Shown: positions 1-64,000 of the stretch, in pieces | Position numbering within the stretch: position 1 is the stretch's first letter | Layout: each line of letters opens with the position of its first letter | Assembly (NCBI RefSeq): GCF_016863015.1 | Contig: NZ_BOOB01000018.1 | Span: 1 to 64,000, forward strand | Origin: Microbispora amethystogenes | Lineage (GTDB): Bacteria; Actinomycetota; Actinomycetes; Streptosporangiales; Streptosporangiaceae | Direction: 5' to 3' | Length of the DNA: 64,000 nt | Notes under the pieces: generated by a model | The model's input: only the letters and a program-made list of their open reading frames with translations | Databases searched by the model: none | Told to the model about the DNA's origin: nothing | Program-made: the position numbers and the translations under genes

Positions 1-113
1 CGGTCGACCCCTGCAACCTGCAGCTGCTCTACCAGGGCCGCAGCCCCAGCTCCAACGGCGTCGACTACGGTCTCCTGCCCTACCGCCCGGGCCTGCTCAC
101 CCTGCAGCGCTAA
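1..113 (+). CDS. C-terminus of a probable GH62-type alpha-L-arabinofuranosidase (5' end outside window)
   Basis: Reading from base 3, the last 36 codons end at a TAA. The peptide includes [14 protein letters not shown] and ends [13 protein letters not shown]. This resembles the C-terminal edge of secreted GH62 arabinofuranosidases, which remove arabinose side chains from arabinoxylan outside the cell; that link is from memory of the family. No catalytic residue lies in the visible part, so another beta-propeller glycoside hydrolase is possible. A clear terminator follows 56 nt downstream, so the gene is the last of its transcript. Confidence 0.45.
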
Positions 114-169
114 GGCATGACACAGGTCCGCCCCCCACGCCCTGACGGGTGAGGGTGGACCTGAAACGG

Positions 170-206
170 GCGGGCTCGGCTTCACGCCGAGCCCGCCTCG
201 GTTTTT
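170..206 (+). terminator. Rho-independent terminator after the glycosidase
   Basis: A perfect 11-bp stem, GCGGGCTCGGC at 170-180 and its complement at 186-196 with loop TTCAC, is followed by five T's at 202-206. This is the most classical terminator in the window. Confidence 0.85.
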
Positions 207-268
207 CGCCGGTCGGATCGAGCGAACCTGGACTGCCGGCGCGCCTGCCTTGATCAGCGGCAGGTGAG

Positions 269-607
269 TCAGTCGTCGAACTCGAAACCGTTCGCCTTGG
301 CGGCGGCCACGAGCCGCCGCATGCGGTCGGCGTCTGTCGCTGTGGCGGCCATCCGCGTGCCGAGTTCCTCCAGCGCGCCGCGGTCCTTTCCGTACGCGCA
401 GAACATGTCACCTTCGGGGTCGTACGAGAAGCGGCCTTTCAGGGCGGGAGCCTCGGTGCCGACGAGCACCTGCGCGACGCCCTCCCAGAAGTACCCGTTC
501 GGCTCATGGCCGAGCTCTTCGATCACGCCGTCGACCCGTGTGGTTCCCGCGTCCAGCAACAGCGAGTACTTTCCCGGGGTCGACTCGATCAGCCTCAGTG
601 GATGCAC
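269..607 (-). CDS. Orphan Imm51-family immunity protein
   Basis: About 112 residues from a GTG start. The core (PGKYSLLLDAG, a GYFWEGVAQ motif, then a FSYDPEGDMF segment and an acidic tail FEFDD) fits the Imm51 family, small cytoplasmic proteins that neutralise polymorphic or contact-dependent toxins. No toxin gene is nearby, so it may be an orphan immunity gene protecting against toxins of neighbours, or a domesticated relative. The start is uncertain: the GTG has no clear Shine-Dalgarno, but no other start codon lies between it and the preceding gene. It follows the VOC gene by 59 nt in the same direction. Confidence 0.6.
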   Translation of the reverse strand: MHPLRLIESTPGKYSLLLDAGTTRVDGVIEELGHEPNGYFWEGVAQVLVGTEAPALKGRFSYDPEGDMFCAYGKDRGALEELGTRMAATATDADRMRRLVAAAKANGFEFDD

Positions 608-666
608 CGGCGCATGCTGCCACTGTCGATCCCCAGCCGCAAGGGGCTCCGGGGCCGCCGCCGGGA

Positions 667-1080
667 CTACTCGGCGTAGGGCTGGTCCTGTCCCTGGGCG
701 CTGTAACCGAGGCTCCAGATGTAGCCGTCCGGGTCGGCGAAGGTGCCGCCGTACCCGCCCCATGGCAGCGCGCCGGCGGGCTTGAGGATCGTGGCGCCGG
801 CCTTCTCGGCCTCTGCCATGATCTCGTCGACCCGCGCCTCGCTGCGCACGACGTAGGTGAGGACAAGCCCGCCGAAGCCGCTGCCGTCCCGGCTCGTTCC
901 GACCATGTCGGCCAGGCCGTCACGGCCGTAGAAGCCGACAGGCGAAGCGCCGTCCGACTCGAAGAACACCGAGACGCCGTAGTCGTTCTTGATCTTCCAG
1001 CCGAGCCCCTCGGTGTAGAACCGCTTGGCCCGGTCCATGTCACGGACAGCGAGAAGGATCGAGCTGACGTGCGCTTTCAT
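667..1080 (-). CDS. VOC-family (glyoxalase/bleomycin-resistance fold) protein
   Basis: A 137-residue single VOC domain made of two beta-alpha-beta-beta-beta modules. It starts MKAHVSSILLAVRDMDRAKRF and has the late GGTFADPDGYIWSL signature with the metal-side region. The start at 1080 is chosen because AAAGGAG lies 8 nt upstream; an upstream in-frame ATG has no such site. VOC proteins include metal-dependent lyases, dioxygenases and drug-binding proteins, and this one cannot be assigned a substrate. It is probably co-transcribed with the Imm51 gene that follows. Confidence 0.75.
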   Translation of the reverse strand: MKAHVSSILLAVRDMDRAKRFYTEGLGWKIKNDYGVSVFFESDGASPVGFYGRDGLADMVGTSRDGSGFGGLVLTYVVRSEARVDEIMAEAEKAGATILKPAGALPWGGYGGTFADPDGYIWSLGYSAQGQDQPYAE

Positions 1081-1171
1081 GCCTTGGCTCCTTTGTGCTT
1101 CAGGGGTCGTGCTCATGAAGCTCACGCTACGAGCGGCTCCGGGCCCGGCGCTTCTCGATTCGTGACCGATG

Positions 1172-2257
1172 TCAGGGGAGCCGGCTTGACCATCTGATTG
1201 CGGCCGCCACCGGCAGGTGGTCGCTGCCGGTGGCCGGCAGCACCCACGAGCTCTTCGGCTCCACGCCGCGGATCAGGATGTGGTCGATCCGCACCAGCGG
1301 GAACCTCGCCGGCCAGCTGAAGCCGAAGCCGTCCCCGGCCGCGTCCTGGGCCGAGCGCAGCCGCGAGGTGATGCCGGCGAACACGCGGTCGTCCATGCTG
1401 CCGTTCAGGTCGCCGAGCAGCACCACCCGCTCGTTCCGCTCGGCGGCGACGGCCCTGCCGAGCGCCCGCGCGCCTCTGTCCCGCTGATCCGTCGAGAAGC
1501 CCGCCCTGGGATTCACCCGTACGGACCCCAGGTGGGCCACGTACACCGCCAGCGGACCCCGGCCCGTGGCCACCGTGGTACGCAGCGCGCGGTCGTAGGT
1601 CATCTTGACGTCGGCCGCTATGGTGTCCGCCAGCGGCCCCGCGTCCATTTCGATGTCGACCGGCTTCGTGTCCGACAGCGGCAGCTTGCTCCACAGCCCG
1701 ACCGTGCTCTTCACCGTGTGGTACGGGTACGCCTTCGCCAGTTCCTTCTCGTACGTGCCCCGGGCCTGCGGGGTCAGCTCCACCAGGGCCAGCACGTCCG
1801 CCCCGAAGGCGGCCAGATCGCGGGCGGTGCGGGCAGGGTCGGGATTGCCGGCGCCGACGTTGTGGCAGGCCACGGTGAGGTAGCCGCCCGGGTGGGACCT
1901 CTCGCCGAGCAGCCCGCCGAAGAGGTTCAGCCACACCATGACCGGCAGCAGCAGCGCGGCCATGGCGGAGGCGGAGCGGCGCAGCAGCGCCCCGGCCAGC
2001 AGCACCGGGATGAACAGGCCGAACCACGGCAGGAAGGTCTCCACCAGGCTGCCGAGGTTCCCGATCCGGTTCGGGATCTGCGCGTGCAGCAGCATGAACA
2101 GGCCCAGCAGCAGCGCCAGCGTCGCGAGCACCGGGCCGCGCTTCCAGGGGCCCGGCCGGGAGGCGGCGCGAATCGCCCGGCGGACGCGCCCGCGCCGGGT
2201 CCCGGAGCCGATATCCCGGCGGCCCTGTCCGGTCTCCGCCGTGTCCACCAATGTCAT
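1172..2257 (-). CDS. Membrane-anchored endonuclease/exonuclease/phosphatase family protein, VanJ-like
   Basis: 361 residues. Residues about 40-115 form three hydrophobic helices (LATLALLLGLFML, FGLFIPVLLAGALL, MAALLLPVMVWLNLFGG). They are followed by an EEP phosphohydrolase domain with HNVG, catalytic Glu in ALVELTP, LLGDLNGS and the terminal GSDHLPV motif. This three-helix plus EEP architecture is that of VanJ/StaP, membrane proteins of glycopeptide-tolerant actinomycetes that confer teicoplanin resistance with the catalytic domain outside the cell; orthology is inferred, not shown. The ATG is preceded by GAGGA at a good distance. No vanHAX genes are in the window, so a general lipid-phosphate role is equally possible. 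Confidence 0.7.
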   Translation of the reverse strand: MTLVDTAETGQGRRDIGSGTRRGRVRRAIRAASRPGPWKRGPVLATLALLLGLFMLLHAQIPNRIGNLGSLVETFLPWFGLFIPVLLAGALLRRSASAMAALLLPVMVWLNLFGGLLGERSHPGGYLTVACHNVGAGNPDPARTARDLAAFGADVLALVELTPQARGTYEKELAKAYPYHTVKSTVGLWSKLPLSDTKPVDIEMDAGPLADTIAADVKMTYDRALRTTVATGRGPLAVYVAHLGSVRVNPRAGFSTDQRDRGARALGRAVAAERNERVVLLGDLNGSMDDRVFAGITSRLRSAQDAAGDGFGFSWPARFPLVRIDHILIRGVEPKSSWVLPATGSDHLPVAAAIRWSSRLP

Positions 2258-2483
2258 CGTCTGTCCTCGCTCTGCAGGTCACTGGCCGCATCCCCGGGTC
2301 CTGGGTGGGGCCGGCATGCATGCGCGGACAAGGCTTCGGCCGGTTCATCTCGCCCTGCTTGTCGAGGGCGACACCGATTCCAGTTCTTCGGGTCCCATCC
2401 ACTGTCGGCCGGCGGTATCCCCAGCTCATCCGCGCCGTGTCATGGTTGTGTCACGGTCCCCGCCGACGGTGGCCGCCAGGCCG

Positions 2484-2663
2484 TCACCGCTTGTCCAGGA
2501 AAGCCCTGATGCACTCGGCCGCGGCCCAGAACGCGCGCCGGGCCTGCCACAGCGGTCCGAGCCCGCTGTGGTGGGCCACGGCGTTCTGGATGATGAGCGC
2601 GTCCAGGCGTTCGGAGCGCGCCATGGCCGAGGCCGTCGACCCCTGGGTGCGGTAGAGCACCAT
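2484..2663 (-). pseudogene. Short remnant resembling the C-terminus of an enoyl-CoA hydratase
   Basis: A 59-residue frame begins MVLYRTQGSTASAMARSERL and ends CIRAFLDKR, which looks like the last helices of an enoyl-CoA hydratase/isomerase (typical ending EGxxAFLEKR). No matching N-terminal part exists upstream, because that DNA encodes the oxidoreductase at 2669-4030. It is read here as a 3' gene fragment left by a deletion or insertion. A genuine small protein is the alternative. Confidence is low because the similarity is judged by eye. Confidence 0.35.
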
Positions 2664-2668
2664 GTGAT

Positions 2669-4117
<1,449 letters not shown>

Positions 4118-4885
4118 TCACCAGTTCTGATCGGCGGCGCGAACCAACATCTCGTTGACGGCCACTCGCCGGTCTCGCGTGACGATGTAGCCGATGGCGT
4201 CCGCGACGTCCTCCGGCCGCAGCGCTTCGATACCGTTGAGCCGCTGGCGGGCCGCGTCCCGGGTGGTGTCGCTGAGGTGGTCCCATAGCTCGGTGTCCAC
4301 AGCACCGGGCTGCACCACGCTGACCCGGACGCCTTCGCCGCGCAGCTCCTGGCGAAGCGATTCGGTGAAGGCGTTCAGGCCGGATTTGGTCAGGCTGTAG
4401 ACGCTGCTTTCGGGCCGGGCGACGCGCCCGGCCGCCGAGCTGACGTTCACCAGATCCGCGACCTGCCGTGGGGAGGTCGACGCCGCGTAGATCAGGTGCG
4501 GTACGGCGGTGTGCGTGACGTGCAACAACGCCGCCACGTTGAGCGAGATCATCCGATCCCACTCCTCGATGGTGGTGTGCAGAGCCGTGTCGAGGAGCAT
4601 GATGCCGGCGTTGTTGACCAGGATGTCCAGTCGGCCGTACCAGTCGAGCGTGTTCTGCACCGCCGCATCGGCGCATTCGGGATCGGTGATGTCGGCCGTG
4701 ACGGCGACTGCCCGACCGCCCAGCTTCGCGATGTCGGCCGCGACCTGGTCGAGGCGGTCGCGGCGGCGGGCGACCAAGGCGACCGCCGCACCCTCGCGGG
4801 CGAGGCGGCGCGCGGTCGCGGCGCCGATGCCACTGCTGGCGCCGGTGACGAGCGCGACGGCTCCGTTCAGCGGATGATCGGGCAT
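4118..4885 (-). CDS. Short-chain dehydrogenase/reductase (classical SDR)
   Basis: 255 residues with all classical SDR marks: TGASSGIG nucleotide-binding loop, DITD adenine site, NNAG, and catalytic Ser...Tyr-x-x-x-Lys (VNVSSAAG, then VYSLTKSG). The Arg pair after the first helix (ARRRDR) suggests NADP preference. AGGAG stands 8 nt before the ATG, which fixes the start. The substrate is unknown. The upstream neighbour is a VOC protein and the downstream one a flavin disulfide reductase, all on the same strand, so the three may belong to one detoxification or redox unit. Confidence 0.85.
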   Translation of the reverse strand: MPDHPLNGAVALVTGASSGIGAATARRLAREGAAVALVARRRDRLDQVAADIAKLGGRAVAVTADITDPECADAAVQNTLDWYGRLDILVNNAGIMLLDTALHTTIEEWDRMISLNVAALLHVTHTAVPHLIYAASTSPRQVADLVNVSSAAGRVARPESSVYSLTKSGLNAFTESLRQELRGEGVRVSVVQPGAVDTELWDHLSDTTRDAARQRLNGIEALRPEDVADAIGYIVTRDRRVAVNEMLVRAADQNW

Positions 4886-4985
4886 GGCCCGGCTCCTGTA
4901 CCAACGGAGACATCGGTACGCCGTAAGCGGCGGCGCCGGGGTCGGTCCGCGTGCTGTCGACGGCCGACGCGGTAGTCGGCCTCGG

Positions 4986-5603
4986 TCACGACGGCAGCTC
5001 GATTCCGGCCTGCTCGCGCACCATGTAGTCGGCATACCAGTCCGGCCACTCCGGGTCTTCGGCACCGGTGCGCGCCTCGTGCTCGCCGTGCGCGGCCGCG
5101 GCGCGGCGCAGCGCCGCCGCGAGGTCCGAGGCCGAGGTGAACGTGGTGACGAACGGGTCCAGCCGTCCCGGGAGCCGGGTGGTGACCTCCTGCAGCACCC
5201 AGCCGTTGCCGTCGGGGTCGCTGAACGACAGGAACGAGCCGTAGCTTCCGCGCTGCGGATCAGCGCCGGGCACCCGGGCGTCGGTCCCGGCGTGGTGGAA
5301 GACGCCGCCGGCGTCGTGGAACACCTCGCTCGGGTCGGCACCGAGCCGCTTGAGCTCGTCGTACGCGGCGGTGATGTCGTCGACGACCAGGTGCAGGCCC
5401 TGAGCGGAACCAGGGGCCTGGGAGGTGACCGACGTGCCGAAGATGACCGACGCCGGTGAGCCCGGCGGGGTCACCTGCACCACCCTGAAGTCCTCGCCGG
5501 TGGCGATGTCGGCATCCAGCCGCCAGCCCAGCCCCTTGTAGAACTCCTTGGCCCGGTCGACGTCCGCGACCGGTACCACGACCACTTCGAGTTTCATGTC
5601 CAT
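4986..5603 (-). CDS. VOC-family protein with C-terminal extension
   Basis: 205 residues. The first 120 form a VOC domain (MKLEVVVVPVADVDRAKEF, FSDPDGNGWVLQE). A helical C-terminal extension with a WPDWYADYMVREQAG segment follows, seen in a subgroup of actinobacterial VOC proteins. Two in-frame ATGs lie six bases apart; the first (5603) is chosen because AGGAGG sits 9-10 nt upstream. Catalytic role is unknown. It is divergent from the secreted protease at 5873, with a 269-nt shared upstream region. Confidence 0.75.
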   Translation of the reverse strand: MDMKLEVVVVPVADVDRAKEFYKGLGWRLDADIATGEDFRVVQVTPPGSPASVIFGTSVTSQAPGSAQGLHLVVDDITAAYDELKRLGADPSEVFHDAGGVFHHAGTDARVPGADPQRGSYGSFLSFSDPDGNGWVLQEVTTRLPGRLDPFVTTFTSASDLAAALRRAAAAHGEHEARTGAEDPEWPDWYADYMVREQAGIELPS

Positions 5604-5872
5604 GACCTGCGCCCTCCTGCGCTCGCACCCAAGGTCGACACGACGAGAGTCGCGCAGCGGGCTACTGGCGGACACCAGGGAGTTCCACTGGTGGGCCGGG
5701 GCCAGGGGGTCACCCGTGCCTGGGGCGCCGGGGCTCGTGCAGGTCAGGGGCCACCGGCACGGGCTCGCGACATCGACCCTGGCGGTGGGAAGGCCAGGGT
5801 GTTCCACGGGCGCGCGAGACGCCGCGATTCCCCGATCTTTTGTGGAGGGAATTTCCGCCACCGAAAGGACAC

Positions 5873-7192
5873 ATGGTGAACAGAACCGTCTCGCGACCGG
5901 CGATATGCATCTCGTTGGCCCTCTTGTGTTTGGGCACCCTACCGCCGGCGAACGCCGCGTCAACCGGCCCGTCGCGCGAAACCATCGCCTCCACGACCGC
6001 ACCGGTGCCGGGAGGATACGAATCGTGGGACGCCCTGTGGAAGGCCCAGAAAGATCTGGTGGGCCAAGCCGATGAAATCCGAAAGGTCGCGCGGCGCGGC
6101 GCCCGCTTCGTGCCCGGCTATGCCGACATCACCCTCGACAACGAGCACCGCAGGGTCGACCTGTACTGGAAGGGCGAGCCGCCTGCCGACGTTCGCGCGG
6201 CCGTGGCGTCGGCGAAGGTCCGCGTGCAGCTGCACACCGCTGCGTACGACTTCAACGAACTCCAGACCGCGGCGCGAGTGGTGATGGGAGGAAGATTCAC
6301 CGCGACATCGCTCTCGAACGGCCGGGCGCTCGACACGCGGGACATCGTCGAGGTCGGCCCCTCCGCGGGCGGCTCCGGCCTCACCATCACCCACTTCGAT
6401 CCGTCCACGACGAGGGACGCGTCGAGTGCGACGATAGAGGTGAGCGCGGGCGGCGTCAGCGTACGGGCGAACGTCGTCGGCACCGCTGAGCGGCCCAGTA
6501 CGACCAACTACTTCCGGCAGGCCGTGCCGGTCCGCGGCGGCCGGGTCTTCATCGCCAACAGCTCGCTGTGCTCGACCGCGTTCGTCGTACAGGACCCGGC
6601 CGGAGCCCTGCGAACCCTGACCGCCGCTCACTGCGTTCGCAAGGGGCAGTACGTCGACACCTACAACGGCCAGGCGTTCGGCGTCGCGAACAACTCGAAC
6701 TCGATCCAGGACGTCGCCATCTTCGACAACTCAAGGTATTACACCGGTGTCACTTACACCCGACAGGTCGAGCAGGGCGCCGGCATGGACACGGACGACC
6801 GAGTGACCGCTGCGCTGACCACAGGTGCCTACCAACCGTACGTCGGGCAGTGGATCTGCATCAGCCCAGGGCTTTCGGGTGGTTCGTGCGGAATCCAGAT
6901 CACCGCGAGCGGAGTCTGGTACGAGGACCCGAGTGCCGGTCGGACGATCGGGCCGGTCTTCAAGGGCTGGAGCAACACCGAGAACGTCGTGGGCAGCGGA
7001 GACAGCGGAGGTCCTGTCTTCGACAGCATCTCGCCAGAGCTCCACATCACGGCACTGGGCGTGATCTCGGGTCGATACGGGGCCACATCGACGCAGTGCA
7101 AGTCCTACGCGAACGGCAGATCGTGCAGTCACGGCGTTTTATTCGTCGGTATCGAGGACGCGTACCGCGCGCTCGGCATCCGCGTCTGGTGA
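5873..7192 (+). CDS. Secreted S1-family (trypsin-like) serine protease
   Basis: 439 residues. A Sec signal peptide (AICISLALLCLGTLPPANA, cleavage about residue 28) is followed by a roughly 200-residue N-terminal region resembling the pro-domains of streptogrisin-type enzymes. The chymotrypsin-fold domain has the triad LTAAHC, an Asp in QDVAIFD and GSGDSGGPVF. Several Cys pairs fit disulfides. AAGGAC lies 6 nt before the ATG, and the hydrophobic signal starts there. An extracellular peptidase probably released by self-processing is the likely role; specificity cannot be read from sequence alone. The DNA is less GC-biased than its neighbours. It stands alone as a transcript. Confidence 0.85.
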   Translation: MVNRTVSRPAICISLALLCLGTLPPANAASTGPSRETIASTTAPVPGGYESWDALWKAQKDLVGQADEIRKVARRGARFVPGYADITLDNEHRRVDLYWKGEPPADVRAAVASAKVRVQLHTAAYDFNELQTAARVVMGGRFTATSLSNGRALDTRDIVEVGPSAGGSGLTITHFDPSTTRDASSATIEVSAGGVSVRANVVGTAERPSTTNYFRQAVPVRGGRVFIANSSLCSTAFVVQDPAGALRTLTAAHCVRKGQYVDTYNGQAFGVANNSNSIQDVAIFDNSRYYTGVTYTRQVEQGAGMDTDDRVTAALTTGAYQPYVGQWICISPGLSGGSCGIQITASGVWYEDPSAGRTIGPVFKGWSNTENVVGSGDSGGPVFDSISPELHITALGVISGRYGATSTQCKSYANGRSCSHGVLFVGIEDAYRALGIRVW

Positions 7193-7370
7193 CATTCCAC
7201 TGATGCGTGCCGACATGCGCGCCGGCCGCAGCGGCCGGGCCGGCCGGGATGTGGCAACGGGCATAGTGCGCCTCCTCCGGAGGTTGCTTTCGGACATCGA
7301 TGTACTCTTCGACAACCGGCAAAAGCAACGTGACCTGGTCATTTCCGGGTGACGGAGGAGGCGGGAGCCC

Positions 7371-7793
7371 ATGTCACACCAGACCGAGGCGGACAGGGTG
7401 CTGCGTTCGTTGGGCGGGGCGTGCCTCGAGCACGACCCGGATGTTCTGCGATCCGTGCTGGACCGGGTCGGTGACAAGTGGAGCCTGATCCTCATCGGGC
7501 TGCTCGGCAAGGGGCCGATGCGCTTCACCGAGTTGCTGCGGACGGCGCCCGGCATCTCCCGCCGCATGCTGACGCTGACCCTGCGCGGCCTGGAGCGTGA
7601 CGGGCTCGTCAAACGCCTGATCTATCCGGAGATCCCGCCCCGGGTCGAGTACGAGGTCACCCCGTTCGGACGCAGCCTGTCCGAGCCCGTCCTGGCGCTC
7701 ACCCGGTGGGCGGCCGACAACCAGGAGACGATCCGCACCAACCGCCGCGCCTTCGACGAGGCGGCCGGCCTCGATATCGACGATCTCGACTGA
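7371..7793 (+). CDS. HxlR-family winged-helix transcriptional regulator
   Basis: 140 residues with the HxlR core: the GGACLEHD region with a single Cys, then VGDKWSLILIGLL, RFTELLRTAPGISRRMLTLTLRGLERDGLV (recognition helix), and the wing with VEYEVTPFGRSL. HxlR proteins are small dimers that sense aldehydes, quinones or disulfide stress, often through one N-terminal Cys. GGAGG precedes the ATG. It is upstream of three flavin-related genes in the same direction. The natural guess is that it controls them through the palindromic site at 7808-7836. Confidence 0.85.
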   Translation: MSHQTEADRVLRSLGGACLEHDPDVLRSVLDRVGDKWSLILIGLLGKGPMRFTELLRTAPGISRRMLTLTLRGLERDGLVKRLIYPEIPPRVEYEVTPFGRSLSEPVLALTRWAADNQETIRTNRRAFDEAAGLDIDDLD

Positions 7794-7807
7794 GACCTCG
7801 TCGGTCC

Positions 7808-7836
7808 ACTTCATGTGACCTCGGTTCAATTGAAGT
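7808..7836. promoter_or_regulatory. Candidate HxlR operator upstream of the flavin reductase operon
   Basis: ACTTCA at 7808-7813 is mirrored by TGAAGT at 7831-7836, and within this lies a perfect 10-bp palindrome TTCAATTGAA (7825-7834). A second half-like copy, TTCATGTGAC, starts 15 bp earlier at 7810. The AT-rich symmetry in a GC-rich setting, just downstream of a regulator gene and 190 nt before its presumed targets, suggests an operator. No binding data support it. Confidence 0.4.
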
Positions 7837-8023
7837 TACCGATCACCGGCGTGTACCCAGGTATGCGGAAGTCGCTCAGACGGCCTGTTCCAGGCCGTCG
7901 GCACACGTACGGGAGTTGATCGGTATGTCTGGCATGCCGGGACAGCCGCATGTTGCCCGCGAAGGGCACTGCCGAGGCGGCCGATCTCTCCCGTCACCCC
8001 TGTGGAGTTGAAGGGACCCTGAA

Positions 8024-8587
8024 ATGATCCGTATCGGCATCATCCTCGGCAGCACCCGCCCCGGTCGCAACGGCGAGCAGGTGGCGCAGTGGGTGCTGGA
8101 GCACGCATCCCGGCGTACGGACGCCGTATTCGAGCTGGTGGACCTGCTGGACTACCCGCTCCCGCATCTGGACGAGCCCATGCCGCCGGCCTATGGGCAG
8201 TACAAGAACGAGCACACCAAGACGTGGGCCGCCAAGATCGCCTCTTTCGACGGCTTCGTCATGGTGACGCCCGAATACAACCACTCCACCTCGGGTGTGC
8301 TGAAGAACGCCATCGACTATCTGTACGCCGAGTGGAACCACAAGGCCTTCGGCATCGTGTCCTACGGGAGCGTCGGCGGCGCCCGGGCGGCGGAGCACCT
8401 GCGGCTGATCGCCGGCGAGCTCAAGCTCGCCGACGTGCGCACCAACGTCGCCCTGTCCCTGTTCACCGACTTCCACGACTTCAGCAAGCTCGCAGCCGGT
8501 GAGCGCCAGGCGGCGGCCCTCACGACCATGCTCGACGAGGTCGTCGCCTGGAGCCGTGCCCTGGCCCCGCTGCGCCAGGCGGCCTGA
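8024..8587 (+). CDS. NADPH-dependent FMN reductase (flavodoxin-like)
   Basis: 187 residues of flavodoxin fold: phosphate loop GSTRPGRNG, then [19 protein letters not shown], the flavin-binding and dimer motif typical of NADPH:FMN reductases, azoreductases and quinone reductases. The cytoplasmic enzyme would supply reduced FMN or reduce quinones directly. The neighbouring luciferase-like monooxygenase needs reduced flavin, so the two probably form a two-component monooxygenase. The upstream HxlR gene and palindrome suggest substrate or redox induction. Confidence 0.8.
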
Positions 8588-8674
8588 CCCCGAGCCGGCC
8601 GGGGCCGCCCCGCACGCCCCGGCCGGCGAGGCGGCCCCCGCGCCCCACACCTCACCTTGCGAGCAGGAGGAACC

Positions 8675-9739
8675 ATGACCGTCGGCAGGATCGAACACCC
8701 ACGCTTCGAGCTGGGGCTCAACTCGTTCGGGGAGGTGGCGACGGACGGCGGGCGCGTGCTCGAGGACGCCGAGACCGTGCGCCTGCTCGTGGAGGAGGCC
8801 CGGCTGGCCGAGGCGGTGGGGCTGGACGTCTTCAGCGTGGGAGAGCACTACCGGGAGGGGCACAACGACTCCGCGACCCCGGTGCTGCTCGCCGCGATCG
8901 CCACCGCCACCCGGCGCATCGGGCTCGGCACGTCCGTGACCGTGTTGAGCACGAACGACCCGGTCCGGCTGTACCAGGAGTTCTCCACCCTCGACGCGGT
9001 GTCCGGCGGCCGGGCCCGGATCGTGCTGGGCCGCGCCTCCGCGACGGAGTCGTTCCCGCTGTTCGGTTACGACCTGGCCGACTACGAGCGGCTGTTCGAG
9101 GAGAAACTCGACCTCTTCCTGCGGCTCGAACGCGAGGAACAGGTGACCTGGTCCGGGACGGTGCGTCCGCCGCTCACGGGGCAGCGGCTGCACCCCCGCA
9201 TGCGGCCGGGCGGCATCCCCACCTGGATCGGCGTGGGCGGCAGCCCGGACTCCGTGGTGCGCGCCGCCCGTCACGGTCTGCCCCTCATGATGGCCGTCAT
9301 CGGCGGACGGCCCCAGCGTTTCGCCAGGAACGTCCAGTTGTACCTCACAGCGCTGGAGCGCTTCGGTCATCCCGAGCTGCCGATCGGGCAGCACTCGCTC
9401 GGCCTCGTCGCCGACAGCGACGAAGAGGCCGTCGAGACGTGGTGGCGGTACTGGCGGCCCGTCGTCGAGGATCTCGCGGCCGAGCGCGGCTTCTACGCGC
9501 CCGATCGGGAGCGGTACGAAGCCGAGGTCGAGGACGGCGCGCTCTTCGTGGGATCGCCCGAGACGGTCGCCCGCAAGATCGTCAGGGTGGCCCGCGATCT
9601 CCGCCTGAGCCGTTTCGATCTCAAGTACGACATCACGCACCTTCCTCGCGACGCCCGTGCTCGCACGATCGAGCTGCTGGGTCGCGAGGTCGCCCCGCGC
9701 GTACGCGAGCTGCTCGCGGCCGACACGGTCCACGCGTGA
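8675..9739 (+). CDS. LLM-class flavin-dependent oxidoreductase (luciferase-like monooxygenase)
   Basis: 354 residues with a TIM-barrel luciferase fold. The start [20 protein letters not shown] is followed by [38 protein letters not shown], and the C-terminal [10 protein letters not shown] motif common to this class. It uses FMNH2 or F420H2 to oxygenate or reduce organic substrates. AGGAGG stands directly before the ATG at 8675. It is 87 nt downstream of the FMN reductase and 23 nt upstream of a F420/NADP-binding protein, so FMNH2 and F420H2 are both possible cofactors. Confidence 0.8.
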
Positions 9740-9762
9740 CCCATCGACGACTTGGAGCGACC

Positions 9763-10479
9763 ATGAAACCAGGCGACGTCCTTACCATCGGCATCCTCGG
9801 CGCCGGCAAGGTCGGCACCGTCCTGGCCCGCCTCGCTGTGGCGGCCGGCTACCGCGTCCTGATAGCGGGCTCCGGGGAGGCCGCGCGCATCTCTCTCATC
9901 GTCGAGGTCGTCACGCCCGGAGCGGCCGCGGTGACCGCGGTGGAGGCCGCGTCCGGGGCGGATGTCGTGGTGCTGGCCCTGCCCCTCGGCAAACATCGCA
10001 ACGTTCCCGCCGAAGCGCTGCGGGGCAAGCTGGTGCTCGACGCGATGAACTACTGGCAGGACGTGGACGGGGTCCGGGACGACCTCACCGACCCGCGCAC
10101 ATCCTCCAGCGAGATCGTCCAGGCGTTCCTGCCGCACGCGCGGGTCGTCAAGGCCTTCAACCACATGGGCTACCACGACCTGGAAGAGAGCGCCCGTCCC
10201 GCCGGCGCTCCGGGCCGCCGCGCGATCGCCGTCGCCGGCGACGACCCGGAGGACGTCGAGGTCGTCGCCTCGATCGTGAACAGGCTCGGCTTCGAGCCGG
10301 TGATCGCCGGCCCGCTCGCCGAGGGCGTCCGCATGGAGCCGGGCACGGAGCCGTTCGGCGCGAACGTGGACGCGACCGAGCTGGGCGCCATGCTCGATCG
10401 TTTCCCCGAGTCGCGGCGCGGTCGCGAGGTGCTCCGCGCACGAGGCGGAGTGACGTCATCGTCCTGCCCGGCGCTCTGA
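9763..10479 (+). CDS. NADP-binding protein related to F420H2:NADP oxidoreductase
   Basis: 238 residues. The N-terminal Rossmann motif [21 protein letters not shown], the region [14 protein letters not shown] and the late [13 protein letters not shown] segment match the coenzyme-F420-dependent NADP oxidoreductase (FNO) and related NAD(P)-binding proteins. Such enzymes move hydride between F420 and NADP. It is the third gene of the HxlR-flavin group. A GGAGCG lies before the ATG. Some members are plain NADP reductases without F420, and sequence alone does not decide. Confidence 0.75.
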
Positions 10480-10521
10480 TCCTGCAAGGCAGTGGATGCC
10501 CGTCCGGTGGCCCGGTGATGC

Positions 10522-10537
10522 GGGGGCGTCAGCCCCC
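10522..10537. terminator. Bidirectional hairpin between converging genes
   Basis: GGGGGC (10522-10527) and GCCCCC (10532-10537) flank loop GTCA in the 49-nt gap between the F420/NADP-like gene and the reverse-strand SnoaL-like gene. The reverse gene's stop codon falls inside the stem. It could stop transcription from both sides. Confidence 0.4.
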
Positions 10538-10894
10538 AGCGGCGACCCGGGAGACGTGGTACTGAAGGATGCGCCAGCCGTTGTCGTCACGGCGCAGGAC
10601 GAGCGACATGTGCACCTTCGCCTCCCACCCCGTCGGATCGCTGAACGTGACGTCGGCGAAGCCGCCGGCGACTCGCTCACCGACGGTGTAGGTGTGCAGG
10701 ACGGTCACCTCGGCGCGCCGGTCGTCCGGCACTGCCTCGTAGTACGCCCGTACGGCGTCCTGTCCGGCCACGACCGCCGGCCCGAACCCCTGGAAGAGCG
10801 CGTCCTCGGTGAACAGTTCCGCCATCGCGCCGGGCCGGTGGCCGTCGAAGGCGGCCTTCCAGCGGCCGAGGACGTCGTGCATCGGATGGCTCAT
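10529..10894 (-). CDS. SnoaL-like (NTF2 fold, DUF4440-type) protein
   Basis: 121 residues of a cone-shaped NTF2-like fold: MHDVLGRWKAAFDGHRPGAM near the N-terminus, LFTEDALFQGFGP, and the late VLRRDDNGWRILQYHVS strand. Such small pocket proteins act as polyketide cyclases, isomerases or hydrolases, or are non-catalytic. GGAGG precedes the ATG. It is the last gene of the long reverse-strand catabolic run, so a role in that pathway is likely though the reaction is unknown. Confidence 0.7.
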   Translation of the reverse strand: MSHPMHDVLGRWKAAFDGHRPGAMAELFTEDALFQGFGPAVVAGQDAVRAYYEAVPDDRRAEVTVLHTYTVGERVAGGFADVTFSDPTGWEAKVHMSLVLRRDDNGWRILQYHVSRVAAGG

Positions 10895-10935
10895 CGCCTT
10901 GCTTTCCTCCTTCGTTCGGTGAGCGGAGTCACGGC

Positions 10936-11967
10936 TCAGAGGTGAGATGCGAGCCGTCGCAGGATCCGGACGGCGGGTCCGGGGGTGGCATGGTGGTGGC
11001 CGGTGCCGGCCCACAGGTTGATCCGCTCCGGATCCCGGGCGGCTGTCGCGGCCCGGCGCAATGGGCTGGTCAGGTGGTGCAGTGCGGGATAGCCGAAGGG
11101 CGCGAGATCGCCGTAGCGGTCGATGAATCGGTTGGGCAGGGCCCGTGCGGGCCTGCCGGTGAAGGCCCTGGTGACCACCGTTCCCCGGCTGGCCGCGCCC
11201 GCCAGCGCCTCCTTGTGGGCGAGCGACGCCCCCGACTCGTCGGCACGTAGCAGAACGGTGCCGACCATGGCCGCCGCGGCACCGGACCGCAGCGCCTGGA
11301 CCATGTCGGCGGGGGTGGCCAGCCCGCCCGCACCTATGAGAGGCAGGGACACGCTGGCCGCCACCTCGCCCAGCAACCAGGGGAGCGGCACGTCGGCGGG
11401 GCTCCGCCGGGGCGTGAACGTGCCCGAGTGGCCGCCCGCGGCCGAGGCCTGCACGATCAGCATGTCGGCCCCGGCCTCGGCGGCCTGAAGAGCCTCCGCG
11501 GGTGAGGTGACGGTCTGGATGACGAGTGTGCCGGCGGCGCGCAGCGACCTGACGACCGCCGGGTGCGGAACGGCGAAGGTGAAGCTGACGACGGGAACCG
11601 GACGGGACAGCAACAGCTCGATCTTGTCGGACCAGTGGTCGTCGTCCTCGACGGCCTCCGCGGAGAGGAGGTCGAGGCCGTATGCCCGGCCCTCGGGGGC
11701 GATCGCGCGGGCGTAGCGCCGGAACTCCGCCGGATCGACCGGCAGCGGGTTCGGTGCGAAGAGGTTCACCCCGAACGGGACGCCGCCGGCGCGTACCTGG
11801 TCGATCTGCTCGGCCAGCGCGCCGGCGTCCTTGTACCCGCCGGCCAGGAAGCCCATGCCACCCGCCCGCGCCGCCGCGATGACCAAGGCGGGTGTGCTCG
11901 GCCCGCCGGCCATCGGCGCGGCCAGGACGGGGGCGCTCACCCCGAGGGCGGTCAGTGCCGCGTTCAC
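10936..11967 (-). CDS. Nitronate monooxygenase (NPD/2-nitropropane dioxygenase family)
   Basis: 343 residues. A TIM barrel with FMN contacts: VLAAPMAGGPSTPALVIAAA, AGADMLIVQASAAGGHSG (with the conserved catalytic-type His), PLIGAGGLATPADMVQALRSGAAAAMVGTVLL. The class oxidises alkyl nitronates such as propionate 3-nitronate, or acts as an FMN-dependent quinone or enoyl reductase. The GTG start at 11967 is five bases past the stop of the upstream SDR, implying translational coupling. In this context it may oxidise a pathway intermediate. Confidence 0.75.
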   Translation of the reverse strand: MNAALTALGVSAPVLAAPMAGGPSTPALVIAAARAGGMGFLAGGYKDAGALAEQIDQVRAGGVPFGVNLFAPNPLPVDPAEFRRYARAIAPEGRAYGLDLLSAEAVEDDDHWSDKIELLLSRPVPVVSFTFAVPHPAVVRSLRAAGTLVIQTVTSPAEALQAAEAGADMLIVQASAAGGHSGTFTPRRSPADVPLPWLLGEVAASVSLPLIGAGGLATPADMVQALRSGAAAAMVGTVLLRADESGASLAHKEALAGAASRGTVVTRAFTGRPARALPNRFIDRYGDLAPFGYPALHHLTSPLRRAATAARDPERINLWAGTGHHHATPGPAVRILRRLASHL

Positions 11968-11972
11968 AGGAG

Positions 11973-12686
11973 TCAGTGCCCTGCGGTCTGGCCGCCGTCG
12001 ACGGGCAGGATCGCGCCGGTGACGAAGGGGGCGGTCTCCAGGTAGAGCACCGCGTCGGTGATGTCGCCGATCTCGCCCATGCGACCCATCGGATGCAGTG
12101 CGGCCAGTGCCTCGTGGTGCTCCTCGGGATGCATGGGAGTCTTGATCGTGCCCAGGGCCACCGCGTTCGCGCGGATGCCGCGGGTGGCGTACTCGATGGC
12201 CAGCGCCTTGGTGGCGGCCTGCAGCCCGCCCTTGGACAATGAGGCCAGCACGGAGGGCACGGCCGAGTTGGGGTGCTCGACCAGGCTGGTCGTTATCTGC
12301 ACGAGGTGCCCGCCACCCTGCCGCAGCATCTGCTCGATCGCGAGCTGGGTGATGCGGAAGAAGCCGCTGACGTTCACGCCCATCACCGCGTCGTAGTCGT
12401 CCTGGGTGAAGTCGGTGAACGGCTTGGCGATGAAGATCCCCGCGTTGTTGACGAGCGTGTCGATGCGGCCGAACCGTTCCACGCCGGCCGCGATGACCTG
12501 TTCGGCGGTGGCGCGGTCGGAGATGTCCCCCTGGACGGTCAGGACCTCGGGGTCCTGCGACGGGGCGATGCCGCGTGAGGTGGCGACGACGGCGTAGCCC
12601 AGTTTGCGGTAACCGGTGACGAGCCCGGCTCCGATGCCCTGCGACGCGCCGGTGATGACGGCGACCTTCCGGCCCTGGTTGCTCAT
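11973..12686 (-). CDS. SDR-fold protein lacking the catalytic tyrosine
   Basis: 237 residues with the SDR fold: TGASQGIGAG, GDISD, LVNNAGIF, and a C-terminal VTGAILPVDGGQTAGH typical of FabG-like members. The catalytic Tyr-x-x-x-Lys segment instead reads VLASLSKGG, so Ala stands where Tyr should be. The enzyme may therefore be a non-classical reductase, use another residue, or have a binding role. It is followed with a five-base gap by the nitronate monooxygenase. Confidence 0.75.
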   Translation of the reverse strand: MSNQGRKVAVITGASQGIGAGLVTGYRKLGYAVVATSRGIAPSQDPEVLTVQGDISDRATAEQVIAAGVERFGRIDTLVNNAGIFIAKPFTDFTQDDYDAVMGVNVSGFFRITQLAIEQMLRQGGGHLVQITTSLVEHPNSAVPSVLASLSKGGLQAATKALAIEYATRGIRANAVALGTIKTPMHPEEHHEALAALHPMGRMGEIGDITDAVLYLETAPFVTGAILPVDGGQTAGH

Positions 12687-12716
12687 GCTGGCCCCTTCTC
12701 TGATCGGCGCGATGGT

Positions 12717-13739
12717 TCAGGCGGTCTTGGCGAGACGGTCGGCGTCGATGACGGCGCGCGCGAAGCCCCGCGGATCCTCCTGGGGAACGTTGTGCCCGAC
12801 ATCGAGCACCCGGTGGTCGTAGGCGCCGGTGAACTTGGCGCGGTAGGCCGACCCGTCTCCCGCCGGGGTGAACGGGTCGTACCTGCCGTCGATGGTGATC
12901 GTGGGTACGGAGACGGCCGGGGCCTGCTGCAGGACGCGTTCGAGTGCGGTGTACCGGGGCTCGCTCGGCTTCAGGCCCAATCGCCAACGGTAGTTGCCGA
13001 TGACGATGGAGACGTAGTCGGGGTTGTCGAACGCGGCCGCGGTGCGATCGTAGGTCTCGGTGGAGAAGTCCCACGTCGGGGAGTTGAACTTCCAGACGAA
13101 CAGGCCGAGGTCGTACCGGTACCGGGTCAGGCCTGCCACGCCCCGCTCGGTGGTGAAGTAGTACTGGTACCACCAGGCGTTCTCCGCCATCGGCGCCAGT
13201 GGCTTGAGGTTGGCGGCCAGGTTGGTGATCAGGTAGCCGGTGACCGACACCAGCGCCCTGCACCGGTGCGGCCACAGGGCGGCGATGATGTCGCCGGTCC
13301 GCGACCCCCAGTCATAGCCGGCCAGGATGGGCTCGCGGATGCGCAGGGCGTCCATCAGGGCGATGACGTCGAGCGCGAAGGCGGCCTGGTCGACATCGCG
13401 CGGTGTGTCGGCGGACAGGAAGGTGGTCGTGCCGTATCCCCTGAAATAGGGCACGATCACCCGGTAGCCCGCCGCCGCGAGCAGCGGCGCCACCTCGGCA
13501 TAGCTGTGGATGTCGTAGGGGAAGCCGTGCATGAGAATCACCGGGCGGCCGTCCGCTGGTCCGGCCTCGACGTACCCGACGTTCAACACGCCGGCCTTGA
13601 TCTGTTTCACCGGGCCGAAGGACCCGCTGGTCCCAGCCGCGGTACTGCTCTGAGGTCGTTCGACGCGGCCGAGCTGAGCGAGCGCCGCGGTTCCCGCGGC
13701 CATGCTCAGGAAGCGCCGTCGATCTGGCGTGAAGTCCAT
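12717..13739 (-). CDS. Tat-exported alpha/beta hydrolase with aspartate nucleophile (epoxide hydrolase/dehalogenase-like)
   Basis: 340 residues. The N-terminus carries a twin-arginine signal (DRRRFLSMAAGTAAL). The hydrolase domain shows the oxyanion motif HGFP, then nucleophile elbow AGYDWGSR with Asp in the nucleophile position, acid-loop DGRYDPFTP and histidine in DVGHNVPQED. Asp nucleophiles are typical of epoxide hydrolases and haloalkane dehalogenases rather than esterases. Export by Tat suggests a folded enzyme working outside the membrane. It is one of two Tat-exported hydrolases in this operon. Confidence 0.75.
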   Translation of the reverse strand: MDFTPDRRRFLSMAAGTAALAQLGRVERPQSSTAAGTSGSFGPVKQIKAGVLNVGYVEAGPADGRPVILMHGFPYDIHSYAEVAPLLAAAGYRVIVPYFRGYGTTTFLSADTPRDVDQAAFALDVIALMDALRIREPILAGYDWGSRTGDIIAALWPHRCRALVSVTGYLITNLAANLKPLAPMAENAWWYQYYFTTERGVAGLTRYRYDLGLFVWKFNSPTWDFSTETYDRTAAAFDNPDYVSIVIGNYRWRLGLKPSEPRYTALERVLQQAPAVSVPTITIDGRYDPFTPAGDGSAYRAKFTGAYDHRVLDVGHNVPQEDPRGFARAVIDADRLAKTA

Positions 13740-13788
13740 CAGTGATCTCCTTGGTCGTGTTCGCGGTGTCCGGCCGTACCAGGCGGGG

Positions 13789-13820
13789 TGCCGCCCTCGT
13801 GTCGCGCCACGAGGGCGGCA
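13789..13820 (-). terminator. Hairpin between MBL and hydrolase genes
   Basis: A perfect 13-bp stem (TGCCGCCCTCGTG at 13789-13801, complement 13808-13820, six-base loop) lies past the stop of the MBL gene at 13851. It may attenuate rather than end the transcript, since the next gene is in the same direction. Confidence 0.5.
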
Positions 13821-13850
13821 TCGTGCGGTGCCTCAGGCTCGTGCGGTGCT

Positions 13851-14843
13851 TCAGGCCTTGGTGCCGAACGGGCCGAGTGAGTTGAGGTCCAGCCGCAGGG
13901 ACTCCGCCATCGCCCAGGCGTTGGGCAGGGTGAACACGTCCGCGCCGCCGAGGCGGTCCCGCCAGCGCGGGACGAGCTCGTCGGCGGTCCGCGCCGCCAC
14001 CGCGTCGAGGTAGGCGCGGAAGACGGCCCAGGCGTTGCCGGTGTCGACCGGCGCCATGATCTCGCGGAGATCCACGCTGGACAGGGCGGCTTCGGCGGTG
14101 GTGCGCAGGTCGGTCATGTACTCCAGCTGGACTCGTACGTCTTCGGGCGTTCCCGGACGGGTGACATGGCCGCCGACCAGCAGGTCGAAGTCGTACGTGA
14201 GGACCTGGTCGTGCAGCGCGATGTACCCGGGCACGTTCGCCGAAAGCGCCAGGTTGGAGAACGGCACCCAGCCGGGGAAGATGACGTCGACCAGCATCAG
14301 CACCCGCTGGTTCGCCAGGTGGATGAGGCTGTTTCCCTCGCTGTGGTTGGGGCCGGGGTAGTCCAGGCGCACGGTGTGGTCACCGGCCTCGATGGTCAGG
14401 GTGTCGTCGAAGACCTCCGTGGGCACCGGGCGGTCGGGATCGGCGAGCGACCTCAGCCGCTGGGCGACGATGCTGTGCCCGTAGCGGGGAACGTCGCCGG
14501 GGTAGATCGACATGGCGCCGACGTGGTCGGAGTGCTCGTGACTGTAGATCACGTGCGTGATCGGCCTGCTCGTCACGCGCTTGATCGCGCGCAGGATGTC
14601 GTGGCCGAGGGTCGGGGGCGCGTCCACCGCGATGACCCCCTCGTCGTGGACGACGAACATGTTCTGGTACTGGCCGTCGCTGAGCCAGAAGACGCCGTCG
14701 GCGATCTCGTCGAGGATGTAGCCGGTGTCGGGGACCTGCGGTCCCTTCGCGATCTCGGGCACCGGGGCGGTCGGAAGCTCCCTGCGTCGTCTCGCTTCCG
14801 CGGAGAAGCCGGGCGAACCGGTGACGTGGGTGGTTGTCGGCAT
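13851..14843 (-). CDS. Metallo-beta-lactamase-fold hydrolase
   Basis: 330 residues of MBL fold with the metal motif YSHEHSDHVG, downstream metal ligands around PGPNHSEGNS, LVDVIFPG and GGHVTRPG. The family covers hydrolases of esters, thioesters and lactones. The second ATG (14843) is preferred because GGAG lies six bases before it; the upstream ATG at 14855 sits too close to its GCAGG. The start is 17 nt from the end of the epoxide hydrolase gene, in the same direction. A lactone or thioester intermediate is a plausible substrate in this operon. Confidence 0.8.
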   Translation of the reverse strand: MPTTTHVTGSPGFSAEARRRRELPTAPVPEIAKGPQVPDTGYILDEIADGVFWLSDGQYQNMFVVHDEGVIAVDAPPTLGHDILRAIKRVTSRPITHVIYSHEHSDHVGAMSIYPGDVPRYGHSIVAQRLRSLADPDRPVPTEVFDDTLTIEAGDHTVRLDYPGPNHSEGNSLIHLANQRVLMLVDVIFPGWVPFSNLALSANVPGYIALHDQVLTYDFDLLVGGHVTRPGTPEDVRVQLEYMTDLRTTAEAALSSVDLREIMAPVDTGNAWAVFRAYLDAVAARTADELVPRWRDRLGGADVFTLPNAWAMAESLRLDLNSLGPFGTKA

Positions 14844-14860
14844 GTGGTTCTCCATCCTGC

Positions 14861-16165
14861 TTAGCGGAGCGATCTGAAGGCGGCCCGGATCTCGGTGCTG
14901 AACAGCTCTGGCTCCTCCCATGCGGCGAAGTGGCCGCCCTTGTCGACCTTGTTGAAGTGAATGAGCCGGTGGTAGGCGCGTTCGGTCCAGCTGCGCGGGG
15001 CTTGGTAGATCTCACCGGGGAAGACCGTCACGGCCGCGGGCAGGGAGATGTCCACGGCGTTGAAGTTGTTGGCGTTGTTCTCCCAGTAGAGCTGCGCGGA
15101 GGAGATCGCACTGTTGGTGACCCAGTAGAGCGTGATGTCGTCGAGCATCTCGTCCCTGGTGAGCGACCGCTCGGGCACGCCGCCGCTGTAGGTCCACTCG
15201 GCGAACTTGTCGTACATCCACGCGGCCAGGCCGACGGGTGAGTCCGTCAGCCCGTATCCCACGGTCTGCGGGCGGGTCACCATCATGGACGAGTAGCCGG
15301 ACTTCCTCTTGTAGAAGGTGTCGAGCGAGTCGAAGGCGGCTTTCTCGTCGGGGGACAGTCCCGCCGGAGCGGAGTCGCCCGCGGCGAGGATCCTGGCGAT
15401 CTCCGGTGGTACGGTCGCGGGCATGTTGACGTGGATGCCGAGCAGGCCCTGCGGACGCTGGGCGGCCATGCGGTCGGAGATCACCGCGCCCCAGTCGCCG
15501 CCCTGGGACACGTACCGCTGGTAGCCCAGCCGCTTCATCAGCACGTCCCAGGCGCGCCCGATGCGGTCGGGGCCCCAGCCGGTGCCCTGCGGCTTGCCCG
15601 AGAAGCCGTAACCGGGCATCGAGGGCAGCACCAGGTGGAAGGCGTCCTCCGCACGCCCGCCATGGGCGGTCGGATCGGTGAGCGGGCCGATGATCTTCAG
15701 CAGCTCCAGGACGGAGCCCGGCCAGCCGTGGGTGATGATCAGAGGGAGGGCGTTCGCGTGCCGGGAGCGGATGTGCGCGAACTGGATGTCCAGCCCATCG
15801 ATCTCGGTCACGAACTGAGGTATGGCGTTCAGCTTGGCCTCGACCTCGCGCCAGTCGTAATCGGTGGCCCAGTAGCGGACGAGCTCCCGCAGCCGGGCCA
15901 GCTGCACGCCCTGGGACTGATCCGAGACCGTTTCCCTGGCAGGCCACCGGGTCTCGGCGAGGCGTCGGCGGAGATCGACGAGAGTCTTCCTGGGCACGCT
16001 GATACGGAAGGGACGGATCGCGTCCCGTCCTGCCGGACCGGCGGTGGCCGCCTGGGCGGGGAGCGGCGCGTGAACGCTGGATGCCGCCGCCGCGACAACC
16101 GCCGCGCCGGCCGAGGTGGCGAGAAAGCCGCGGCGGGTGAGGGCCGGCCGTCCTTCTTCTGGCAT
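14861..16165 (-). CDS. Tat-exported epoxide hydrolase (EHN plus alpha/beta hydrolase)
   Basis: 434 residues. Twin-arginine signal (LTRRGFLATSAGAAVVAAAA) is followed by an EHN N-terminal domain (IRPFRISVPRKTLVDLRRRLAETRWP) and a catalytic domain with HGWPGS, GGDWGAV (Asp nucleophile) and late His in DKGGHFAAWEEPELF. This is the microsomal-type epoxide hydrolase family, which opens epoxides to diols. AAGGAG precedes the ATG by seven bases. Together with the enoyl-CoA hydratase upstream and the SDR downstream it suggests breakdown of an epoxidised or cyclic substrate. Confidence 0.85.
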   Translation of the reverse strand: MPEEGRPALTRRGFLATSAGAAVVAAAASSVHAPLPAQAATAGPAGRDAIRPFRISVPRKTLVDLRRRLAETRWPARETVSDQSQGVQLARLRELVRYWATDYDWREVEAKLNAIPQFVTEIDGLDIQFAHIRSRHANALPLIITHGWPGSVLELLKIIGPLTDPTAHGGRAEDAFHLVLPSMPGYGFSGKPQGTGWGPDRIGRAWDVLMKRLGYQRYVSQGGDWGAVISDRMAAQRPQGLLGIHVNMPATVPPEIARILAAGDSAPAGLSPDEKAAFDSLDTFYKRKSGYSSMMVTRPQTVGYGLTDSPVGLAAWMYDKFAEWTYSGGVPERSLTRDEMLDDITLYWVTNSAISSAQLYWENNANNFNAVDISLPAAVTVFPGEIYQAPRSWTERAYHRLIHFNKVDKGGHFAAWEEPELFSTEIRAAFRSLR

Positions 16166-16354
16166 GATCATTCTCCTTCTGCCGGAACACATGTGGTCGT
16201 TTGTCGGCACGGGCGGCCGCCCTCGCGTTCGTGGAGTCCTCAGAGGCGGCCTTGACCGGGGAGGGGAGCGCAGGGCGGTAGGGGGGAGCGGCCGATGTGC
16301 CGTTCCCACGTGGCGTCGCGTGGATTGAGCGGCTCCCTCTGCCGCCCGATATAT

Positions 16355-17200
16355 CTACTTCGGGCTGCTGAGGGCTTCCTCGCGCAGCCGCGCGATGGTG
16401 GCGCCGAGTTCGAGCTCGACCTCGCCGGGCCGCTGAAGACCCCGCCGGAAAAGGTCCTGCACCAGGGCGGCGTTCTCCTGCCGCCCCGATGTGGCGAAGA
16501 ACGCCGCCAGGCCGGGCTCGAACTCGGCGTCTTCCGGCAGCGAGGCCACGTCAACAAGGTGCTTGATGCCGGCGACGGCGACCTTGTCGAAGGTGGCGAT
16601 CCGCCGCGCGAACCGGTCGACGACCTCGTCGAGCTCGATGTCCGGCACGACCCGGTTGACGTAGCCGTACTCGGCGGCCAGCGCCGCCGGGACGTCGTCG
16701 CCGCCGAGAACGATCTCCAGCGCGCGGCCGCGGCCGACGAGCCGGGCCAGCCGCGCCATGGCCCCGCCGCCCGGCACCGAGCCGAGGCCGACCTCGAACT
16801 GCCCGAGAACCGCCCGCTCCGAGGCGAAACGGATGTCGGTGGCGAGGACGAACTCGCTGCCGGCTCCCCGTGCCCGTCCCCGGATCACCGAGATCGTGGC
16901 CGCGGGCACCCGGCTGAGCCGTACGAGACTGTCGAGGTAGGGGTGCAACCCGGTCGGACCGGGCGACATGGCGGCGACCCGGGCCCTGTCGGACAGCAGG
17001 TCCCAGTGCGCCATGAAGTAGTCGGGATTGCCGCTGCGGAAGACGACCACGGTCAGGGCGGGCGCCGCCTCGATGCGGTCGACGAGCGCGGAGAGCTGCT
17101 GGACGCTGTCCGGGTCGAACAGGTTCACCGGCCCGTTGGTGAAGGTCACCTGCCAGTACGAGGGCGAGACCTCGTCGACGTGGAACTGCTCTGCGGCCAT
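16355..17200 (-). CDS. Enoyl-CoA hydratase/isomerase family protein
   Basis: 281 residues of crotonase fold. The oxyanion-hole region reads FRSGNPDYFMAHWDLL and the second loop is RGRARGAGSEFVLATDIRFA, the place of the usual GGG and catalytic Glu loops. Substrate class (hydratase, isomerase or decarboxylase) is open. AAAGGA lies before the ATG. It is the first gene of the seven-gene reverse-strand catabolic run and lies immediately downstream of the two LAL regulators. Confidence 0.8.
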   Translation of the reverse strand: MAAEQFHVDEVSPSYWQVTFTNGPVNLFDPDSVQQLSALVDRIEAAPALTVVVFRSGNPDYFMAHWDLLSDRARVAAMSPGPTGLHPYLDSLVRLSRVPAATISVIRGRARGAGSEFVLATDIRFASERAVLGQFEVGLGSVPGGGAMARLARLVGRGRALEIVLGGDDVPAALAAEYGYVNRVVPDIELDEVVDRFARRIATFDKVAVAGIKHLVDVASLPEDAEFEPGLAAFFATSGRQENAALVQDLFRRGLQRPGEVELELGATIARLREEALSSPK

Positions 17201-17408
17201 GACTGTCCTTTCGCAGGGGGTCCGGGTCGGCCACCGCCTGGGCGCCTTCCGCGGCGCGCCGTGGCCGGCACGGATCGGCGCCGGCTCGATCACAGTCCCA
17301 TGCGGGCGGCCCGGTCTTCCCCAGGGGAACTCCCTGGTCGTCCCTGGTCCCGTGGTCCCGCGCGTCCCCCGGGGTACCCCAGGGAGCCGGCGGCTCGCCC
17401 TGTTCGGA

Positions 17409-20183
17409 CTATCGCTCCGACGTGGGCTCGAACTCGTCCCGGGGCAGGGCGTCGCGGAGCTGCCTGCGGGAGGTGATGAGCAACTTGCCGTAGATGTTGC
17501 GCAGGTGCCACTCGACCGTACGAGGGCTGAGGAAGAGCCGCGTGCCGATCTCGGGGTTGGAGAAGCCGTCCCGCGCCAGCAGCGCGATCTGCCGTTCCTG
17601 CGCCGTCAGAGCCTCACCCGACGAGGGCTCGACGGTGCGCTTGCGGACGGTCTCCCCCGTGGCGAGCAACTCGCGGCGGGCCCGCTCGGCGAACGCCTCC
17701 ATCCCGATCGACACGAACATCCCGTACGCGGTGCGCAGGCGGTCCCGTGCCTCGGCACGCCGGCTCTCCCGGCGCAGCCACTCGCCGTACAGGAGGTGGG
17801 CACGGGCCAGTTCGGGGCGCAACCCCGCGCTGCTCAGACGTTCGACGGCCTCGCGGTAGAGGTCCTCGGTATCCGGTCCGTCGACGACCAGGGCCCGGGT
17901 GCGTGCCTCCAGACCTCTGGCGAAGTCGGTGCTGAACGGCCGGGTCGCCTCGGCCAGCCGTTCGAAGGCGTCGCGGGCGAGGTCGGCCTCACCGGCCCGG
18001 CTGGCGGCCTCGGCGAGCTCGGGCAGCATCCAGGTGGACAGCCAGGGCTCGGAGATGTGCGGGGTGGACTGGGCGGCGTGCACCGCTTCGGGATAACGGG
18101 CCAGGCCGTTGTACAGGACCGCAGCCGCCCACTGCGCACCCGTGATACCCATGCCGAATCCGGACGCGGCAGAGGCCTCGATGGTGGCGGAGACCATTGC
18201 GACGGTCTCGCTCTCCCGGCCTCGCAGCGACAGCAACCGCAACGCGGGATAGGGCGGCAGCGGGTTGCCCGTCGCGGCCGCGATGGTGTCGCCCTCGGCG
18301 ATGACGGCGGCGGCGCCCTCGAAATCGCCGGCCCAGGACAGGGCGTAAGCCAGAGTGGACAGGTGATAGGGCAGTTCCCGGAGCGCGCCGGCGTCGCGGA
18401 CGACCTGGACCTGCCGGGTGTAGATCGCCAGCATGGCTTCGTGGTCCCAGATGGCGGCGCTCGCCCCGGTGGCGACCCACCCCCAGCGCAGCACGTCCGC
18501 GGCGGGGATGTCGATCAGCTCCTTCGCCGCCTGCCGCAGCGTCGCCGCCGCGGACGCCCGGCCCTCCGTGACGAGGAGCGCGAAGCCGTCGAGGAGGAGG
18601 TCCAGCGGGCCGGGTCTGTCCGGCGACGAAAGATTCCGTACGGAACGCGAGACCGCCATGAGGGCCTCCTGGTCGCCGACGCTGACGGCCATGCCCCAGG
18701 CGGTCAGGTAGGTCTCCCGCGCGAGCCGCGGGTTCCCTGGTTCGAGCCGATCGGCGGCGTCCAGCAGCAAGGCGATCGCCTCGGTGCCGCCGCCGGAGGC
18801 GAAGGCGATCTGACCACGCAGCACCCCGGCACGCCCGTCCTGGAAACCGGTCAGCGAAGCGACGCTGACGCTGCTCAGCAACCTGCTCACGTCGTCGAGT
18901 TGTCCGGAGAGGAGACTCGCCTCGGCGGCCGCCAGCATCCTGTCGGCGCGCTGCGCGGAGTCCGCGGTCAGCGCGGCGGCCCGCTGCAGGAACGCGGCTG
19001 CCGCGGCCACCCCGCCACGCGCCTGCGCCCGGTTGGCAGAGCGTTCCAGTTCAGCGGCGACGGCCTCGTCAGGTCCGGCGGTGGCTGAGGCGAGGTGCCA
19101 GGCGCGACGATCCGGTGCCTCCTGCGGGTCGGTGACCTCCGCCAGCGCCAGATGCACCGCCCTGCGGTCCTCGGGCCTGGCCGCCCGGTACGCCGCCGAG
19201 CGTACGAGCGGGTGCCGGAACGTCACGCGGACGTCGAACGACAGCAGCCCGTCCGTGCCGTCGATCAGCGCCGTCGTGAGCGTGACTCCCAGCATCTCCG
19301 CGGCGCGGCGCACCAGGTCCGGATCCCCGACCGGTTCGGCGGCGGCGACCAGCAGCAGAAGCGCGGCCTGCTCGGGCAGTCCCTCGACACGGTTCAGGAA
19401 GCTCTGCTCGATCCGGCCCGGCAGGCTGTCGGCGCCCAGCAGGCCGAGCCCGCCGGCCATCTGGGTCGGGGTCAGCCCGCGGGGCAGTTCGAGCAGGGCG
19501 AGCGGGTTGCCCTGGGTCTCTGCGAGGATGCGATCGCGGATGTGCCGGTCGAGCGGAGCGTGTGTGACGGAGCTCAGCAGGGCGCGGGCCTCGGCGTCGG
19601 CCAGCCCGGTGACCTCCAGCTCCGCCAGCCCGCGGAGTTCCGGGCCCGGCTGCCGGGTGCCGAACAGCATGCCGATGCACTCCGCCAGCAGCCGCCGGGC
19701 GACGAAGCCGAGGATCTGCGCCGAGGCCAGGTCCAGCCACTGGACGTCGTCGATCAGGCAGAGCACGGGCTGCTTCTCCGACGCGTCCGACAGCAGGCTC
19801 AGCACCGCCAGGCCGACCATGAAGTGGTCCGGCGCGGGTCCCTCACGCAGCCTGAAGACCGTCTCGAGCGCGTCGCGCTGCGGCGCGGGAAGGCTGCTGA
19901 GCCTACCGAGCAACGGGGCGCAGAGCTGGTGCAGCGAGGCGAACGCCAGCTCCATCTCGGACTCGACTCCGGCGGCACGCAACACACGCGCGTCGGCCGC
20001 CGATGTCGCCGCGTAACCCAGCAGCGCGGACTTCCCGACTCCTGGAGCGCCTCGCACCACGAGCGCCCGGCTCTCGCCGATTCGCACAGAGGCCAGCAGC
20101 TCGTCAAGCCGGGCGCACTCGTCCTTCCGCCCGAGCAGGTCGATGTTCTCCCCGCGTCCCGCGCCATGGTGCCGCTGATCCAT
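17409..20183 (-). CDS. LAL-type LuxR transcriptional regulator with ATPase domain, copy 1
   Basis: 924 residues. An AAA/STAND ATPase at the N-terminus (Walker A RGAPGVGKSALL near residue 45, Walker B VLCLIDDVQWLD, ILAETQGNPLALLELPRG) is followed by about 500 residues of helical TPR-like repeats and a C-terminal LuxR helix-turn-helix (LTAQERQIALLARDGFSNPEIGTRL, LSPRTVEWHL). LALs bind an unknown inducer and ATP, then activate nearby operons. It shares length and layout with the next gene, so the two are tandem paralogs. The catabolic operon lies immediately downstream. Confidence 0.9.
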   Translation of the reverse strand: MDQRHHGAGRGENIDLLGRKDECARLDELLASVRIGESRALVVRGAPGVGKSALLGYAATSAADARVLRAAGVESEMELAFASLHQLCAPLLGRLSSLPAPQRDALETVFRLREGPAPDHFMVGLAVLSLLSDASEKQPVLCLIDDVQWLDLASAQILGFVARRLLAECIGMLFGTRQPGPELRGLAELEVTGLADAEARALLSSVTHAPLDRHIRDRILAETQGNPLALLELPRGLTPTQMAGGLGLLGADSLPGRIEQSFLNRVEGLPEQAALLLLVAAAEPVGDPDLVRRAAEMLGVTLTTALIDGTDGLLSFDVRVTFRHPLVRSAAYRAARPEDRRAVHLALAEVTDPQEAPDRRAWHLASATAGPDEAVAAELERSANRAQARGGVAAAAAFLQRAAALTADSAQRADRMLAAAEASLLSGQLDDVSRLLSSVSVASLTGFQDGRAGVLRGQIAFASGGGTEAIALLLDAADRLEPGNPRLARETYLTAWGMAVSVGDQEALMAVSRSVRNLSSPDRPGPLDLLLDGFALLVTEGRASAAATLRQAAKELIDIPAADVLRWGWVATGASAAIWDHEAMLAIYTRQVQVVRDAGALRELPYHLSTLAYALSWAGDFEGAAAVIAEGDTIAAATGNPLPPYPALRLLSLRGRESETVAMVSATIEASAASGFGMGITGAQWAAAVLYNGLARYPEAVHAAQSTPHISEPWLSTWMLPELAEAASRAGEADLARDAFERLAEATRPFSTDFARGLEARTRALVVDGPDTEDLYREAVERLSSAGLRPELARAHLLYGEWLRRESRRAEARDRLRTAYGMFVSIGMEAFAERARRELLATGETVRKRTVEPSSGEALTAQERQIALLARDGFSNPEIGTRLFLSPRTVEWHLRNIYGKLLITSRRQLRDALPRDEFEPTSER

Positions 20184-20209
20184 CGCCGTTGCCCCGTCTC
20201 ACCGTTGAC

Positions 20210-20232
20210 GGTCCTGTTAGCGCCAACAGACC
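20210..20232. promoter_or_regulatory. Imperfect palindrome upstream of LAL copy 1
   Basis: A near-perfect inverted repeat (GGTCCTGTT and AACAGACC halves, six-base centre) lies 27-49 bases upstream of the regulator's start. It could be a LAL operator, or a terminator for the second LAL gene. No T-run is seen. Confidence 0.35.
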
Positions 20233-20367
20233 GGAGTAATCCTGGCCTAAACCTTCGCTCGGGGAAAGATCTCGCTCGTTGATTCCGCATGCTGGGTGGC
20301 TGCACTCCACCACGTGCTCGCCGACGGCCGGTCGGCTGATCGCCCCCAGAGGCCCCGCTCGGCGGTG

Positions 20368-23142
20368 CTACGCCGATGGAAGCATGTGCCGTTCTCCGGC
20401 CATGGCCGCGTCGAGTTCCTTCCGGGAGGTGATGCCCAGCTTGCCGAAGACCTTGCGGAGATGCCATTCGACGGTGCGGGCGCTGATGAACAGCTGGGAG
20501 CCGATCTCTTGATTGGTGCGGCCGTCGCGCGCGAGCTCGGCGATGAGGGCCTCCTTGGCGGTCAGGGTGCCGACCGCGTCGACGGTACGGAGGTGTACAC
20601 GTGCGCCGGTGGCGTGCAGCTCACGCCGGGCACGTTCGGCGAACGCGGCCATCCCCATCTCCGTGAACATCTCGAAGGCGGTGCGTACGTGGCCGCGGGC
20701 GTCGGCACGACGGTCCTGGCCGTGCAGCCATTCGCCGTACAGCAGCCGGGCGCGGGCGAGCTCGGGCCGCAGCGGGGTGCGAGCGAGCCGCTCGATCGCC
20801 TCGAGGAAGAAGCCTTCGGCGATGTCGCCCTCGCTCAACAGCGCGCGGCAGCGAGCTTCCAGCCCCAACCCGAAGTCGGCGCCCCCCGCGCGGGCCGTTG
20901 CGGACAATCGAGACAAGGCATCGCGTGCGAGTTCGGTGTCGCCGGTGCGGACCGCGGCCTCGATGAGTTCGGGCAGCGCCCACAGCGAGACGAACTGCCC
21001 GGGTGCGTCCTCACTGGACTCGGTGGCCGCGGCGAGCGCATCGTCATGCAGGCCGAGACCGTTGTAGAGGATGGCGGCCGTCCAATTCGCGTAGGCGACC
21101 GAGACGCCCTGCCCGCGCGTGGTGGCCTCGGTGATCGTTTTCTCGATCAGCGGGACGGCTTTGGTCTGATCACCCCTCATGCAAGCGAGTGCCAGGGCCG
21201 TGAGGGAGGCGAGGGGGCTGCCTGTCGCCGCGCACACCTCCTCCTCTTCGACCTTCACCAGTTCGGCCGCCGCGAAGTCGCCGCTCCACATGATCGCCGT
21301 GCCGAGCGCGGCCAACATAACCGGCAGGAGGTCCAGCGCACCCACGTCGCGGGCGGTACGGACCTGCCGTTCGAGGATTGTGCGCCAGGGATCGTAGGCC
21401 AACAGGGCGCTGGCGGTGGCCTGCGCGAACCAGCCCCACCGCAGATCGTCCTCGACGGAGATGCCGGCCGCGGTGAAATGGTCCATCACCGCCCGGAGTT
21501 TGGGCGCGGCCGCGGCGGGTCCCTGAGTGACCATCAGGGTGAGAGCGTCGAGGAGCAGATCGGCCTGTCCGGGCGGGTGGGCCGGCAGCTTGCGGGCCTG
21601 GGCGGCCTGAGATACCTCCGGCAGACCTACAGGAGTCGCCGACCGGCCGGCCAGGATGGCCGCCATCCACGCCCTCAGATAGGTGTCGCGGGCCAGTTCG
21701 GCGTCGAGGGGCTCCAACCGCTTGGCCGCCCTGAGCAGCAGCGCCGGGGCGTCACTACCCAGTCCCGACGCGAAGTTGATTTCGGCGTACAGCAAGTCGA
21801 TCCTGGCGCTCTGCAGTTCGTCGAGGGGACCGCTCTGTGCTGTCGCGAGCAGTTCCAGAGCCATGGAGAACTCGCCTGCCTGTGCGTGGGTCTGCGCTGC
21901 CGCCAGGGTGCGTTGGGCGCGGCGGGCCGGGTCCACGGTGAGCAGCGCCGAGCGCTGCAGGAACGCCGCGGCCGCCGTCAGCCCACCGCGGGACTGGGCG
22001 CGGTTGGCCGACTGCTCAAGGTCCTCCGCCACGCTCTCGTCCGGCCCCGTCGCGGCCTGGGCGAGGTGCCAGGCTCGGCGGTCGGGGTCGACGGTCCGGT
22101 CGGTGGCCTCCGCGAGGGCGAGGTGCGCCGCCCGGCGATCGTGTTCGGAGGCCGATCGGTAGGCCGCCGAGCGCAACAAGGGGTGCCGGAAACTGACCCG
22201 CGCCCCGAACTCCGCCAGCCCAGCCAGCACCAGGGCCTCGGTCTGGGTCTCGATACCGAGCCGCTTGGCGGCGCGCCACACCAGCAATGTGTCGCCTGAG
22301 GGGTCGGCCGCCGCGAGTTGCAGCAGCCGGCGCGACTCGGAGGGCAGCGCGTTCAGCTGGCGCAGGAAACTGTCCTCGATCCGCGCTGTCAACGGCGCGA
22401 CGCCTGGCAGCCCGAACCCGCCTGCCAGCTGCGTCCGAGTGAGGCCGCGCGGCAGCTCCAGGAGCGCCAGCGGGTTGCCGCGGGTCTCGGCCAAGATCTG
22501 ATCTCGCACCCGAGTGTCCAGTGGTCCGTTCAGCTCGGATTCCAGCAGGGCCCGGGCATCGGCGTCCGGCAGTCCGGTCAGATGCAGTTCTGGCAGCCCT
22601 GCCGTGTCGTCCCCGGCGACTCTGGTCGCGAACACGATGCCGACCGGATCCGCTCCCAACCTTCTGGCGACGAACCCGAGCGCGAGCGCGGAGGCGCGGT
22701 CGAGCCACTGCTGATCGTCGATCAGGCAGACCAGCGGCTGCACCTCCGCGGCCTCCGACAGGAGGCTGAGCACCGCCAGTCCCACCAGGAACCGGTCCGG
22801 CACGGAGCCTTCGGTCAGTCCGAAGGCGACTCGCAACGCCTCCCGTTGTGGCGCAGGCAGCCGATCCAGCCGGTTCAGCAAGGGAAGGCACAGCTGATGG
22901 ACGCCCGCGAACGGCAGCTCCGCCTCCGACTGGACGCCCGTCACGCGCACTACCCGGCAACTCGCCGCCTGCTCGGTCATATATTGCAGCAGCGCGGTTT
23001 TGCCCACCCCCGCGTCCCCGCGGATAACCAGAGTACGGCTCTCTCCGCCCCGAACCGAGTTGAGCAGTTCGACGAGTATCTTGCGCTCGGCCTCACGGTC
23101 GACCAGAGTGCTCCCGCGGCCCGGCCGCCGATCAGGGCTCAT
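20368..23142 (-). CDS. LAL-type LuxR transcriptional regulator with ATPase domain, copy 2
   Basis: 924 residues, exactly the length of copy 1. The layout is the same: Walker A RGDAGVGKTALL, Walker B LVCLIDDQQWLD, ILAETRGNPLALLELPRG, helical repeats, and the C-terminal LuxR HTH (LTAKEALIAELARDGRTNQEIGSQL, ISARTVEWHLRKVFGKLGI). It must have come from a tandem duplication, followed by divergence, most visible in the helical repeats. Two LALs facing one catabolic operon may sense different signals. A direct comparison of their sensor repeats would decide whether one has lost function. Confidence 0.9.
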   Translation of the reverse strand: MSPDRRPGRGSTLVDREAERKILVELLNSVRGGESRTLVIRGDAGVGKTALLQYMTEQAASCRVVRVTGVQSEAELPFAGVHQLCLPLLNRLDRLPAPQREALRVAFGLTEGSVPDRFLVGLAVLSLLSEAAEVQPLVCLIDDQQWLDRASALALGFVARRLGADPVGIVFATRVAGDDTAGLPELHLTGLPDADARALLESELNGPLDTRVRDQILAETRGNPLALLELPRGLTRTQLAGGFGLPGVAPLTARIEDSFLRQLNALPSESRRLLQLAAADPSGDTLLVWRAAKRLGIETQTEALVLAGLAEFGARVSFRHPLLRSAAYRSASEHDRRAAHLALAEATDRTVDPDRRAWHLAQAATGPDESVAEDLEQSANRAQSRGGLTAAAAFLQRSALLTVDPARRAQRTLAAAQTHAQAGEFSMALELLATAQSGPLDELQSARIDLLYAEINFASGLGSDAPALLLRAAKRLEPLDAELARDTYLRAWMAAILAGRSATPVGLPEVSQAAQARKLPAHPPGQADLLLDALTLMVTQGPAAAAPKLRAVMDHFTAAGISVEDDLRWGWFAQATASALLAYDPWRTILERQVRTARDVGALDLLPVMLAALGTAIMWSGDFAAAELVKVEEEEVCAATGSPLASLTALALACMRGDQTKAVPLIEKTITEATTRGQGVSVAYANWTAAILYNGLGLHDDALAAATESSEDAPGQFVSLWALPELIEAAVRTGDTELARDALSRLSATARAGGADFGLGLEARCRALLSEGDIAEGFFLEAIERLARTPLRPELARARLLYGEWLHGQDRRADARGHVRTAFEMFTEMGMAAFAERARRELHATGARVHLRTVDAVGTLTAKEALIAELARDGRTNQEIGSQLFISARTVEWHLRKVFGKLGITSRKELDAAMAGERHMLPSA

Positions 23143-23417
23143 CTTCAGCGGGAACCACCTGCGCCGGTCAGCGCTTGCGGACCTTGTGTTCCCGCGGCCG
23201 ACCGCGAGCGGAGCGCCGCCTTTCCGGTGCCGGGCTCGCTATGACTCCTCACACGGCCTCCCGTCCAGTCCACCGCACTGAGTTGCGAAGTCACGGGCAA
23301 CATTCGATCTTTACATGAGGAATGGCGCCCGGCAATGCCCCGGGAGTGGTTCCACTGGGAGCGGCCTCGGTTGGAAGATCCGTGCGATCCGAACCGTAGC
23401 CGCCCAACAATGCGAAT
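23143..23417. other. Non-coding stretch upstream of LAL copy 2
   Basis: About 275 bases between the LAL start and the tRNA-Pro terminator. I see no convincing gene, tRNA or strong promoter. It must contain the LAL promoter, but no -35/-10 pair stands out. Confidence 0.4.
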
Positions 23418-23444
23418 GGCCGGTTCCGATGATCGGAACCGGCC
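23418..23444 (-). terminator. Terminator of tRNA-Pro
   Basis: A perfect 11-bp inverted repeat (GGCCGGTTCCG at 23418-23428, complement 23434-23444, five-base loop ATGAT) lies 18 bases past the CCA end of the tRNA on the reverse strand. Confidence 0.7.
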
Positions 23445-23461
23445 TCGCAGCTGGTACTACC

Positions 23462-23538
23462 TGGTCGGGGTGGCGGGATTTGAACCCACGGCCTCTTCGT
23501 CCCGAACGAAGCGCGCTGCCAAGCTGCGCTACACCCCG
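23462..23538 (-). tRNA. tRNA-Pro (anticodon CGG)
   Basis: A 74-nt cloverleaf plus encoded CCA on the reverse strand. The acceptor 5' CGGGGTG pairs with 3' CACCCCG. The D-arm region is GTAGCGCAGCTTGGCAGC. The anticodon stem is CTTCG/CGAAG around loop TTCGGGA, giving anticodon CGG for codon CCG. The T arm reads GTGGGTTCAAATCCCGC with the invariant TTCAA. Discriminator A and an encoded CCA follow. No repeated tRNA 3' end or integrase gene was seen nearby, so it is not obviously an integration site in use. Confidence 0.97.
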
Positions 23539-23573
23539 GTCGCTTGGACTTTTCGTCCTGCCCCTCGGCAAGT

Positions 23574-24530
23574 CTAGCGGACTTTGCGGCCGCTTGTGCC
23601 ATCAGACGCGACCGGCCGGCGGGGGACGAGGGTCAGGAGGGTCGCCTCGGGTGGGCAGGCGAAACGCGCGGGCGCGTACGGGGAGGTGCCGAGGCCGGCC
23701 GAGACGTGCAGCCAGGAGCTCTCGTGCCTGCTCAGCCCCTTGACGCGGGCGCGGTCGATGCCACAGTTGGTGACCAGGGCGCCGTAGAACGGGATGCAGA
23801 GCTGGCCGCCGTGGGTGTGGCCGGCCAGGAGCAGTTGGTATCCGTCCTCGGCGAAGCGCGACATGTTGCGCGGCTCGGGCGAGTGCATGACGCCCAGCCG
23901 CAGGTCGGCGTCGGCGGGGGCCGGTCCGGCGATCTCGTCGTAGCGGTCCCGGTCGATGTGGGAGTCGTCGATCCCGCCGACGTGGACGTCGAGGTCGGCC
24001 ACCTTCAGGCGGGCCGTCGTGTTGTTCATGTCCAGCCAGCCGGCCTCCCGCATCGCGGCGCCCAGCTCCTCCCAGGGCAGGCTCGGCACGTGCTGCTCGG
24101 AGTCTCCCTTCGACGTACGCCAGAGGTAGCGCACGGGATTCTTCGGCCGGGGGGCGTAGAGGTCGTTGGAGCCGTAGACGAACAGGCCCGGCCGGTCGAG
24201 CAGCGGATCCACGGCACGCATGTACGCCTCGACCGCGTCGGGGTGCGCCAGCGTGTCGCCGGTGTTCACGACGAGATCGGGGTTGAGCGACGCCAGCGAC
24301 CGCACCCACCTGATCAGCCGGTGGCGACGGGGGGTGAGATGAAGATCGGAGATCTGCAGGATCCGGACCGGCCGCTGCCCGGGAGCGAGTACGGGGACGT
24401 CGAACCGGCGCAGCCGGAACCAGTTCCGCTCGATCACGGCGGCGTAACCGGCCCCGGCGACGCCGAGGCCGAGCACTGACAGGGGAATGGCGGCGGCTTT
24501 CCTCACACAGCCATGATGCCCGACCTTCAC
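23574..24530 (-). CDS. Membrane-linked metallophosphoesterase (Rv3683-like)
   Basis: About 318 residues. An N-terminal hydrophobic helix ([20 protein letters not shown]) is followed by a calcineurin-like phosphoesterase with DLH, the central GD motif (VVNTGDTL), GSND in place of GNH(D/E), and late HTHGGQ. In the conserved block it sits beside the ponA2-type PBP, as Rv3683 does. Substrate is unknown. GTG 24530 is chosen because GGGAGG precedes it; GTG 24506 is an alternative that fits the usual MRK-type N-terminus. It is divergent from the YqeY gene. Confidence 0.8.
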
Positions 24531-24587
24531 GGCGCCTCCCGCATAACCTGGCGAAGACCGGGCTCCCGGCACGGCAAGATGGGACGC

Positions 24588-25043
24588 ATGAGTGCGTTGA
24601 AGGACAAGCTGAAGGCCGACCTCGCGGCCTCGATGAAGGCTCGTGACGAGGTGCGCCTCCGGACGATCCGGATGGCGCTGGCGGCCGTGAACGTCGAGGA
24701 GGTCGCCGGCAAGGAGGCCCGCGAGCTCAGCGACGACGAGGTGGTCAAGATCCTGACCCGCGAGGCCAAGAAGCGCCGCGAGGCCTCCGAGGCGTTCGCG
24801 GGCGCCGGCCGGGCCGAGCAGGCGCAGGCGGAGCTGGACGAGCAGGCGGTGCTGGAGGAGTACCTTCCCGCCCAGCTCAGCGATGACGAGCTGAACGCGC
24901 TCGTCGACGAGGCGATCGCGGAGAGCGGGGCGCAGGGCCCCAAGGCGATGGGTCAGGTCATGAAGGTCCTGAACCCGAAGGTCGCGGGCCGGGCCGAGGG
25001 CGGCCGCGTCGCCCAGGCCGTACGGGCCCGCCTGTCCGCCTGA
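24588..25043 (+). CDS. GatB/YqeY domain protein
   Basis: 151 residues, matching the YqeY family (MSALKDKLKADLAASMKARDEVRLRTIRM, ending GRVAQAVRARLSA). The fold equals the tail domain of the GatB amidotransferase subunit, which touches tRNA. The free-standing form has no agreed function; it may bind tRNA or ribosomal partners. The ATG has no good Shine-Dalgarno. A CATAACCT box lies about 40 bases upstream and could be the -10 of its promoter. Confidence 0.85.
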   Translation: MSALKDKLKADLAASMKARDEVRLRTIRMALAAVNVEEVAGKEARELSDDEVVKILTREAKKRREASEAFAGAGRAEQAQAELDEQAVLEEYLPAQLSDDELNALVDEAIAESGAQGPKAMGQVMKVLNPKVAGRAEGGRVAQAVRARLSA

Positions 25044-25083
25044 CACAGGACGCCGCGACCCTCCTGGAACGGGGAACGCCGAT

Positions 25084-25112
25084 GGGCCGCGCCTCGGACA
25101 GAGGAGCGGCCC
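25084..25112. terminator. Bidirectional hairpin between yqeY and the PBP gene
   Basis: GGGCCGC/GCGGCCC arms (25084-25090, 25106-25112) enclose an inner CCTC/GAGG pair around loop GGACA in the gap between two converging genes. A second GC-rich hairpin follows at about 25133-25153. Either could end both transcripts. Confidence 0.5.
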
Positions 25113-25166
25113 ACCGGAGGGGACGCCGGTCGAGGGCCTCCGTCGGAGGCCTCGGCCGGCCGAGCC

Positions 25167-27461
25167 TCAGTTGAAGGGGTCGAACGGCTGGTTGCCGAAC
25201 GGCCGGTCGCCCGGCCCGCGGCCACCGCCACGGCCGCCGTCGCCGCCACCGGGGCCACCACCCGGGCCACCGCCGTGGCCGCCGCCGAAGCCGCCCGGCT
25301 CCGGCTTGGGCTTGGGCGGCGGTGCGCACTGGTGGGCGCAGCCGCCGAACCGCGACATGTCCGGATTGGTGAACGACGACGGATCCACGCCCTTGAGCGC
25401 CGACAGGAACGTCGCCTTCCAGATCGGGCCGGGGATGGTGGCGCCGAAGACCGAGCCGTACGTCCGGCCTCCCATCACCTGGCCGGGGAGCGGATACCGC
25501 ATCGGGCCGCGCGGGTCGCCGAGGCTGACCGCGCCCGCGAGGTCGGGGGTGAAGCCGGCGAACCAGACGGTGCGGGACTGGTCACCCGTACCCGTCTTGC
25601 CCGCGGCGTCCCGGCCGATGCCGCCGACGGAGGACATCGTGCCCTTGGTGAACACGCCCGACAGGATGTGGGTGACCGCGTCCGCGACCTCGGTCTCGAT
25701 GGCCTGCTTGCAGGACGGCTTGAACGAGGTCACCTTGTTGAAGCGGTCGGTGATCTCGGTGATCGCCATGGGCTTGCAGTACTTGCCGCGCGCCCCGATG
25801 GCCGCGTACGCGCTGGCGACCGTCACCGGGTCCATCTCGTTGAAGCCGAGCGTGAACGTCTGGAACTCGCGCAGCTTGCCGCCGTCGGCCCGCTTGATGC
25901 CGAGGTCCTTGGCGGTCTTGACGACGTCACAGAGCCCGACGCGCTGCTCCAGGGCCATGAAGAAGGTGTTGACCGACTTCCAGGTGCCCGTCTGCAGGGT
26001 CAGGAACCCGCCGCTGCCGCCCTCGGAGTTGTGCTGGATGCCCCGGGGGTCGCCGACGAGGTTTCCGTCGCAGTCCTTGAAGGCCGAGGGGCCGCTCGCC
26101 TGGAAGGTCGCGCCGGTGTTGATCCCGTCGTTGAACTTGTAGCCCTCCTTCAGCGCGGTGATCAGCGTGAAGACCTTGAACGTCGATCCCGCCTGGAAGC
26201 CGGCGCCGCCGCCGTGCAGCGCGTCGGCCACGACGTTGATCGACATCTCGTTCTTCTTCTTGCTGGTGCCGAACTTCCGGCTGGCGGCCATCGCCTTGAT
26301 GGCGCCCGTGCCCGGCTCGACCAGCGCCTCGGAGGCGACGGGCTTGTCGGAGGGGTGGACGTACTTCTTGATCGACTTCTCGGCGGCCTTCTGCATCTTC
26401 CGGCTCAGGGTGGTCCTGATCGTCAGGCCCCCTCGTGCCAGGAAGTCCTGCCGGGCCTTCTTGGACTTGCCGAACTGCGCGTCGTTGAGGATCTCGTTGC
26501 GCACGTAGAGGCAGAAGTACGGGTAGTCGCTCTCCTCGCAGCCGCCGGGGATCTCCTTGTCCTTCCACCCCAGCTTCTTCTTCTTGGCCGCGTCGCGCTC
26601 GGCCTCTGTGACGATCTTCAACTCGGCCATCCGGTCGAGCACCACGTTGCGCCGGGCCATCAGCCTGTCGCGGAACGTCTTGCCCCGGTTGGGGTCGGTG
26701 GCGTTCGGGTCCTGTACGGCTCCCGCCAGCGTCGCGGCCTGGGCCAGGTTGAGCTCGGAGGCGTGCTTGCCGAAGAAGCGCTTGGAGGCGGCCTCGACGC
26801 CGTACGCGCTGGCGCCGAAGTAGGCGATGTTGAGATACCTGTTGAGGATCTCGTCCTTGCTGTACTTCTGCTCCATCGTCATCGCGTACCGGATCTCGTT
26901 GAGCTTGCGCCCCACGGTCGGCGCGACGGCGGCGGCCTTCTCCTCGTCGGTCTCCGCCTTGTTGAACAGCACCTGCTTCACGTACTGCTGGGTGATGGAC
27001 GAGCCGCCCTGGGTCACCCCGCCCGTGGTGATGTTCTTGACCAGCGCGCGGGTCGTGCCCTCGAGGTCGAGCGGGCCGTGCTCGTAGAAGCGGAAGTCCT
27101 CGATCGCCACGATCGCCTTCCGCATGATCGGAGCGATGCGGTCCATCGGGACCGACTCCCGGTTCTCGAAGTAGAACTGGGCGATCTGCTTGCCGTCCGC
27201 GTCGAGGAGCACGGTCTTCTCGGGGAGCGGAGGTTCGTCGAGCACGGCCGGCTTGAGGCTCAGGGTCTCGATGCCGGACTTGACCGAAACGCCCGCCCCG
27301 CCCACGGCGGGTAGTGCAATCGCCGCCGCCAGCACGCCCGCGACTCCCGCCGCGCCCACGAGGCGCAGGACGGCGGCTGACCGAGATGCCAGTGTTTTAC
27401 CGTGAGCTTGCACGGAACCTAGGGTACGTCCGTTTGGTGCCTCACCAGGCATCGGGCTCAC
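25167..27461 (-). CDS. Bifunctional class A penicillin-binding protein, PonA2-like
   Basis: Up to 764 residues (GTG at 27461 or ATG at 27452). A membrane helix near residues 32-55 is followed by a GT51 glycosyltransferase (catalytic Glu in IEDFRFYEHG near 121, ITQQYVKQ, LNEIRYAMTMEQKYSKDEIL). The transpeptidase has SxxK at GSTFK (Ser about 426), SVN and KTGTGD. The tail is a proline/glycine-rich low-complexity stretch. It polymerises and cross-links peptidoglycan outside the membrane. Next to wblA/whiB4, this is the position of ponA2 in mycobacteria and SCO3580 in Streptomyces. Confidence 0.9.
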   Translation of the reverse strand: MSPMPGEAPNGRTLGSVQAHGKTLASRSAAVLRLVGAAGVAGVLAAAIALPAVGGAGVSVKSGIETLSLKPAVLDEPPLPEKTVLLDADGKQIAQFYFENRESVPMDRIAPIMRKAIVAIEDFRFYEHGPLDLEGTTRALVKNITTGGVTQGGSSITQQYVKQVLFNKAETDEEKAAAVAPTVGRKLNEIRYAMTMEQKYSKDEILNRYLNIAYFGASAYGVEAASKRFFGKHASELNLAQAATLAGAVQDPNATDPNRGKTFRDRLMARRNVVLDRMAELKIVTEAERDAAKKKKLGWKDKEIPGGCEESDYPYFCLYVRNEILNDAQFGKSKKARQDFLARGGLTIRTTLSRKMQKAAEKSIKKYVHPSDKPVASEALVEPGTGAIKAMAASRKFGTSKKKNEMSINVVADALHGGGAGFQAGSTFKVFTLITALKEGYKFNDGINTGATFQASGPSAFKDCDGNLVGDPRGIQHNSEGGSGGFLTLQTGTWKSVNTFFMALEQRVGLCDVVKTAKDLGIKRADGGKLREFQTFTLGFNEMDPVTVASAYAAIGARGKYCKPMAITEITDRFNKVTSFKPSCKQAIETEVADAVTHILSGVFTKGTMSSVGGIGRDAAGKTGTGDQSRTVWFAGFTPDLAGAVSLGDPRGPMRYPLPGQVMGGRTYGSVFGATIPGPIWKATFLSALKGVDPSSFTNPDMSRFGGCAHQCAPPPKPKPEPGGFGGGHGGGPGGGPGGGDGGRGGGRGPGDRPFGNQPFDPFN

Positions 27462-27671
27462 GGCTCGGCATTACCCGCGGCAGGGGGGACTAGTCATTCC
27501 CGGCCACATGGCCTGGCTTGACCATGTACGAATTTGGTCCCCCCGGGGTATGTCGCGTCGATCGTTTCGTTGCGTACGTTCTCCTCTGCGGCTACTGCAA
27601 TACAGGAGGCCCGACGCCCGCGCCCGTCGGCCGAAACAACGACTGACCACCTAAGGGGAGTGGGGTCGAAC

Positions 27672-27968
27672 ATGTGGATCACGGATTGGACCTCCCGTGC
27701 CGCCTGCCGAGGTGCGGATCCTGACGCGCTCTTCGTGCAAGGCGCCGCCCAGAACCGGGCGAAACTCATCTGCCGTGGATGCCCCGTCCGTACCGAATGC
27801 CTCGCCGATGCGCTGGACAACCGCATCGAGTTCGGGGTGTGGGGCGGGATGACGGAGCGGGAACGCCGCGCGCTGCTCAGGCGCCGGCCCGATGTGGAGT
27901 CATGGCGGGACCTGCTCGAGTCCGCCAAGGAAGAGTACGAGCGGACCAACGAGTTGATCGCCGGCTGA
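27672..27968 (+). CDS. wblA: WhiB-family iron-sulfur regulator WblA (WhiB4 ortholog)
   Basis: 98 residues. Four cysteines (C12, C34, C37, C43) ligate a [4Fe-4S] cluster, followed by the GVWGGM turn and a basic ERRALLRRRP region. The C-terminal extension SWRDLLESAKEEYER and the N-terminal ITDWTSRAACR match Streptomyces WblA, a repressor of secondary metabolism and sporulation timing. Context supports this: a PonA2-type PBP diverges on one side and two ArsA-type ATPases face it on the other. The cluster is redox and NO sensitive in relatives. It is convergent with the ArsA pair, 35 nt away. Confidence 0.9.
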   Translation: MWITDWTSRAACRGADPDALFVQGAAQNRAKLICRGCPVRTECLADALDNRIEFGVWGGMTERERRALLRRRPDVESWRDLLESAKEEYERTNELIAG

Positions 27969-28003
27969 CCGGCGGCCGGCCCCTCCCCGAGGAGGGCCGG
28001 ACG

Positions 28004-29143
28004 TCACGACGCGAGGAGCTGCCCGATCTGGCGAAGTCCCGCCAGATCGTGCACGTCCTCCGGCATCGCGGGCACCTGCGCGATCGGCACCGTGGGATGG
28101 GCCGACGTGAAGTGCTCCCGCTGGCGCTGCTCCCGTGCGGCGAGCTGCATCCTTCCGGCGTGCAGCCGCAGTACGGCCGCGGTCAGCTCATGCTCGCCCC
28201 GGGCCTCCAGGTCCTCGGCGGCGGCAGAGCTGCGGGCCGCGGACAGCGAGGGCGCCAGCGAGCGGTGCACCCGGTTGACGACGAGCCCGGCCAGTGGCAT
28301 GCGCTCCTCGGCCAGCCGCTCGACGAAGTAGGACGCCTCGCGCATCGCGTCGCGCTCGGGCGCGGCGACGACGAGGAAGGCGGTGCCGGGCGCCTGGAGC
28401 AGCCGGTACGTCTGCTCGGCCCGCTGGCGGAAGCCGCCGAACACGGCGTCGAGCGCGGTGACGAACAACTGGATGTCCCGGAGCACCTGGGCCCCGATCA
28501 CCTTCGTCAGGATGCCGGCGACCACGCCGAAGCCCGCGTTGAGCAGTTTGAAGGCGCTGCGCCCGCCGGCTTTGGCGGGCGCCGTGAGGATGCGGATGAG
28601 CCGCCCGTCGAGGAACCGGCCGAGCCGTTCCGGCGCGTCGAGGAAGTCGAGCGCCGACCGCGAGGGCGGGGTGTCCACCACGATCAGATCCCACTCGTTA
28701 GAGCGGCGGAGCTGGCCGAGCTTCTCCATGGCCATGTACTCCTGCGTGCCGGAGAAGCTGGACGACAGCGACTGGTAGAAGGGGTTCGTCAGGATCTGCT
28801 GGGCCCGCTCCGGATCGGCGTGCGCCTCGATGATCTCGTCGAACGTCCGCTTCATGTCGAGCATCATCGCGTGCAGCTCGCCGCCGGTCTCCCCGCCGCC
28901 GTCGGCGCCGTCGACCCGTCTGGGCGTGTTGTCGAGCTCCGTCAGGCCCATGGCCTGGGCCAGCCGCCGGGCGGGGTCGACGGTCAGGACGACCACGGAG
29001 CGGCCGCGCTCGGCGGCGCGCAGCCCGAGGGCCGCGGCCGTCGTGGTCTTGCCGACGCCGCCGGAGCCGCAGCACACGATGATCCGGGTGTCCGGGTCGT
29101 CCAGAATCGCGTCGATGTCCAGCGCGGGCGCCGTCCTGGTCAC
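28004..29143 (-). CDS. ArsA/GET3-family ATPase (Rv3680-like)
   Basis: 379 residues with the deviant Walker A CCGSGGVGKTTTAAALG, DPARRLAQ, the switch motif VVDTPPSRSALDFLD, and a C-terminal half without the arsenite-binding Cys triad. So it is not a classical arsenical pump subunit. The paired mycobacterial proteins Rv3679/Rv3680 form a complex linked to membrane stress and redox protection. It lies 74 nt downstream of its partner on the same strand. Confidence 0.85.
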   Translation of the reverse strand: MTRTAPALDIDAILDDPDTRIIVCCGSGGVGKTTTAAALGLRAAERGRSVVVLTVDPARRLAQAMGLTELDNTPRRVDGADGGGETGGELHAMMLDMKRTFDEIIEAHADPERAQQILTNPFYQSLSSSFSGTQEYMAMEKLGQLRRSNEWDLIVVDTPPSRSALDFLDAPERLGRFLDGRLIRILTAPAKAGGRSAFKLLNAGFGVVAGILTKVIGAQVLRDIQLFVTALDAVFGGFRQRAEQTYRLLQAPGTAFLVVAAPERDAMREASYFVERLAEERMPLAGLVVNRVHRSLAPSLSAARSSAAAEDLEARGEHELTAAVLRLHAGRMQLAAREQRQREHFTSAHPTVPIAQVPAMPEDVHDLAGLRQIGQLLAS

Positions 29144-29217
29144 AGCTCAGCCTCTCACTCGGTCGGCACGAATTCGGTCGGCCCGGGATCGGCCGGCAGG
29201 GCGTCGGCCGGGGCGCG

Positions 29218-30258
29218 TCACGCGGCGCCCTGGGCGCGCAGGGCGTCCGCCAGCTCGTAGAGCCCGGCGAGGTCGGCGCCGTCGGGCAGCAGCGGCAGGT
29301 CGTACCGCGGCGTTCCGGCCTCCTCCAGCTCCGCGCGCTCCCGTTTCTCCAGCTCCGCGCGCAGGGCGTGCTCGGCGACCTCCGCGGCGAGCGCCTCGGC
29401 GACGGCCGAGGCGCCGGCGGTGGCGTCGGCCAGCCCCGCGGCCTTCAGGCCGAGCGCGATCTCGGCGGAGTCGAACCGGCCCTTGGCGGCGGCCTTCAGC
29501 GCCCGCTCGGGCAGCAGGGCCGGGCGCACCATGTTGACGAACACGCCGCCGACCGGCAGCCCGGTCTCCCGGAGTTCCGCGACGCCGTCCAGCGTCTCCT
29601 GGACGGGCATCTCCTCCAGAAGCGTCACGAAGTGGACCGCCGTCTCCGGGGAGGCGAGGACGCCCCTCACCAGGTCGGCGTGGTGCTTGATCGGGCCGAC
29701 CCGGGCCAGCCCGGCGACCTCCTGCGTCACGTTCAGGAAGCGGGAGATGCGGCCGGTCGGCGGCGCGTCCATGACGACCGCGTCGTACGCCCTCCGGCCC
29801 AGCTTGTCGCGGCGCCGTACGGCCTCGCTGGTCTTGCCGGTGACCAGGACGTCGCGCAGGCCGGGGGCGATCGTGGTGGCGAAGTCGACCACGCCGATGC
29901 GGGTCAGCGCCTTGCCCACCCGCCTGATGCCGTAGAACATCTCCAGGTATTCGAGCATCGCCTCTTCGGGGTCGATGGCGAGCGCGTACACGTCACCGCC
30001 CCCGGGCGCCACCGCGATCTTGCGTTCCTCGTACGGCAGCGGAGGGAGATCGAACGCCTGGGCGATGCCCTGCCGTCCCTCGACCTCGACGAGCAGGACC
30101 TTGCGCCCGCCCGCCGCGAGGGCCAGCGCGAGCGCCGCGGCGACCGTCGTCTTCCCGGTGCCGCCCTTGCCGCTCACCACGTGCAGGCGCACGCCGTCCC
30201 AGTCGGTGTCGCGGGTTTCCCCGCCGCCTCCGCCGCGCCTGCTGGTCGGCTGACTCAC
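29218..30258 (-). CDS. ArsA/GET3-family ATPase, partner subunit (Rv3679-like)
   Basis: 346 residues. A deviant Walker A HVVSGKGGTGKTTVAAALA is followed by LLVEVEGRQGIAQAFDLP, switch VVMDAPPTGRISRFLNV and helical client-binding regions. The GTG start at 30258 has AGGAGG four bases upstream. It is the first gene of a two-gene operon with the other ArsA-type ATPase. In mycobacteria the pair interacts and supports tolerance to membrane and glycerol stress. Its cargo here is unknown. Confidence 0.85.
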   Translation of the reverse strand: MSQPTSRRGGGGGETRDTDWDGVRLHVVSGKGGTGKTTVAAALALALAAGGRKVLLVEVEGRQGIAQAFDLPPLPYEERKIAVAPGGGDVYALAIDPEEAMLEYLEMFYGIRRVGKALTRIGVVDFATTIAPGLRDVLVTGKTSEAVRRRDKLGRRAYDAVVMDAPPTGRISRFLNVTQEVAGLARVGPIKHHADLVRGVLASPETAVHFVTLLEEMPVQETLDGVAELRETGLPVGGVFVNMVRPALLPERALKAAAKGRFDSAEIALGLKAAGLADATAGASAVAEALAAEVAEHALRAELEKRERAELEEAGTPRYDLPLLPDGADLAGLYELADALRAQGAA

Positions 30259-30430
30259 CGTGCCTCCTCCGGCCGGCCGGCGAGATCGCCTCCGCGGATC
30301 GTCGCGCGGTAGTTCCCGTCGGCGTGCCTGCTCCACTCGCCCACGTGAGGAAGGCTACCCAAGGCTCACCTGCCGATTCGCGCCGGTCGTCCCCGAGCGC
30401 GGAGAGGCTGTGCCTCGATAGCCTTTGCCC

Positions 30431-30583
30431 ATGACCAAGTGGGAATACGTCACGGTGCCGCTGCTCACCCATGCCACGAAGCAGATCCTGGACAACTGGG
30501 GTGAAGACGGGTGGGAACTCGTCTCCGTCATCCCGGGACCCAACCCGGAGCAACTGGTCGCCTACATGAAGCGGCCAAAGTGA
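30431..30583 (+). CDS. DUF4177-type small protein, probably leaderless
   Basis: 50 residues (MTKWEYVTVPLLTH..., then DGWELVSVIPG), the DUF4177 signature with W-E-Y and GWELV. Function is unknown. A -10-like TAGCCT ends six bases before the ATG and no Shine-Dalgarno is seen, so the mRNA probably begins at the start codon. The stop overlaps the RidA start in TGATG, which implies coupling. Confidence 0.8.
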   Translation: MTKWEYVTVPLLTHATKQILDNWGEDGWELVSVIPGPNPEQLVAYMKRPK

Positions 30584-31044
30584 TGGCCACTCCGGAGGAG
30601 CGCCTCGCCGATCTCGGGATCGAGCTGCCCGAGGTCGTGCCTCCGCTGGCGGCGTACGTGCCGGCCGTGCGGACGGGCGGTCACGTGTACACCTCGGGCC
30701 AGCTTCCGCTGGTGAGGGGTGAGCTGAGCGTCACCGGCAAGGTCGGGGCCGAGGTCTCGCCCGAGGAGGCGAAGGAACAGGCGCGGATCTGCGCCGTCAA
30801 CGCGCTGGCGGCCATCAGGTCCGTCGTCGGCGATCTGTCGCAGGTCGTACGGATCGTGAAGGTGGTCGGGTTCGTCGCGAGCGCTCCCGGTTTCACCGGG
30901 CAGCCGCAGGTCGTCAACGGCGCGAGCGAACTGCTCGGCGAGGTGTTCGGCGAGGCGGGTGTCCACGCGCGGAGCGCGGTCGGCGTGGCGGTCCTGCCGC
31001 TCGACGCGGCCGTGGAGGTGGAGGTAATCGCGGAGGTCCGTTGA
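30583..31044 (+). CDS. RidA-family protein (Rv3678c-like)
   Basis: 153 residues of YjgF/RidA fold (TSGQLPLVRGELSVTGKVGAEVSPEEAKEQARICA... near the active site), which hydrolyses reactive enamine or imine intermediates in typical members. The catalytic-site Arg of RidA, usually near residue 105, is not obvious here, so activity may differ. It is translationally coupled to the DUF4177 gene and is followed by a NUDIX gene 94 nt on. The position matches Rv3678c. Confidence 0.85.
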   Translation: MATPEERLADLGIELPEVVPPLAAYVPAVRTGGHVYTSGQLPLVRGELSVTGKVGAEVSPEEAKEQARICAVNALAAIRSVVGDLSQVVRIVKVVGFVASAPGFTGQPQVVNGASELLGEVFGEAGVHARSAVGVAVLPLDAAVEVEVIAEVR

Positions 31045-31138
31045 CCGCGGTGGCAAGGACCCGTCGATTGCGGTCACGGGACGGCGTACGGGAGCATGGG
31101 GCCGGTCGAACCGATCCTTGTTCTGGTGGGAGGGTTCC

Positions 31139-31987
31139 ATGGGGGTTCCGCTGCCGGATCGTCTCGGCGAGCGGGCGCGGGAGATCCTGGCCGGCCGCCT
31201 GGCTCCCGTCCCGGCCCGTGACGCGGCCACGGTGGTGCTGCTCCGCGACGACCCCCTTGAGGTGTACCTCCTCAGGCGGCAGGCGACGATGGCCTTCGCG
31301 GCGGGCGCGTACGTGTTCCCCGGCGGGTCGGTCGACCCCAGGGACGCCGACCAGGCCGTGGCCTGGGCCGGTCCCTCCCCCGCCGAGTGGGGTGAGGTTC
31401 TCCGGACCGGCGAGAGCACGGCGCGCGGCCTCGTCTGCGCCGCCGTACGGGAGACGTTCGAGGAGTCGGGCGTGCTCCTCGCCGGGCCCGGCCCGGGGAC
31501 CGTGGTGACCGACACCACCGGCGACGACTGGGAGGCCGACCGCCTCGCGCTGATCGCACGAACGCTGTCGTTCGCCGAGTTCCTCGACCGGCGGGAGCTG
31601 GTGCTGCGGTCCGACCTGCTCAAGGCGTGGGGGCACTGGATCACCCCGGTCATGGAGACCCGGCGGTTCGACACACGCTTCTTCGTGGCCGCGCTGCCGT
31701 CCGGGCAGCGTACGCGTGACGTGGGCGGCGAGGCGTCCGAGGTGGCCTGGATGCGGCCCGGGGACGCCCTGGCCGCCGCGCGGGAGCGCACGGCGTTCCT
31801 GATGCCGCCGACCTTCCGGACGTTGACCGAGATAGCCGCTTTCGAGACGATCGGCGATGTGCTGTCCTGTTCGCGGTCGATCACGACCATCGTGCCCGCC
31901 CCCGCAGAGGTGGACGGCCGGATGGTGCTGGTGATCCCTGAGGAGATCCCCGGGCGGCTCCCCGAGCCGGGGAGGGCGGGCGCGTGA
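31139..31987 (+). CDS. NUDIX hydrolase
   Basis: 282 residues. The NUDIX box is recognisable around FPGGSVDPRDAD and the AAVRETFEESGVLLAG helix with REtfEEsG. A long insert lies between these two elements, unlike short NUDIX pyrophosphatases. The substrate is a nucleoside diphosphate linked to another group, not identifiable here. GGGAGGG lies before the ATG. The gene overlaps the next (MBL) by four bases, GTGA, so they are co-translated. Confidence 0.8.
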   Translation: MGVPLPDRLGERAREILAGRLAPVPARDAATVVLLRDDPLEVYLLRRQATMAFAAGAYVFPGGSVDPRDADQAVAWAGPSPAEWGEVLRTGESTARGLVCAAVRETFEESGVLLAGPGPGTVVTDTTGDDWEADRLALIARTLSFAEFLDRRELVLRSDLLKAWGHWITPVMETRRFDTRFFVAALPSGQRTRDVGGEASEVAWMRPGDALAAARERTAFLMPPTFRTLTEIAAFETIGDVLSCSRSITTIVPAPAEVDGRMVLVIPEEIPGRLPEPGRAGA

Positions 31988-32787
31988 GCGGCCTGCGCAT
32001 CCCGCTGGACGGCGCGCAGGGCCCGGACGGCGCGGGCACGGCGACCGCCGTGAACGTGCTCGCGCCCAACCCGTCGCCGATGACCCTCGACGGCACCAAC
32101 ACGTGGATCGTCGGCGGGGCGGACGCCGTGCTGGTCGTCGATCCCGGGCCGGACGACGAGGCGCATCTGCGGCGGGTCGCCGAGCGGGTGGACGGCCGCC
32201 GGGTGACGGCCGTACTGCTCACGCACGGGCACGCCGACCACAGCGAGGGGGCGGGCCCGCTCGCGCGCCTGCTCGGCGCTCCGGTGCGGGCGCTCGACCC
32301 CAGGCACCGCCTGGGCGAGGAGGGCCTGGACGACGGCGACGTCGTCACGGCGGGCGACGTGGAGGTCAGGGTCGTCGCCACGCCGGGGCACTCGTTCGAC
32401 TCGCTGTGCTTCTGGCTGCCCGGCGACCGGGCGATGCTCACCGGAGACACCGTCCTGGGCCGGGGGACGACGATGATCGCCCCCGATGGGGACCTCGGCG
32501 ACTACCTCCGCAGCCTCGACAGGCTCAGGCAGGGCGCGGAGATGCTGGAGGCCACCGCGCTGCTGCCCGGCCACGGCCCCGTCCTGCCCGACCCCGCCGG
32601 GGTCCTGAACGCGTACGTCGTGCACCGCCGGATGAGGCTGGAGCAGGTCCGTGAGGCGATCCGCAGGGGCGCCAGGGACGCGCGGGAGATCGTCGAGATG
32701 ATGTACGCCGACGTGGACCCGTCGCTGTGGCCGGCCGCGGAGATGTCGGTCGCGGCCCAGCTCGACTACCTCAAGACCGCCCTCTAG
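31984..32787 (+). CDS. MBL-fold hydrolase (Rv3677c-like)
   Basis: 267 residues with the LACTB2-like MBL motif set: MTLDGTNTWIVG, LLTHGHADHSEGA, HSFDSLCFW, LTGDTVLG and LLPGHGPVL, then a short winged C-terminal domain. Family members cleave RNA or thioesters; the C-terminal domain of LACTB2 relatives is also present in RNA-processing enzymes. The GTG start overlaps the NUDIX stop. It lies next to crp, as Rv3677c does. Confidence 0.8.
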   Translation: MSGLRIPLDGAQGPDGAGTATAVNVLAPNPSPMTLDGTNTWIVGGADAVLVVDPGPDDEAHLRRVAERVDGRRVTAVLLTHGHADHSEGAGPLARLLGAPVRALDPRHRLGEEGLDDGDVVTAGDVEVRVVATPGHSFDSLCFWLPGDRAMLTGDTVLGRGTTMIAPDGDLGDYLRSLDRLRQGAEMLEATALLPGHGPVLPDPAGVLNAYVVHRRMRLEQVREAIRRGARDAREIVEMMYADVDPSLWPAAEMSVAAQLDYLKTAL

Positions 32788-32796
32788 CGGGACCCT

Positions 32797-33477
32797 CTAG
32801 CGAGAGCGGTTGAAGAGCCGCTCCCTGTCCATGATCACGACGGCCTTGGCCTCGATGCGCAGCCAGCCGCGCTGGGCGAAGTCGGCCAGCGCCTTGTTGA
32901 CCGTCTCGCGCGAGGCGCCCACGAGCTGGGCCAGCTCCTCCTGCGTGAGGTCGTGGTGCACTCGGATGCCGTCGTCGGTCTTGTGGCCGAAGCGGTCGGC
33001 GAGGTCGAGAAGCTGCTTGGCGACCCGGCCCGGCACGTCGGTGAAGACGAGGTCGGCGAGCACGTCGTTGGTGCGGCGCAGCCGCTGCGCCAGGGCGCGC
33101 AGCAGGTGGAGGGCGACCTCCGGCCGTCCGGTCAGCCACGGGCGGAGGTCGTCGTGGCCGAGCCCGGCGAGCCGGACGTCGGTCAGCGCGATCGCCGAGG
33201 CGGTGCGGGGGCGGGGATCGAACAGCGACAGCTCGCCGAACATCTCGCCCGGGCCGAGCACGCTGAGCAGGTTCTCCCGGCCGTCGGGCGCCGTACGCGC
33301 CAGCTTGATCTTGCCTTCGAGCACCACGTAGAGCCGGTCGCCCGTCTCGTTCTCACTGAAGAGGGTGCGCCCCTTGGGCAGCTCCACCTCGGTGATGCTC
33401 GTCCGCAGCGCCGCGGCGCTCTCGCGGTCGAGCGCGGAGAACAGCGGCGCCTTGCTCAGTACTTCCTCGGTGCTCAC
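32797..33477 (-). CDS. crp: Crp-family cAMP-responsive regulator
   Basis: 226 residues: a cyclic-nucleotide-binding domain ([47 protein letters not shown] with the phosphate-binding region), hinge, and a winged-helix domain ([29 protein letters not shown]). It matches Rv3676/SCO3571, the global Crp that controls germination and secondary metabolism. It is divergent from nth with a 350-base region between them, where it may also bind. A short TGTG-ACC-CACA repeat upstream of its start is not a proper Crp site. Confidence 0.9.
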
Positions 33478-33828
33478 GGTGCCTCCTTGCTGCGGGCGCG
33501 CTCGGTCGCCGGCTCCGTGCTAGCCATTGTGACCCACACCCTTCCCGGCGCATTACGGGGTGTCCTCTTGCGTCGTACGAGCGCCGGCCCCGGCTCGCAG
33601 TCGTGTGCGTCGCGCCTGGCGAAACTAGACAATCTTCGCGAAACCTATCCTGACGCCCATCCCGCGCTCGACCGGCTCGGGCGGCCGGTCGTCCCCCTAC
33701 GGGCACAGTGTATTGCGCTGCGTACGGACAAATTGGCAAATACAGGCTGCATATGCGGCATGTATGACAAGGCGGTCGACGCAGCGGGACGGGAGGTGGG
33801 CGGTCGCCGGAGGCCCTACGCTTGCGGC
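33478..33828. other. Divergent crp/nth intergenic region
   Basis: It carries the crp promoter and regulatory material for nth. A degenerate copy of the N-terminal nth codons ([13 protein letters not shown], about 33630-33680) lies here in the same frame as nth. A 26-bp imperfect palindrome is at 33740-33765. No complete gene is visible. Confidence 0.5.
33740..33765. promoter_or_regulatory. 26-bp imperfect palindrome upstream of nth
   Basis: The two 13-bp halves, ATACAGGCTGCAT and (read in reverse complement) ATACATGCCGCAT, agree at 11 of 13 positions around a GCATATGC centre. The DNA around it is locally AT-rich. Size and symmetry are those of a dimeric regulator's operator, located 64 bases before nth. 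The binding protein is unknown. Confidence 0.45.
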
Positions 33829-34578
33829 ATGGCGACGAACCCGGCCGCGAGCACGGCTGTCCCGCGACGGCGCCGACGCGAGGCCGAGACCCGCCTGGGC
33901 CTGGTGCGCCGAGCGCGGCGGATCAACCGGATCCTGGCCGAGACCTACCCCGACGCCCACTGTGAGCTGGACTTCGGCAATCCGCTGGAGCTGCTGGTCG
34001 CCACGATCCTGTCGGCGCAGTGCACCGACAAGAGGGTCAACATGGTCACGCCGGTGCTCTTCGCCAAGTACCGGACGGCGGCCGACTACGCGGGCGCCGA
34101 CCGCGCGGAGCTCGAAGAGATCATCAAGTCGACCGGGTTCTTCCGGGCCAAGGCCAACAGCATCATCGGGATGGCGCAGGCCCTCTGCGAGAGCCACGAG
34201 GGGGAGGTCCCCGGCAGGCTCGCCGACCTGGTCAAGCTGCCCGGCGTGGGCCGCAAGACCGCGAACGTCGTGCTCGGCAACGCCTTCGACGTGCCCGGCA
34301 TCACCGTCGACACGCACTTCCAGCGGCTGACGCGACGGTTCGGCTGGACGACCGAGACCGATCCGGTCAAGATCGAGCACGAGGTCGGGGAGCTGATCCC
34401 CAAGTCGGAGTGGACCATGCTGTCCCATCGGCTGATCTGGCACGGGCGGCGCATCTGCCATGCCCGCAGGCCCGCCTGCGGCGCCTGCCCCCTCGCCGCG
34501 CTCTGCCCGTCGTACGGCACCGGCCCCACCGATCCGGAGGAGGCCCGCAAGCTGGTCAGGACGGGCCCGTTCTCCTGA
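33829..34578 (+). CDS. nth: Endonuclease III
   Basis: 249 residues: helix-hairpin-helix [13 protein letters not shown] with the catalytic Lys, catalytic Asp in [11 protein letters not shown], and four cysteines spaced C-x6-C-x2-C-x5-C ([17 protein letters not shown]) for the [4Fe-4S] cluster. The enzyme removes oxidised pyrimidines from DNA and nicks the abasic site. The ATG is preceded by TACGCT ending six bases upstream with no Shine-Dalgarno, so it is probably leaderless. Synteny crp-nth agrees with Rv3676-Rv3674c. Confidence 0.93.
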
Positions 34579-34765
34579 CGTTTCCCGGCGCCAGTGGCGG
34601 GGAGTCCGCTGACGGCGCGTCCCCGGCGGTGCGTCGGAGGTACCTCGTCGGTGCGCCGACGGGAAGTTCGCGCCCGCGCCGATGGTTGTACGGCACACCC
34701 GGCCGGCGCGCGTCCGCGTGGCCGGTCGCCCCGACGATGTGCCCGACGATGTGGAGGTGGTCGCG

Positions 34766-35437
34766 GTGAAGGTCGCGGTGGATGGGGTCGCGGCTCCTGA
34801 CTGGCTGAGCCGGCTCGCCGCGAAGGCCGCGCACAGCCCTGTCCCCACCGCGCTGCGGCCGCCCGCGAACGGCGCCGGTCGCTCGGCGGCGGTCCTGCTG
34901 CTGTTCGGCGAGGGGCCGCAGGGCCCGGACATCCTGCTCATCCAGCGCAGTTCGAAGGGCAGGGTGCACGCCGGCCAGCCCGCGTTCCCCGGCGGCGGCG
35001 TCGATCCCGGCGACGGCGGCCCGGTCGGCGCGGCCCTGCGGGAGGCCGGGGAGGAGACCGGCCTCGACCCGGCCGGCGTCGAGGTCGTCGGCACCATGCC
35101 CGAGCTCTACATCTGGCACAGCGACAACCGGGTGACGCCGGTGCTCGGCTGGTGGCACACGCCGTGCGCCGTGCACGCTGCCTCTCCCGACGAGGTCGAG
35201 ACCGTCGAGCGGGTTCCGATCGCGGAGCTGGTGGACCCCGCCAACCGGCTGCGGCTGCGCCACCCGCGCGGAGTGGTCCCGTCCGTGGCGTTTCGCGTAC
35301 GCGGCCTGCTCGTGTGGGGCTTCACCGCCGGTGTGCTCGACGGCGTGCTGACCGCGGCGGGTTTCGAACGGCCATGGGACCGTTCACGGATCGAGGACCT
35401 GCCCCCCGAGGTCGTCGACCTGTCCGCGCGACGCTGA
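34766..35437 (+). CDS. NUDIX CoA pyrophosphatase-like protein (Rv3672c-like)
   Basis: 223 residues. The NUDIX box is intact: GQPAFPGGGVDPGDGG then AALREAGEETGLDPAGV. The FPGGGVDPGD and preceding RSSKGRVHAGQ match CoA diphosphatases of the NudL type. The GTG at 34766 has GGAGG about eight bases upstream. Its 3' end overlaps the reverse-strand HEAT-repeat gene by 54 bases. A TlpA/thioredoxin gene found between nth and this gene in mycobacteria is missing here. Confidence 0.8.
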   Translation: MKVAVDGVAAPDWLSRLAAKAAHSPVPTALRPPANGAGRSAAVLLLFGEGPQGPDILLIQRSSKGRVHAGQPAFPGGGVDPGDGGPVGAALREAGEETGLDPAGVEVVGTMPELYIWHSDNRVTPVLGWWHTPCAVHAASPDEVETVERVPIAELVDPANRLRLRHPRGVVPSVAFRVRGLLVWGFTAGVLDGVLTAAGFERPWDRSRIEDLPPEVVDLSARR

Positions 35438-36019
35438 GCTTCGCTTCGCGGGCGCGGTGTTCGGCGCCAGGCCGTTCAGGGACAGGCCGAGCGCGGCCCA
35501 GTCGGCGACGTCCTCGTCCGCGTCGGCCGCCAGGCGGCGCAGCGCCGCCAGTCCCGCGGCGTCGGGCGGGTCGCCCATGACGTGCGGAAGGGCGTAGGCC
35601 GCGCCGTACCTGACTGTGGGGTGCCCGTGCCCCGCGAGGTCGATCACGGACGGCAGCGCGCGCCCGTCGCGCAGGTGACCGAAGGCGATCAGCACGGAGT
35701 AGAGCACCCTCGGGTCGTCCTCGTCCGCCGCCAGCGCGCGGAGCACGGGCAGCGTGCGGTCCCTGAACGGATGGTCCCGGCCGAGCTCGCCGAGGATGTC
35801 GGCCCCCAGCACCCGCTCCGCCGGGTCCGCGCTCGCGCACAGCCGCCGGGAGACGGCGAAGGTCTCCGGGTCGCCGCGCGCCAGCAGCTTTGTGATCATC
35901 CGCCACCTGACCGGCCCGTCCGGGTCCGTGTCGGCAAGCGCGAGCCTGATCAGCTCGCGCGCGGGCTCCGCGCCGCCGTCGCGGTCCCCAGCCGCGGGCG
36001 GCCGTTCCGATACCCCCAT
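35384..36019 (-). CDS. HEAT-repeat protein
   Basis: 211 residues. Internal helical repeats such as LGADILGELGR, VLYSVLIAFGHLRDGRALPSVIDLAGHGHPTVRYGAAYALP and VADWAALGLSLNGL are typical of HEAT-type scaffolds. No enzyme motif is seen. A TATCGT box ends six bases before the ATG, with no Shine-Dalgarno, so it is probably leaderless. The last 54 bases overlap the NUDIX gene in antisense. It may be a protein-binding adaptor. Confidence 0.75.
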   Translation of the reverse strand: MGVSERPPAAGDRDGGAEPARELIRLALADTDPDGPVRWRMITKLLARGDPETFAVSRRLCASADPAERVLGADILGELGRDHPFRDRTLPVLRALAADEDDPRVLYSVLIAFGHLRDGRALPSVIDLAGHGHPTVRYGAAYALPHVMGDPPDAAGLAALRRLAADADEDVADWAALGLSLNGLAPNTAPAKRSSASRGQVDDLGGQVLDP

Positions 36020-36090
36020 GGCGTCACGATATCGATGAGACTCCAGGGACGCCCGCACGACGAAAGGCGTGGCTGGATACCGTGGTAGCT

Positions 36091-37275
36091 GTGAGCGGCG
36101 ATCTTCTGGATCTCATCCTGATCGGCCTGGTTGTGGCCTTCGCGGTGTCCGGCTATCGGCAGGGTTTCATCATCGGGGCATTCAGCTTCATCGGATTCGT
36201 CGGTGGCGCCGTTCTGGGGATGTTCATCGCACCGCCGCTGGCCGGGGCGATCGTGAGCGGCGACACCGAGCGGGCGCTGCTGGCGATCGTGATCGTCTTC
36301 CTGGCCGCGACCATCGGGCAGTTCGCGTCCTCGACCATCGGCGCCGTGGCCCGCAGCCACGTCACCTGGGAGCCCGCCCGGATGGTCGACGCGTTCGGCG
36401 GGTCGGTGGCGAGCGGGCTGTCGGTCCTGGTCATCGCCTGGCTCATCGGCTCGCTCATGGTCTCGATGAGCTTCGCGCTCATCAAGGAGCAGATCAACGG
36501 CTCCCTGGTGCTGCAGACCGTCGACGAGGCCATCCCGGACGGCGTACGGGCCCTGCAGAAGCCGTTCAGGGACTTCGTGGAGACCTCCGACTGGCCGCAG
36601 GTCATCACCTCCATCGGCGGCCAGAACGTGGCGCCGCCGGACCAGACCCTGATCAACGCCAGCCCCTCCCTGGTCCGCGCCCGCCGGGCGATCGTCAAGG
36701 TGCAGGGCACCGCGCCGAGTTGCCGCAAGCGCATCGAGGGGACGGGATTCGTCTACGCCCGGCAGCGGATCATGACCAACGCGCACGTCGTCGCCGGGGT
36801 CACCGAAGGGCTGCGGGTGACCGACTTCCGGGGTGACCAGCACGACGCCCGGGTGGTCCTGTACAACCCCGAGCGCGACATCGCGGTGCTGTTCGTCCCC
36901 GACCTCCAGATCGGCACACTGCGCTTCGACACGGTCGCCAGAAGGGGCGACAGCGCGATCATCGCCGGATATCCGAAGGACCAGGGCTTCACCCCGCTCG
37001 CCGCGCGGATCAGGGTCAAGCAGCGCGCTGAGATGTACGACATCTACAACAAGCGGAAGGTCGAGCGCGAGGTCTACGCCATCCGGGGCAAGGTGCAGCC
37101 GGGCAACTCGGGCGGGCCGCTGCTCAGCCCGGACGGCAAGGTGTTCGGCGTGATCTTCGCCGCCGCGACCGACACGCCGGAGACGGGCTTCGCCATGACG
37201 GCCGAGGAGGTCCTGCCCGACGCCCAGGACGGCACCCACGCTGTCGGCCCGGTGAGCACCGAGGGCTGCGACTGA
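36091..37275 (+). CDS. marP: MarP-type periplasmic serine protease (CvpA plus trypsin-like)
   Basis: 394 residues. Four hydrophobic helices in the first 130 residues (CvpA-like: LILIGLVVAFAVSGYRQGF, GAVLGMFIAPPLAGAI, LLAIVIVFLAATIGQF, SGLSVLVIAWLIGSLM) anchor a chymotrypsin-fold protease. Its triad is TNAHVV, Asp in NPERDIAV and Ser in PGNSGGPLL. Two Cys flank the catalytic domain, like the MarP disulfide. In M. tuberculosis MarP protects against acid and oxidative stress by processing cell-wall hydrolases. GTG 36091 is preferred, with a TACCGT box seven bases upstream; GTG 36082 is possible. Confidence 0.85.
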   Translation: MSGDLLDLILIGLVVAFAVSGYRQGFIIGAFSFIGFVGGAVLGMFIAPPLAGAIVSGDTERALLAIVIVFLAATIGQFASSTIGAVARSHVTWEPARMVDAFGGSVASGLSVLVIAWLIGSLMVSMSFALIKEQINGSLVLQTVDEAIPDGVRALQKPFRDFVETSDWPQVITSIGGQNVAPPDQTLINASPSLVRARRAIVKVQGTAPSCRKRIEGTGFVYARQRIMTNAHVVAGVTEGLRVTDFRGDQHDARVVLYNPERDIAVLFVPDLQIGTLRFDTVARRGDSAIIAGYPKDQGFTPLAARIRVKQRAEMYDIYNKRKVEREVYAIRGKVQPGNSGGPLLSPDGKVFGVIFAAATDTPETGFAMTAEEVLPDAQDGTHAVGPVSTEGCD

Positions 37276-37337
37276 GCCCACCCCCCGCCGCGTTCGCCAC
37301 CCCCGCCCTGCTCAGCACCTCCCGCGTCCGAGACCCC

Positions 37338-37401
37338 GCCGCGCTCACCGCCCGCCGCGCTCACCGCCCGCCGCGCTCACCGCCCGCCGCGCTCACCGCC
37401 C
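37338..37401. repeat. Four 16-bp tandem repeats
   Basis: The unit GCCGCGCTCACCGCCC is repeated exactly four times with a partial fifth copy, after the marP stop. No protein is encoded and there are no spacers, so it is not CRISPR. It probably varies in copy number between strains. Confidence 0.85.
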
Positions 37402-37501
37402 GCCGCGAGAGGCCGTCCATGGACGGAGGCGGGCCGTCGTTTGACGCCGCGCGGGAAGGGCCGGCCGTGTCAGGCGCGCAGGGGCAGGGCGAGCCGGGCT
37501 T

Positions 37502-37987
37502 TCAGGACGCTGCCGGGGTCAGGAGGGCGCGGACGGCGGAGATGGCGGTGCCGGCATCGGCGTCTCCCTCGTCGATCGCGGTCGTGATCGCGTCGGCCTG
37601 TACGGCGAGCGCCCGCAGGTCCAGGCCGAAGGGCCGGGTCGACCCGTACGCGCCGAGACGGGCGGAGCCACGGGTCAGCAGGGCGGCGGCGCCGGAGAGG
37701 TTGCCGCGCTGGAGGTGCGTGAGACCGACGCAGATCTGGGCCAGCCCCTGCCACAGTTCGCGTTCCTCGTCGGGGCCGGTCTTCCAGCGGGCCTCCAGCA
37801 CCTCGTGCGCGTGGAACGGGCGTCCGTCGGCGAGCAGGCTCCGGGCCTGCTCCAGCGCCTCCTCCGGGCCGGGGGCGTAGTCGTCGGGCACGCGGGGGAC
37901 CCCTTCGGCCCCCCGGGGCAGTGGCCTGCCGTACTCGTCACGAGGGCGTGCGTTGCGGGGGCGTCCCGCTTCGTCACGGTCACGCAT
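37502..37987 (-). CDS. DUF309-family protein
   Basis: 161 residues. The DUF309 core is visible: GRPFHAHEVLEARWKTGPDEERELWQGLAQICVGLTHLQRGN. The HAHEVLE stretch with its two His and Glu resembles a metal site. Function is unknown. The N-terminal part is polar and repetitive (RDRDEAGRPRNARPRDEYGRP). AGGAGA lies before the ATG. Confidence 0.75.
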   Translation of the reverse strand: MRDRDEAGRPRNARPRDEYGRPLPRGAEGVPRVPDDYAPGPEEALEQARSLLADGRPFHAHEVLEARWKTGPDEERELWQGLAQICVGLTHLQRGNLSGAAALLTRGSARLGAYGSTRPFGLDLRALAVQADAITTAIDEGDADAGTAISAVRALLTPAAS

Positions 37988-38185
37988 GGTCTCTCCTAGG
38001 GCGCGTGGGCGGTTCACGGCGACCGAAGGACCAGCGACCTTCCCGGCGAACGTGAGAGATCAACCAGGAAGTTGGGCCACTTCAGGGCACATTTCTACTA
38101 TCTTCTTCAAGATCACGGGTAGGGTTCCCGGCCCTTGGCCGCGGGTGGCGCGCACGCACGGCGGGGACGGGATCAACGGTCGGGC

Positions 38186-39106
38186 TCAGCGGTCGGGCTC
38201 GGGGTCGGCGAGCCAGGAGATCAGCTCGGTGTTGAACTGGCCGGGGCGTTCCTCGTGGGGGAAGTGCCCGGCGCCCTCGATCAGCCGCCACCGGTACGGC
38301 GCGGCGACGAACCGGCCGGAGCCCTGGGCGGTCCGCGGCAGGACGCAGGGGTCGAGCGCGCCGTGCATCTGCAGCGTCGGGGCCTCGATCTCGGTGCGCA
38401 TCTGGCGGGCGTAGCGGAAGCCGTCCGGGCGGATCTGCGAACGGGCGAACCAGCGGTAGTACTCGAGGGCGCAGTGCGACACGGTCGGGATCCGCATCGC
38501 GTCGCGGTACACGCGGGTGGCCCCGTCGCCCGGCCACTGCGGCCCGGCCCACCTGTCGATGAGCCGTCCCACGGCGGCGCCGCTCCGCCGGGTGAGCTTC
38601 CGCTCGGGGAGGAAGGGAAGCTGGAATCCCAGACCGTAACGGCTGGCCCTGAGCTGCCCGAGCGGGTCGGTGAAGAGGGCGGCGCGCATGCGCAGTGGGT
38701 GCGGCGCCGACACGGGGACCAGCCGTCGCACCACCTTGGGATCGAGGACGCTCATCGTCCAGCCGAGGAGACCGCCCCAGTCGTGACCCACCACGATCGC
38801 GCTCGTCTCGCCGAGCGCCCGCACCAGGCCGGCCGCGTCCACGGCCAGCGTGGGCAGGTCGTAGCCGCGTGGCGGCTTGTCGCTGCCGCCGTAGCCGCGC
38901 AGGTCGACGGCGACGGCACGGTAGCCGGCCTCGGCCAGCGCCGGAAGCTGGTGCCGCCAGGTCCACCAGAACTGCGGGAACCCGTGCAGCAGCAGGACCA
39001 GCGGCCCGTCTCCGGCCTCCGCCACGTGGAACCGGACGCCGCCCGCGTAGACGGCCCGGTGCGTCCAGGGGCCGTCGGCCTCGATAAGTGACTCGTCAGG
39101 GGACAT
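38186..39106 (-). CDS. Epoxide hydrolase-like alpha/beta hydrolase (EphE position)
   Basis: 306 residues: HGFPQFWWTWRHQL oxyanion loop, nucleophile elbow VVGHDWGGLLGW with Asp, the cap region with Tyr, acid loop and late His in GAGHFPHEERP. Asp nucleophiles and the cap fit epoxide hydrolases or dehalogenases. The position next to marP matches Rv3670 (ephE). The start overlaps the end of the holin-like gene by 11 bases, so the two are coupled. Confidence 0.85.
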   Translation of the reverse strand: MSPDESLIEADGPWTHRAVYAGGVRFHVAEAGDGPLVLLLHGFPQFWWTWRHQLPALAEAGYRAVAVDLRGYGGSDKPPRGYDLPTLAVDAAGLVRALGETSAIVVGHDWGGLLGWTMSVLDPKVVRRLVPVSAPHPLRMRAALFTDPLGQLRASRYGLGFQLPFLPERKLTRRSGAAVGRLIDRWAGPQWPGDGATRVYRDAMRIPTVSHCALEYYRWFARSQIRPDGFRYARQMRTEIEAPTLQMHGALDPCVLPRTAQGSGRFVAAPYRWRLIEGAGHFPHEERPGQFNTELISWLADPEPDR

Positions 39107-39596
39107 CGCGGATGGACTCCCGGTGGGCGCCGACCTGCCCGGCCGTCGGGCCGGTGTAGGGCGGCGGCGCGGGAGCCTCGCCCGCCATGGCGGGGACGCC
39201 GGCCGTCTCCGGCAGCGGTTCCTCCGCCTCCTCGGGGCCCGAGAGGCCACGCAGGCTGCGCATGGTGCGCTTCATCCCGGTCAGCCCCTTGAGCCGGCGA
39301 TAGCCGACGAAGACCAGCAGCCCGGCCACGAGGAGGTAGAACACGGTGACGATGGTGAACGCGAGCCACGTGGCCAGGCCGAGCGCCACGAGGCCGTAGG
39401 CGATCGCGAACGAGGCCAGGATCAGGCACAGGTGCCCCATGAAGGCCGCGGCGCCGAACATCCCGGCGGCCATCCCGACCCGCTTCGCGTCGAACTTGAG
39501 CTCGGCCTTCGCCAGCTCGATCTCCGACCGTACGAGGGTCGAGATGTGATGGCTCGCCTGGGCGACCAGCGCGCCGAGCGATTCGTCCTCGGGCAT
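39096..39596 (-). CDS. Phage-holin-like membrane protein (Rv3669-like)
   Basis: 166 residues. An amphipathic N-terminus (LVAQASHHISTLVRSEIELAKAEL) is followed by two membrane helices (MFGAAAFMGHLCLILASFAIAYGLVAL and LAFTIVTVFYLLVAGLLVFVGY) and a proline-rich cytoplasmic tail. This is the actinobacterial Holin-X-like family; a lysis role is unproven and the name is only from fold. AGGAGA precedes ATG 39596. It precedes the ephE-like gene with an 11-base overlap. Confidence 0.75.
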   Translation of the reverse strand: MPEDESLGALVAQASHHISTLVRSEIELAKAELKFDAKRVGMAAGMFGAAAFMGHLCLILASFAIAYGLVALGLATWLAFTIVTVFYLLVAGLLVFVGYRRLKGLTGMKRTMRSLRGLSGPEEAEEPLPETAGVPAMAGEAPAPPPYTGPTAGQVGAHRESIRDVP

Positions 39597-39670
39597 CAGC
39601 GATCTCCTATCTGCGACTATCAAACATCATCTCGTGTCCGTCCGCGCACGCGAACAGGAAGACCCTCACC

Positions 39671-39679
39671 TGTGGACAA
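39671..39679 (-). promoter_or_regulatory. Perfect DnaA box
   Basis: TGTGGACAA here is an exact reverse-strand copy of the actinobacterial DnaA box TTGTCCACA. It lies between acs and the holin-like gene. A single box has doubtful function; see the clusters at 43693 and 47826. Confidence 0.4.
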
Positions 39680-39811
39680 CCTCGACCCGCCGGGCGGCAT
39701 GCGGGGACCTGCCCACAGGGGACGGGATTATGACGCCGGAGGCGATCCGGCTCTCCCCGTCATGGCGAGGCACCGCCGGGCCGAGAGAAAGCCGGGCCTG
39801 AGCCGGAACGG

Positions 39812-39844
39812 GGAAGGCGTGGACGCGTCTCGTCCACGCCTTCC
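39812..39844 (-). terminator. Terminator of acsA
   Basis: A perfect 14-bp stem (GGAAGGCGTGGACG at 39812-39825, complement 39831-39844, five-base loop) lies 21 bases past the acsA stop. There is no T-run. Confidence 0.7.
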
Positions 39845-39865
39845 GACCGCCCGCGGTCTGGTAGA

Positions 39866-41842
39866 TCAGTCGTCGCTCTTGGCGCTGGGCAGCTTCTCGG
39901 CGATGAGGTTCATCACGGAACTGTCGGTGAGCGTGGTGACGTCGCCGAGCGACCGGTTCTCGGCGACGTCGCGCAGCAGGCGGCGCATGATCTTGCCCGA
40001 GCGGGTCTTCGGCAGTTCGGGCACCACCAGGATCTGCCGCGGCTTGGCGATCGGGCCGAGCGTCTTCGCCACGTGGGCGCGCAGTTCGGCGGCGATGTCC
40101 TCGCTCTCCTCCGCGCCGCCGCGCAGGATGACGAAGGACACGATGGCCTGGCCGGTCACCGGGTCGGTGGCGCCGACCACGGCCGCCTCGGCCACCTTCG
40201 GGTGGCTGACGAGCGCGCTCTCGACCTCCGTCGTGGAGATGTTGTGCCCGGAGACGAGCATGACGTCGTCCACCCGGCCGAGCAGCCACAGGTCGCCGTC
40301 CTCGTCGCGCTTGGCGCCGTCGCCGGGGAAGTACATCCCCTCGAACCGCGACCAGTAGGTGTCGATGTAGCGCTGGTCGTCGCCCCAGATCGTCCGGAGC
40401 ATGGCCGGCCAGGGCTCGCGGACCACGAGGAAGCCCCCGCCGCCGTTCGGCACCGACTCGCCCTGGTCGTCGACGACGTCGGCCACGACGCCGGGCAGCG
40501 GGCGCATGGCCGCGCCGGGCTTGGCGGCCGTGACGCCCGGCAGCGGGCTGATCATGATGCCGCCCGTCTCGGTCTGCCACCACGTGTCCACGACCGGGCA
40601 GCGGTTCGCGCCGATGTGCTCGCGATACCAGACGTACGCCTCGGGGTTGATGGGCTCGCCGACCGAGCCGAGCACGCGCAAGGACGACATGTCGTACTTC
40701 GCGGGGATGTCGTCGCCCCACTTCATGAACGTACGGATCGCCGTGGGGGCGGTGTAGAGGATCGTGACCTGGTACTTCTGCACGACCTCCCAGAAGCGGC
40801 CCCGGTGCGGGGTGTCCGGGGTGCCCTCGTAGATCACGCTGGTCGCGCCGTTGGCGAGCGGGCCGTACACGATGTAGGAGTGCCCGGTGACCCAGCCGAT
40901 GTCGGCCGTGCACCAGTAGACGTCGGTCTCCGGCTTGAGGTCGAAGACGGCGTGGTGGGTCCAGGCGACCTGGGTGAGGTAGCCGCCGGTGGTGTGCAGG
41001 ATGCCCTTGGGCTTACCGGTCGTGCCGCTGGTGTAGAGGATGTAGAGCGGGTCCTCGGCGTCGTGCGGCACCGGCTCGTGCTCGGCGGGCTGACGGTCGA
41101 CGAGGTCGTGCCACCAGACGTCGCGCTCGTTCACAGCGACGTCCTGCCCGGTCCTGCGTACGACGAGCACGTGCTCGATGCCGGGGCAGTCGGCGACCGC
41201 CTCGTCCACGGTCGGCTTGAGCGCGCTGGGGGCGCCGCGGCGGTATCCGCCGTCGGCGGTGATCACGAGCTTGGCGTCGGCGTCGTCGATGCGGCTCTTC
41301 AGGGCCGAGGCGGAGAAGCCGCCGAAGACCACCGAGTGGATCGCCCCGATCCGGGCGCAGGCCAGCAGCGCGATCGGCAGCTCGGGGATCATCGGCATGT
41401 ACACGGCGACCCGGTCGCCCTTGCGCACGCCCAGCTCCTCCAGCGCGTTGGCCGCCTTCGCGACCTCCCTCTGCAGGTCGGCGTAGGTGATCGTGCGGGT
41501 GTCGCCCTCCGGCTCGCCCTCCCAGTGGTAGGCGACCTTGTCGCCCCGGCCGGCCTCGACGTGACGGTCGACGCAGTTGTAGGCGACGTTCAGTTTGCCG
41601 CCGACGAACCACTTGGAGAAGGGCGGCTTCCACTCCAGCGTGGTGTCCCAGCGCTCCGCCCACGTGAGGCGCTCGGCGGCGCGTTCCCAGAAGGCGAGCC
41701 GGTCCTGGGCGGCCTCCTCGTAGGCGTCCGCCGTGACGTTGGCGGCCGACGCCAGGTCCGCGGGAGGCTCGAACCGGCGCGTCTCACTCAGCAGGTTCGA
41801 CAGCGTCTCCTGGGTTTCCTGACCAGGGGTCTCGGTGGCCAC
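39866..41842 (-). CDS. acsA: Acetyl-CoA synthetase
   Basis: 658 residues of the AMP-forming acetate-CoA ligase family. Signatures include [50 protein letters not shown] and the C-terminal [11 protein letters not shown], whose Lys is the site usually acetylated to switch the enzyme off. GTG 41842 is chosen because AAGGAG lies six bases before it; the upstream GTG at 41857 itself sits beside that site. It makes acetyl-CoA from acetate, ATP and CoA. It is the Rv3667 counterpart in the conserved block. Confidence 0.92.
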
Positions 41843-42115
41843 TCCGTACTCCTTCACAGCGTCTTCGGGTTGTCTCTCGTTCGGCCGCCTCGGCCAAGCT
41901 GGGGTATGTCGTGTCCCACTTCACCAGGCGAGCGGCGTCAAGTACAAGTAATCCGGGCAGGCACGCCGTAGCTCCGCGTTGTCCGTGGTAACAGGGCTAT
42001 GACCGGCAAACGTAGTGACGGGTGGGAAGCCCGCCGAGATCGCGTACGTGCCCCTGCGGTGAACGGGCGCACCTCCTCGGCGAACGACGTTGACCGGCCG
42101 GTATGGTCGAGGGCT

Positions 42116-42892
42116 GTGAGCGATCCCCTGGCCGTCGTCGCCGGGCTGCCCGGCGTGCCCGAGGCCGTACAGGAGGCCCGGGAGGCCGTCGACCGGCTCT
42201 ACCGGCACCGGGTGCTGCGGCGGCGCGGTCCCGAGGTCACGGCCGAGTCGGCGCTGCGCGGGGCGCGTGCCTCCGCCGCGCTCGAAGGCGTCGACGTGCC
42301 TCTCGAACCGCTGCGCATGGGCGAGGTGGCCGACCCGGTGGCGCAGGGCGCGCTGCGCGCGTCGGCCGAGCTCGGACGGCTGACTCCCACGTGGCGGTCG
42401 GCTCCGCGTCAGGTCCTCGCCCGGCTGCACACGCTGGCGGCCGCGGGCCTCACGGCCGACCCCGGCAGGCCGCGTACGGTTCCCACGACCGCCGATCCGC
42501 TCGGTCTCGGCCCGGCCCCGGGCCCGGAGGAGACCGCGGCCCGCATGTCGGCGCTGGCCGGGCTGGTGACCGGCTCGTCCGCGGTGCCCGCGCTCGTGCT
42601 CGCCGCGATCGTGCACGCCGAACTGGTGGTGCTGCGGCCCTTCGGCGTCGCCGACGGCCTGGTCGCCCGTGCCGCCGAACGGCTCACTCTCGTCGGCCTC
42701 GGCCTCGATCCCAAGTCGCTCGCCGCCGTCGAGGTGGGGCACGCCGATCTGGGCGACGCGTACGCCGAGGGCCTGAGGTCGTACCAGAAGGGGACGGGCG
42801 AGGGCGTCGGCGCCTGGATCCGGCACTGCGCCACGGCCGTCGTGCTCGGGGCGCGTGAGACGACGGCGATCTGCGAGGCCATGTCCCGCTGA
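42116..42892 (+). CDS. Degenerate Fic/DOC-like protein (annotated as oxidoreductase in relatives)
   Basis: 258 residues, mostly helical. The region VLRPFGVADGLVARAAERL stands where Fic proteins have HPFx(D/E)GNGRxxR, but the His and Asn are lost (Arg, Ala), so AMP-transfer activity is unlikely. An upstream N-terminal TAESALRGARASAALEGVDVPLEPL looks like the Fic regulatory segment. Its neighbours match the Streptomyces gene beside the ssd locus. A TATGGT box ends eight bases before the GTG, without Shine-Dalgarno, so it may be leaderless. Function is unknown. Confidence 0.6.
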   Translation: MSDPLAVVAGLPGVPEAVQEAREAVDRLYRHRVLRRRGPEVTAESALRGARASAALEGVDVPLEPLRMGEVADPVAQGALRASAELGRLTPTWRSAPRQVLARLHTLAAAGLTADPGRPRTVPTTADPLGLGPAPGPEETAARMSALAGLVTGSSAVPALVLAAIVHAELVVLRPFGVADGLVARAAERLTLVGLGLDPKSLAAVEVGHADLGDAYAEGLRSYQKGTGEGVGAWIRHCATAVVLGARETTAICEAMSR

Positions 42893-43360
42893 GCGACCCC
42901 TGTTCGGGGGCGTGCGGCATATCCCATATTGCGGGGCTGCTGCGGGGTGTCTGTTCCGGGGCTGTTCCGGGGTGTTCGGCACGCCCGAAAAGCGGACGGC
43001 GTCCCTGGTGTGGAACGCCGTCGCCGGTACACGTCACCGGGCTACCAAGCGTGCACCTCATATTTGTCGGAGCGGGTCAAGCCCGTCTCGACACGCCTCC
43101 CGCGGCTGGTCGCGCGTGGGTACCCGATGCGGTACGCGGACCCTCAGGTCCGTAATCCCTTTTTACGTCCGAATCCTGGATATGGAAAGCCCCGAGCGCG
43201 GAAGCTTTACCCGAGTCGGCGCGGCATTTATGGCGCTTCATCCTTCTTTAAGCACATTTGGCCTGATTGTGGCTGGTGTGAACCATGGGACGTAGCAGCG
43301 CAGGTGGTGCGATGTGCCCCCTGTCCACCCGTTGCGACCGCGTGCATCCACATGTAACAC
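42893..43360. other. Start of the 900-nt gap between the Fic-like gene and ssd
   Basis: No protein gene is credible here. Base composition is locally AT-rich (TTTAAG, TTTTTACG and similar). It contains a reverse-strand terminator at 42985-43022 and the -35/-10 pair TTGCGA-17-TAACAC at 43332-43360 for the forward RNA below. In M. tuberculosis and Streptomyces the same place holds the 6S-like sRNA. Confidence 0.6.
42985..43022 (-). terminator. Reverse-strand terminator inside the non-coding gap
   Basis: GACGGCGT (42995-43002) and ACGCCGTC (43015-43022) form an 8-bp stem. On the reverse strand it is followed by CGCTTTTC, four T's at 42988-42991. Both flanking genes are forward, so this element could only serve an RNA made from the reverse strand in this gap. 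Confidence 0.45.
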
Positions 43361-43593
43361 TGACTCGGAGAAAAAATTTTACTCAAATCGGTGGTGGGCT
43401 CGACCTGCCTGTCCCGATCGGGCAGCATACGGTGCGTCTCTCCCCAGAGACGGCATGTGTCACGGAGTGGTGGACCTCTTGCCACGCCACGGCTTCGTGT
43501 TTAAAGCTTTTGGAATAACGGCCCGGCTCTACCCCCCCAGAGCCGGACCCACGGCGACCCCCGCTATCCCCCCCGGCGGGGGTCGCCCTTTTT
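43361..43593 (+). ncRNA. Candidate 6S-like small RNA (Ms1/MTS2823/scr3559 position)
   Basis: Promoter: TTGCGA (43332-43337), 17-base spacer, TAACAC (43355-43360). The predicted transcript runs to the terminator at 43593, about 225 nt. It contains hairpins CGTCTC/GAGACG at 43435-43452, a bulged stem around CCCGATCGGG, and CCGGCTCT/AGAGCCGG at 43523-43546. Location between a Fic-like gene and ssd matches the actinobacterial 6S-like RNA, which binds RNA polymerase. In Mtb that RNA is divergent from ssd, so the real one may be on the other strand. Confidence is split accordingly. Confidence 0.4.
43553..43593 (+). terminator. Strong terminator before ssd
   Basis: A perfect 12-bp stem (GGCGACCCCCGC at 43553-43564, complement 43576-43587) is followed by CTTTTT. 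It closes the forward transcript upstream of ssd. Confidence 0.75.
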
Positions 43594-43692
43594 CTCCGAT
43601 CTTCTCGACCGTCTCCGAGCCTCCCCGGCCGGTCTCGGGGGCACTCTCCAGGCGCTCTCCGAGGGGGTGCCGAGTGGCGACGAGTCCCGGTT

Positions 43693-43719
43693 TCGTCCAC
43701 AGGACGGGCGCCGTCCACA
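43693..43719 (+). promoter_or_regulatory. Two DnaA-like boxes upstream of ssd
   Basis: TCGTCCACA (43693-43701, 8/9 of TTGTCCACA) and CCGTCCACA (43711-43719, 7/9) lie about 75-100 bases before the ssd start. Together with the five boxes between tadC and the pilin gene, they suggest DnaA contact in this locus. Confidence 0.35.
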
Positions 43720-43792
43720 GAACGCGGTTCGCGCCCCGCCGAGGTTTCGCTTCTCGCGCATCGTGGTCCTCCCGGACGACAGGGAGACACCG

Positions 43793-44878
43793 ATGCCACG
43801 CCCGCTGGCCGTAACCGACGATCAGGATCTGCTCGACGATCTGCTCCGCATCGCCGCCGCGGCGGGCGTCGAGCTGGACGTCGCCCAGGCGGCCGCCCAC
43901 GCCCGGCCGTACTGGATCCGGGCGCCGCTGGTCGTGGTCGGGGCCGACCTGGCCGACGACCTCGCCGCGACCGGCCCGCCGCCCCGGCCGAACGTGGTCG
44001 TCGTCACGCGGACGGCCGGAGATCCCGACATGTGGCGCAGATGCGTGGCCGTGGGCGCGCACACCGTGCTGGAGCTGCCGGAGGCCGAGCGGCTTCTGGT
44101 CGAGGAGTTCGGCGACGCGGCCGAGCCCGCGAGCCGGGCCGGGACGGTCGTCTGCGTCGCCGCCGGGAAGGGCGGCGCGGGCGCCACCGTCCTCGCCGCG
44201 TCCCTGGCGCTCACGGCGTCGCGGCGCGGGCTCCGCACGCTGCTCGTCGACGCCGACCCGCTCGGCGGCGGCATCGACGTGCTCCTCGGGCAGGAGGAGG
44301 CGCAGGGCGCCCGCTGGCCCGACGTCGCCGGGAGGGAGGGCCGGGTGAGCTATGCCGCGCTCCAGGAGGCGTTGCCCACCTTCGGAGAGCTCACCGTGCT
44401 TTCGGCGCATCGAGGAGAGCCCGTGCGCATCCCCCGGGAGGCGATGCGCGCCGTGCTCGACGCCGCGCGGCGCGGCTGCGACCTGGTCGTCGTGGACCTG
44501 CCACGCCATGTGGGGGAGGGCGAGGCGGAGGCGCTGACCAGGGCCGCGTCGACGATCGTCGTCGTCCCCGCCGATCTCCGCGGAGCGCTCGCCGCCGCCC
44601 AGACCGTGACGCTGCTGCGCCCCGGGACCGGTGACCTGCGCCTGGTGATGCGGACCGGATCGCTGGACCCCCAGGTCGTCGCGGCCTCCCTCGCGGTCCC
44701 GTGCGCGGGCGTGCTCCCCGAGGTGCGCGGGCTGGCCGAGACCCTGGACCGGGGAGATCCGCCGCCGCTCGGCCGCACCCCTCTCGGGCGCTTCTGCGCG
44801 GATCTGCTCGACTCGCTCCCGGGCGGGCTCGATCCCGGACGGGCCGGGTGGGCGCAGGCGAGGACGGACGGCCGATGA
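43793..44878 (+). CDS. ssd: Septum site-determining protein Ssd (CpaE/MinD-like)
   Basis: 361 residues. An N-terminal receiver-like domain (residues 1-115) is followed by a MinD/ParA-type ATPase fold. The deviant Walker motif reads CVAAGKGGAGATVLAASLA: the Gly-rich loop is kept but the signature Lys is Ala. This is seen in Ssd relatives and implies altered or no ATP hydrolysis. GGGAG precedes ATG 43793. The stop overlaps tadA in ATGA. In mycobacteria Ssd affects septum placement; here it may tie the pilus to the pole or septum. Confidence 0.85.
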   Translation: MPRPLAVTDDQDLLDDLLRIAAAAGVELDVAQAAAHARPYWIRAPLVVVGADLADDLAATGPPPRPNVVVVTRTAGDPDMWRRCVAVGAHTVLELPEAERLLVEEFGDAAEPASRAGTVVCVAAGKGGAGATVLAASLALTASRRGLRTLLVDADPLGGGIDVLLGQEEAQGARWPDVAGREGRVSYAALQEALPTFGELTVLSAHRGEPVRIPREAMRAVLDAARRGCDLVVVDLPRHVGEGEAEALTRAASTIVVVPADLRGALAAAQTVTLLRPGTGDLRLVMRTGSLDPQVVAASLAVPCAGVLPEVRGLAETLDRGDPPPLGRTPLGRFCADLLDSLPGGLDPGRAGWAQARTDGR

Positions 44879-46065
44879 GCCGCGAGGGCCCGGCGGCCGT
44901 ACCCGGCGTGAGCGCCGACCTGGTCGAGGCCGTCCGGGTGCGGCTGTCGCATGCCCAGGCCGCGCCCACGGCGGCGCAGGTGGCGGCGGCTCTGCGGGCG
45001 GAACGCGCGGTGCTCGGCGACGCCGAGGTGCTCGCCGTCGCGCGCATCCTGCGTGCCCATCTCATCGGGGCCGGGCCGCTCGAAGCCCTGCTGGCCGAGC
45101 CAGGCGTCACGGACGTGCTGGTCAACGGGCCACGAGAGGTCTGGGTGGACGACGGCGACGGCCTGCGCCGCACGGGCGTGACGTTCTCCGGGGACGACGA
45201 GGTGCGCCGGCTCGCCCAGCGCCTGGCCGCGGCGGCCGGACGGCGTCTCGACGACGCCTGCCCCTACGTGGACGCCCGGCTCGCCGGTGGGGTGCGGCTG
45301 CACGCGGTGCTGCCCCCGATCGCCGCCGAGGGGACCTGCCTGTCCCTCAGGCTGCCGTCGCGGCGGACGTTCGCGGTGGAGGAACTCGCCGAAAAGGAGG
45401 GCGCCGCGGTCCTTCGGGCGATCATGGCGGCCCGGCTGGCGTTCCTCGTCACCGGAGGCACCGGAACAGGCAAGACGACCCTGCTCAGCAGCATGCTCTC
45501 CCTCGCGGGTCCGGACGAGCGCCTGCTGCTGGTCGAGGACAGCGCGGAACTCCACCCCGCGCACCCCCACGTCGTACGGCTGGAGGCCAGGCCGCCCAAC
45601 CTGGAGGGCGCGGGCGGGGTCGGGCTGCGCGATCTCGTACGGCAGGCCCTGCGCATGCGGCCCGACCGCCTGGTTGTGGGCGAGGTGCGAGGATCGGAGG
45701 TTGTCGACCTGCTGGCGGCCCTCAACACGGGTCATGAGGGAGGCTGCGGCACGCTGCACGCCAACAACGCCGCGGACGTGCCCGCCCGGCTGGAGGCGCT
45801 CGCCTGCGCGGCGGGGCTGTCCCGGGAGGCGGTGCACAGCCAGATCGCCGCCGCCCTGGACCTCGTCGTCCACCTCGTCCGGGATCCGGGCGGCGGCCGT
45901 CGCCGGGTCGCGGAGATCTGCGTCCTCGAACGCGGGCCGTCCGGCCTGGTGACGGCTGTTCCGGCGCTGGCCTTCGACCCCGAGGGCCGGGTGAGCCGGG
46001 GACCGTCCTTCGGCACGCTGCGCGACCTCTGCCCCGAGCCGGGAGGCCGCCGTGATGCCCGCTGA
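44875..46065 (+). CDS. tadA: TadA-type secretion ATPase
   Basis: 396 residues of the type II/IV secretion ATPase family: an N-terminal helical region, then PTIAAEG-type N2 domain, Walker A FLVTGGTGTGKTTLLSSMLSL, Asp box LLVEDSAELHP, Walker B region RPDRLVVGEVRG and His-box GTLHANNAADVPARL. It powers assembly of Flp pili in the cytoplasm, with TadB and TadC as its membrane partners. ATGA overlap with ssd implies coupled translation. It is the first of a tad gene run continuing to 49840. Confidence 0.9.
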   Translation: MSREGPAAVPGVSADLVEAVRVRLSHAQAAPTAAQVAAALRAERAVLGDAEVLAVARILRAHLIGAGPLEALLAEPGVTDVLVNGPREVWVDDGDGLRRTGVTFSGDDEVRRLAQRLAAAAGRRLDDACPYVDARLAGGVRLHAVLPPIAAEGTCLSLRLPSRRTFAVEELAEKEGAAVLRAIMAARLAFLVTGGTGTGKTTLLSSMLSLAGPDERLLLVEDSAELHPAHPHVVRLEARPPNLEGAGGVGLRDLVRQALRMRPDRLVVGEVRGSEVVDLLAALNTGHEGGCGTLHANNAADVPARLEALACAAGLSREAVHSQIAAALDLVVHLVRDPGGGRRRVAEICVLERGPSGLVTAVPALAFDPEGRVSRGPSFGTLRDLCPEPGGRRDAR

Positions 46066-46810
46066 CGGCCGGTTCCTGTTCCTGGGGCTGGTCGCGGTGC
46101 TCGCCACGGCGCTCGCCGCCTGGCTGTGGGCCGGACCGGAGCCCGTGGCGGCGCGGCTGGCCCTGCTCACCGGCTCCCGGCGGGCGACGAGGGTCCCTCT
46201 CCGGTTGTGGACGGCACTCGTCAGGCCCCCGCGTCCGGGTGCGACCGCCGCGGCCTGGCGAGCGGCCTCCCTGGAGCTGTGTCAGGGCCTCGCGGCCGAA
46301 CTGGCGGCGGGCCGGCCTCCCGGTGACGCCCTGGTGCGGGCCGTCTCGTCGGTGCGGCCGCCCGACCCCGTGGCGCTCACCCCGGTGACCGCCGCCGCGC
46401 GGGACGGCGGTGACGTCGCGGCCGCTCTGCTCGCCGCCGCGCCGGTCCGAGGCGGGGAGGGCCTGATCCGGCTGGCCGCGTGCTGGCGGGTGAGCGTGGC
46501 CGCCGGGGGTGGCCTGACCGCGCTGGTGGAACGGGTGTGCGTGTCCTTGCGGGAGGCGCAGGCGCATCGCGAGGAGGTGGCCGCGCAGCTCTCCGGGCCC
46601 CGGGCGACCGCCCGGATGCTGGCGGGCCTGCCCGCGCTCGGCCTGCTGATGGCCGCCGGTCTCGGCATGAACCCCCTGTCGTTCCTGCTCGGAGACCCGG
46701 CTGGGCTCGCCTGCCTGGCCGCCGGGCTCGCCCTGGACGCCACCGGCCTGTGGTGGACCCGAAGGCTCGTCACGCGGGCGGAGGAGCCCCCGGGCTCCGA
46801 CCCGCGCTGA
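46055..46810 (+). CDS. tadB: TadB-like pilus assembly membrane protein
   Basis: 251 residues. A first membrane helix (FLFLGLVAVLATALAAWLWAG) is followed by a type II secretion F domain (LELCQGLAAELAAGRPPGDALVRAV..., AACWRVSVAAGGGLTALVERV) and C-terminal helices ending LATGLWWTRRLV-like. It anchors the pilus motor. ATG 46055 is used: it has GGGAGG eight bases upstream and overlaps the end of tadA. GTG 46052 is the alternative. Confidence 0.8.
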   Translation: MPADGRFLFLGLVAVLATALAAWLWAGPEPVAARLALLTGSRRATRVPLRLWTALVRPPRPGATAAAWRAASLELCQGLAAELAAGRPPGDALVRAVSSVRPPDPVALTPVTAAARDGGDVAAALLAAAPVRGGEGLIRLAACWRVSVAAGGGLTALVERVCVSLREAQAHREEVAAQLSGPRATARMLAGLPALGLLMAAGLGMNPLSFLLGDPAGLACLAAGLALDATGLWWTRRLVTRAEEPPGSDPR

Positions 46811-47069
46811 CCGCGAGCAGGGCCGGAAGCAGAGCGTGGCGGCCCCGCGCCGTGCCGTCGAGTGCCGGGCGCCGAGCACGAGGGTCAAGCGCGGGGCGTG
46901 GGCGTCGATCGCCGTGGCGCCGGTGAGGGCTCGTCAGGCGCCGGGCGCCGGCGGTCGGGCGTCCCGCGTGCTGGACGTCGAGTGTCGGGCACCGGTGGTC
47001 GGGCGTCGGGAGCGGCTGTCCGGGTGGCGGAAGGCTGGCGACGTACGCCGTGGACGGAGGGGTGTGTCG

Positions 47070-47819
47070 ATGATCTGCGTGCTGGCCGGAATTCTGACGA
47101 TGCTGGCGGTGCTGGCGTGGCCCGCTCGACCTTCGGCGGCAGGGCGTCTCGCGGCCATCACGTCGCCGGTTACCGGCGGGGAGGCGGGAGCGACGGGGCG
47201 CCCGGCCGTGAGAGAGAGCCCGTCCCGCCGGGGAGCGGCCGTCGCGCTGCCTGTGGGGTTCGCGCTCTTCCTCCTGGTCGGAGGGATGGCAGGCCTGGTG
47301 GCAGGAGCGGCGGCGGCCTCCGGCGTCTTCGTCGCCGTCCGCCGGCGGGAGCCCGCCGAGGTCAGGCGGCGACGGGCTCGCATGGAGGCCGATCTTCCGT
47401 TCGCCGTCGATCTCATGGTCGCCTGCCTGCGGGCAGGACAGCCGATGAGCGGGGCGGTGGAGACCACCGCCGCCGCGATGCCGGGCCCGGTGGGGGAGCG
47501 GCTGACCTTGGTGGGCGCTCAGATGCGCCTCGGCGCCGCCCCGGAGGACGCCTGGGCCGCGCTTTCGGCCGAACCCTCGCTCGCCGCCCTGTCCAGGGCC
47601 ATGGTCCGTGCCGCGCGGAGCGGTGCGCCCGTGGCCGACGTGCTCACCAGGCTCGCCGACGACGCGCGCCGTACGGCCAGGGCGACGGCATCGGCGGCGG
47701 CACGACGGGTGGGTGTCCACGCCGTGGCGCCGCTCGGGCTCTGCTTCCTCCCGGCCTTCGTCTTCCTCGGAGTCATCCCCATGGTCGCGGGCCTGGCGGG
47801 TCAGATCCTCCTACCGTGA
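47070..47819 (+). CDS. tadC: TadC-like pilus assembly membrane protein
   Basis: 249 residues. An N-terminal helix (MICVLAGILTMLAVLAW), a second hydrophobic pair (VALPVGFALFLLVGGMAGLVAGAAAASGVFVAV), then a T2SSF domain (ADLPFAVDLMVACLRAGQPMSGAVETTAAAM) and a late helix LCFLPAFVFLGVIPMVAGLAGQILL. ATG 47070 is used with GGAGG nine bases upstream. It lies 259 nt after TadB; that gap carries no credible gene. Confidence 0.8.
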   Translation: MICVLAGILTMLAVLAWPARPSAAGRLAAITSPVTGGEAGATGRPAVRESPSRRGAAVALPVGFALFLLVGGMAGLVAGAAAASGVFVAVRRREPAEVRRRRARMEADLPFAVDLMVACLRAGQPMSGAVETTAAAMPGPVGERLTLVGAQMRLGAAPEDAWAALSAEPSLAALSRAMVRAARSGAPVADVLTRLADDARRTARATASAAARRVGVHAVAPLGLCFLPAFVFLGVIPMVAGLAGQILLP

Positions 47820-47825
47820 ACAGCC

Positions 47826-47962
47826 TGTGGACGTCGTCATCCACACCTGTGGACAGTGTGGGGTGTGGAGACTCTTTGGCACCCTCGTGACCAGCGTTGT
47901 CGCCGGGCAGGAGGGCTGGCGGCGCCTGTGGAGAACCGTCCGTCGCGGGAACGTTGTCCACA
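47826..47962. promoter_or_regulatory. Cluster of five DnaA-like boxes between tadC and the pilin gene
   Basis: TGTGGACGT (47826), TCATCCACA (47837), TGTGGACAG (47848), TGTGGAGAA (47927) and an exact TTGTCCACA (47954-47962) lie within 137 bases. The consensus is the actinobacterial DnaA box. Five in so short a space is well above chance expectation in this GC-rich DNA. They could titrate DnaA or couple pilin expression to replication. Confidence 0.55.
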
Positions 47963-48055
47963 GAACCGCGTTCGGCCTGAACTCTGTCATCCGTACTGCC
48001 GCAACCTGGCCTCGACGCGGGCGGAGGAGCCGCCCCACACGGGTCAGGAGGACCG

Positions 48056-48562
48056 ATGAGCAGGCACGCGGCGACCGGCCGGACGAGCCGGACGGGTTGG
48101 TCGAGCTGGACGGGTTGGTCGAGCTGGACGGGCAGGATGAGCCGGATCGGCGGCGGACCCCGGCGGCGATCGGCAGAGGCGGTGGGCCGGCACCGGGCAC
48201 GCTCAGGGCGGTGGACGACGCTCGGCGATGCCGTGTGGCGGGTGCTCGACCTCGCCTGTGGGCGAGTGGCGGGGCTCGTCGGCCCGGCCGTCGTCGCGGC
48301 CATGTCGTCCGGGCCGAAGCGAGGATGGGCGGGGGTGCGGCGAGCCGCCGGAAGGGGCATGAGCCGGGCGCGGAAGCTCGGCATCCAGTGGGTGGTACAG
48401 GCCCGGACGAGGGCCGACGCGGGCATGTCCACCGCCGAGTACGCCGTCGGGACGATCGCCGCCTGCGGCTTCGCCGCGCTGCTCTACAAGATCGTCACCA
48501 GTGCGGAGGTGCGGTCCATGCTGGCCGCGCTCATCCAGAAGGCTTTGAAGCTGGCCGCCTGA
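48056..48562 (+). CDS. DUF4244-type Flp pilin-like protein
   Basis: 168 residues. The C-terminal ADAGMSTAEYAVGTIAACGFAALLYKIVTSAEVRSMLAALI resembles the Flp pilin processing site plus hydrophobic stem, and DUF4244 proteins (Rv3656c-like) occupy this place in tad loci. The N-terminus is an unusual basic region with two 18-bp repeats (GWSSWTGWSSWTG-type). The ATG has a strong GGAGG site, so the long form is probably real, although shorter starts nearer the pilin core exist. Confidence 0.65.
   Translation: MSRHAATGRTSRTGWSSWTGWSSWTGRMSRIGGGPRRRSAEAVGRHRARSGRWTTLGDAVWRVLDLACGRVAGLVGPAVVAAMSSGPKRGWAGVRRAAGRGMSRARKLGIQWVVQARTRADAGMSTAEYAVGTIAACGFAALLYKIVTSAEVRSMLAALIQKALKLAA
48091..48126 (+). repeat. 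18-bp tandem repeat inside the pilin N-terminus
   Basis: GACGGGTTGGTCGAGCTG occurs twice in tandem, starting at 48091, followed by the beginning of a third copy (GACGGG). Confidence 0.75.
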
Positions 48563-48563
48563 G

Positions 48564-49454
48564 ATGCCCGAGACGATGCGTCGGCGAGCGCCGCGTCGGC
48601 GAGCGCGGGGGTCGGTGACGGCGGAGACCGCTGTCGCGCTTCCGGCACTGGTTCTGGTCCTGACCGCCTCCCTGTGGGCGGTGGCGGCCACGGGCGCCCA
48701 ACTGCGATGCGTGGACGCGGCCCGGGCGGGCGCCCGGGCCGCTGCCCGGGGCGAGGCACCGGAGCAGGTACGCGCGGTGGTCCTGCGACTGGCTCCGGCG
48801 GACGCCACCGTGTCCGTCGGCGCGGGAACCGGCACCGTCCGGGTCGAGGTGACCGCGACCGTCCGACCTTTGTGGAGATCGTTCCTGCCCCCGGTCCGCC
48901 TCAGGGCGAGCGCGGTCTCCGACACCGAACCCGGAGTCCTCCCGCCCCCGCCCACTCCGCTCACATCCGCGCGGTTCATGTCCGTTCCGCCCCCGCCCAC
49001 TCCGCTCACATCCGCGCGGTTCATGTCCGTTCCGCCCATGTCCGTTCCGCCCCCGCCCACTCCGCTCACATCCGCGCGGTTTATGTCCGCCCCGCCCACG
49101 TCCGTCCCGCTCACGTCCGCCCCGCCCGTGTCCGCCCCGCTCCCGTCCGCGCGGTTCAAGCGGCCTCCGCCTGGATCGCTCATGCCCGCGCCGCCGGTTC
49201 CATCGGCCGTGTCCCCGTCGCCGTCCGCACGGGCGCCGTCCGCACGGGCACCGTCCGCACGGGCACCGTCCGCACGGGCACCGTCCGCACCGGCACCGTC
49301 CGCACGGGCGCCGTCCGCACCGGCGACGTCCACTGCGGGGACGAGAGGGAAGCGAGCCGCCGCCGGCCCGGACGAAGCGCACGGTCCGGATGGTCGCCGA
49401 GGTGGCGGGTTCTCGCGCCGCCTTGACGATGCCCCGACGGAGGAGCGCCGATGA
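48564..49454 (+). CDS. TadE-like minor pilin with repeat-expanded C-terminus
   Basis: 296 residues, against about 120-130 for the family. Residues 1-125 are a normal TadE-like protein (RGSVTAETAVALPALVLVLTASLW transmembrane/processing helix). From residue 126 it becomes a proline-rich chain of two repeat types: PPPPTPLTSARFMSV (three copies, 45 bp) and PSARA (seven, 15 bp), ending with a basic tail. The frame is kept throughout, so the extension is probably translated. It overlaps the next gene in ATGA. Adhesive or surface-exposed C-terminus is one guess; strain-variable length is likely. Confidence 0.75.
   Translation: MPETMRRRAPRRRARGSVTAETAVALPALVLVLTASLWAVAATGAQLRCVDAARAGARAAARGEAPEQVRAVVLRLAPADATVSVGAGTGTVRVEVTATVRPLWRSFLPPVRLRASAVSDTEPGVLPPPPTPLTSARFMSVPPPPTPLTSARFMSVPPMSVPPPPTPLTSARFMSAPPTSVPLTSAPPVSAPLPSARFKRPPPGSLMPAPPVPSAVSPSPSARAPSARAPSARAPSARAPSAPAPSARAPSAPATSTAGTRGKRAAAGPDEAHGPDGRRGGGFSRRLDDAPTEERR
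48942..49091 (+). repeat. Three in-frame 45-bp repeats in the TadE-like gene
   Basis: Units at 48942-48986, 48987-49031 and 49047-49091 are near identical (third differs at three bases at its end), with a 15-bp remnant between the second and third. Each encodes PPPPTPLTSARFMS plus V or A. Confidence 0.85.
49221..49325 (+). repeat. Seven in-frame 15-bp repeats in the TadE-like gene
   Basis: Unit CCGTCCGCACGGGCR runs seven times with small changes, encoding PSARA or PSAPA. Confidence 0.85.
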
Positions 49455-49840
49455 AGGGCTCGCCCGCCGGTGTGGACATGGCCTGTCCCGCCCGGGAGCG
49501 GGGTTCGGCGACCATCTGGTCGGTCACCTTGATGGCCGTTGTCTGGCTGGCGGCGATGGTCGTCGTGCAGGTCGGCGTCGCGCGCGTCGCCCGGCATCGG
49601 GCGCAGAGCGCCGCGGACCTCGCCGCGCTCGGCGCCGCCCGCTGGGCGCTCGCGGCGCCGGGGGAGGCGTGTGCCCGGGCAAAGGTGATCACGGCGGCCA
49701 ACCGTGCGTCCCTGCGGTCCTGCTCCATCTCCGAGGGCGTCGCGGAGGTCACGGTGGCCGTACCGTTCGAGGCGCCGCTCCTCGGCACCGTGACGGCTGT
49801 CGCGTCCGCGTCGGCCGGCCCGGCCGGTGCGAGGGCATGA
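49451..49840 (+). CDS. TadE/TadG-like small membrane protein (Rv3654c-like)
   Basis: 129 residues. The N-terminal RERGSATIWSVTLMAVVWLAAMVVVQVG helix follows a GSAT-type prepilin-like site, then ARHRAQSAADLAALGAARWAL, which is the Rv3654c signature (a late tad-locus gene). The start overlaps the TadE-like stop in ATGA. It is the last recognisable gene of the tad operon. Confidence 0.8.
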   Translation: MKGSPAGVDMACPARERGSATIWSVTLMAVVWLAAMVVVQVGVARVARHRAQSAADLAALGAARWALAAPGEACARAKVITAANRASLRSCSISEGVAEVTVAVPFEAPLLGTVTAVASASAGPAGARA

Positions 49841-50149
49841 CGTGAGAACGGGTGTCCGTGGTCAGGTGGGCAGGTCGCCGTCCACGACGGCGGTGCCCGG
49901 CGTCATAGGCCCAGCCAGTCACCCGGCCACAGCGAATCGAGGCCGTTGGTCGGCGGCGTTCTCGGCGGACGACGTACGGCGCTTTTCAGATCTTCCGCGA
50001 TGTGAAACTACTTGTGTCGCAATAGAATCACATCTTCTTAGACATAACGTCCAAGAGAGGGCGGCTGTCGTAAAGTGCCCCGTACTCTCAGTCGCCCTAC
50101 GCCTTCGGGCGAGGACGGGGTGGACGGGTTCTCCACGAAGGGATGCGTC
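49841..50149. other. Promoter region of the fibronectin-domain gene
   Basis: An AT-rich patch lies at about 49981-50050. It contains the inverted pair GATGTGA (49999-50005) and TCACATC (50028-50034), and TAGAAT (50023-50028) as a possible -10. No gene is evident. Confidence 0.35.
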
Positions 50150-51757
50150 GTGACCAGGGTTTCCAGGCTTGGTACCGCGGCGATGATCGTTCCGATCGCG
50201 GTGGCGTCCGCTCTGCTGGCGGGCGCCGCCCCGGCGGCGGCGGACGGCGAGATCCTGTCGCCCGCGAACGGTCAGGTGATCAAGGCGCCCGGCGCGGTGG
50301 CCGTGTCCGCCAAGACGGACTGGTACCAGGTCAAGATGTCCTTGTTCGTCGAGGGCCCCTCCGTGTCCCGGCAGGAGATCGCCTCCGGGGGAGCGAACCA
50401 GACGATCAGCGGATCGTTCGACCCGGGTGACGCCCCCAACGGCACCTTCACTGTGACCCTTCTCGGCGAGGTCACCCAAAAGACCTACGCCACCTCGACC
50501 TTCGTCCTCAGCCGTCCGCCGGAGGCTCCCTCCGGCGTCAAAGCACAACTGAAGAACGCCACGACGGTTCTCGTCAGCTGGGCGCGGGGCAGCGAGCCCG
50601 ACCTCCAGAAGTACGAGATCACCTCGGCGAAGGCCGGGAAGTCCGGTTCCGTGGCTCTCGACTCCGCCTGCCCCGGCTCCTCCTGCCAGGCGAGCCTCAC
50701 GCTCCCGGCCGCGATGGCCGGGCAGAAGGTGGACGTCAGCGTGCGGGCGGTGCGCGCGGACGGCGTCGGCGGCACCATCGCCTCTTCCCCCTCCGCCCTC
50801 GCGTACGTGACGGTTCCGGCGCCGAAGGCTTCGGCGAGCCCCTCTGCCACGCCGTCGCCGTCGAAGAGGAGTGATCACTCGGCGGTCACGTCACCTGCCG
50901 CGAAGACTCCGAAGACCCACCCCCCGACCACGCTGCCGAACCCGGAGCCCGAGCTGCCGAAGGACGCGGACAGCGAGCTCACCCTGCCGGAAGCGACCGG
51001 CGGAAGCGATCAGACGGAGCCGGTCCTGGTGCCCGAGCAGACCGAGGCGCCGAAGACGACCGCCCAGTCGTCCTTCCTGCCGCTCAGCGGCGGTCTCGGG
51101 TTCGGCGTCTACGTGGCGATCGCCGTCGTCCTGCTGCTCATCGGCGCAAATCTGGGGGCGTGGCTGCGCCGCAAGGGCGTGACCGGCGACACCGCGGGAG
51201 ACGGAGAACCCGCCGATTCCCGGCCGAAGCCCGTCATCGGCAGATCCGGCGCCGGGACCGCGGATGCCGCGAACGCCGGTGGCGCCGTGACGGCCGGTGG
51301 CGCCGTGACGGCCGGCGGCGTCGCCACCGCGAAGAGCCGTGGAAACGCACCCGCCCGCCGTCCTGCCGTGATCCTGGCGACGCCGAAGAACCGCGGAGAC
51401 CAACCGGAGGCGGAGGCCGACACCCAGTCAGACCTGGACGCGGTCCACGAGCCGGACACGAGCGACGAGATCACGCCGCCCGGGCAGCACCCCGCCACGT
51501 CCTCGGCCGAGGCCAAGCCGGAGCAGAAGCCGGAGAGGGGGCCGGAGCAGGAGACGGAGCACCGAAAGCCGGATGACGGGCGCGCGGCCCCCACTCGCGT
51601 ACCGGTCGAGCAGGTCCCGCTGGTCCCGGCCGGAACGGTGGCGGCGGGCGCGATGGTGAGCGGGCAGTTTCCGGACCGGCCGCTGCGCCAGCCCGAGCCC
51701 GACGTGTGGACCGACGAGGACGACGATCCCTACTCCGGCCGCCACCGCGACTTCTGA
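50150..51757 (+). CDS. Secreted membrane-anchored fibronectin type III protein
   Basis: 535 residues. Sec signal peptide (AMIVPIAVASALLAGAAPAAA) is followed by an Ig-like/N-terminal beta domain and a fibronectin-III domain (PPEAPSGVKAQLKNATTVLVSWARGSEPDLQKYEI). A Pro/Ser/Thr-rich stalk, a membrane helix (LGFGVYVAIAVVLLLIGANLGAWLRR) and a long charged cytoplasmic tail ending DEDDDPYSGRHRDF complete it. It starts at GTG with AAGGGA upstream. The position beside the tad locus suggests a surface or adhesion role. It has no enzyme motif. Confidence 0.75.
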   Translation: MTRVSRLGTAAMIVPIAVASALLAGAAPAAADGEILSPANGQVIKAPGAVAVSAKTDWYQVKMSLFVEGPSVSRQEIASGGANQTISGSFDPGDAPNGTFTVTLLGEVTQKTYATSTFVLSRPPEAPSGVKAQLKNATTVLVSWARGSEPDLQKYEITSAKAGKSGSVALDSACPGSSCQASLTLPAAMAGQKVDVSVRAVRADGVGGTIASSPSALAYVTVPAPKASASPSATPSPSKRSDHSAVTSPAAKTPKTHPPTTLPNPEPELPKDADSELTLPEATGGSDQTEPVLVPEQTEAPKTTAQSSFLPLSGGLGFGVYVAIAVVLLLIGANLGAWLRRKGVTGDTAGDGEPADSRPKPVIGRSGAGTADAANAGGAVTAGGAVTAGGVATAKSRGNAPARRPAVILATPKNRGDQPEAEADTQSDLDAVHEPDTSDEITPPGQHPATSSAEAKPEQKPERGPEQETEHRKPDDGRAAPTRVPVEQVPLVPAGTVAAGAMVSGQFPDRPLRQPEPDVWTDEDDDPYSGRHRDF

Positions 51758-51778
51758 CCGCCGCCGGAGCCGTGAACA

Positions 51779-54541
51779 TCAGGGGCCGAGGAGCACGTCG
51801 AGGAGGCGGATGGCGCCCGCCTTGTCGAGCGGTTCGTTGCCGTTGCCGCACTTCGGGGACTGGATGCAGGACGGGCAGCCGCGGTCGCACTCGCAGGAGG
51901 CGATCGCCTCACGCGTCGCCGTCAGCCACTCGGACGCCCGGGCGTACCCTCGCTCGGCGAACCCCGCGCCTCCGTCATGGCCGTCGTAGACGAAGACGGT
52001 GAGCAGGCCGGTGTCGGGGTGGAGCTCCGTGGACACGCCGCCGATGTCCCAGCGGTCGCAGGTCGCGAAGAGGGGGAGGAGACCGATGGCGGCGTGTTCG
52101 GCCGCGTGCGCGGCCCCGCCGAGATCCACCGCGTGCCCGGCCGGGGCACTCCCGGCGTCCGCCGAGCGTCCTGTGGACCGCCTCCCGGCGTCTGTCGGAG
52201 GCCCTGCGGACTGCCTCCCGGGGTCCGTCGGGTCTGCGGGCTGCCTCCCGGGGTCCGTCGGGCCTGCGGACTGCCTCCCGGGGTTCGCCGGAGGCCCTGC
52301 GGACCGCGTTCCGGCGTCCGCCGTACGCTTCGCTTCTCCGGGGTCCGCCGGTGCTCCGGGGTTCGCCGGGCGGCCTTCCCCGCGCAGGCCGGCGAGGGCG
52401 GGGTCGGGCAGTGTCCACCAGACCGCGCGGGTGCACAGCGTGCGGGGCGGGAGGTCGAGCGGCTCCTCCCCGAGCACCTCCCCGGTCTGGGTGCGGCGCT
52501 TCAGGTACGAGACGACCTGCCGGGTGACCTCCACGGACCCGAAGTGCAGGGTGCCGGGGCCGAGGTCCCTCGAACGCAGCGACTCGATCACCCGGATGTC
52601 GGTGACGTCCCGAGCGAAGGTCGCGTAATCCGGTTCCGCGGCGGTGACCAGGGCGACTCCGGCGTCGAGGTCGAGCGCGTCGACCACGAACGTCTCGCTC
52701 TGGTGCAGGTAGACGGCGCCCGGATGGACCATCGTGTGCGACGACGGCTCGTCGACCGTGCCCAGCAGGCGGCCCGTCGACGCCTCCACGACCTGGACCG
52801 GGGCGCCGCCCGAGCCCCGGATGTCCGCGAGATCGGCCGCGTTGTCCCGGCTCGTCCAGAACCAGCCGGCGGGCCTTCTGCGGAGCAGTCCCTGGTTCAC
52901 GAGGTCGTCCAGCGCGTCCCGCGCCGAGGGGCCGAAGATCTCCAGGTCCTGCTCGCCGAGCGGGATCTCCGCGGCGGCGGCGCACAGGTGCGGAGCCAGC
53001 ACGTACGGATTGTCCGGATCGAGGACGATGGCCTCCACCGGGCGCCCGAACACCGCCTCCGGATGGTGGACGATATAGGTGTCCAGGGGGTCGTCCCGGG
53101 CGATCAGGACCGCCAGCGCGTCCTGCCCGTCGCGCCCGGCCCGGCCCGCCTGCTGCCAGAGCGAGGCGCGCGTCCCCGGCCATCCCGCGATGAGCACCGC
53201 GTCGAGCCCGGACACGTCGACGCCGAGTTCGAGCGCGTTGGTGGTGGCCAGGCCGGTCAGCTCCCCCGACCGCAGGGCCTTCTCGAGCACCCGCCGGTCG
53301 TCGGCCAGGTAGCCCGCCCGGTAGGCCGCCACCCGGTCGGCCAGTCGCGCCCTCCGGCGGGAGGCCGCCGGGACGCTCGCCGCCTCCGCCGCCTCCGCCT
53401 CCGCTTCCGCCGCCTCCGCTTCCGCCGCTTCTGCTTCCGCCTCGGTCGCCTCCGCCTCAGCCGTGGCCGCGGCTTCGCCGGGCTCGTCCCGCATCGGGGA
53501 CTCCCACGGATGGTCCTCCTCGCCGTACGGCGGATCGGCGTCGAGGACCGCCTCGACCTCCTCCAGCGTGTGCCGCGCGGACAGGGCCACGGCTTCGGCG
53601 GCGCGGCGGGAGCGGACGAAGGCGAGCGTGCGGACGTCCTCGATCACGAGGTCGGCCAGAAGGTCGGCGGCCTCGGCCGTGGCCGTACGGCGGACCGGGG
53701 CGCCGCTCTCCCCGCGTAGATCGGTCAGGGGCGGCTCCCACAGGGCGAAGGTGGTCGAACCCCTCGGCGACGCGTCCGTGGTCACCTCGGCCATCTCAAG
53801 GCCGGTCAGGCGCATTCCCGCGGCGGCGGGGTCGCTCGCGGTGGCCGACGCCAGCAGGAACACCGGGGACGCGCCGTATTTGGCCGAGACCCGGCGCAGC
53901 CGGCGCAGGATCTGGGCGACGTGCGAGCCGAAGACCCCCCGGTAGCCGTGGCACTCGTCCACCACCACCAGGCGCAGCCGTCGCCAGAAGGACGACCAGG
54001 ACGCGTGCCTCGGCAGGATCGACCGGTGCAGCATGTCGGGATTGGTCAGTACGTAGTTGGCGTTCTGCCGGACCCACCGGCGCTCCTCCGGCGGGGTGTC
54101 CCCGTCGTACGTCGCGGCGCGCACCTGGGTCAGCCGTAACCTCCGCAACGACCTCAGCTGGTCGGCGGCGAGCGCCTTGGTGGGGGTGAGGTACAGCACG
54201 GTGCCGCCGGAGAAGATCTCCGCGACGGCCGGGACGACGTACGCGAGCGATTTTCCGGAGGCGGTACCTGTGGCAATGATCACGTTTTGGCCACGTTTAA
54301 CCAGCTCGGCGGCGTGAAGCTGATGTTCCCACAGCCCTTCGACCCCCTGGAGGCCCAGTCGTGCGACCAGGAGATCGGGGGCCCAGTCGGGCCATCTTGC
54401 CTCACCCGCGTGACGTGCTGGAACATGCTCCACATGGGTTACGCGCCCCCGGCGTGCGGGAACCGCGAGCAGACGGGTGAGAAGGTCGCCTGTTCGGGCA
54501 GAGGACGAAGAAGTCGGAGTCACTGGTTTCCAGTTTGGCAT
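51779..54541 (-). CDS. DEAD/DEAH helicase with DUF1998 domain, MrfA/YprA-like
   Basis: About 920 residues. Helicase motifs: ATGTASGKSLAYVVP (I), TPTKALAADQL (Ia), VVVDECHGYRGVFG (II, DECH), LLASATASDP (III), and LATTNALELGVDVSGLD and GRAGRDGQDALAVL (V, VI). The DUF1998 tail has a zinc-like Cys cluster, CECDRGCPSCIQSPKC. MrfA relatives repair mitomycin cross-links. Two low-complexity inserts, one of EA-rich repeats and one of PGRQSAGPTDPGRQ-type repeats, break the helicase spacing compared with shorter homologs. The start is unclear (54541 or 54583). It is divergent from bldG. Confidence 0.85.
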   Translation of the reverse strand: MPNWKPVTPTSSSSARTGDLLTRLLAVPARRGRVTHVEHVPARHAGEARWPDWAPDLLVARLGLQGVEGLWEHQLHAAELVKRGQNVIIATGTASGKSLAYVVPAVAEIFSGGTVLYLTPTKALAADQLRSLRRLRLTQVRAATYDGDTPPEERRWVRQNANYVLTNPDMLHRSILPRHASWSSFWRRLRLVVVDECHGYRGVFGSHVAQILRRLRRVSAKYGASPVFLLASATASDPAAAGMRLTGLEMAEVTTDASPRGSTTFALWEPPLTDLRGESGAPVRRTATAEAADLLADLVIEDVRTLAFVRSRRAAEAVALSARHTLEEVEAVLDADPPYGEEDHPWESPMRDEPGEAAATAEAEATEAEAEAAEAEAAEAEAEAAEAASVPAASRRRARLADRVAAYRAGYLADDRRVLEKALRSGELTGLATTNALELGVDVSGLDAVLIAGWPGTRASLWQQAGRAGRDGQDALAVLIARDDPLDTYIVHHPEAVFGRPVEAIVLDPDNPYVLAPHLCAAAAEIPLGEQDLEIFGPSARDALDDLVNQGLLRRRPAGWFWTSRDNAADLADIRGSGGAPVQVVEASTGRLLGTVDEPSSHTMVHPGAVYLHQSETFVVDALDLDAGVALVTAAEPDYATFARDVTDIRVIESLRSRDLGPGTLHFGSVEVTRQVVSYLKRRTQTGEVLGEEPLDLPPRTLCTRAVWWTLPDPALAGLRGEGRPANPGAPADPGEAKRTADAGTRSAGPPANPGRQSAGPTDPGRQPADPTDPGRQSAGPPTDAGRRSTGRSADAGSAPAGHAVDLGGAAHAAEHAAIGLLPLFATCDRWDIGGVSTELHPDTGLLTVFVYDGHDGGAGFAERGYARASEWLTATREAIASCECDRGCPSCIQSPKCGNGNEPLDKAGAIRLLDVLLGP
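52211..52290 (-). repeat. 30-bp tandem repeats within the helicase gene
   Basis: Two full copies of a 30-bp unit starting CTGCCTCCCGGGGTCCGTCG, plus a partial third, encode the proline-rich insert of the helicase. Confidence 0.7.
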
Positions 54542-54687
54542 CTGCGGGGAGAGTCGCCCGGAGTCGTGATTTCGTATAGACACGGAGTCGTAGCGTGGTT
54601 GAATGCCGCGCGTCGGGGTCGTGCTTCTGGACTACCAGGATGCAGGACCCGTATCGAGACCTACGCAAGTAAGGCGCTGGAGGATCT

Positions 54688-55038
54688 GTGGATCTGAAGT
54701 TGGACCACCATTCCGAGGACAATCTCACCATCGTGGATGTCGAGGGTGAGATCGACGTCTACACCGCGCCCAGACTGCGTGAGCTGCTGATCGACCTGGT
54801 CAACAAGGGCAACTTCCACCTGCTCGTCAACATGGAGAAGGTGGACTTCCTCGACTCGACGGGCCTTGGCGTGCTGGTCGGCGGGCTCAAGCGCGTGCGG
54901 GCGCATGACGGCTCCCTGGAGCTCGTCTGCACACAGGAGCGCATTCTGAAGATCTTCCGCATCACGGGCTTGACGAAGGTCTTCGGGATCTACGCCTCGG
55001 TCGAGGAGGCCAAGGAAGCCCACGGCCGGGACAAGTGA
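54688..55038 (+). CDS. bldG: Anti-sigma factor antagonist BldG
   Basis: 116 residues of STAS fold. Ser57 in [13 protein letters not shown] is the site phosphorylated by the partner kinase. The rest ([36 protein letters not shown]) closely matches BldG, which controls morphological differentiation and antibiotic production in Streptomyces. GTG start with GGAGG four bases before it. The anti-sigma gene follows at 55058. Promoter is shared with the divergent helicase. Confidence 0.92.
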
Positions 55039-55057
55039 CGGCCGGGGACCCAGCACC

Positions 55058-55486
55058 ATGGCCACCGTCGAGCTGACGTTCACCGCCCTGCCCGCCCATG
55101 TGCGTACGGCCAGGCTGGTCGCCACGGCCATCGCCAGACGCACCGGGGTGGCGGAGGCGATCCTGGACGAGGTGCGGCTCGCCGTCGGAGAGGCGTGCTC
55201 GCGGGCTGTGGAGGCGCACCGCCTCCACTGCCCCGGGGAGCCCGTACGCATCGAGTTACGTGACGACGCGGGGCGTTTCGAGGTGACGGTCACCGACGCC
55301 GCTCCGGGCGACGACGTGATGCCTCAGGTCCTGGAGGCGAACGGCAGCCTCATGCCCGAGATCGACAATCTGGGCATCGCGGTCATCGCGGGGCTGGCGG
55401 ACGACGTCGAGGTGCTGCCCGGGCCGAAGGGCATGCGCATCCGCATGAGCTGGCCCGCCTCCACCAACGGTCTCGCCGCCTTCTGA
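55058..55486 (+). CDS. ATP-binding anti-sigma factor (BldG partner, HATPase_c fold)
   Basis: 142 residues of GHKL fold: EVRLAVGEACSRAVEAH (N-box), then DNLGIAVIAGLADDVEV (G-box). The N-box has Ser-Arg in place of the usual Asn that binds Mg-ATP, so kinase activity may be weak or absent. In Streptomyces this gene, downstream of bldG, binds BldG and sigma factors. It is 19 nt after bldG on the same transcript; no Shine-Dalgarno is obvious before the ATG. Confidence 0.8.
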   Translation: MATVELTFTALPAHVRTARLVATAIARRTGVAEAILDEVRLAVGEACSRAVEAHRLHCPGEPVRIELRDDAGRFEVTVTDAAPGDDVMPQVLEANGSLMPEIDNLGIAVIAGLADDVEVLPGPKGMRIRMSWPASTNGLAAF

Positions 55487-55536
55487 CTCCCGCGTTCCGG
55501 CTCCGGCTCTCCGGCTCCGCGCGCCGACCACCGCAC

Positions 55537-55575
55537 AGATCGAGTGTCGCCCCCCGGCGTGACACTCGATCTTTT
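55537..55575 (+). terminator. Rho-independent terminator of the bldG operon
   Basis: A perfect 12-bp stem (AGATCGAGTGTC at 55537-55548, complement 55561-55572) is followed by TTTT. Confidence 0.85.
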
Positions 55576-55944
55576 GGTATGTCCGGGGGTCCCGCACCGT
55601 CCACGGAGCGCGTCGGCAGAGGTTAAGGTTGTCCGAAATCCAAAGCAAGGATGTGCCACAACCAGGAGAGCGGCACCGGACATGATCCTGACCGCGCTGG
55701 TCAAAGCACCTTCATAGTGGTGCAAATGTTGGCTCATCATCCGACGCTGCCCTGATTCCCGGGCGCGAGGGCCTTCATATCCGCGGCGTCGCTGCGTAGA
55801 CTCCCGGCACCGGCCAAGGTATTGCGGATGCAACCGGAAGCGGCACTTGCCAACCGCCCGGATAGTGCGCCGCACGGCCAGAGGGTTCGTCCGTAGCGTC
55901 GTCCGGGCAGGAGGACCGAAACCCCGTCTGGCCGAGGAGGACGG
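55576..55944. other. Leader region upstream of hppA
   Basis: About 370 bases with a candidate promoter at 55774-55802 and a leader of some 135 bases. No known riboswitch was recognised and no ORF of interest is seen except an 11-codon one at about 55682, which I do not trust. Confidence 0.4.
55774..55802 (+). promoter_or_regulatory. Candidate hppA promoter
   Basis: TTCATA (-35-like) and TAGACT (-10-like) are separated by exactly 17 bases. Each matches 4 of 6 bases of the housekeeping consensus. The start of transcription would be near 55809. Confidence 0.4.
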
Positions 55945-58278
<2,334 letters not shown>

Positions 58279-58300
58279 CGGCCCGTACGCCGCGCTCGTC

Positions 58301-58336
58301 CGAAGGTCCCCTGCTTGGTCAAGCGGGGGACCTTCG
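58301..58336 (+). terminator. Long hairpin terminator of hppA
   Basis: CGAAGGTCCCCTGCTT (58301-58316) pairs with 58321-58336, one mismatch in 16 bp, around loop GGTC. There is no T-run. It lies directly before the promoter-like TACACT of the next small gene. Confidence 0.75.
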
Positions 58337-58354
58337 TCCGTACACTGGGCCGTT

Positions 58355-58456
58355 ATGGACAAGCCGAACGGGGGCAGGACGCTGGCGCTGATCCTGCTGA
58401 CCATGGTGGCGATGCTCGCCCTGATCGTGGGCCTCGCCGTCTGGGCGATGCCGTGA
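58355..58456 (+). CDS. 33-residue single-span membrane peptide, probably leaderless
   Basis: MDKPNGGRTLALILLTMVAML continues ALIVGLAVWAMP: a positively charged start, one 22-residue helix and a stop that overlaps the start of the next gene (GTGA). TACACT ends eight bases before the ATG and no Shine-Dalgarno is seen, so it may be leaderless. A regulatory membrane peptide is possible. Confidence is moderate because so short a frame could be fortuitous. Confidence 0.55.
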   Translation: MDKPNGGRTLALILLTMVAMLALIVGLAVWAMP

Positions 58457-58962
58457 GCGACGCGGTGAGCGAAGCCGCGAGCGATGCCCTGGGTGATGCC
58501 GTGAGTGTCCGCACGCTGGTCGTGGTCCGGCACGCCCAGGCGGGCCACGCGCCCGGTCTCGCCGACAGCGAACGTCCCCTCACCCCCAGGGGCGAGCGGG
58601 ACGCCCGGGCGGCCGGCGAGGAGATCCGGCGGCTCGCCCCCGCCCTCGTGCTGTGCTCGCCCTCGGTCCGCACCCGCAGGACGGCCGAACTGCTCGCGCC
58701 CGGCGTCCCGGCCGAGATCGAGCGGGACATCTACGAGGCCTTCCCCGACGACCTGCTCGACGTGCTGCGCCGTACGGACGCCGAGATCGCGTCTCTCGTG
58801 CTCGTCGGCCACAACCCGGGCGTCCACGAACTGGTCATGGCGCTGACCGGCGCCCGGCTCGACGGCTTCCCGACCTGCGCGTACGCGGTGATCGAGCTCG
58901 GCGTGCCGTGGGAGGAGGCCGGGCCGGAGACGGGACGGCTGATCCGCGTCGGCCGCCCCTGA
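58453..58962 (+). CDS. SixA-like histidine phosphatase
   Basis: Up to 169 residues. RHG-type active site VVVRHAQAGH, LTPRGERDARAAGEEI, CSPSVRTRRTAELL and the second His in VLVGHNPGVHELV. It removes phosphate from phosphohistidine in phosphotransfer proteins. The GTG at 58453 overlaps the stop of the small peptide; the internal GTG at 58501 fits the family start MRTLVVVRH better. The final codons run into a tandem repeat that starts at its stop codon. Confidence 0.8.
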   Translation: MSDAVSEAASDALGDAVSVRTLVVVRHAQAGHAPGLADSERPLTPRGERDARAAGEEIRRLAPALVLCSPSVRTRRTAELLAPGVPAEIERDIYEAFPDDLLDVLRRTDAEIASLVLVGHNPGVHELVMALTGARLDGFPTCAYAVIELGVPWEEAGPETGRLIRVGRP

Positions 58963-59044
58963 AGCGGAGCGGCCCCGGCCCTGAAGCGGAGCGGCCCCGG
59001 CCCTGAAGCGGAGCGGCCCCGGCCCTGAAGCGGAGCGGCTCCGG
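58957..59044 (+). repeat. Four 22-bp tandem repeats starting at a stop codon
   Basis: The unit CCCTGAAGCGGAGCGGCCCC plus GG is repeated four times; the last has one change (CCCC to CTCC). The first unit carries the TGA stop of the phosphatase gene. It is probably strain-variable. Confidence 0.85.
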
Positions 59045-59185
59045 CCCGCCCCGAGGTGATAACGGTCGCGGATCGCGGGTAGGGACCTGCTCCTGCCGCT
59101 CCGGGACATCGCCTTCGCCAGGGCGCCGAGGCCGGAGGATCCGCGCCTCGCGCTCGGCTTCGGGCTGTCCGGAGCCTGCTGCCTG

Positions 59186-61477
59186 GTGGTCCCGTTGCTC
59201 GTGGGCCTGCTCACCGGCCATCCGGCCGGGGGCGCGACGGTCGGGCTCGGCGCGTGGCTGGTGGCGGCGCGGGCCATCGTGAACCCCGCTGGCGTACGGA
59301 CGCCGTACCTGTTCGGGGTGGTGGTCTCGGTCGGCGTGGGAACGTCGCTCGGGGTCCTGGTGTCGGGCAGCAGCTGGATGATGATCGGCGCTGCCTCGGC
59401 CCTGGCCGGGCTCGGCGGGCTGGTGCGGCCGATCGGCGTCACACCGGCGCTCACGCTGCTGCTGACGGCCGCGAACCCGCTGCCGCTCGATCCCCTGCCG
59501 CACACGGGCCTGCAACTGCTCGGCGGGCTGCTGCCGGCCGTCCTGCTCACCCTGCCCTGGCCGTGGCAGCGTACCCGACCGGCCATCACGGCGCTGAACG
59601 AGGTGGCCGCCGCACTGGCCGCACTGGCAGAGGCGGTGCCCGGCCCGGGGACAGGTCCGGTGACCAGCCCCGCCACTGGCCCCTCCGTCGGCCCCGCAGC
59701 CAACGCCAACGCCGCCGCCAACGCCGCCGCCGACGCCGCCGACGCCGCTGCCGACGCCGCGGGCCGCGACGCGGGGACCGACGGGCGCCCGGACGCACGC
59801 CCGGACGCACGCCCGGACGCGGACCCCGCCGCTGAACGGAACGAGGGCCAGGACGAGGGCCGGAACGAGGGCCGGAACGAGGGCCGGGACGAGAGTCGGG
59901 ACGAGTGGGACGCGCGCCGCCGGGCGGCGGCGGACGCGCTCGCCGAGGTCGGCACGGCCCGGGCCCGGCGGCTGCGCGGCGAACGATCACGGGCGGCGGA
60001 CGACGTCGCGCTCGCGCTCCGCCGGGTGTTCCACGAGATCGTCGCGCTACGCGGCCTGTGTGACACGCTGCGACGCCGGGCCCCCCGCGCGGTGGAGGAG
60101 GCCGGGATCGGCGACCTGACCGCGTCGCTCGCCGACGCGCTGCGGGCCTACCTGGCCGACTGCCCTCCGCTGCGGGAACCGGTGGTCGACTTCGGCGCCC
60201 GGGTCGACCGGTTGCGCGAGCGGACAGCCGGCGGGGAGCGGGAGAAGGTCGTGCTCGTCCTGCTGCGTCAGGTCGCCCACAGCGTGGGGCGGATCCAGGC
60301 GGCGCTGGACGGGTCCGCCGCGCAGGCCCGCCGCCTCTGCGCGCCCAGGTTCGACGTCACAGGGCTCGACATCGGCGGGCTCGACCCCGCCGCGCTCGGC
60401 TTCGGCGGGCTCGCCGCGCCCCCGCCGCTCGCCTTCGACGACCCCCGGGTGCGGCACGCCCTGCGCGTCGTCCTCGGCACGGCTTTCGCCTCGGTGGTCA
60501 TCGTGCTCTTCAAGCCGGCGTTCCCGCACTGGTTGGTGATCGCGGTGCTGGTCACCATCCAGCCGACGTACGGCGAGACGCGGGCGAGGGTGTGGGCGCG
60601 GGTGGGCGGCAGCACGGTCGGCGGGCTCGTCTCGGCCGCCGTGCTCAACCTCACGCCCGGCCACTGGGCGCTCGTGGCGCTGATCGGGGTGTCGGCCGCG
60701 CTGGCGTTCGGCCTGGCCCCGACCCACCAGGCCTACTGGGCGACGTTCATGACGATGTGCGTGTTGCTGCTGCTCGACTTCCAGGTGCCGCAGACGGCGC
60801 GGATCGCCGAGTCACGGGTCGTCCTCACCCTCGCGGGCGGGGCCATCGCGATCGCCTGCACGCGGTTGCTGTGGCCACGCGGCGAGACACAGCGGCTCGC
60901 CGACCGGGTGGGCCGGATGCTCGGCTCCCACGCGGCGGCCGCCCGCGCGCTGGCCCAGCTGGCGCGGGGGAGGACGGCCGCCGAACGGGCCGAGGACCGG
61001 ATCAGGAGGGCCGGGGTGGACGCCGAGATGGTCACCGGCGCGCTCGGCTACATCGCGAGGGAACCGGGCGGCACCGCCCCTGAGGCCGTCGGAGGGGCCA
61101 TCGACGCCGCCCAGCGGGTCCGCGACGACCTGCTGACGATGGTCTCGCTGCTCCGGGACGAGCCGATCGGGGCGGGGCCGGTCGCCGACGTGCTGGACGC
61201 CGTGGCCGGGCAGCTCCAGGCCGCCTCCCAGGCCGTGGAGGCGGGGGAGCCGTACGAGCCGGGCGAGGGCGTGAGCCGCGGGCTGGCCGACGACGCGATG
61301 TGGGTCGGCGCGCAGGCCGAGCGCCGGCTCGCCGAGCTCGAGTCGGCTCCGGAGGCCGCCGGATCGCGCCGCGCGCTCCTGCGGACCGCCGCCGCCGACC
61401 AGGCCCTGCGCTCGCTGGACGCCGACGCCGTACGGCTCTGCGCCGCGGCGGGCGGCGCCTTCGCGGCCGTACGGTGA
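59186..61477 (+). CDS. FUSC-family membrane protein, start codon uncertain
   Basis: At least 763 residues from GTG 59186. N-terminal (six-helix-like) and C-terminal (LLIAVLVTIQPTYGETRARVW...) membrane modules surround a long soluble part, the FUSC efflux-like layout. A low-complexity ANAAADAADAAADAAG / RNEGRNEGRDESRDE section at about residues 170-235 is unusual. The conserved start of the first helix (LGFGLSGACCLVVPLLVG) lies upstream of GTG 59186, and no ATG, GTG or TTG exists there before a stop at 59060-59062. A CTG start at 59093 with an AGGGA box is the best explanation. Confidence 0.75.
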   Translation: MVPLLVGLLTGHPAGGATVGLGAWLVAARAIVNPAGVRTPYLFGVVVSVGVGTSLGVLVSGSSWMMIGAASALAGLGGLVRPIGVTPALTLLLTAANPLPLDPLPHTGLQLLGGLLPAVLLTLPWPWQRTRPAITALNEVAAALAALAEAVPGPGTGPVTSPATGPSVGPAANANAAANAAADAADAAADAAGRDAGTDGRPDARPDARPDADPAAERNEGQDEGRNEGRNEGRDESRDEWDARRRAAADALAEVGTARARRLRGERSRAADDVALALRRVFHEIVALRGLCDTLRRRAPRAVEEAGIGDLTASLADALRAYLADCPPLREPVVDFGARVDRLRERTAGGEREKVVLVLLRQVAHSVGRIQAALDGSAAQARRLCAPRFDVTGLDIGGLDPAALGFGGLAAPPPLAFDDPRVRHALRVVLGTAFASVVIVLFKPAFPHWLVIAVLVTIQPTYGETRARVWARVGGSTVGGLVSAAVLNLTPGHWALVALIGVSAALAFGLAPTHQAYWATFMTMCVLLLLDFQVPQTARIAESRVVLTLAGGAIAIACTRLLWPRGETQRLADRVGRMLGSHAAAARALAQLARGRTAAERAEDRIRRAGVDAEMVTGALGYIAREPGGTAPEAVGGAIDAAQRVRDDLLTMVSLLRDEPIGAGPVADVLDAVAGQLQAASQAVEAGEPYEPGEGVSRGLADDAMWVGAQAERRLAELESAPEAAGSRRALLRTAAADQALRSLDADAVRLCAAAGGAFAAVR

Positions 61478-61483
61478 GGGGCG

Positions 61484-62707
61484 TCAGGTGGTGGTGGGCG
61501 GCATGCCGTCCTCGGCGTCGGCCGCCTCCACCTCCTCGCGGGAGATGCCGAGGAGATAGAGGATCGAGTCGAGGTACGGCACGTTGACCGCGGTGTCGGC
61601 GGCCTGTCGGACGATCGGCTTGGCGTTGAACGCGATGCCGAGCCCGGCGACGGCGAACATGTCGAGGTCGTTGGCGCCGTCGCCGATCGCCACGGTCTGG
61701 CTCAGCGGGATGCCCGCCTCGGCGGCGAACCGCTCCAGCGCGCGGGCCTTGCCCGGCCGGTCGACGATCTCGCCGACGACCCGGCCGGTGAGCCGGCCGT
61801 CCACCACCTCCAGCGTGTTGGCGGCCGAATAGTCGATGCCGAGGTCCGCCACGAGAGAGTCGGTGATCTGGGTGAAGCCGCCGCTGACGATCGCGAAGCG
61901 GTAGTCGAGCCGCTTGAGCGTGCGGACCAGCGTGCGCGCGCCGGGGGTGAGGACGACCTCCTTGACGACCTTCTCGAAGACCTCCTCGGACAGGCCTTCG
62001 AGCAGCGCGACCCGCCTGACCAGCGACTCGGCGAAGTCGAGCTCGCCCCGCATCGCCTCGTCGGTCACCCGGGCGACCTCGTCCAGGCAGCCGGCGTGCC
62101 GGGCCAGCAGCTCGATGACCTCGTTCTGGATCAGCGTCGAGTCGACGTCCATCACGATGAGCCGCTTGGCGCGGCGGTGCAGCCCGGTGCGCTGGACGGC
62201 CACGTCCACCTGCTGGGCGGCCGCCTCGGCGGCGAGCTCGGCCCGCAGCGCCTGCGGGTCCGCCCCCGAGACCGCGAGCTCGATGCAGGTGACGGGATAG
62301 CTCGACAGCCGTTCGATCCTGTCGATGTTGGCGCCGCTGGCGGCGATCCGCCCGGAGATCCCCGCCATCGCGGCGGGCAGCAGCGGCGCGCCCAGGACGG
62401 TGACGTGCAGGCGTCCGCGCCGTCTCTTCTCCTTGGAGGTCGTGCCGGTGGCGATCTCCAGGTCCATGTCGAGATCGGCGGCCACCTGCTCGACGGCGGT
62501 CCACAGCCCGCCGATGGTGCCTCCGGTGCCGGTGGGTGGCCCTCCGGCGTAGGCGACGAGAACGCCAAGGGTCAGACGGCCGCGGATGACGACCTGCTCC
62601 ACGTCGGCCACGACGACCGGGAACCCGGCCAGTACGGCGAAAAGCCGGGAGGTGACGCCCGGGCGATCCGGACCGGTCAGCGTGATCAGGAGCGTGCGCT
62701 GGTTCAC
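61484..62707 (-). CDS. serB: Phosphoserine phosphatase SerB with two ACT domains
   Basis: 407 residues. Two ACT regulatory domains (residues about 5-85 and 95-175) precede a HAD domain: VMDVDSTLIQNEVIELLA (catalytic Asp), IVSGGFTQIT, GDGANDLDMF. The reaction is phosphoserine to serine, last step of serine synthesis; ACT domains suggest feedback by serine. The start is a GTG with TAACCT eight bases upstream, and no Shine-Dalgarno, so it is probably leaderless. Confidence 0.9.
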   Translation of the reverse strand: MNQRTLLITLTGPDRPGVTSRLFAVLAGFPVVVADVEQVVIRGRLTLGVLVAYAGGPPTGTGGTIGGLWTAVEQVAADLDMDLEIATGTTSKEKRRRGRLHVTVLGAPLLPAAMAGISGRIAASGANIDRIERLSSYPVTCIELAVSGADPQALRAELAAEAAAQQVDVAVQRTGLHRRAKRLIVMDVDSTLIQNEVIELLARHAGCLDEVARVTDEAMRGELDFAESLVRRVALLEGLSEEVFEKVVKEVVLTPGARTLVRTLKRLDYRFAIVSGGFTQITDSLVADLGIDYSAANTLEVVDGRLTGRVVGEIVDRPGKARALERFAAEAGIPLSQTVAIGDGANDLDMFAVAGLGIAFNAKPIVRQAADTAVNVPYLDSILYLLGISREEVEAADAEDGMPPTTT

Positions 62708-62855
62708 GTTGTTTGAGGTTACTGTGCGGCTTGTCGTGGCCGCGCACGAGGTTCACGATGCGGACGCCTTCGTGCCCCCGGCCTGAGGGAGCGGCGTCAT
62801 TTCCGCATGTCGTCATGGTGGTGGGCGCTTGCCCCGAGGAAGGACGTGACGACCT

Positions 62856-63686
62856 ATGACGATCTCCCTTGGCCCCGGGCCCCTCCAGCCCGGCTCTCTG
62901 CGGACCGGCCCCCACACAAGCACTCACGAAGGCCCTCACGAAGGCCCTCACGAAGGCCCTCACGATGGCCCCCGCAAGGGCCGCGACACCGGCCGCTACA
63001 CCGTGCGCCTCGCCGAGAGCGCCGCCGACGTCCGCGCCGCCCAGCGGCTGCGCCACGAGGTCTTCGCCGTCGAGATGGGCGCCCGGCTCGACTCGCCGCT
63101 GAACGGTCACGACGCGGACCGGTTCGACGCGTACTGCGACCATCTCCTCGTCCGCGAGGGGGACACCGTGGTCGGCACCTACCGCCTGCTGCCGCCCGGC
63201 CGCTCGGACCGGCTCTACTCGGAGACCGAGTTCGACCTCGGCGCGCTGAAGGGCCTGCGCGGCGGCCTGGTCGAGGCGGGGCGCACCTGCGTGCATCCCG
63301 AGCACCGCGGCGGGGCGGTCGTCGCGCTGATGTGGGCGGGGATCGCCCGCTATCTCGCCGACCACGGCCACACCTGGCTGGCGGGCTGCTGCTCGGTGCC
63401 GCTGGACGACGGCGGCGTGGTCGCCGCGGGGGTGGTCGACCGGGTGTCACTCGGGCCGGAGGAGTATCGGGTCACCCCGCGTACGCCCTGGCGCGACGCC
63501 GGGGTGCCCCGGACCGACCGGTTCGTGCTGCCGCCGCTGCTGCGCGGATATCTGCGGCTCGGCGCCTGGATCTGCGGAGCGCCCGCGTACGACCCGGATT
63601 TCGGCACGGCGGACTTCTTCGTGCTGCTCTCGCTGGCCGAGACCGACCCGCGCTACCTGCGGCACTTCCTGGGAGAGACCCGGTGA
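62856..63686 (+). CDS. OlsB-like N-acyltransferase (GNAT/hemolysin family)
   Basis: 276 residues. The acyltransferase core begins near residue 48 (YTVRLAESAADVRAAQRLRHEVFAVEMGA) and includes EFDLGALKGLRGGLVEAGRTCVHPEHRGGAVVALMWAGIARY. This family makes lyso-ornithine lipid (OlsB) by transferring acyl-ACP to ornithine. The N-terminal HEGPHEGPHEGPHDGP repeat (12-bp units) is unusual and probably not needed for activity. It overlaps a PlsC-type gene (GTGA), which would supply the second acylation. Confidence 0.8.
   Translation: MTISLGPGPLQPGSLRTGPHTSTHEGPHEGPHEGPHDGPRKGRDTGRYTVRLAESAADVRAAQRLRHEVFAVEMGARLDSPLNGHDADRFDAYCDHLLVREGDTVVGTYRLLPPGRSDRLYSETEFDLGALKGLRGGLVEAGRTCVHPEHRGGAVVALMWAGIARYLADHGHTWLAGCCSVPLDDGGVVAAGVVDRVSLGPEEYRVTPRTPWRDAGVPRTDRFVLPPLLRGYLRLGAWICGAPAYDPDFGTADFFVLLSLAETDPRYLRHFLGETR
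62925..62960 (+). repeat. Three 12-bp tandem repeats within the OlsB-like gene
   Basis: CACGAAGGCCCT occurs three times, with a fourth changed copy (62961-62972). They encode HEGP repeats. Confidence 0.75.
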
Positions 63687-64000
63687 GCGCGGTCACGCCC
63701 CTGCCGCCGGCCCCCTCGTCGCCCCCTTCGGGGGCCCTTGAGCGCTCGGTCTGGCTGCCCGTGTCGTCCTGCGCGCCCGCCGCGTGTGTGCGGGCGCAGA
63801 CGCGTACGGCCGGGCCGCTGCGGCGGGCTGCCCGGCTCGCGGGCGCGCTCGCCGTCCTCGCCGCCGGTCTGCCGGTCGCGCTCGTGATCGGCCGTACGGC
63901 CCGGCGGGGAACGGCGGTGGCCCGCTGGTCGCGCCTGTTCCTGCGGGCCCTCGGCATCAGGGTGGTGACCCGCCGCGGGTTCTCCTGCCTCGGAGGGTCC
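63683..64000 (+). CDS. N-terminus of a PlsC-type 1-acylglycerol-3-phosphate acyltransferase (3' end outside window)
   Basis: 106 codons are visible, open to the window end. The chain is hydrophobic (LAGALAVLAAGLPVALVIGRTARRG) and reaches LFLRALGIRVVTRRGF, typical of the region just before the catalytic HxxxxD of PlsC/OlsA. The catalytic motif itself is beyond the window. It overlaps the OlsB-like gene by four bases (GTGA), so the two are probably an ornithine-lipid pair, as in mycobacterial Rv3027c-Rv3026c. Confidence 0.7.
   Translation, partial: MSAVTPLPPAPSSPPSGALERSVWLPVSSCAPAACVRAQTRTAGPLRRAARLAGALAVLAAGLPVALVIGRTARRGTAVARWSRLFLRALGIRVVTRRGFSCLGGS

Follow-up and report, generated by a model that had tools for sequence, protein, structure and literature searches.

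Within the window (the whole 64,000-nucleotide stretch of Microbispora amethystogenes DNA that was analyzed), two genes for LuxR-family ATP-binding regulators (LALs) and seven downstream genes occupy the minus strand, as originally predicted. All nine are present, each with Pfam matches above the curated cutoff, and the two LALs are followed in order by ECH, EH1, MBL, HYD2, SDR, NMO, and SnoaL.

20368-23142, minus strand: LAL1, a 924-residue LuxR-family ATP-binding regulator with AAA_16 and GerE
17409-20183, minus strand: LAL2, a 924-residue LuxR-family ATP-binding regulator with AAA_16 and GerE
16355-17200, minus strand: ECH, a crotonase (Pfam; GAGSE and GQFE motifs)
14861-16171, minus strand: EH1, a Tat-type EHN epoxide hydrolase (Pfam; residues aligned with 1qo7)
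13851-14843 (alternative start 14855), minus strand: MBL, an MBL-fold hydrolase (Pfam; HxHxDH motif)
12717-13739, minus strand: HYD2, a Tat-type alpha/beta hydrolase with an Asp nucleophile (Pfam; near PDB 5bov)
11973-12686, minus strand: SDR, an SDR-fold protein (Pfam; lacking the classical Tyr of YxxxK)
10936-11967, minus strand: NMO, a 2-nitropropane dioxygenase/nitronate monooxygenase-like protein (Pfam; GTG start picked by us)
10529-10894, minus strand: SnoaL, a SnoaL-like protein of the SgcJ/EcaC subfamily (TIGR02246)

The gaps within this putative operon span 5 to 208 bp. The compactness claimed for the run holds from EH1 to SnoaL, where the genes are separated by 17 bp (EH1-MBL), 111 bp (MBL-HYD2), 30 bp (HYD2-SDR), 5 bp (SDR-NMO), and 41 bp (NMO-SnoaL), but not ahead of EH1, where the gaps widen to 184 bp (LAL1-LAL2), 208 bp (LAL2-ECH), and 183 bp (ECH-EH1). 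A scan returned no terminator-like or sigma-70-like site, a result of low information value in the host, a GC-rich soil actinobacterium.

The following features flank the run; the contig itself starts at window base 1, and a VanJ-like gene is located at 1172-2257.

23462-23538, minus strand: tRNA-Pro(CGG), the conserved right border of a variable region
9763-10479, plus strand: F420R, an F420/NADP oxidoreductase-type protein in a convergent block
8675-9739, plus strand: LLM, a luciferase-like monooxygenase (TIGR03858 subfamily, slightly below its cutoff)
8024-8587, plus strand: FMNR, an NADPH-dependent FMN reductase (profile annotation; homologues near LALs)
7371-7793, plus strand: an HxlR-type regulator, a neighbor only and outside the recurring set described below
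about 4986-5606, minus strand: GLX, a glyoxalase/VOC-family protein (start placed by homologue alignment)
2669-4030, minus strand: PNDR, a FAD disulfide reductase of the MerA/Lpd type with CxxxxC (profile annotation; recurrence beside LALs)

Both regulators have the features expected of LALs, namely, AAA_16 and GerE domains above the cutoff, a length of 924 residues, and a GVGKT or GVGKS motif, and they share 53% identity. In function they may resemble MalT and AlkS, which are inducer-sensing STAND ATPases adjoining the genes that they control, although those operons encode other enzymes and control by LAL1 and LAL2 is putative. The LAL architecture is common to SCO0877 and SCO7173 of Streptomyces coelicolor, which have been described as pleiotropic regulators of the phosphate response and actinorhodin; the available portion of that report does not mention a local set of exported hydrolases (PMC3282765).

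The prediction of two exported enzymes of the epoxide hydrolase type was supported by the twin-arginine signals and intact catalytic residues of EH1 and HYD2. EH1 matches PF06441 (EHN) at 133 bits (cutoff of 22.8), carries the twin-arginine motif TRRGFL, and aligns its Asp nucleophile, acid, His, and two lid Tyr residues with those of the Aspergillus niger enzyme 1qo7, residues presumed to have the same roles, and its domain and residues indicate a probable EHN-type epoxide hydrolase. It shares the domain, nucleophile, and lid Tyr with the EHN (microsomal-type) enzymes 5f4z, 4i19, 1qo7, and the juvenile hormone epoxide hydrolase 4qla; unlike them it has a twin-arginine signal. The Glu of FPGEI in EH1 lines up with Asp in 1qo7. 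HYD2 carries the signal RRRFL, an Asp nucleophile in GYDWGSR, HGFP, His, and the acid, and is predicted to be an epoxide-hydrolase-like alpha/beta hydrolase. It aligns across 300 residues (E = 2e-114) with the putative epoxide hydrolase 5bov, whose function is, to our knowledge, unproven. A haloalkane dehalogenase assignment was rejected (PRK00870, 69.7 bits against a cutoff of 265).

In ECH, two glutamates, which we take to be the catalytic residues of a hydratase, lie 20 residues apart in GAGSE and GQFE, consistent with an enoyl-CoA hydratase; all 25 NCBIfam models shown score below their cutoffs. MBL was rejected as a class B metallo-beta-lactamase (VarG, 74.5 bits with a cutoff of 750; subclass B1, 48.2 bits with a cutoff of 200). 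Its AlphaFold model (pLDDT of 83.9) matches 8d2z, many lactamases, the chlorothalonil dehalogenase 6uxu, and SdsA1 with TM scores (query length) of about 0.5 to 0.6, matches too broad to name a substrate. Ala replaces the classical catalytic Tyr of YxxxK in 10 of 10 aligned rows of SDR, which was therefore rejected as a classical SDR and may not be an ordinary dehydrogenase. NMO matches PF03060 at 245 bits (cutoff of 28), aligns over its whole length with the 2-nitropropane dioxygenase 3bw2 and the nitronate monooxygenase 4q4k, and retains in AGGH the active-site His of 3bw2 (Asp in entry 3bw3), as expected of a nitronate monooxygenase; unlike these two proteins, its gene context gives no hint of a nitro substrate.

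To determine how often these genes accompany LALs, about 50 genomes, picked for having HYD2, were examined. Of 26 EH1-type genes, 7 lay within 2 kb of a LAL1-like gene, against an expectation of 0.10 (48 genomes; this count leaves out the three EH1 rows from G498 and G499, two genomes added for having EH1, and seven LAL rows from G500). LAL matches shorter than 900 bp were dropped in one other step of the analysis. The 85 neighborhoods of 103 LAL1-like genes contained GLX (15), EH1 (13), PNDR (13), HYD2 (7), ECH (4), F420R (3), MBL and LLM (2 each), and FMNR, EEP, and SDR (1 each); each of these genes scored 0 in 15 other stretches from the same genomes. Relative to the 67 of 80 HYD2 loci that have no LAL, enrichment beside LALs was moderate (GLX, P = 0.004; PNDR, P = 0.013; EH1, P = 0.035; ECH, P = 0.38). 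When neighboring proteins were clustered, PNDR (11 of 23 genomes), EH1 (10), GLX (7), and HYD2 (7) fell within the 10 commonest clusters, although the window proteins served as labeling nodes and may merge clusters. As GLX and PNDR (2669-5606) lie beyond the interval originally reported, the unit exceeds it. NMO and SnoaL were found in none of the 85 neighborhoods and SDR in one, and these genes thus belong barely or not at all to the recurring set.

Individual loci show which combinations occur (genes there were called with our own GC-frame caller, which may miss or overextend genes and missed NMO in the window). Actinomadura nitritigenes carries LAL1 (76% identity), LAL2 (62%), HYD2 (81%), EH1 (67%), GLX (89%), and PNDR (88%) within 20 kb, its LAL1 homologue lying between HYD2 and EH1, and Streptomyces panaciradicis has LAL2, SDR, GLX, and PNDR in the same order and strand as the window. 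MBL homologues with 74 to 75% identity over the full alignment adjoin LALs, as does an FMNR homologue (73%) in Paractinoplanes maris, and two Kribbella stretches carry LLM, a LAL, and F420R homologues (77 to 78%). On plasmids, Rhodococcus opacus has LAL1 (50%), GLX (58%), and PNDR (39%); a second R. opacus plasmid and one Streptomyces plasmid have a LAL and none of the other listed genes; and a Streptomyces tendae plasmid has an FMNR homologue (71.5%) near ECH and SDR homologues, with no LAL in 18.8 kb.

The search for the same gene set, proposed as a check, thus had a divided outcome: parts of it recur beside LALs, but no other stretch examined had the complete seven-gene set. A single conserved operon was ruled out, the genes being reshuffled into partial sets elsewhere, and since an order unique here and scattered elsewhere had been named as evidence against the original prediction, that outcome was in part observed. 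A dedicated pathway that uses all seven genes on an epoxide or a nitro compound, the original reading, would account for the compact same-strand run and for the retained His and full-length alignments of NMO, but given the uniqueness of the set and the absence of NMO and SnoaL beside LALs it is improbable. The nitro half of the proposed substrate has little support: at the bit threshold applied, NMO was also absent from each of the 80 named HYD2 loci, and the nearest sister species (G010) retains it at 91% identity with the remaining operon in scraps or gone. The view that the combination is unusual was upheld; it is LAL-linked, and a literature search found no described pathway.

The locus lies in a variable region bordering a conserved tRNA-Pro, and the sequence directly past this tRNA is different in the 14 other genomes of the genus. 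Apart from NMO, only fragments of SDR and LAL1 are left in G010. A tRNA-borne integrative element would be expected to carry an integrase and, at its far border, a repeat of the tRNA end: G010 has a second tRNA 3' half about 103 kb away, but no second copy of the tRNA end was found in the genome that holds the window when 3 of 26 positions were allowed to mismatch, and genes adjoining the tRNA in relatives were read by eye. NMO, and an SDR-SnoaL pair, were found in other contexts elsewhere. A hot spot gathering unrelated accessory enzymes, with the LALs governing other things or nothing, would fit this variable and eroding flank, the unique full set, and those other contexts. We nevertheless regard chance accumulation as unlikely, as EH1-LAL adjacency is far above expectation, six of the genes occur jointly in A. 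nitritigenes, and LAL2, SDR, GLX, and PNDR are collinear in a Streptomyces.

LALs are best known from secondary-metabolite (antibiotic) clusters. In the available text of one report, an S. coelicolor LAL up-regulates cpkE, termed an epoxide hydrolase (PMC3282765); CpkE is named a putative isomerase in the abstract of another paper. Together with the VanJ-like gene, this would suit tailoring or self-protection genes of such a pathway, but no PKS, NRPS, or terpene gene occurs among the annotated proteins of the locus and flank, and ten annotated clusters of LAL1-like neighbors comprise hydrolases, SDRs, an MFS pump, an ABC ATPase, a kinase, and regulators, making this explanation quite unlikely.

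We give about even chances to the locus being a modular accessory gene island rather than one fixed pathway, with two LALs and their own retinues joined downstream of tRNA-Pro. The best reading is a set of enzymes that is mobile and under LAL control, some exported and others cytosolic, and that would act in detoxification or catabolism; recurrence beside the same regulators suggests a detoxification or breakdown module. The data are only suggestive of a split into one module per LAL, in which EH1, HYD2, and ECH would belong to LAL1; SDR, GLX, PNDR, and possibly FMNR to LAL2; and MBL to either. LAL2 groups in the tree with LALs adjoining GLX, SDR, FMNR, PNDR, or EH1 genes, and for eight of the nine other rows of its 10-row clade a listed gene lies no more than 6 kb away. 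EH1, HYD2, ECH, and MBL were no richer near the window's LAL clade (8/25) than near other LALs (19/87; P = 0.30). When 15 intergenic stretches were searched for a shared LAL binding site, in the form of paired 4- and 5-mers separated by gaps, nothing rose above shuffles.

Under this modular reading, a small lipophilic environmental compound would bind the sensor part of a LAL, which, by analogy with MalT, would assemble with ATP and activate the minus-strand genes. EH1 and HYD2, exported via Tat, would open epoxides or a similar electrophile outside the cell; MBL could cleave a lactone or other ester-like bond; and ECH, PNDR, GLX, and the flavin enzymes might process what gets inside. More tentatively, the window may be a two-module fusion from a widespread, undescribed class of LAL-switched "outer-defense" modules in Actinobacteria that travel and recombine, in which a LAL would sense a reactive, lipophilic molecule originating in a competing organism or a host plant, Tat-exported epoxide hydrolases would disarm it outside, and glyoxalase, disulfide reductase, and flavin enzymes would form a second, cytosolic line.

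LAL-linked loci may be a source of epoxide hydrolases predicted to be secreted. The recurrent link between LALs and these enzymes offers a testable function, and an inducer class to try, for these regulators; LuxR-type regulators are abundant in the host genome, where 82 GerE matches were found, many in LAL-sized frames.

All nine genes of the original prediction, which had placed a seven-gene operon, perhaps acting on an epoxidized or nitro compound, behind two tandem LALs (924-residue LuxR-family ATP-binding regulators, LAL1 and LAL2), were located at the positions claimed, with the expected domains. The residues of the epoxide hydrolase EH1 that we take to be its catalytic nucleophile, acid, His and lid Tyr residues (both Tyr) line up with those of A. 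niger epoxide hydrolase 1qo7. The alpha/beta hydrolase HYD2 is a near relative of a putative epoxide hydrolase (PDB 5bov; E, 2e-114), and the nitronate monooxygenase-like protein (NMO) shows full-length similarity to 2-nitropropane dioxygenase 3bw2. The metallo-beta-lactamase-fold hydrolase (MBL) has an HxHxDH motif whose three His and single Asp were invariant in eight of eight aligned rows. In their translations, EH1 and HYD2 both start with a twin-arginine motif, after which comes a short hydrophobic stretch. The SDR family (11973 to 12686 and homologues L047, L076, L130, L131, L137, L138, L139, L233, and L255) lacks the Tyr of YxxxK, the catalytic residue of classical members, carrying A-S/A-L-S/T-K instead in 10 of 10 aligned rows.

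The best explanation for the region is a modular, putatively LAL-governed island, perhaps with two modules; the substrate, inducer, and direction of control in the proposed mechanism are those that we infer. The genes recur near LALs in other genomes, most clearly at the following loci (percentages are identities to the window gene; GLX, glyoxalase; PNDR, FAD disulfide reductase; FMNR, FMN reductase; ECH, crotonase).

Actinomadura nitritigenes L156: PNDR 88% (truncated by the stretch end), GLX 89%, LAL2 62%, HYD2 81%, LAL1 76%, EH1 67%
Streptomyces panaciradicis L233: LAL2 63%, SDR 70%, GLX 84%, PNDR 81%, in the order and strand of the window
Paractinoplanes maris L189: three LAL2-type LALs, FMNR 73%, MBL 76%, EH1
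Kribbella pratensis L197: LAL, ECH 68%, LAL, GLX, EH1
Kribbella sp. ALI-6-A, L161: MBL 77% and two LALs; and L024: EH1, HYD2, ECH 72%

Separately, a Streptomyces tendae plasmid (NZ_CP043960; L255) carries SDR (79%), ECH (70%), and FMNR (71.5%) inside 15 kb, with no LAL in the stretch.

The surroundings of 103 LAL1-like genes, among the matches listed, comprised 85 stretches. These held GLX (15), EH1 and PNDR (13 each), HYD2 (7, a count biased upward because genomes were picked for having HYD2), ECH (4), F420R (3), MBL and LLM (2 each), and FMNR, EEP, and SDR (1 each); NMO, SnoaL, and HxlR were found in 0 of the 85, and every one of these genes was absent from 15 other stretches of the same genomes. 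As a further control, window genes were counted in 67 LAL-free HYD2 loci, which yielded GLX 2, PNDR 2, EH1 3, ECH 1, and MBL 0 (Fisher P against the LAL stretches: GLX, 0.004; PNDR, 0.013; EH1, 0.035; ECH, 0.38). By genome, the neighbor clusters after LALs were alpha/beta hydrolase (12 of 23), PNDR (11), EH1 (10), SDR and ECF sigma factor (9 each), response regulator (8), and GLX, MFS pump, and HYD2 (7 each). PNDR lay less than 600 bp from the LAL in 7 of 13 cases. ECF sigma factor genes (Pfam) were less than 250 bp away or overlapping in 8 of 11 (e.g., L159).

In the 48 best-ranked HYD2-bearing genomes, 26 EH1-type genes (E ≤ 1e-130) and at least 96 LAL1-like genes (E ≤ 1e-200; up to 17 candidates scored in each genome) were placed. 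Seven of the 26 lay less than 2 kb from a LAL and nine less than 5 kb, against 0.10 and 0.17, respectively, expected under even placement, the Poisson figures ignoring kinship (the count treats a pair of Catellatospora species, and likewise the two EH1 genes of one tandem, as independent). In the surroundings of 80 named HYD2 homologues (up to 10 kb each side), a LAL-like gene (at least 900 matched bases) occurred in 13 loci, about 1.5 kb or less from HYD2 in ten; EH1 at 62% or more occurred in four (L023, L024, L081, and L086) and ECH at 72% in one (L024). Tandem HYD2 homologue pairs were seen in L057, L058, L094, and L102, of which the three naming an organism are Alphaproteobacteria.

A FastTree tree of 114 LALs, which carries local support only and long-branch warnings, partnered LAL1 with the A. 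nitritigenes LAL sited between HYD2 and EH1. LAL2 fell in a 10-row clade with a listed gene less than 6 kb away in eight of the nine other rows, which represent six loci (three rows from L189 and two from L182). The 27-row clade holding both was richer than other LALs in GLX/PNDR/FMNR/SDR (15 of 25 versus 14 of 87; P = 3.5e-5) and not in EH1/HYD2/ECH/MBL (8 of 25 versus 19 of 87; P = 0.30), values that are optimistic because the clade was chosen after the labels were seen and its rows are related. Elsewhere, SDR (64 to 76%) is followed by a SnoaL-like gene in L131, L137, L138, L139, and L047, with a glyoxalase after the pair in L138, and L130 has the order SDR, 79-residue protein, NMO.

A block of tRNA-Pro, metallophosphoesterase, YqeY, and PBP is shared by the window and 14 of 14 other genomes of the genus. 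Directly past the tRNA, after a short hairpin common to some, sequences diverge. Among the 14, G001 alone carries a member of the set at this point, an EH1 (79%) accompanied by a glyoxalase and the remains of a LAL C terminus, and in six of the 14 stretches, of only 2.9 to 8.2 kb (L104, L108, L110, L114, L115, and L116), absence refers to the vicinity of the tRNA only. A HYD2 homologue at 64% occurs in the same-genus genome G008 and likewise in Microbispora catharanthi NZ_VDMA02000011. G010 is a sister genome, with a PBP at 97% identity to that of the window, and keeps window pieces collinear, the larger ones at 92 to 95%.

1 to 202: match at 86%
651 to 1173, 7241 to 7934, 8669 to 10480, and 10935 to 12004: matches
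12480 to 12541 and 12648 to 12705: scraps of SDR (minus strand)
23009 to 23067: scrap of LAL1 (minus strand)
23339 to 23412: match
23405 to 23508: match including the tRNA 3' half

The scraps imply that an ancestor of G010 carried SDR and LAL1, along with which HYD2, MBL, EH1, ECH, and LAL2 were likely lost; NMO is retained at 91%. The intact tRNA-Pro of G010 lies about 103 kb beyond this second tRNA-Pro 3' half, an arrangement suggestive of a large element at that site. Set against window 1 to 23508, the whole region in G010 (L128/L129) appears eroded stepwise, with gene scraps left.

No account of the gene set or of a LAL-epoxide hydrolase neighborhood was found in the open-access literature (PMC), a scope that lends the absence little weight. 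In the accessible text, the nearest published statement is that cpkE is up-regulated by LAL 7173 (PMC3282765), and the main text of a survey of LuxR proteins of Actinobacteria (PMC3466318) lacks the words hydrolase and degradation. PMC12294881 has no bearing on the gene set.

The 8.1-Mb genome carrying the window, which spans bases 1 to 64000 of contig 18, has a second LAL locus on contig 37 (L017), with MBL (48%) broken across two frames, hydrolases, and an SDR. The endonuclease/exonuclease/phosphatase-family protein (EEP) at 1172 to 2257 of the window is close to VanJ, a protein of teicoplanin resistance, scoring 535 bits against a cutoff of 700.

Follow-up and report, generated by a model that had tools for sequence, protein, structure and literature searches.

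The minus strand of the 900-nt gap between a Fic-like gene and ssd in Microbispora amethystogenes (positions 42893-43792 of the analysed 64,000-nt stretch, hereafter the window) very probably, i.e., with a probability of about 0.93, carries a compact orthologue of Ms1 RNA which runs from 43153 to 42988, features its own promoter and terminator and is assigned its polymerase role by homology. The gene, its strand, its likely ends, its structure and its orthology are results of the present analysis. The gap accommodates a second small-RNA gene, 6C, on the plus strand; both genes run outward and are predicted to begin in the middle of the gap, the Ms1-type gene being directed toward the Fic-like gene and 6C toward ssd. 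Ms1 has been predicted in Microbispora before, as the genus is listed as a synteny-based Ms1 candidate in Table 4 of a survey from 2022 (PMC9130861), which contradicts the statement of a preliminary description of this DNA that such an RNA is undescribed in this genus. The available main text of that synteny survey does not specify the ends, the strand or the structure of the Microbispora RNA, and what is new here is a well-delimited member.

The Fic-like gene (41999-42892, plus strand) converges on the Ms1-type gene and represents a syntenic neighbour. It scores 22.1 bits against the Pfam Fic model, slightly below the cut-off of 24, and shares 44 and 51% identity with the gene at the Ms1 3' end in a mycobacterial-type (L055) and a Streptomyces-like locus (L061), respectively, these labels being assigned here and below by Rfam scores and gene order. 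On the other side, ssd (43793-44878, plus strand; TIGR03815, 353.3 bits with a cut-off of 154.45), encoding a septum site-determining protein, is located downstream of 6C and followed by tadA-type genes. The ssd locus has named relatives which assign the genome to Microbispora. The gap is retained in 15 of 15 Microbispora genomes. As already stated in the preliminary description, no credible protein gene was found between 42893 and 43792; the open reading frames overlap one another in several frames, and indels which are not multiples of three occur in the alignments, so that a protein gene was ruled out.

The Ms1-type gene comprises 166 nt (42988-43153, minus strand), with the 5' end predicted from sequence at the A of position 43153 and the 3' end in a U-tract at 42988. 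Its putative promoter reads TTTCCA-17 nt-TAAAAA-6 nt-ACGGA, the first base of the RNA being the A of ACGGA. The -10 box TAAAAA (43160-43165) is located 6 nt before +1 and is separated by the 17-nt spacer from the -35 box TTTCCA (43183-43188). Both boxes resemble the consensus weakly. Nearly all of the Streptosporangiaceae sequences compared feature a -10 box of the form TA[AGC]A[AC]A at equal distance, and the -35 box aligns with TTCCCA, TTGTCA or TTTTCA in relatives and with TTGATG in mycobacterial Ms1; other members of the order feature TTGTCA and TAGACA with unchanged spacing. The geometry equals that of the mycobacterial Ms1 promoter (TTGATG-17-TACAAA-6-ACGGA), and the mapped Ms1 start of M. 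smegmatis is an adenine (PMC4191392). Judged from these elements, the gene would possess its own promoter with A as first nucleotide as well as its own terminator, as is the case for Ms1. The motif GGTAAAG(C/G) (43204-43211, minus strand), which precedes the -35 box by about 15 nt, is conserved in many Streptosporangiaceae and is a possible activator site.

Within the RNA, all parts of which are encoded on the minus strand, a 5' hairpin (43137-43152; helix 1, compensatory changes in 6 of 6 pairs) precedes the central region, the most conserved parts of which, ACCCACGCGCGACCAGCCGCGGGAGGCG on the 5' side (43094-43121) and GGTGCACGCTTGGTA on the 3' side (43043-43057), are invariant across 25 species. 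The terminator hairpin (42995-43022; helix 8, compensatory changes in 10 of 11 pairs, 99.5% of cells paired) is followed by a U-tract (42988-42991). The core ACCCACGCG of the 5' central side and GCACGC[UA]UGGUAACC of the 3' central side are common to mycobacterial Ms1 (RF02566; MTS2823 in M. tuberculosis), which likewise shares the ACGGA start and the terminator.

With permissive settings, the Rfam Ms1 model (RF02566) matched the minus strand end to end from 43153 to 42988 (22.7 bits, E 0.0014); the match covers both shared strings, ACCCACGCG and ACGCUUGGUA, as well as the 3' terminator hairpin. This score is far from the gathering score of 162 bits and thus from strict membership in RF02566; as that score was reached in only four among 296 genomes of the phylum, all belonging to one family, the cut-off is lineage-specific. 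Streptomyces-like loci, the kind proven to bind polymerase, likewise fail it with 26 bits. In Acrocarpospora the Rfam model reached 33.8 bits (E 7e-5) with nearly identical ends, and in two further genomes 32.6 and 26 bits. Against the whole genome of M. amethystogenes, the Rfam Ms1 search gave no match at E <= 0.001, as the model is adapted to mycobacteria, and a lineage model was therefore needed. Accordingly, model R1 was built from 24 Streptosporangiaceae sequences and one of Actinomadura, and model R2 from an alignment of 62 sequences (A2) originating from Streptosporangiales and other actinobacteria, without any mycobacterial or nocardial sequence. The locus in the window scored 190.1 bits with R1 and 165.6 bits with R2 and was the sole match in the genome. 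Within the order, R1 detected the RNA in 168 of 201 genomes, covering 43 of 45 genera, with a single match per genome; it scored Streptomyces-like genomes at 46-58 bits and recovered 7 of 8 Rfam-Ms1 loci in the correct place and strand (best score 32.6 bits). All eight mycobacterial and nocardial Ms1 loci were recovered by R2, again in the correct place and strand, with E-values, rough as for R1, of 1.4e-7 to 4.4e-5 (25 kb), and several of them also at a whole-genome E < 1e-3. A survey of the class with R2 yielded one match each in 136 of 297 genomes.

A canonical 6S RNA, which would bind the sigma-HrdB holoenzyme and template short product RNAs, is a very unlikely identity for this locus. The RNA does display a 6S-like shape with its long interrupted hairpin, and its 166 nt fall within the usual 6S range, but the likeness to 6S RNA (RF00013) is confined to general architecture and size: no RF00013 match was obtained within the gap, even with E-values of up to 5 allowed, or anywhere in the genome, although the same search was positive in five control genomes. 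Moreover, sequence, promoter and synteny all follow Ms1, and the Streptomyces relative binds mostly core polymerase (PMC11077062). A genome without a 6S match fits the published pattern of one abundant type of polymerase-bound RNA per species (PMC11077062).

The only Rfam match in the gap at the gathering threshold is 6C RNA (RF01066; 43517-43591, 62.3 bits, gathering score 47), which occupies approximately 43514-43593 on the plus strand. It is a full member of the family, to which scr3558 belongs, and shows no notable difference: besides the gathering score, at least six C per loop are expected, and each of its two hairpins carries seven C in the loop. It is the only 6C RNA in the genome and is conserved in relatives. 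Its probable promoter (43479-43507), composed of TTGCCA (43479-43484), a 17-nt spacer and TAAAGC (43502-43507), is conserved in 24 Streptosporangiaceae sequences. Sub-threshold matches to Scr3202, ar7, ar14, Pseudomon-1, RgsA and CcsR1 were all located on the 6C hairpins and were rejected as cross-matches caused by C-rich loops. The sole further Rfam match in the window besides 6C is a tRNA gene (23465-23538, minus strand, 64.1 bits). Between both RNA genes, a DNA element CTCGAC-N11-GATCGGGCAGCATACGGTG (43399-43434) is conserved in 24 species at varying distance from the 6C promoter; it does not resemble an obvious sigma-70 promoter and could serve as a binding site for a regulator or as an additional promoter of 6C. 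In addition, an A/T-rich block GAAAAAATTTTACTCA (43370-43385) in the middle of the gap is conserved and conspicuous in this G+C-rich genome.

The preliminary description had placed a 6S-like RNA on the forward strand, extending from a promoter-like pair at 43332-43360 to a strong terminator at 43553-43593, a version that now appears extremely improbable. Both elements exist on the plus strand, i.e., the pair of TTGCGA (43332-43337) and TAACAC (43355-43360) with a spacer of 17 nt as well as the terminator, but the latter is the second (3') hairpin and thus half of the 6C RNA, which possesses the nearer, conserved promoter at 43479-43507. The pair shares only 7 of 12 positions with the consensus, is absent from the promoter-scan list and is altered in its -10 half in most Microbispora species; it is not a conserved promoter and not that of the minus-strand Ms1-type gene. 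Neither an Ms1 nor a 6S match was obtained on the plus strand. The covariance search which the description had suggested thus returned Ms1 on the minus strand (43153 to 42988, on the side of the gap closest to the Fic-like gene), 6C on the plus strand and no 6S match. Its placement of an Ms1/scr3559 orthologue in the gap is strongly supported by the Rfam match, R1 and R2, covariation, promoter and synteny.

Across the 24 Streptosporangiaceae sequences and the one of Actinomadura, the minus-strand block features a mean column identity of 88% and long invariant central stretches. In A2, 37 of 49 pairs were changed on both sides in a compensatory manner, all eight helices covaried, and 93.7% of the cells were paired compared to 32-41% with the 3' sides slid, no shuffle attaining any of the five measures; as A2 was fitted to the model, the structure is favoured and the effect size leans that way. 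Alignment alone would hardly generate so many changes on both sides of helices that contain no gaps. Covariation supports both hairpins and the long interrupted stem, with the centre predicted as a junction and not as a clearly open bubble. Folding of both strands, another suggestion of the preliminary description, confirmed a stable fold of the minus strand (lower than 200 of 200 shuffles, z -4.0), but the opposite strand folds nearly as well (z -3.6), so that the strand cannot be chosen by folding alone. The assignment to the minus strand follows from the G-U pairs, which are common (reaching 18 of 60 rows in certain pairs of the terminator) and would become A-C mismatches on the other strand. 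That the block is a bidirectional terminator or 3' UTR of the Fic-like gene resembling Ms1 by chance, as its position at the end of this convergent gene and the nearly palindromic hairpin (plus-strand match at 42995-43022) might suggest, is practically excluded by promoter boxes conserved at a fixed distance from the conserved ACGGA start, by conserved internal segments far from the terminator and by covariation in 8 of 8 helices.

The order of genes in the window is Fic-like (+), Ms1 (-), 6C (+) and ssd (+), compared to Fic-like (+), Ms1 (-), HAD (-) and 6C (+) in the mycobacterial-type locus L055 and 6C (-), HAD (+), Ms1 (+) and Fic-like (-) in the Streptomyces-like locus L061. The neighbourhood by which Ms1 is recognized, i.e., a Fic-like/oxidoreductase gene, HAD or CpaE/ssd, and 6C, is present in the orientations of the mycobacterial type, with HAD located elsewhere. 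No HAD gene lies between the Ms1-type RNA and 6C here, whereas it is present at this place in mycobacterial-type and Streptomyces-like genomes; the best match to the HAD hydrolase model (TIGR01490) is found outside the window, about 56 kb away on the same contig (contig positions 99718-100323). The Ms1 RNA of Streptomyces coelicolor (scr3559/Str13, about 228 nt) differs from the RNA in the window by a longer 5' part, an apical part of 77 nt and the presence of HAD. The Streptomyces-like loci matched by R1 and R2 feature the same neighbours and the same direction toward the Fic-like/oxidoreductase gene. In these loci, the same -10 box occurs about 62 nt before the model match, so that the predicted RNA length is about 230 nt, in agreement with the mapped S. 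coelicolor RNA, which spans about 228 nt (PMC9130861). The strand of scr3559 is disputed, being minus in PMC8539372 and plus in PMC9130861. In the Streptomyces-like genomes, the model matches, the -10 box and the terminator (e.g., L061:1451-1680, plus strand) yield the strand co-directional with HAD, in support of the assignment in the latter study.

With 166 nt, the RNA in the window is about half as long as mycobacterial Ms1 (about 300 nt), which is mainly due to its apical arm of about 60 nt compared to about 140 nt. The stretch separating the conserved central segments measures 58-61 nt in the window and most relatives, 77-78 nt in Streptomyces-like loci and 139-151 nt in most mycobacterial and nocardial loci, with 104 nt in one of them. 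The whole RNA comprises 161-173 nt in most of the family and about 183-190 nt in others. Since the stretch of 58-61 nt and an RNA of about 165 nt are found in most relatives, the short arm is a property of the lineage, and since the Streptomyces RNA (about 228 nt) is also shorter than the mycobacterial one, length is not diagnostic for the Ms1 class. Still, the arm varies within the order, as the apical part comprises 107 nt in one locus (L115:1501-1715) and about 60 nt in other members of the family.

The Ms1-type RNA would be transcribed from its own sigma-A/HrdB-like promoter starting at A43153 and would form a long interrupted hairpin between the 5' hairpin and the 3' terminator hairpin, with the terminator directed toward the Fic-like gene. 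Judging by its homologues, the RNA most likely accumulates as growth slows. The conserved central segments would place it in the DNA channel of the sigma-free core RNA polymerase as an RNA that imitates open promoter DNA, and it may thereby store or protect polymerase and aid regrowth. Expression, polymerase binding and an effect on growth are inferred, and for polymerase binding and the stationary-phase role, the findings in Mycobacterium and Streptomyces provide a reasonable basis. Both Ms1 and scr3559 have been shown to associate with core polymerase lacking the primary sigma factor (PMC4191392, PMC9130861, PMC11077062), the binding experiments having been conducted with M. smegmatis and S. 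coelicolor (PMC4191392, PMC9130861), and the central bubble matters for binding (PMC4191392, PMC9130861, PMC11077062). As the segments around the centre are the most conserved ones here, the same polymerase role is the best assumption. It seems unlikely that the short-armed Ms1 of the Streptosporangiales, with an arm about 80 nt shorter than the mycobacterial one, is a functionally altered minimal form intermediate between 6S and Ms1, which might, e.g., bind the HrdB holoenzyme in addition to the core or, like 6S, serve as template for product RNAs.

The delimitation of this Ms1-type RNA fixes the strand, likely ends, promoter and structure of Ms1 for a large group of antibiotic-producing actinobacteria, in which its earlier record consisted only of a gap between named genes. 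Besides, the HAD-co-directional orientation of scr3559 in Streptomyces is supported. In Microbispora-type lineages, the standard length of Ms1 is about 165 nt, and this naturally compact RNA indicates which parts of the molecule can be dispensed with. Moreover, the 166-nt form offers a simple construct for structural work on an RNA that occupies sigma-free RNA polymerase.
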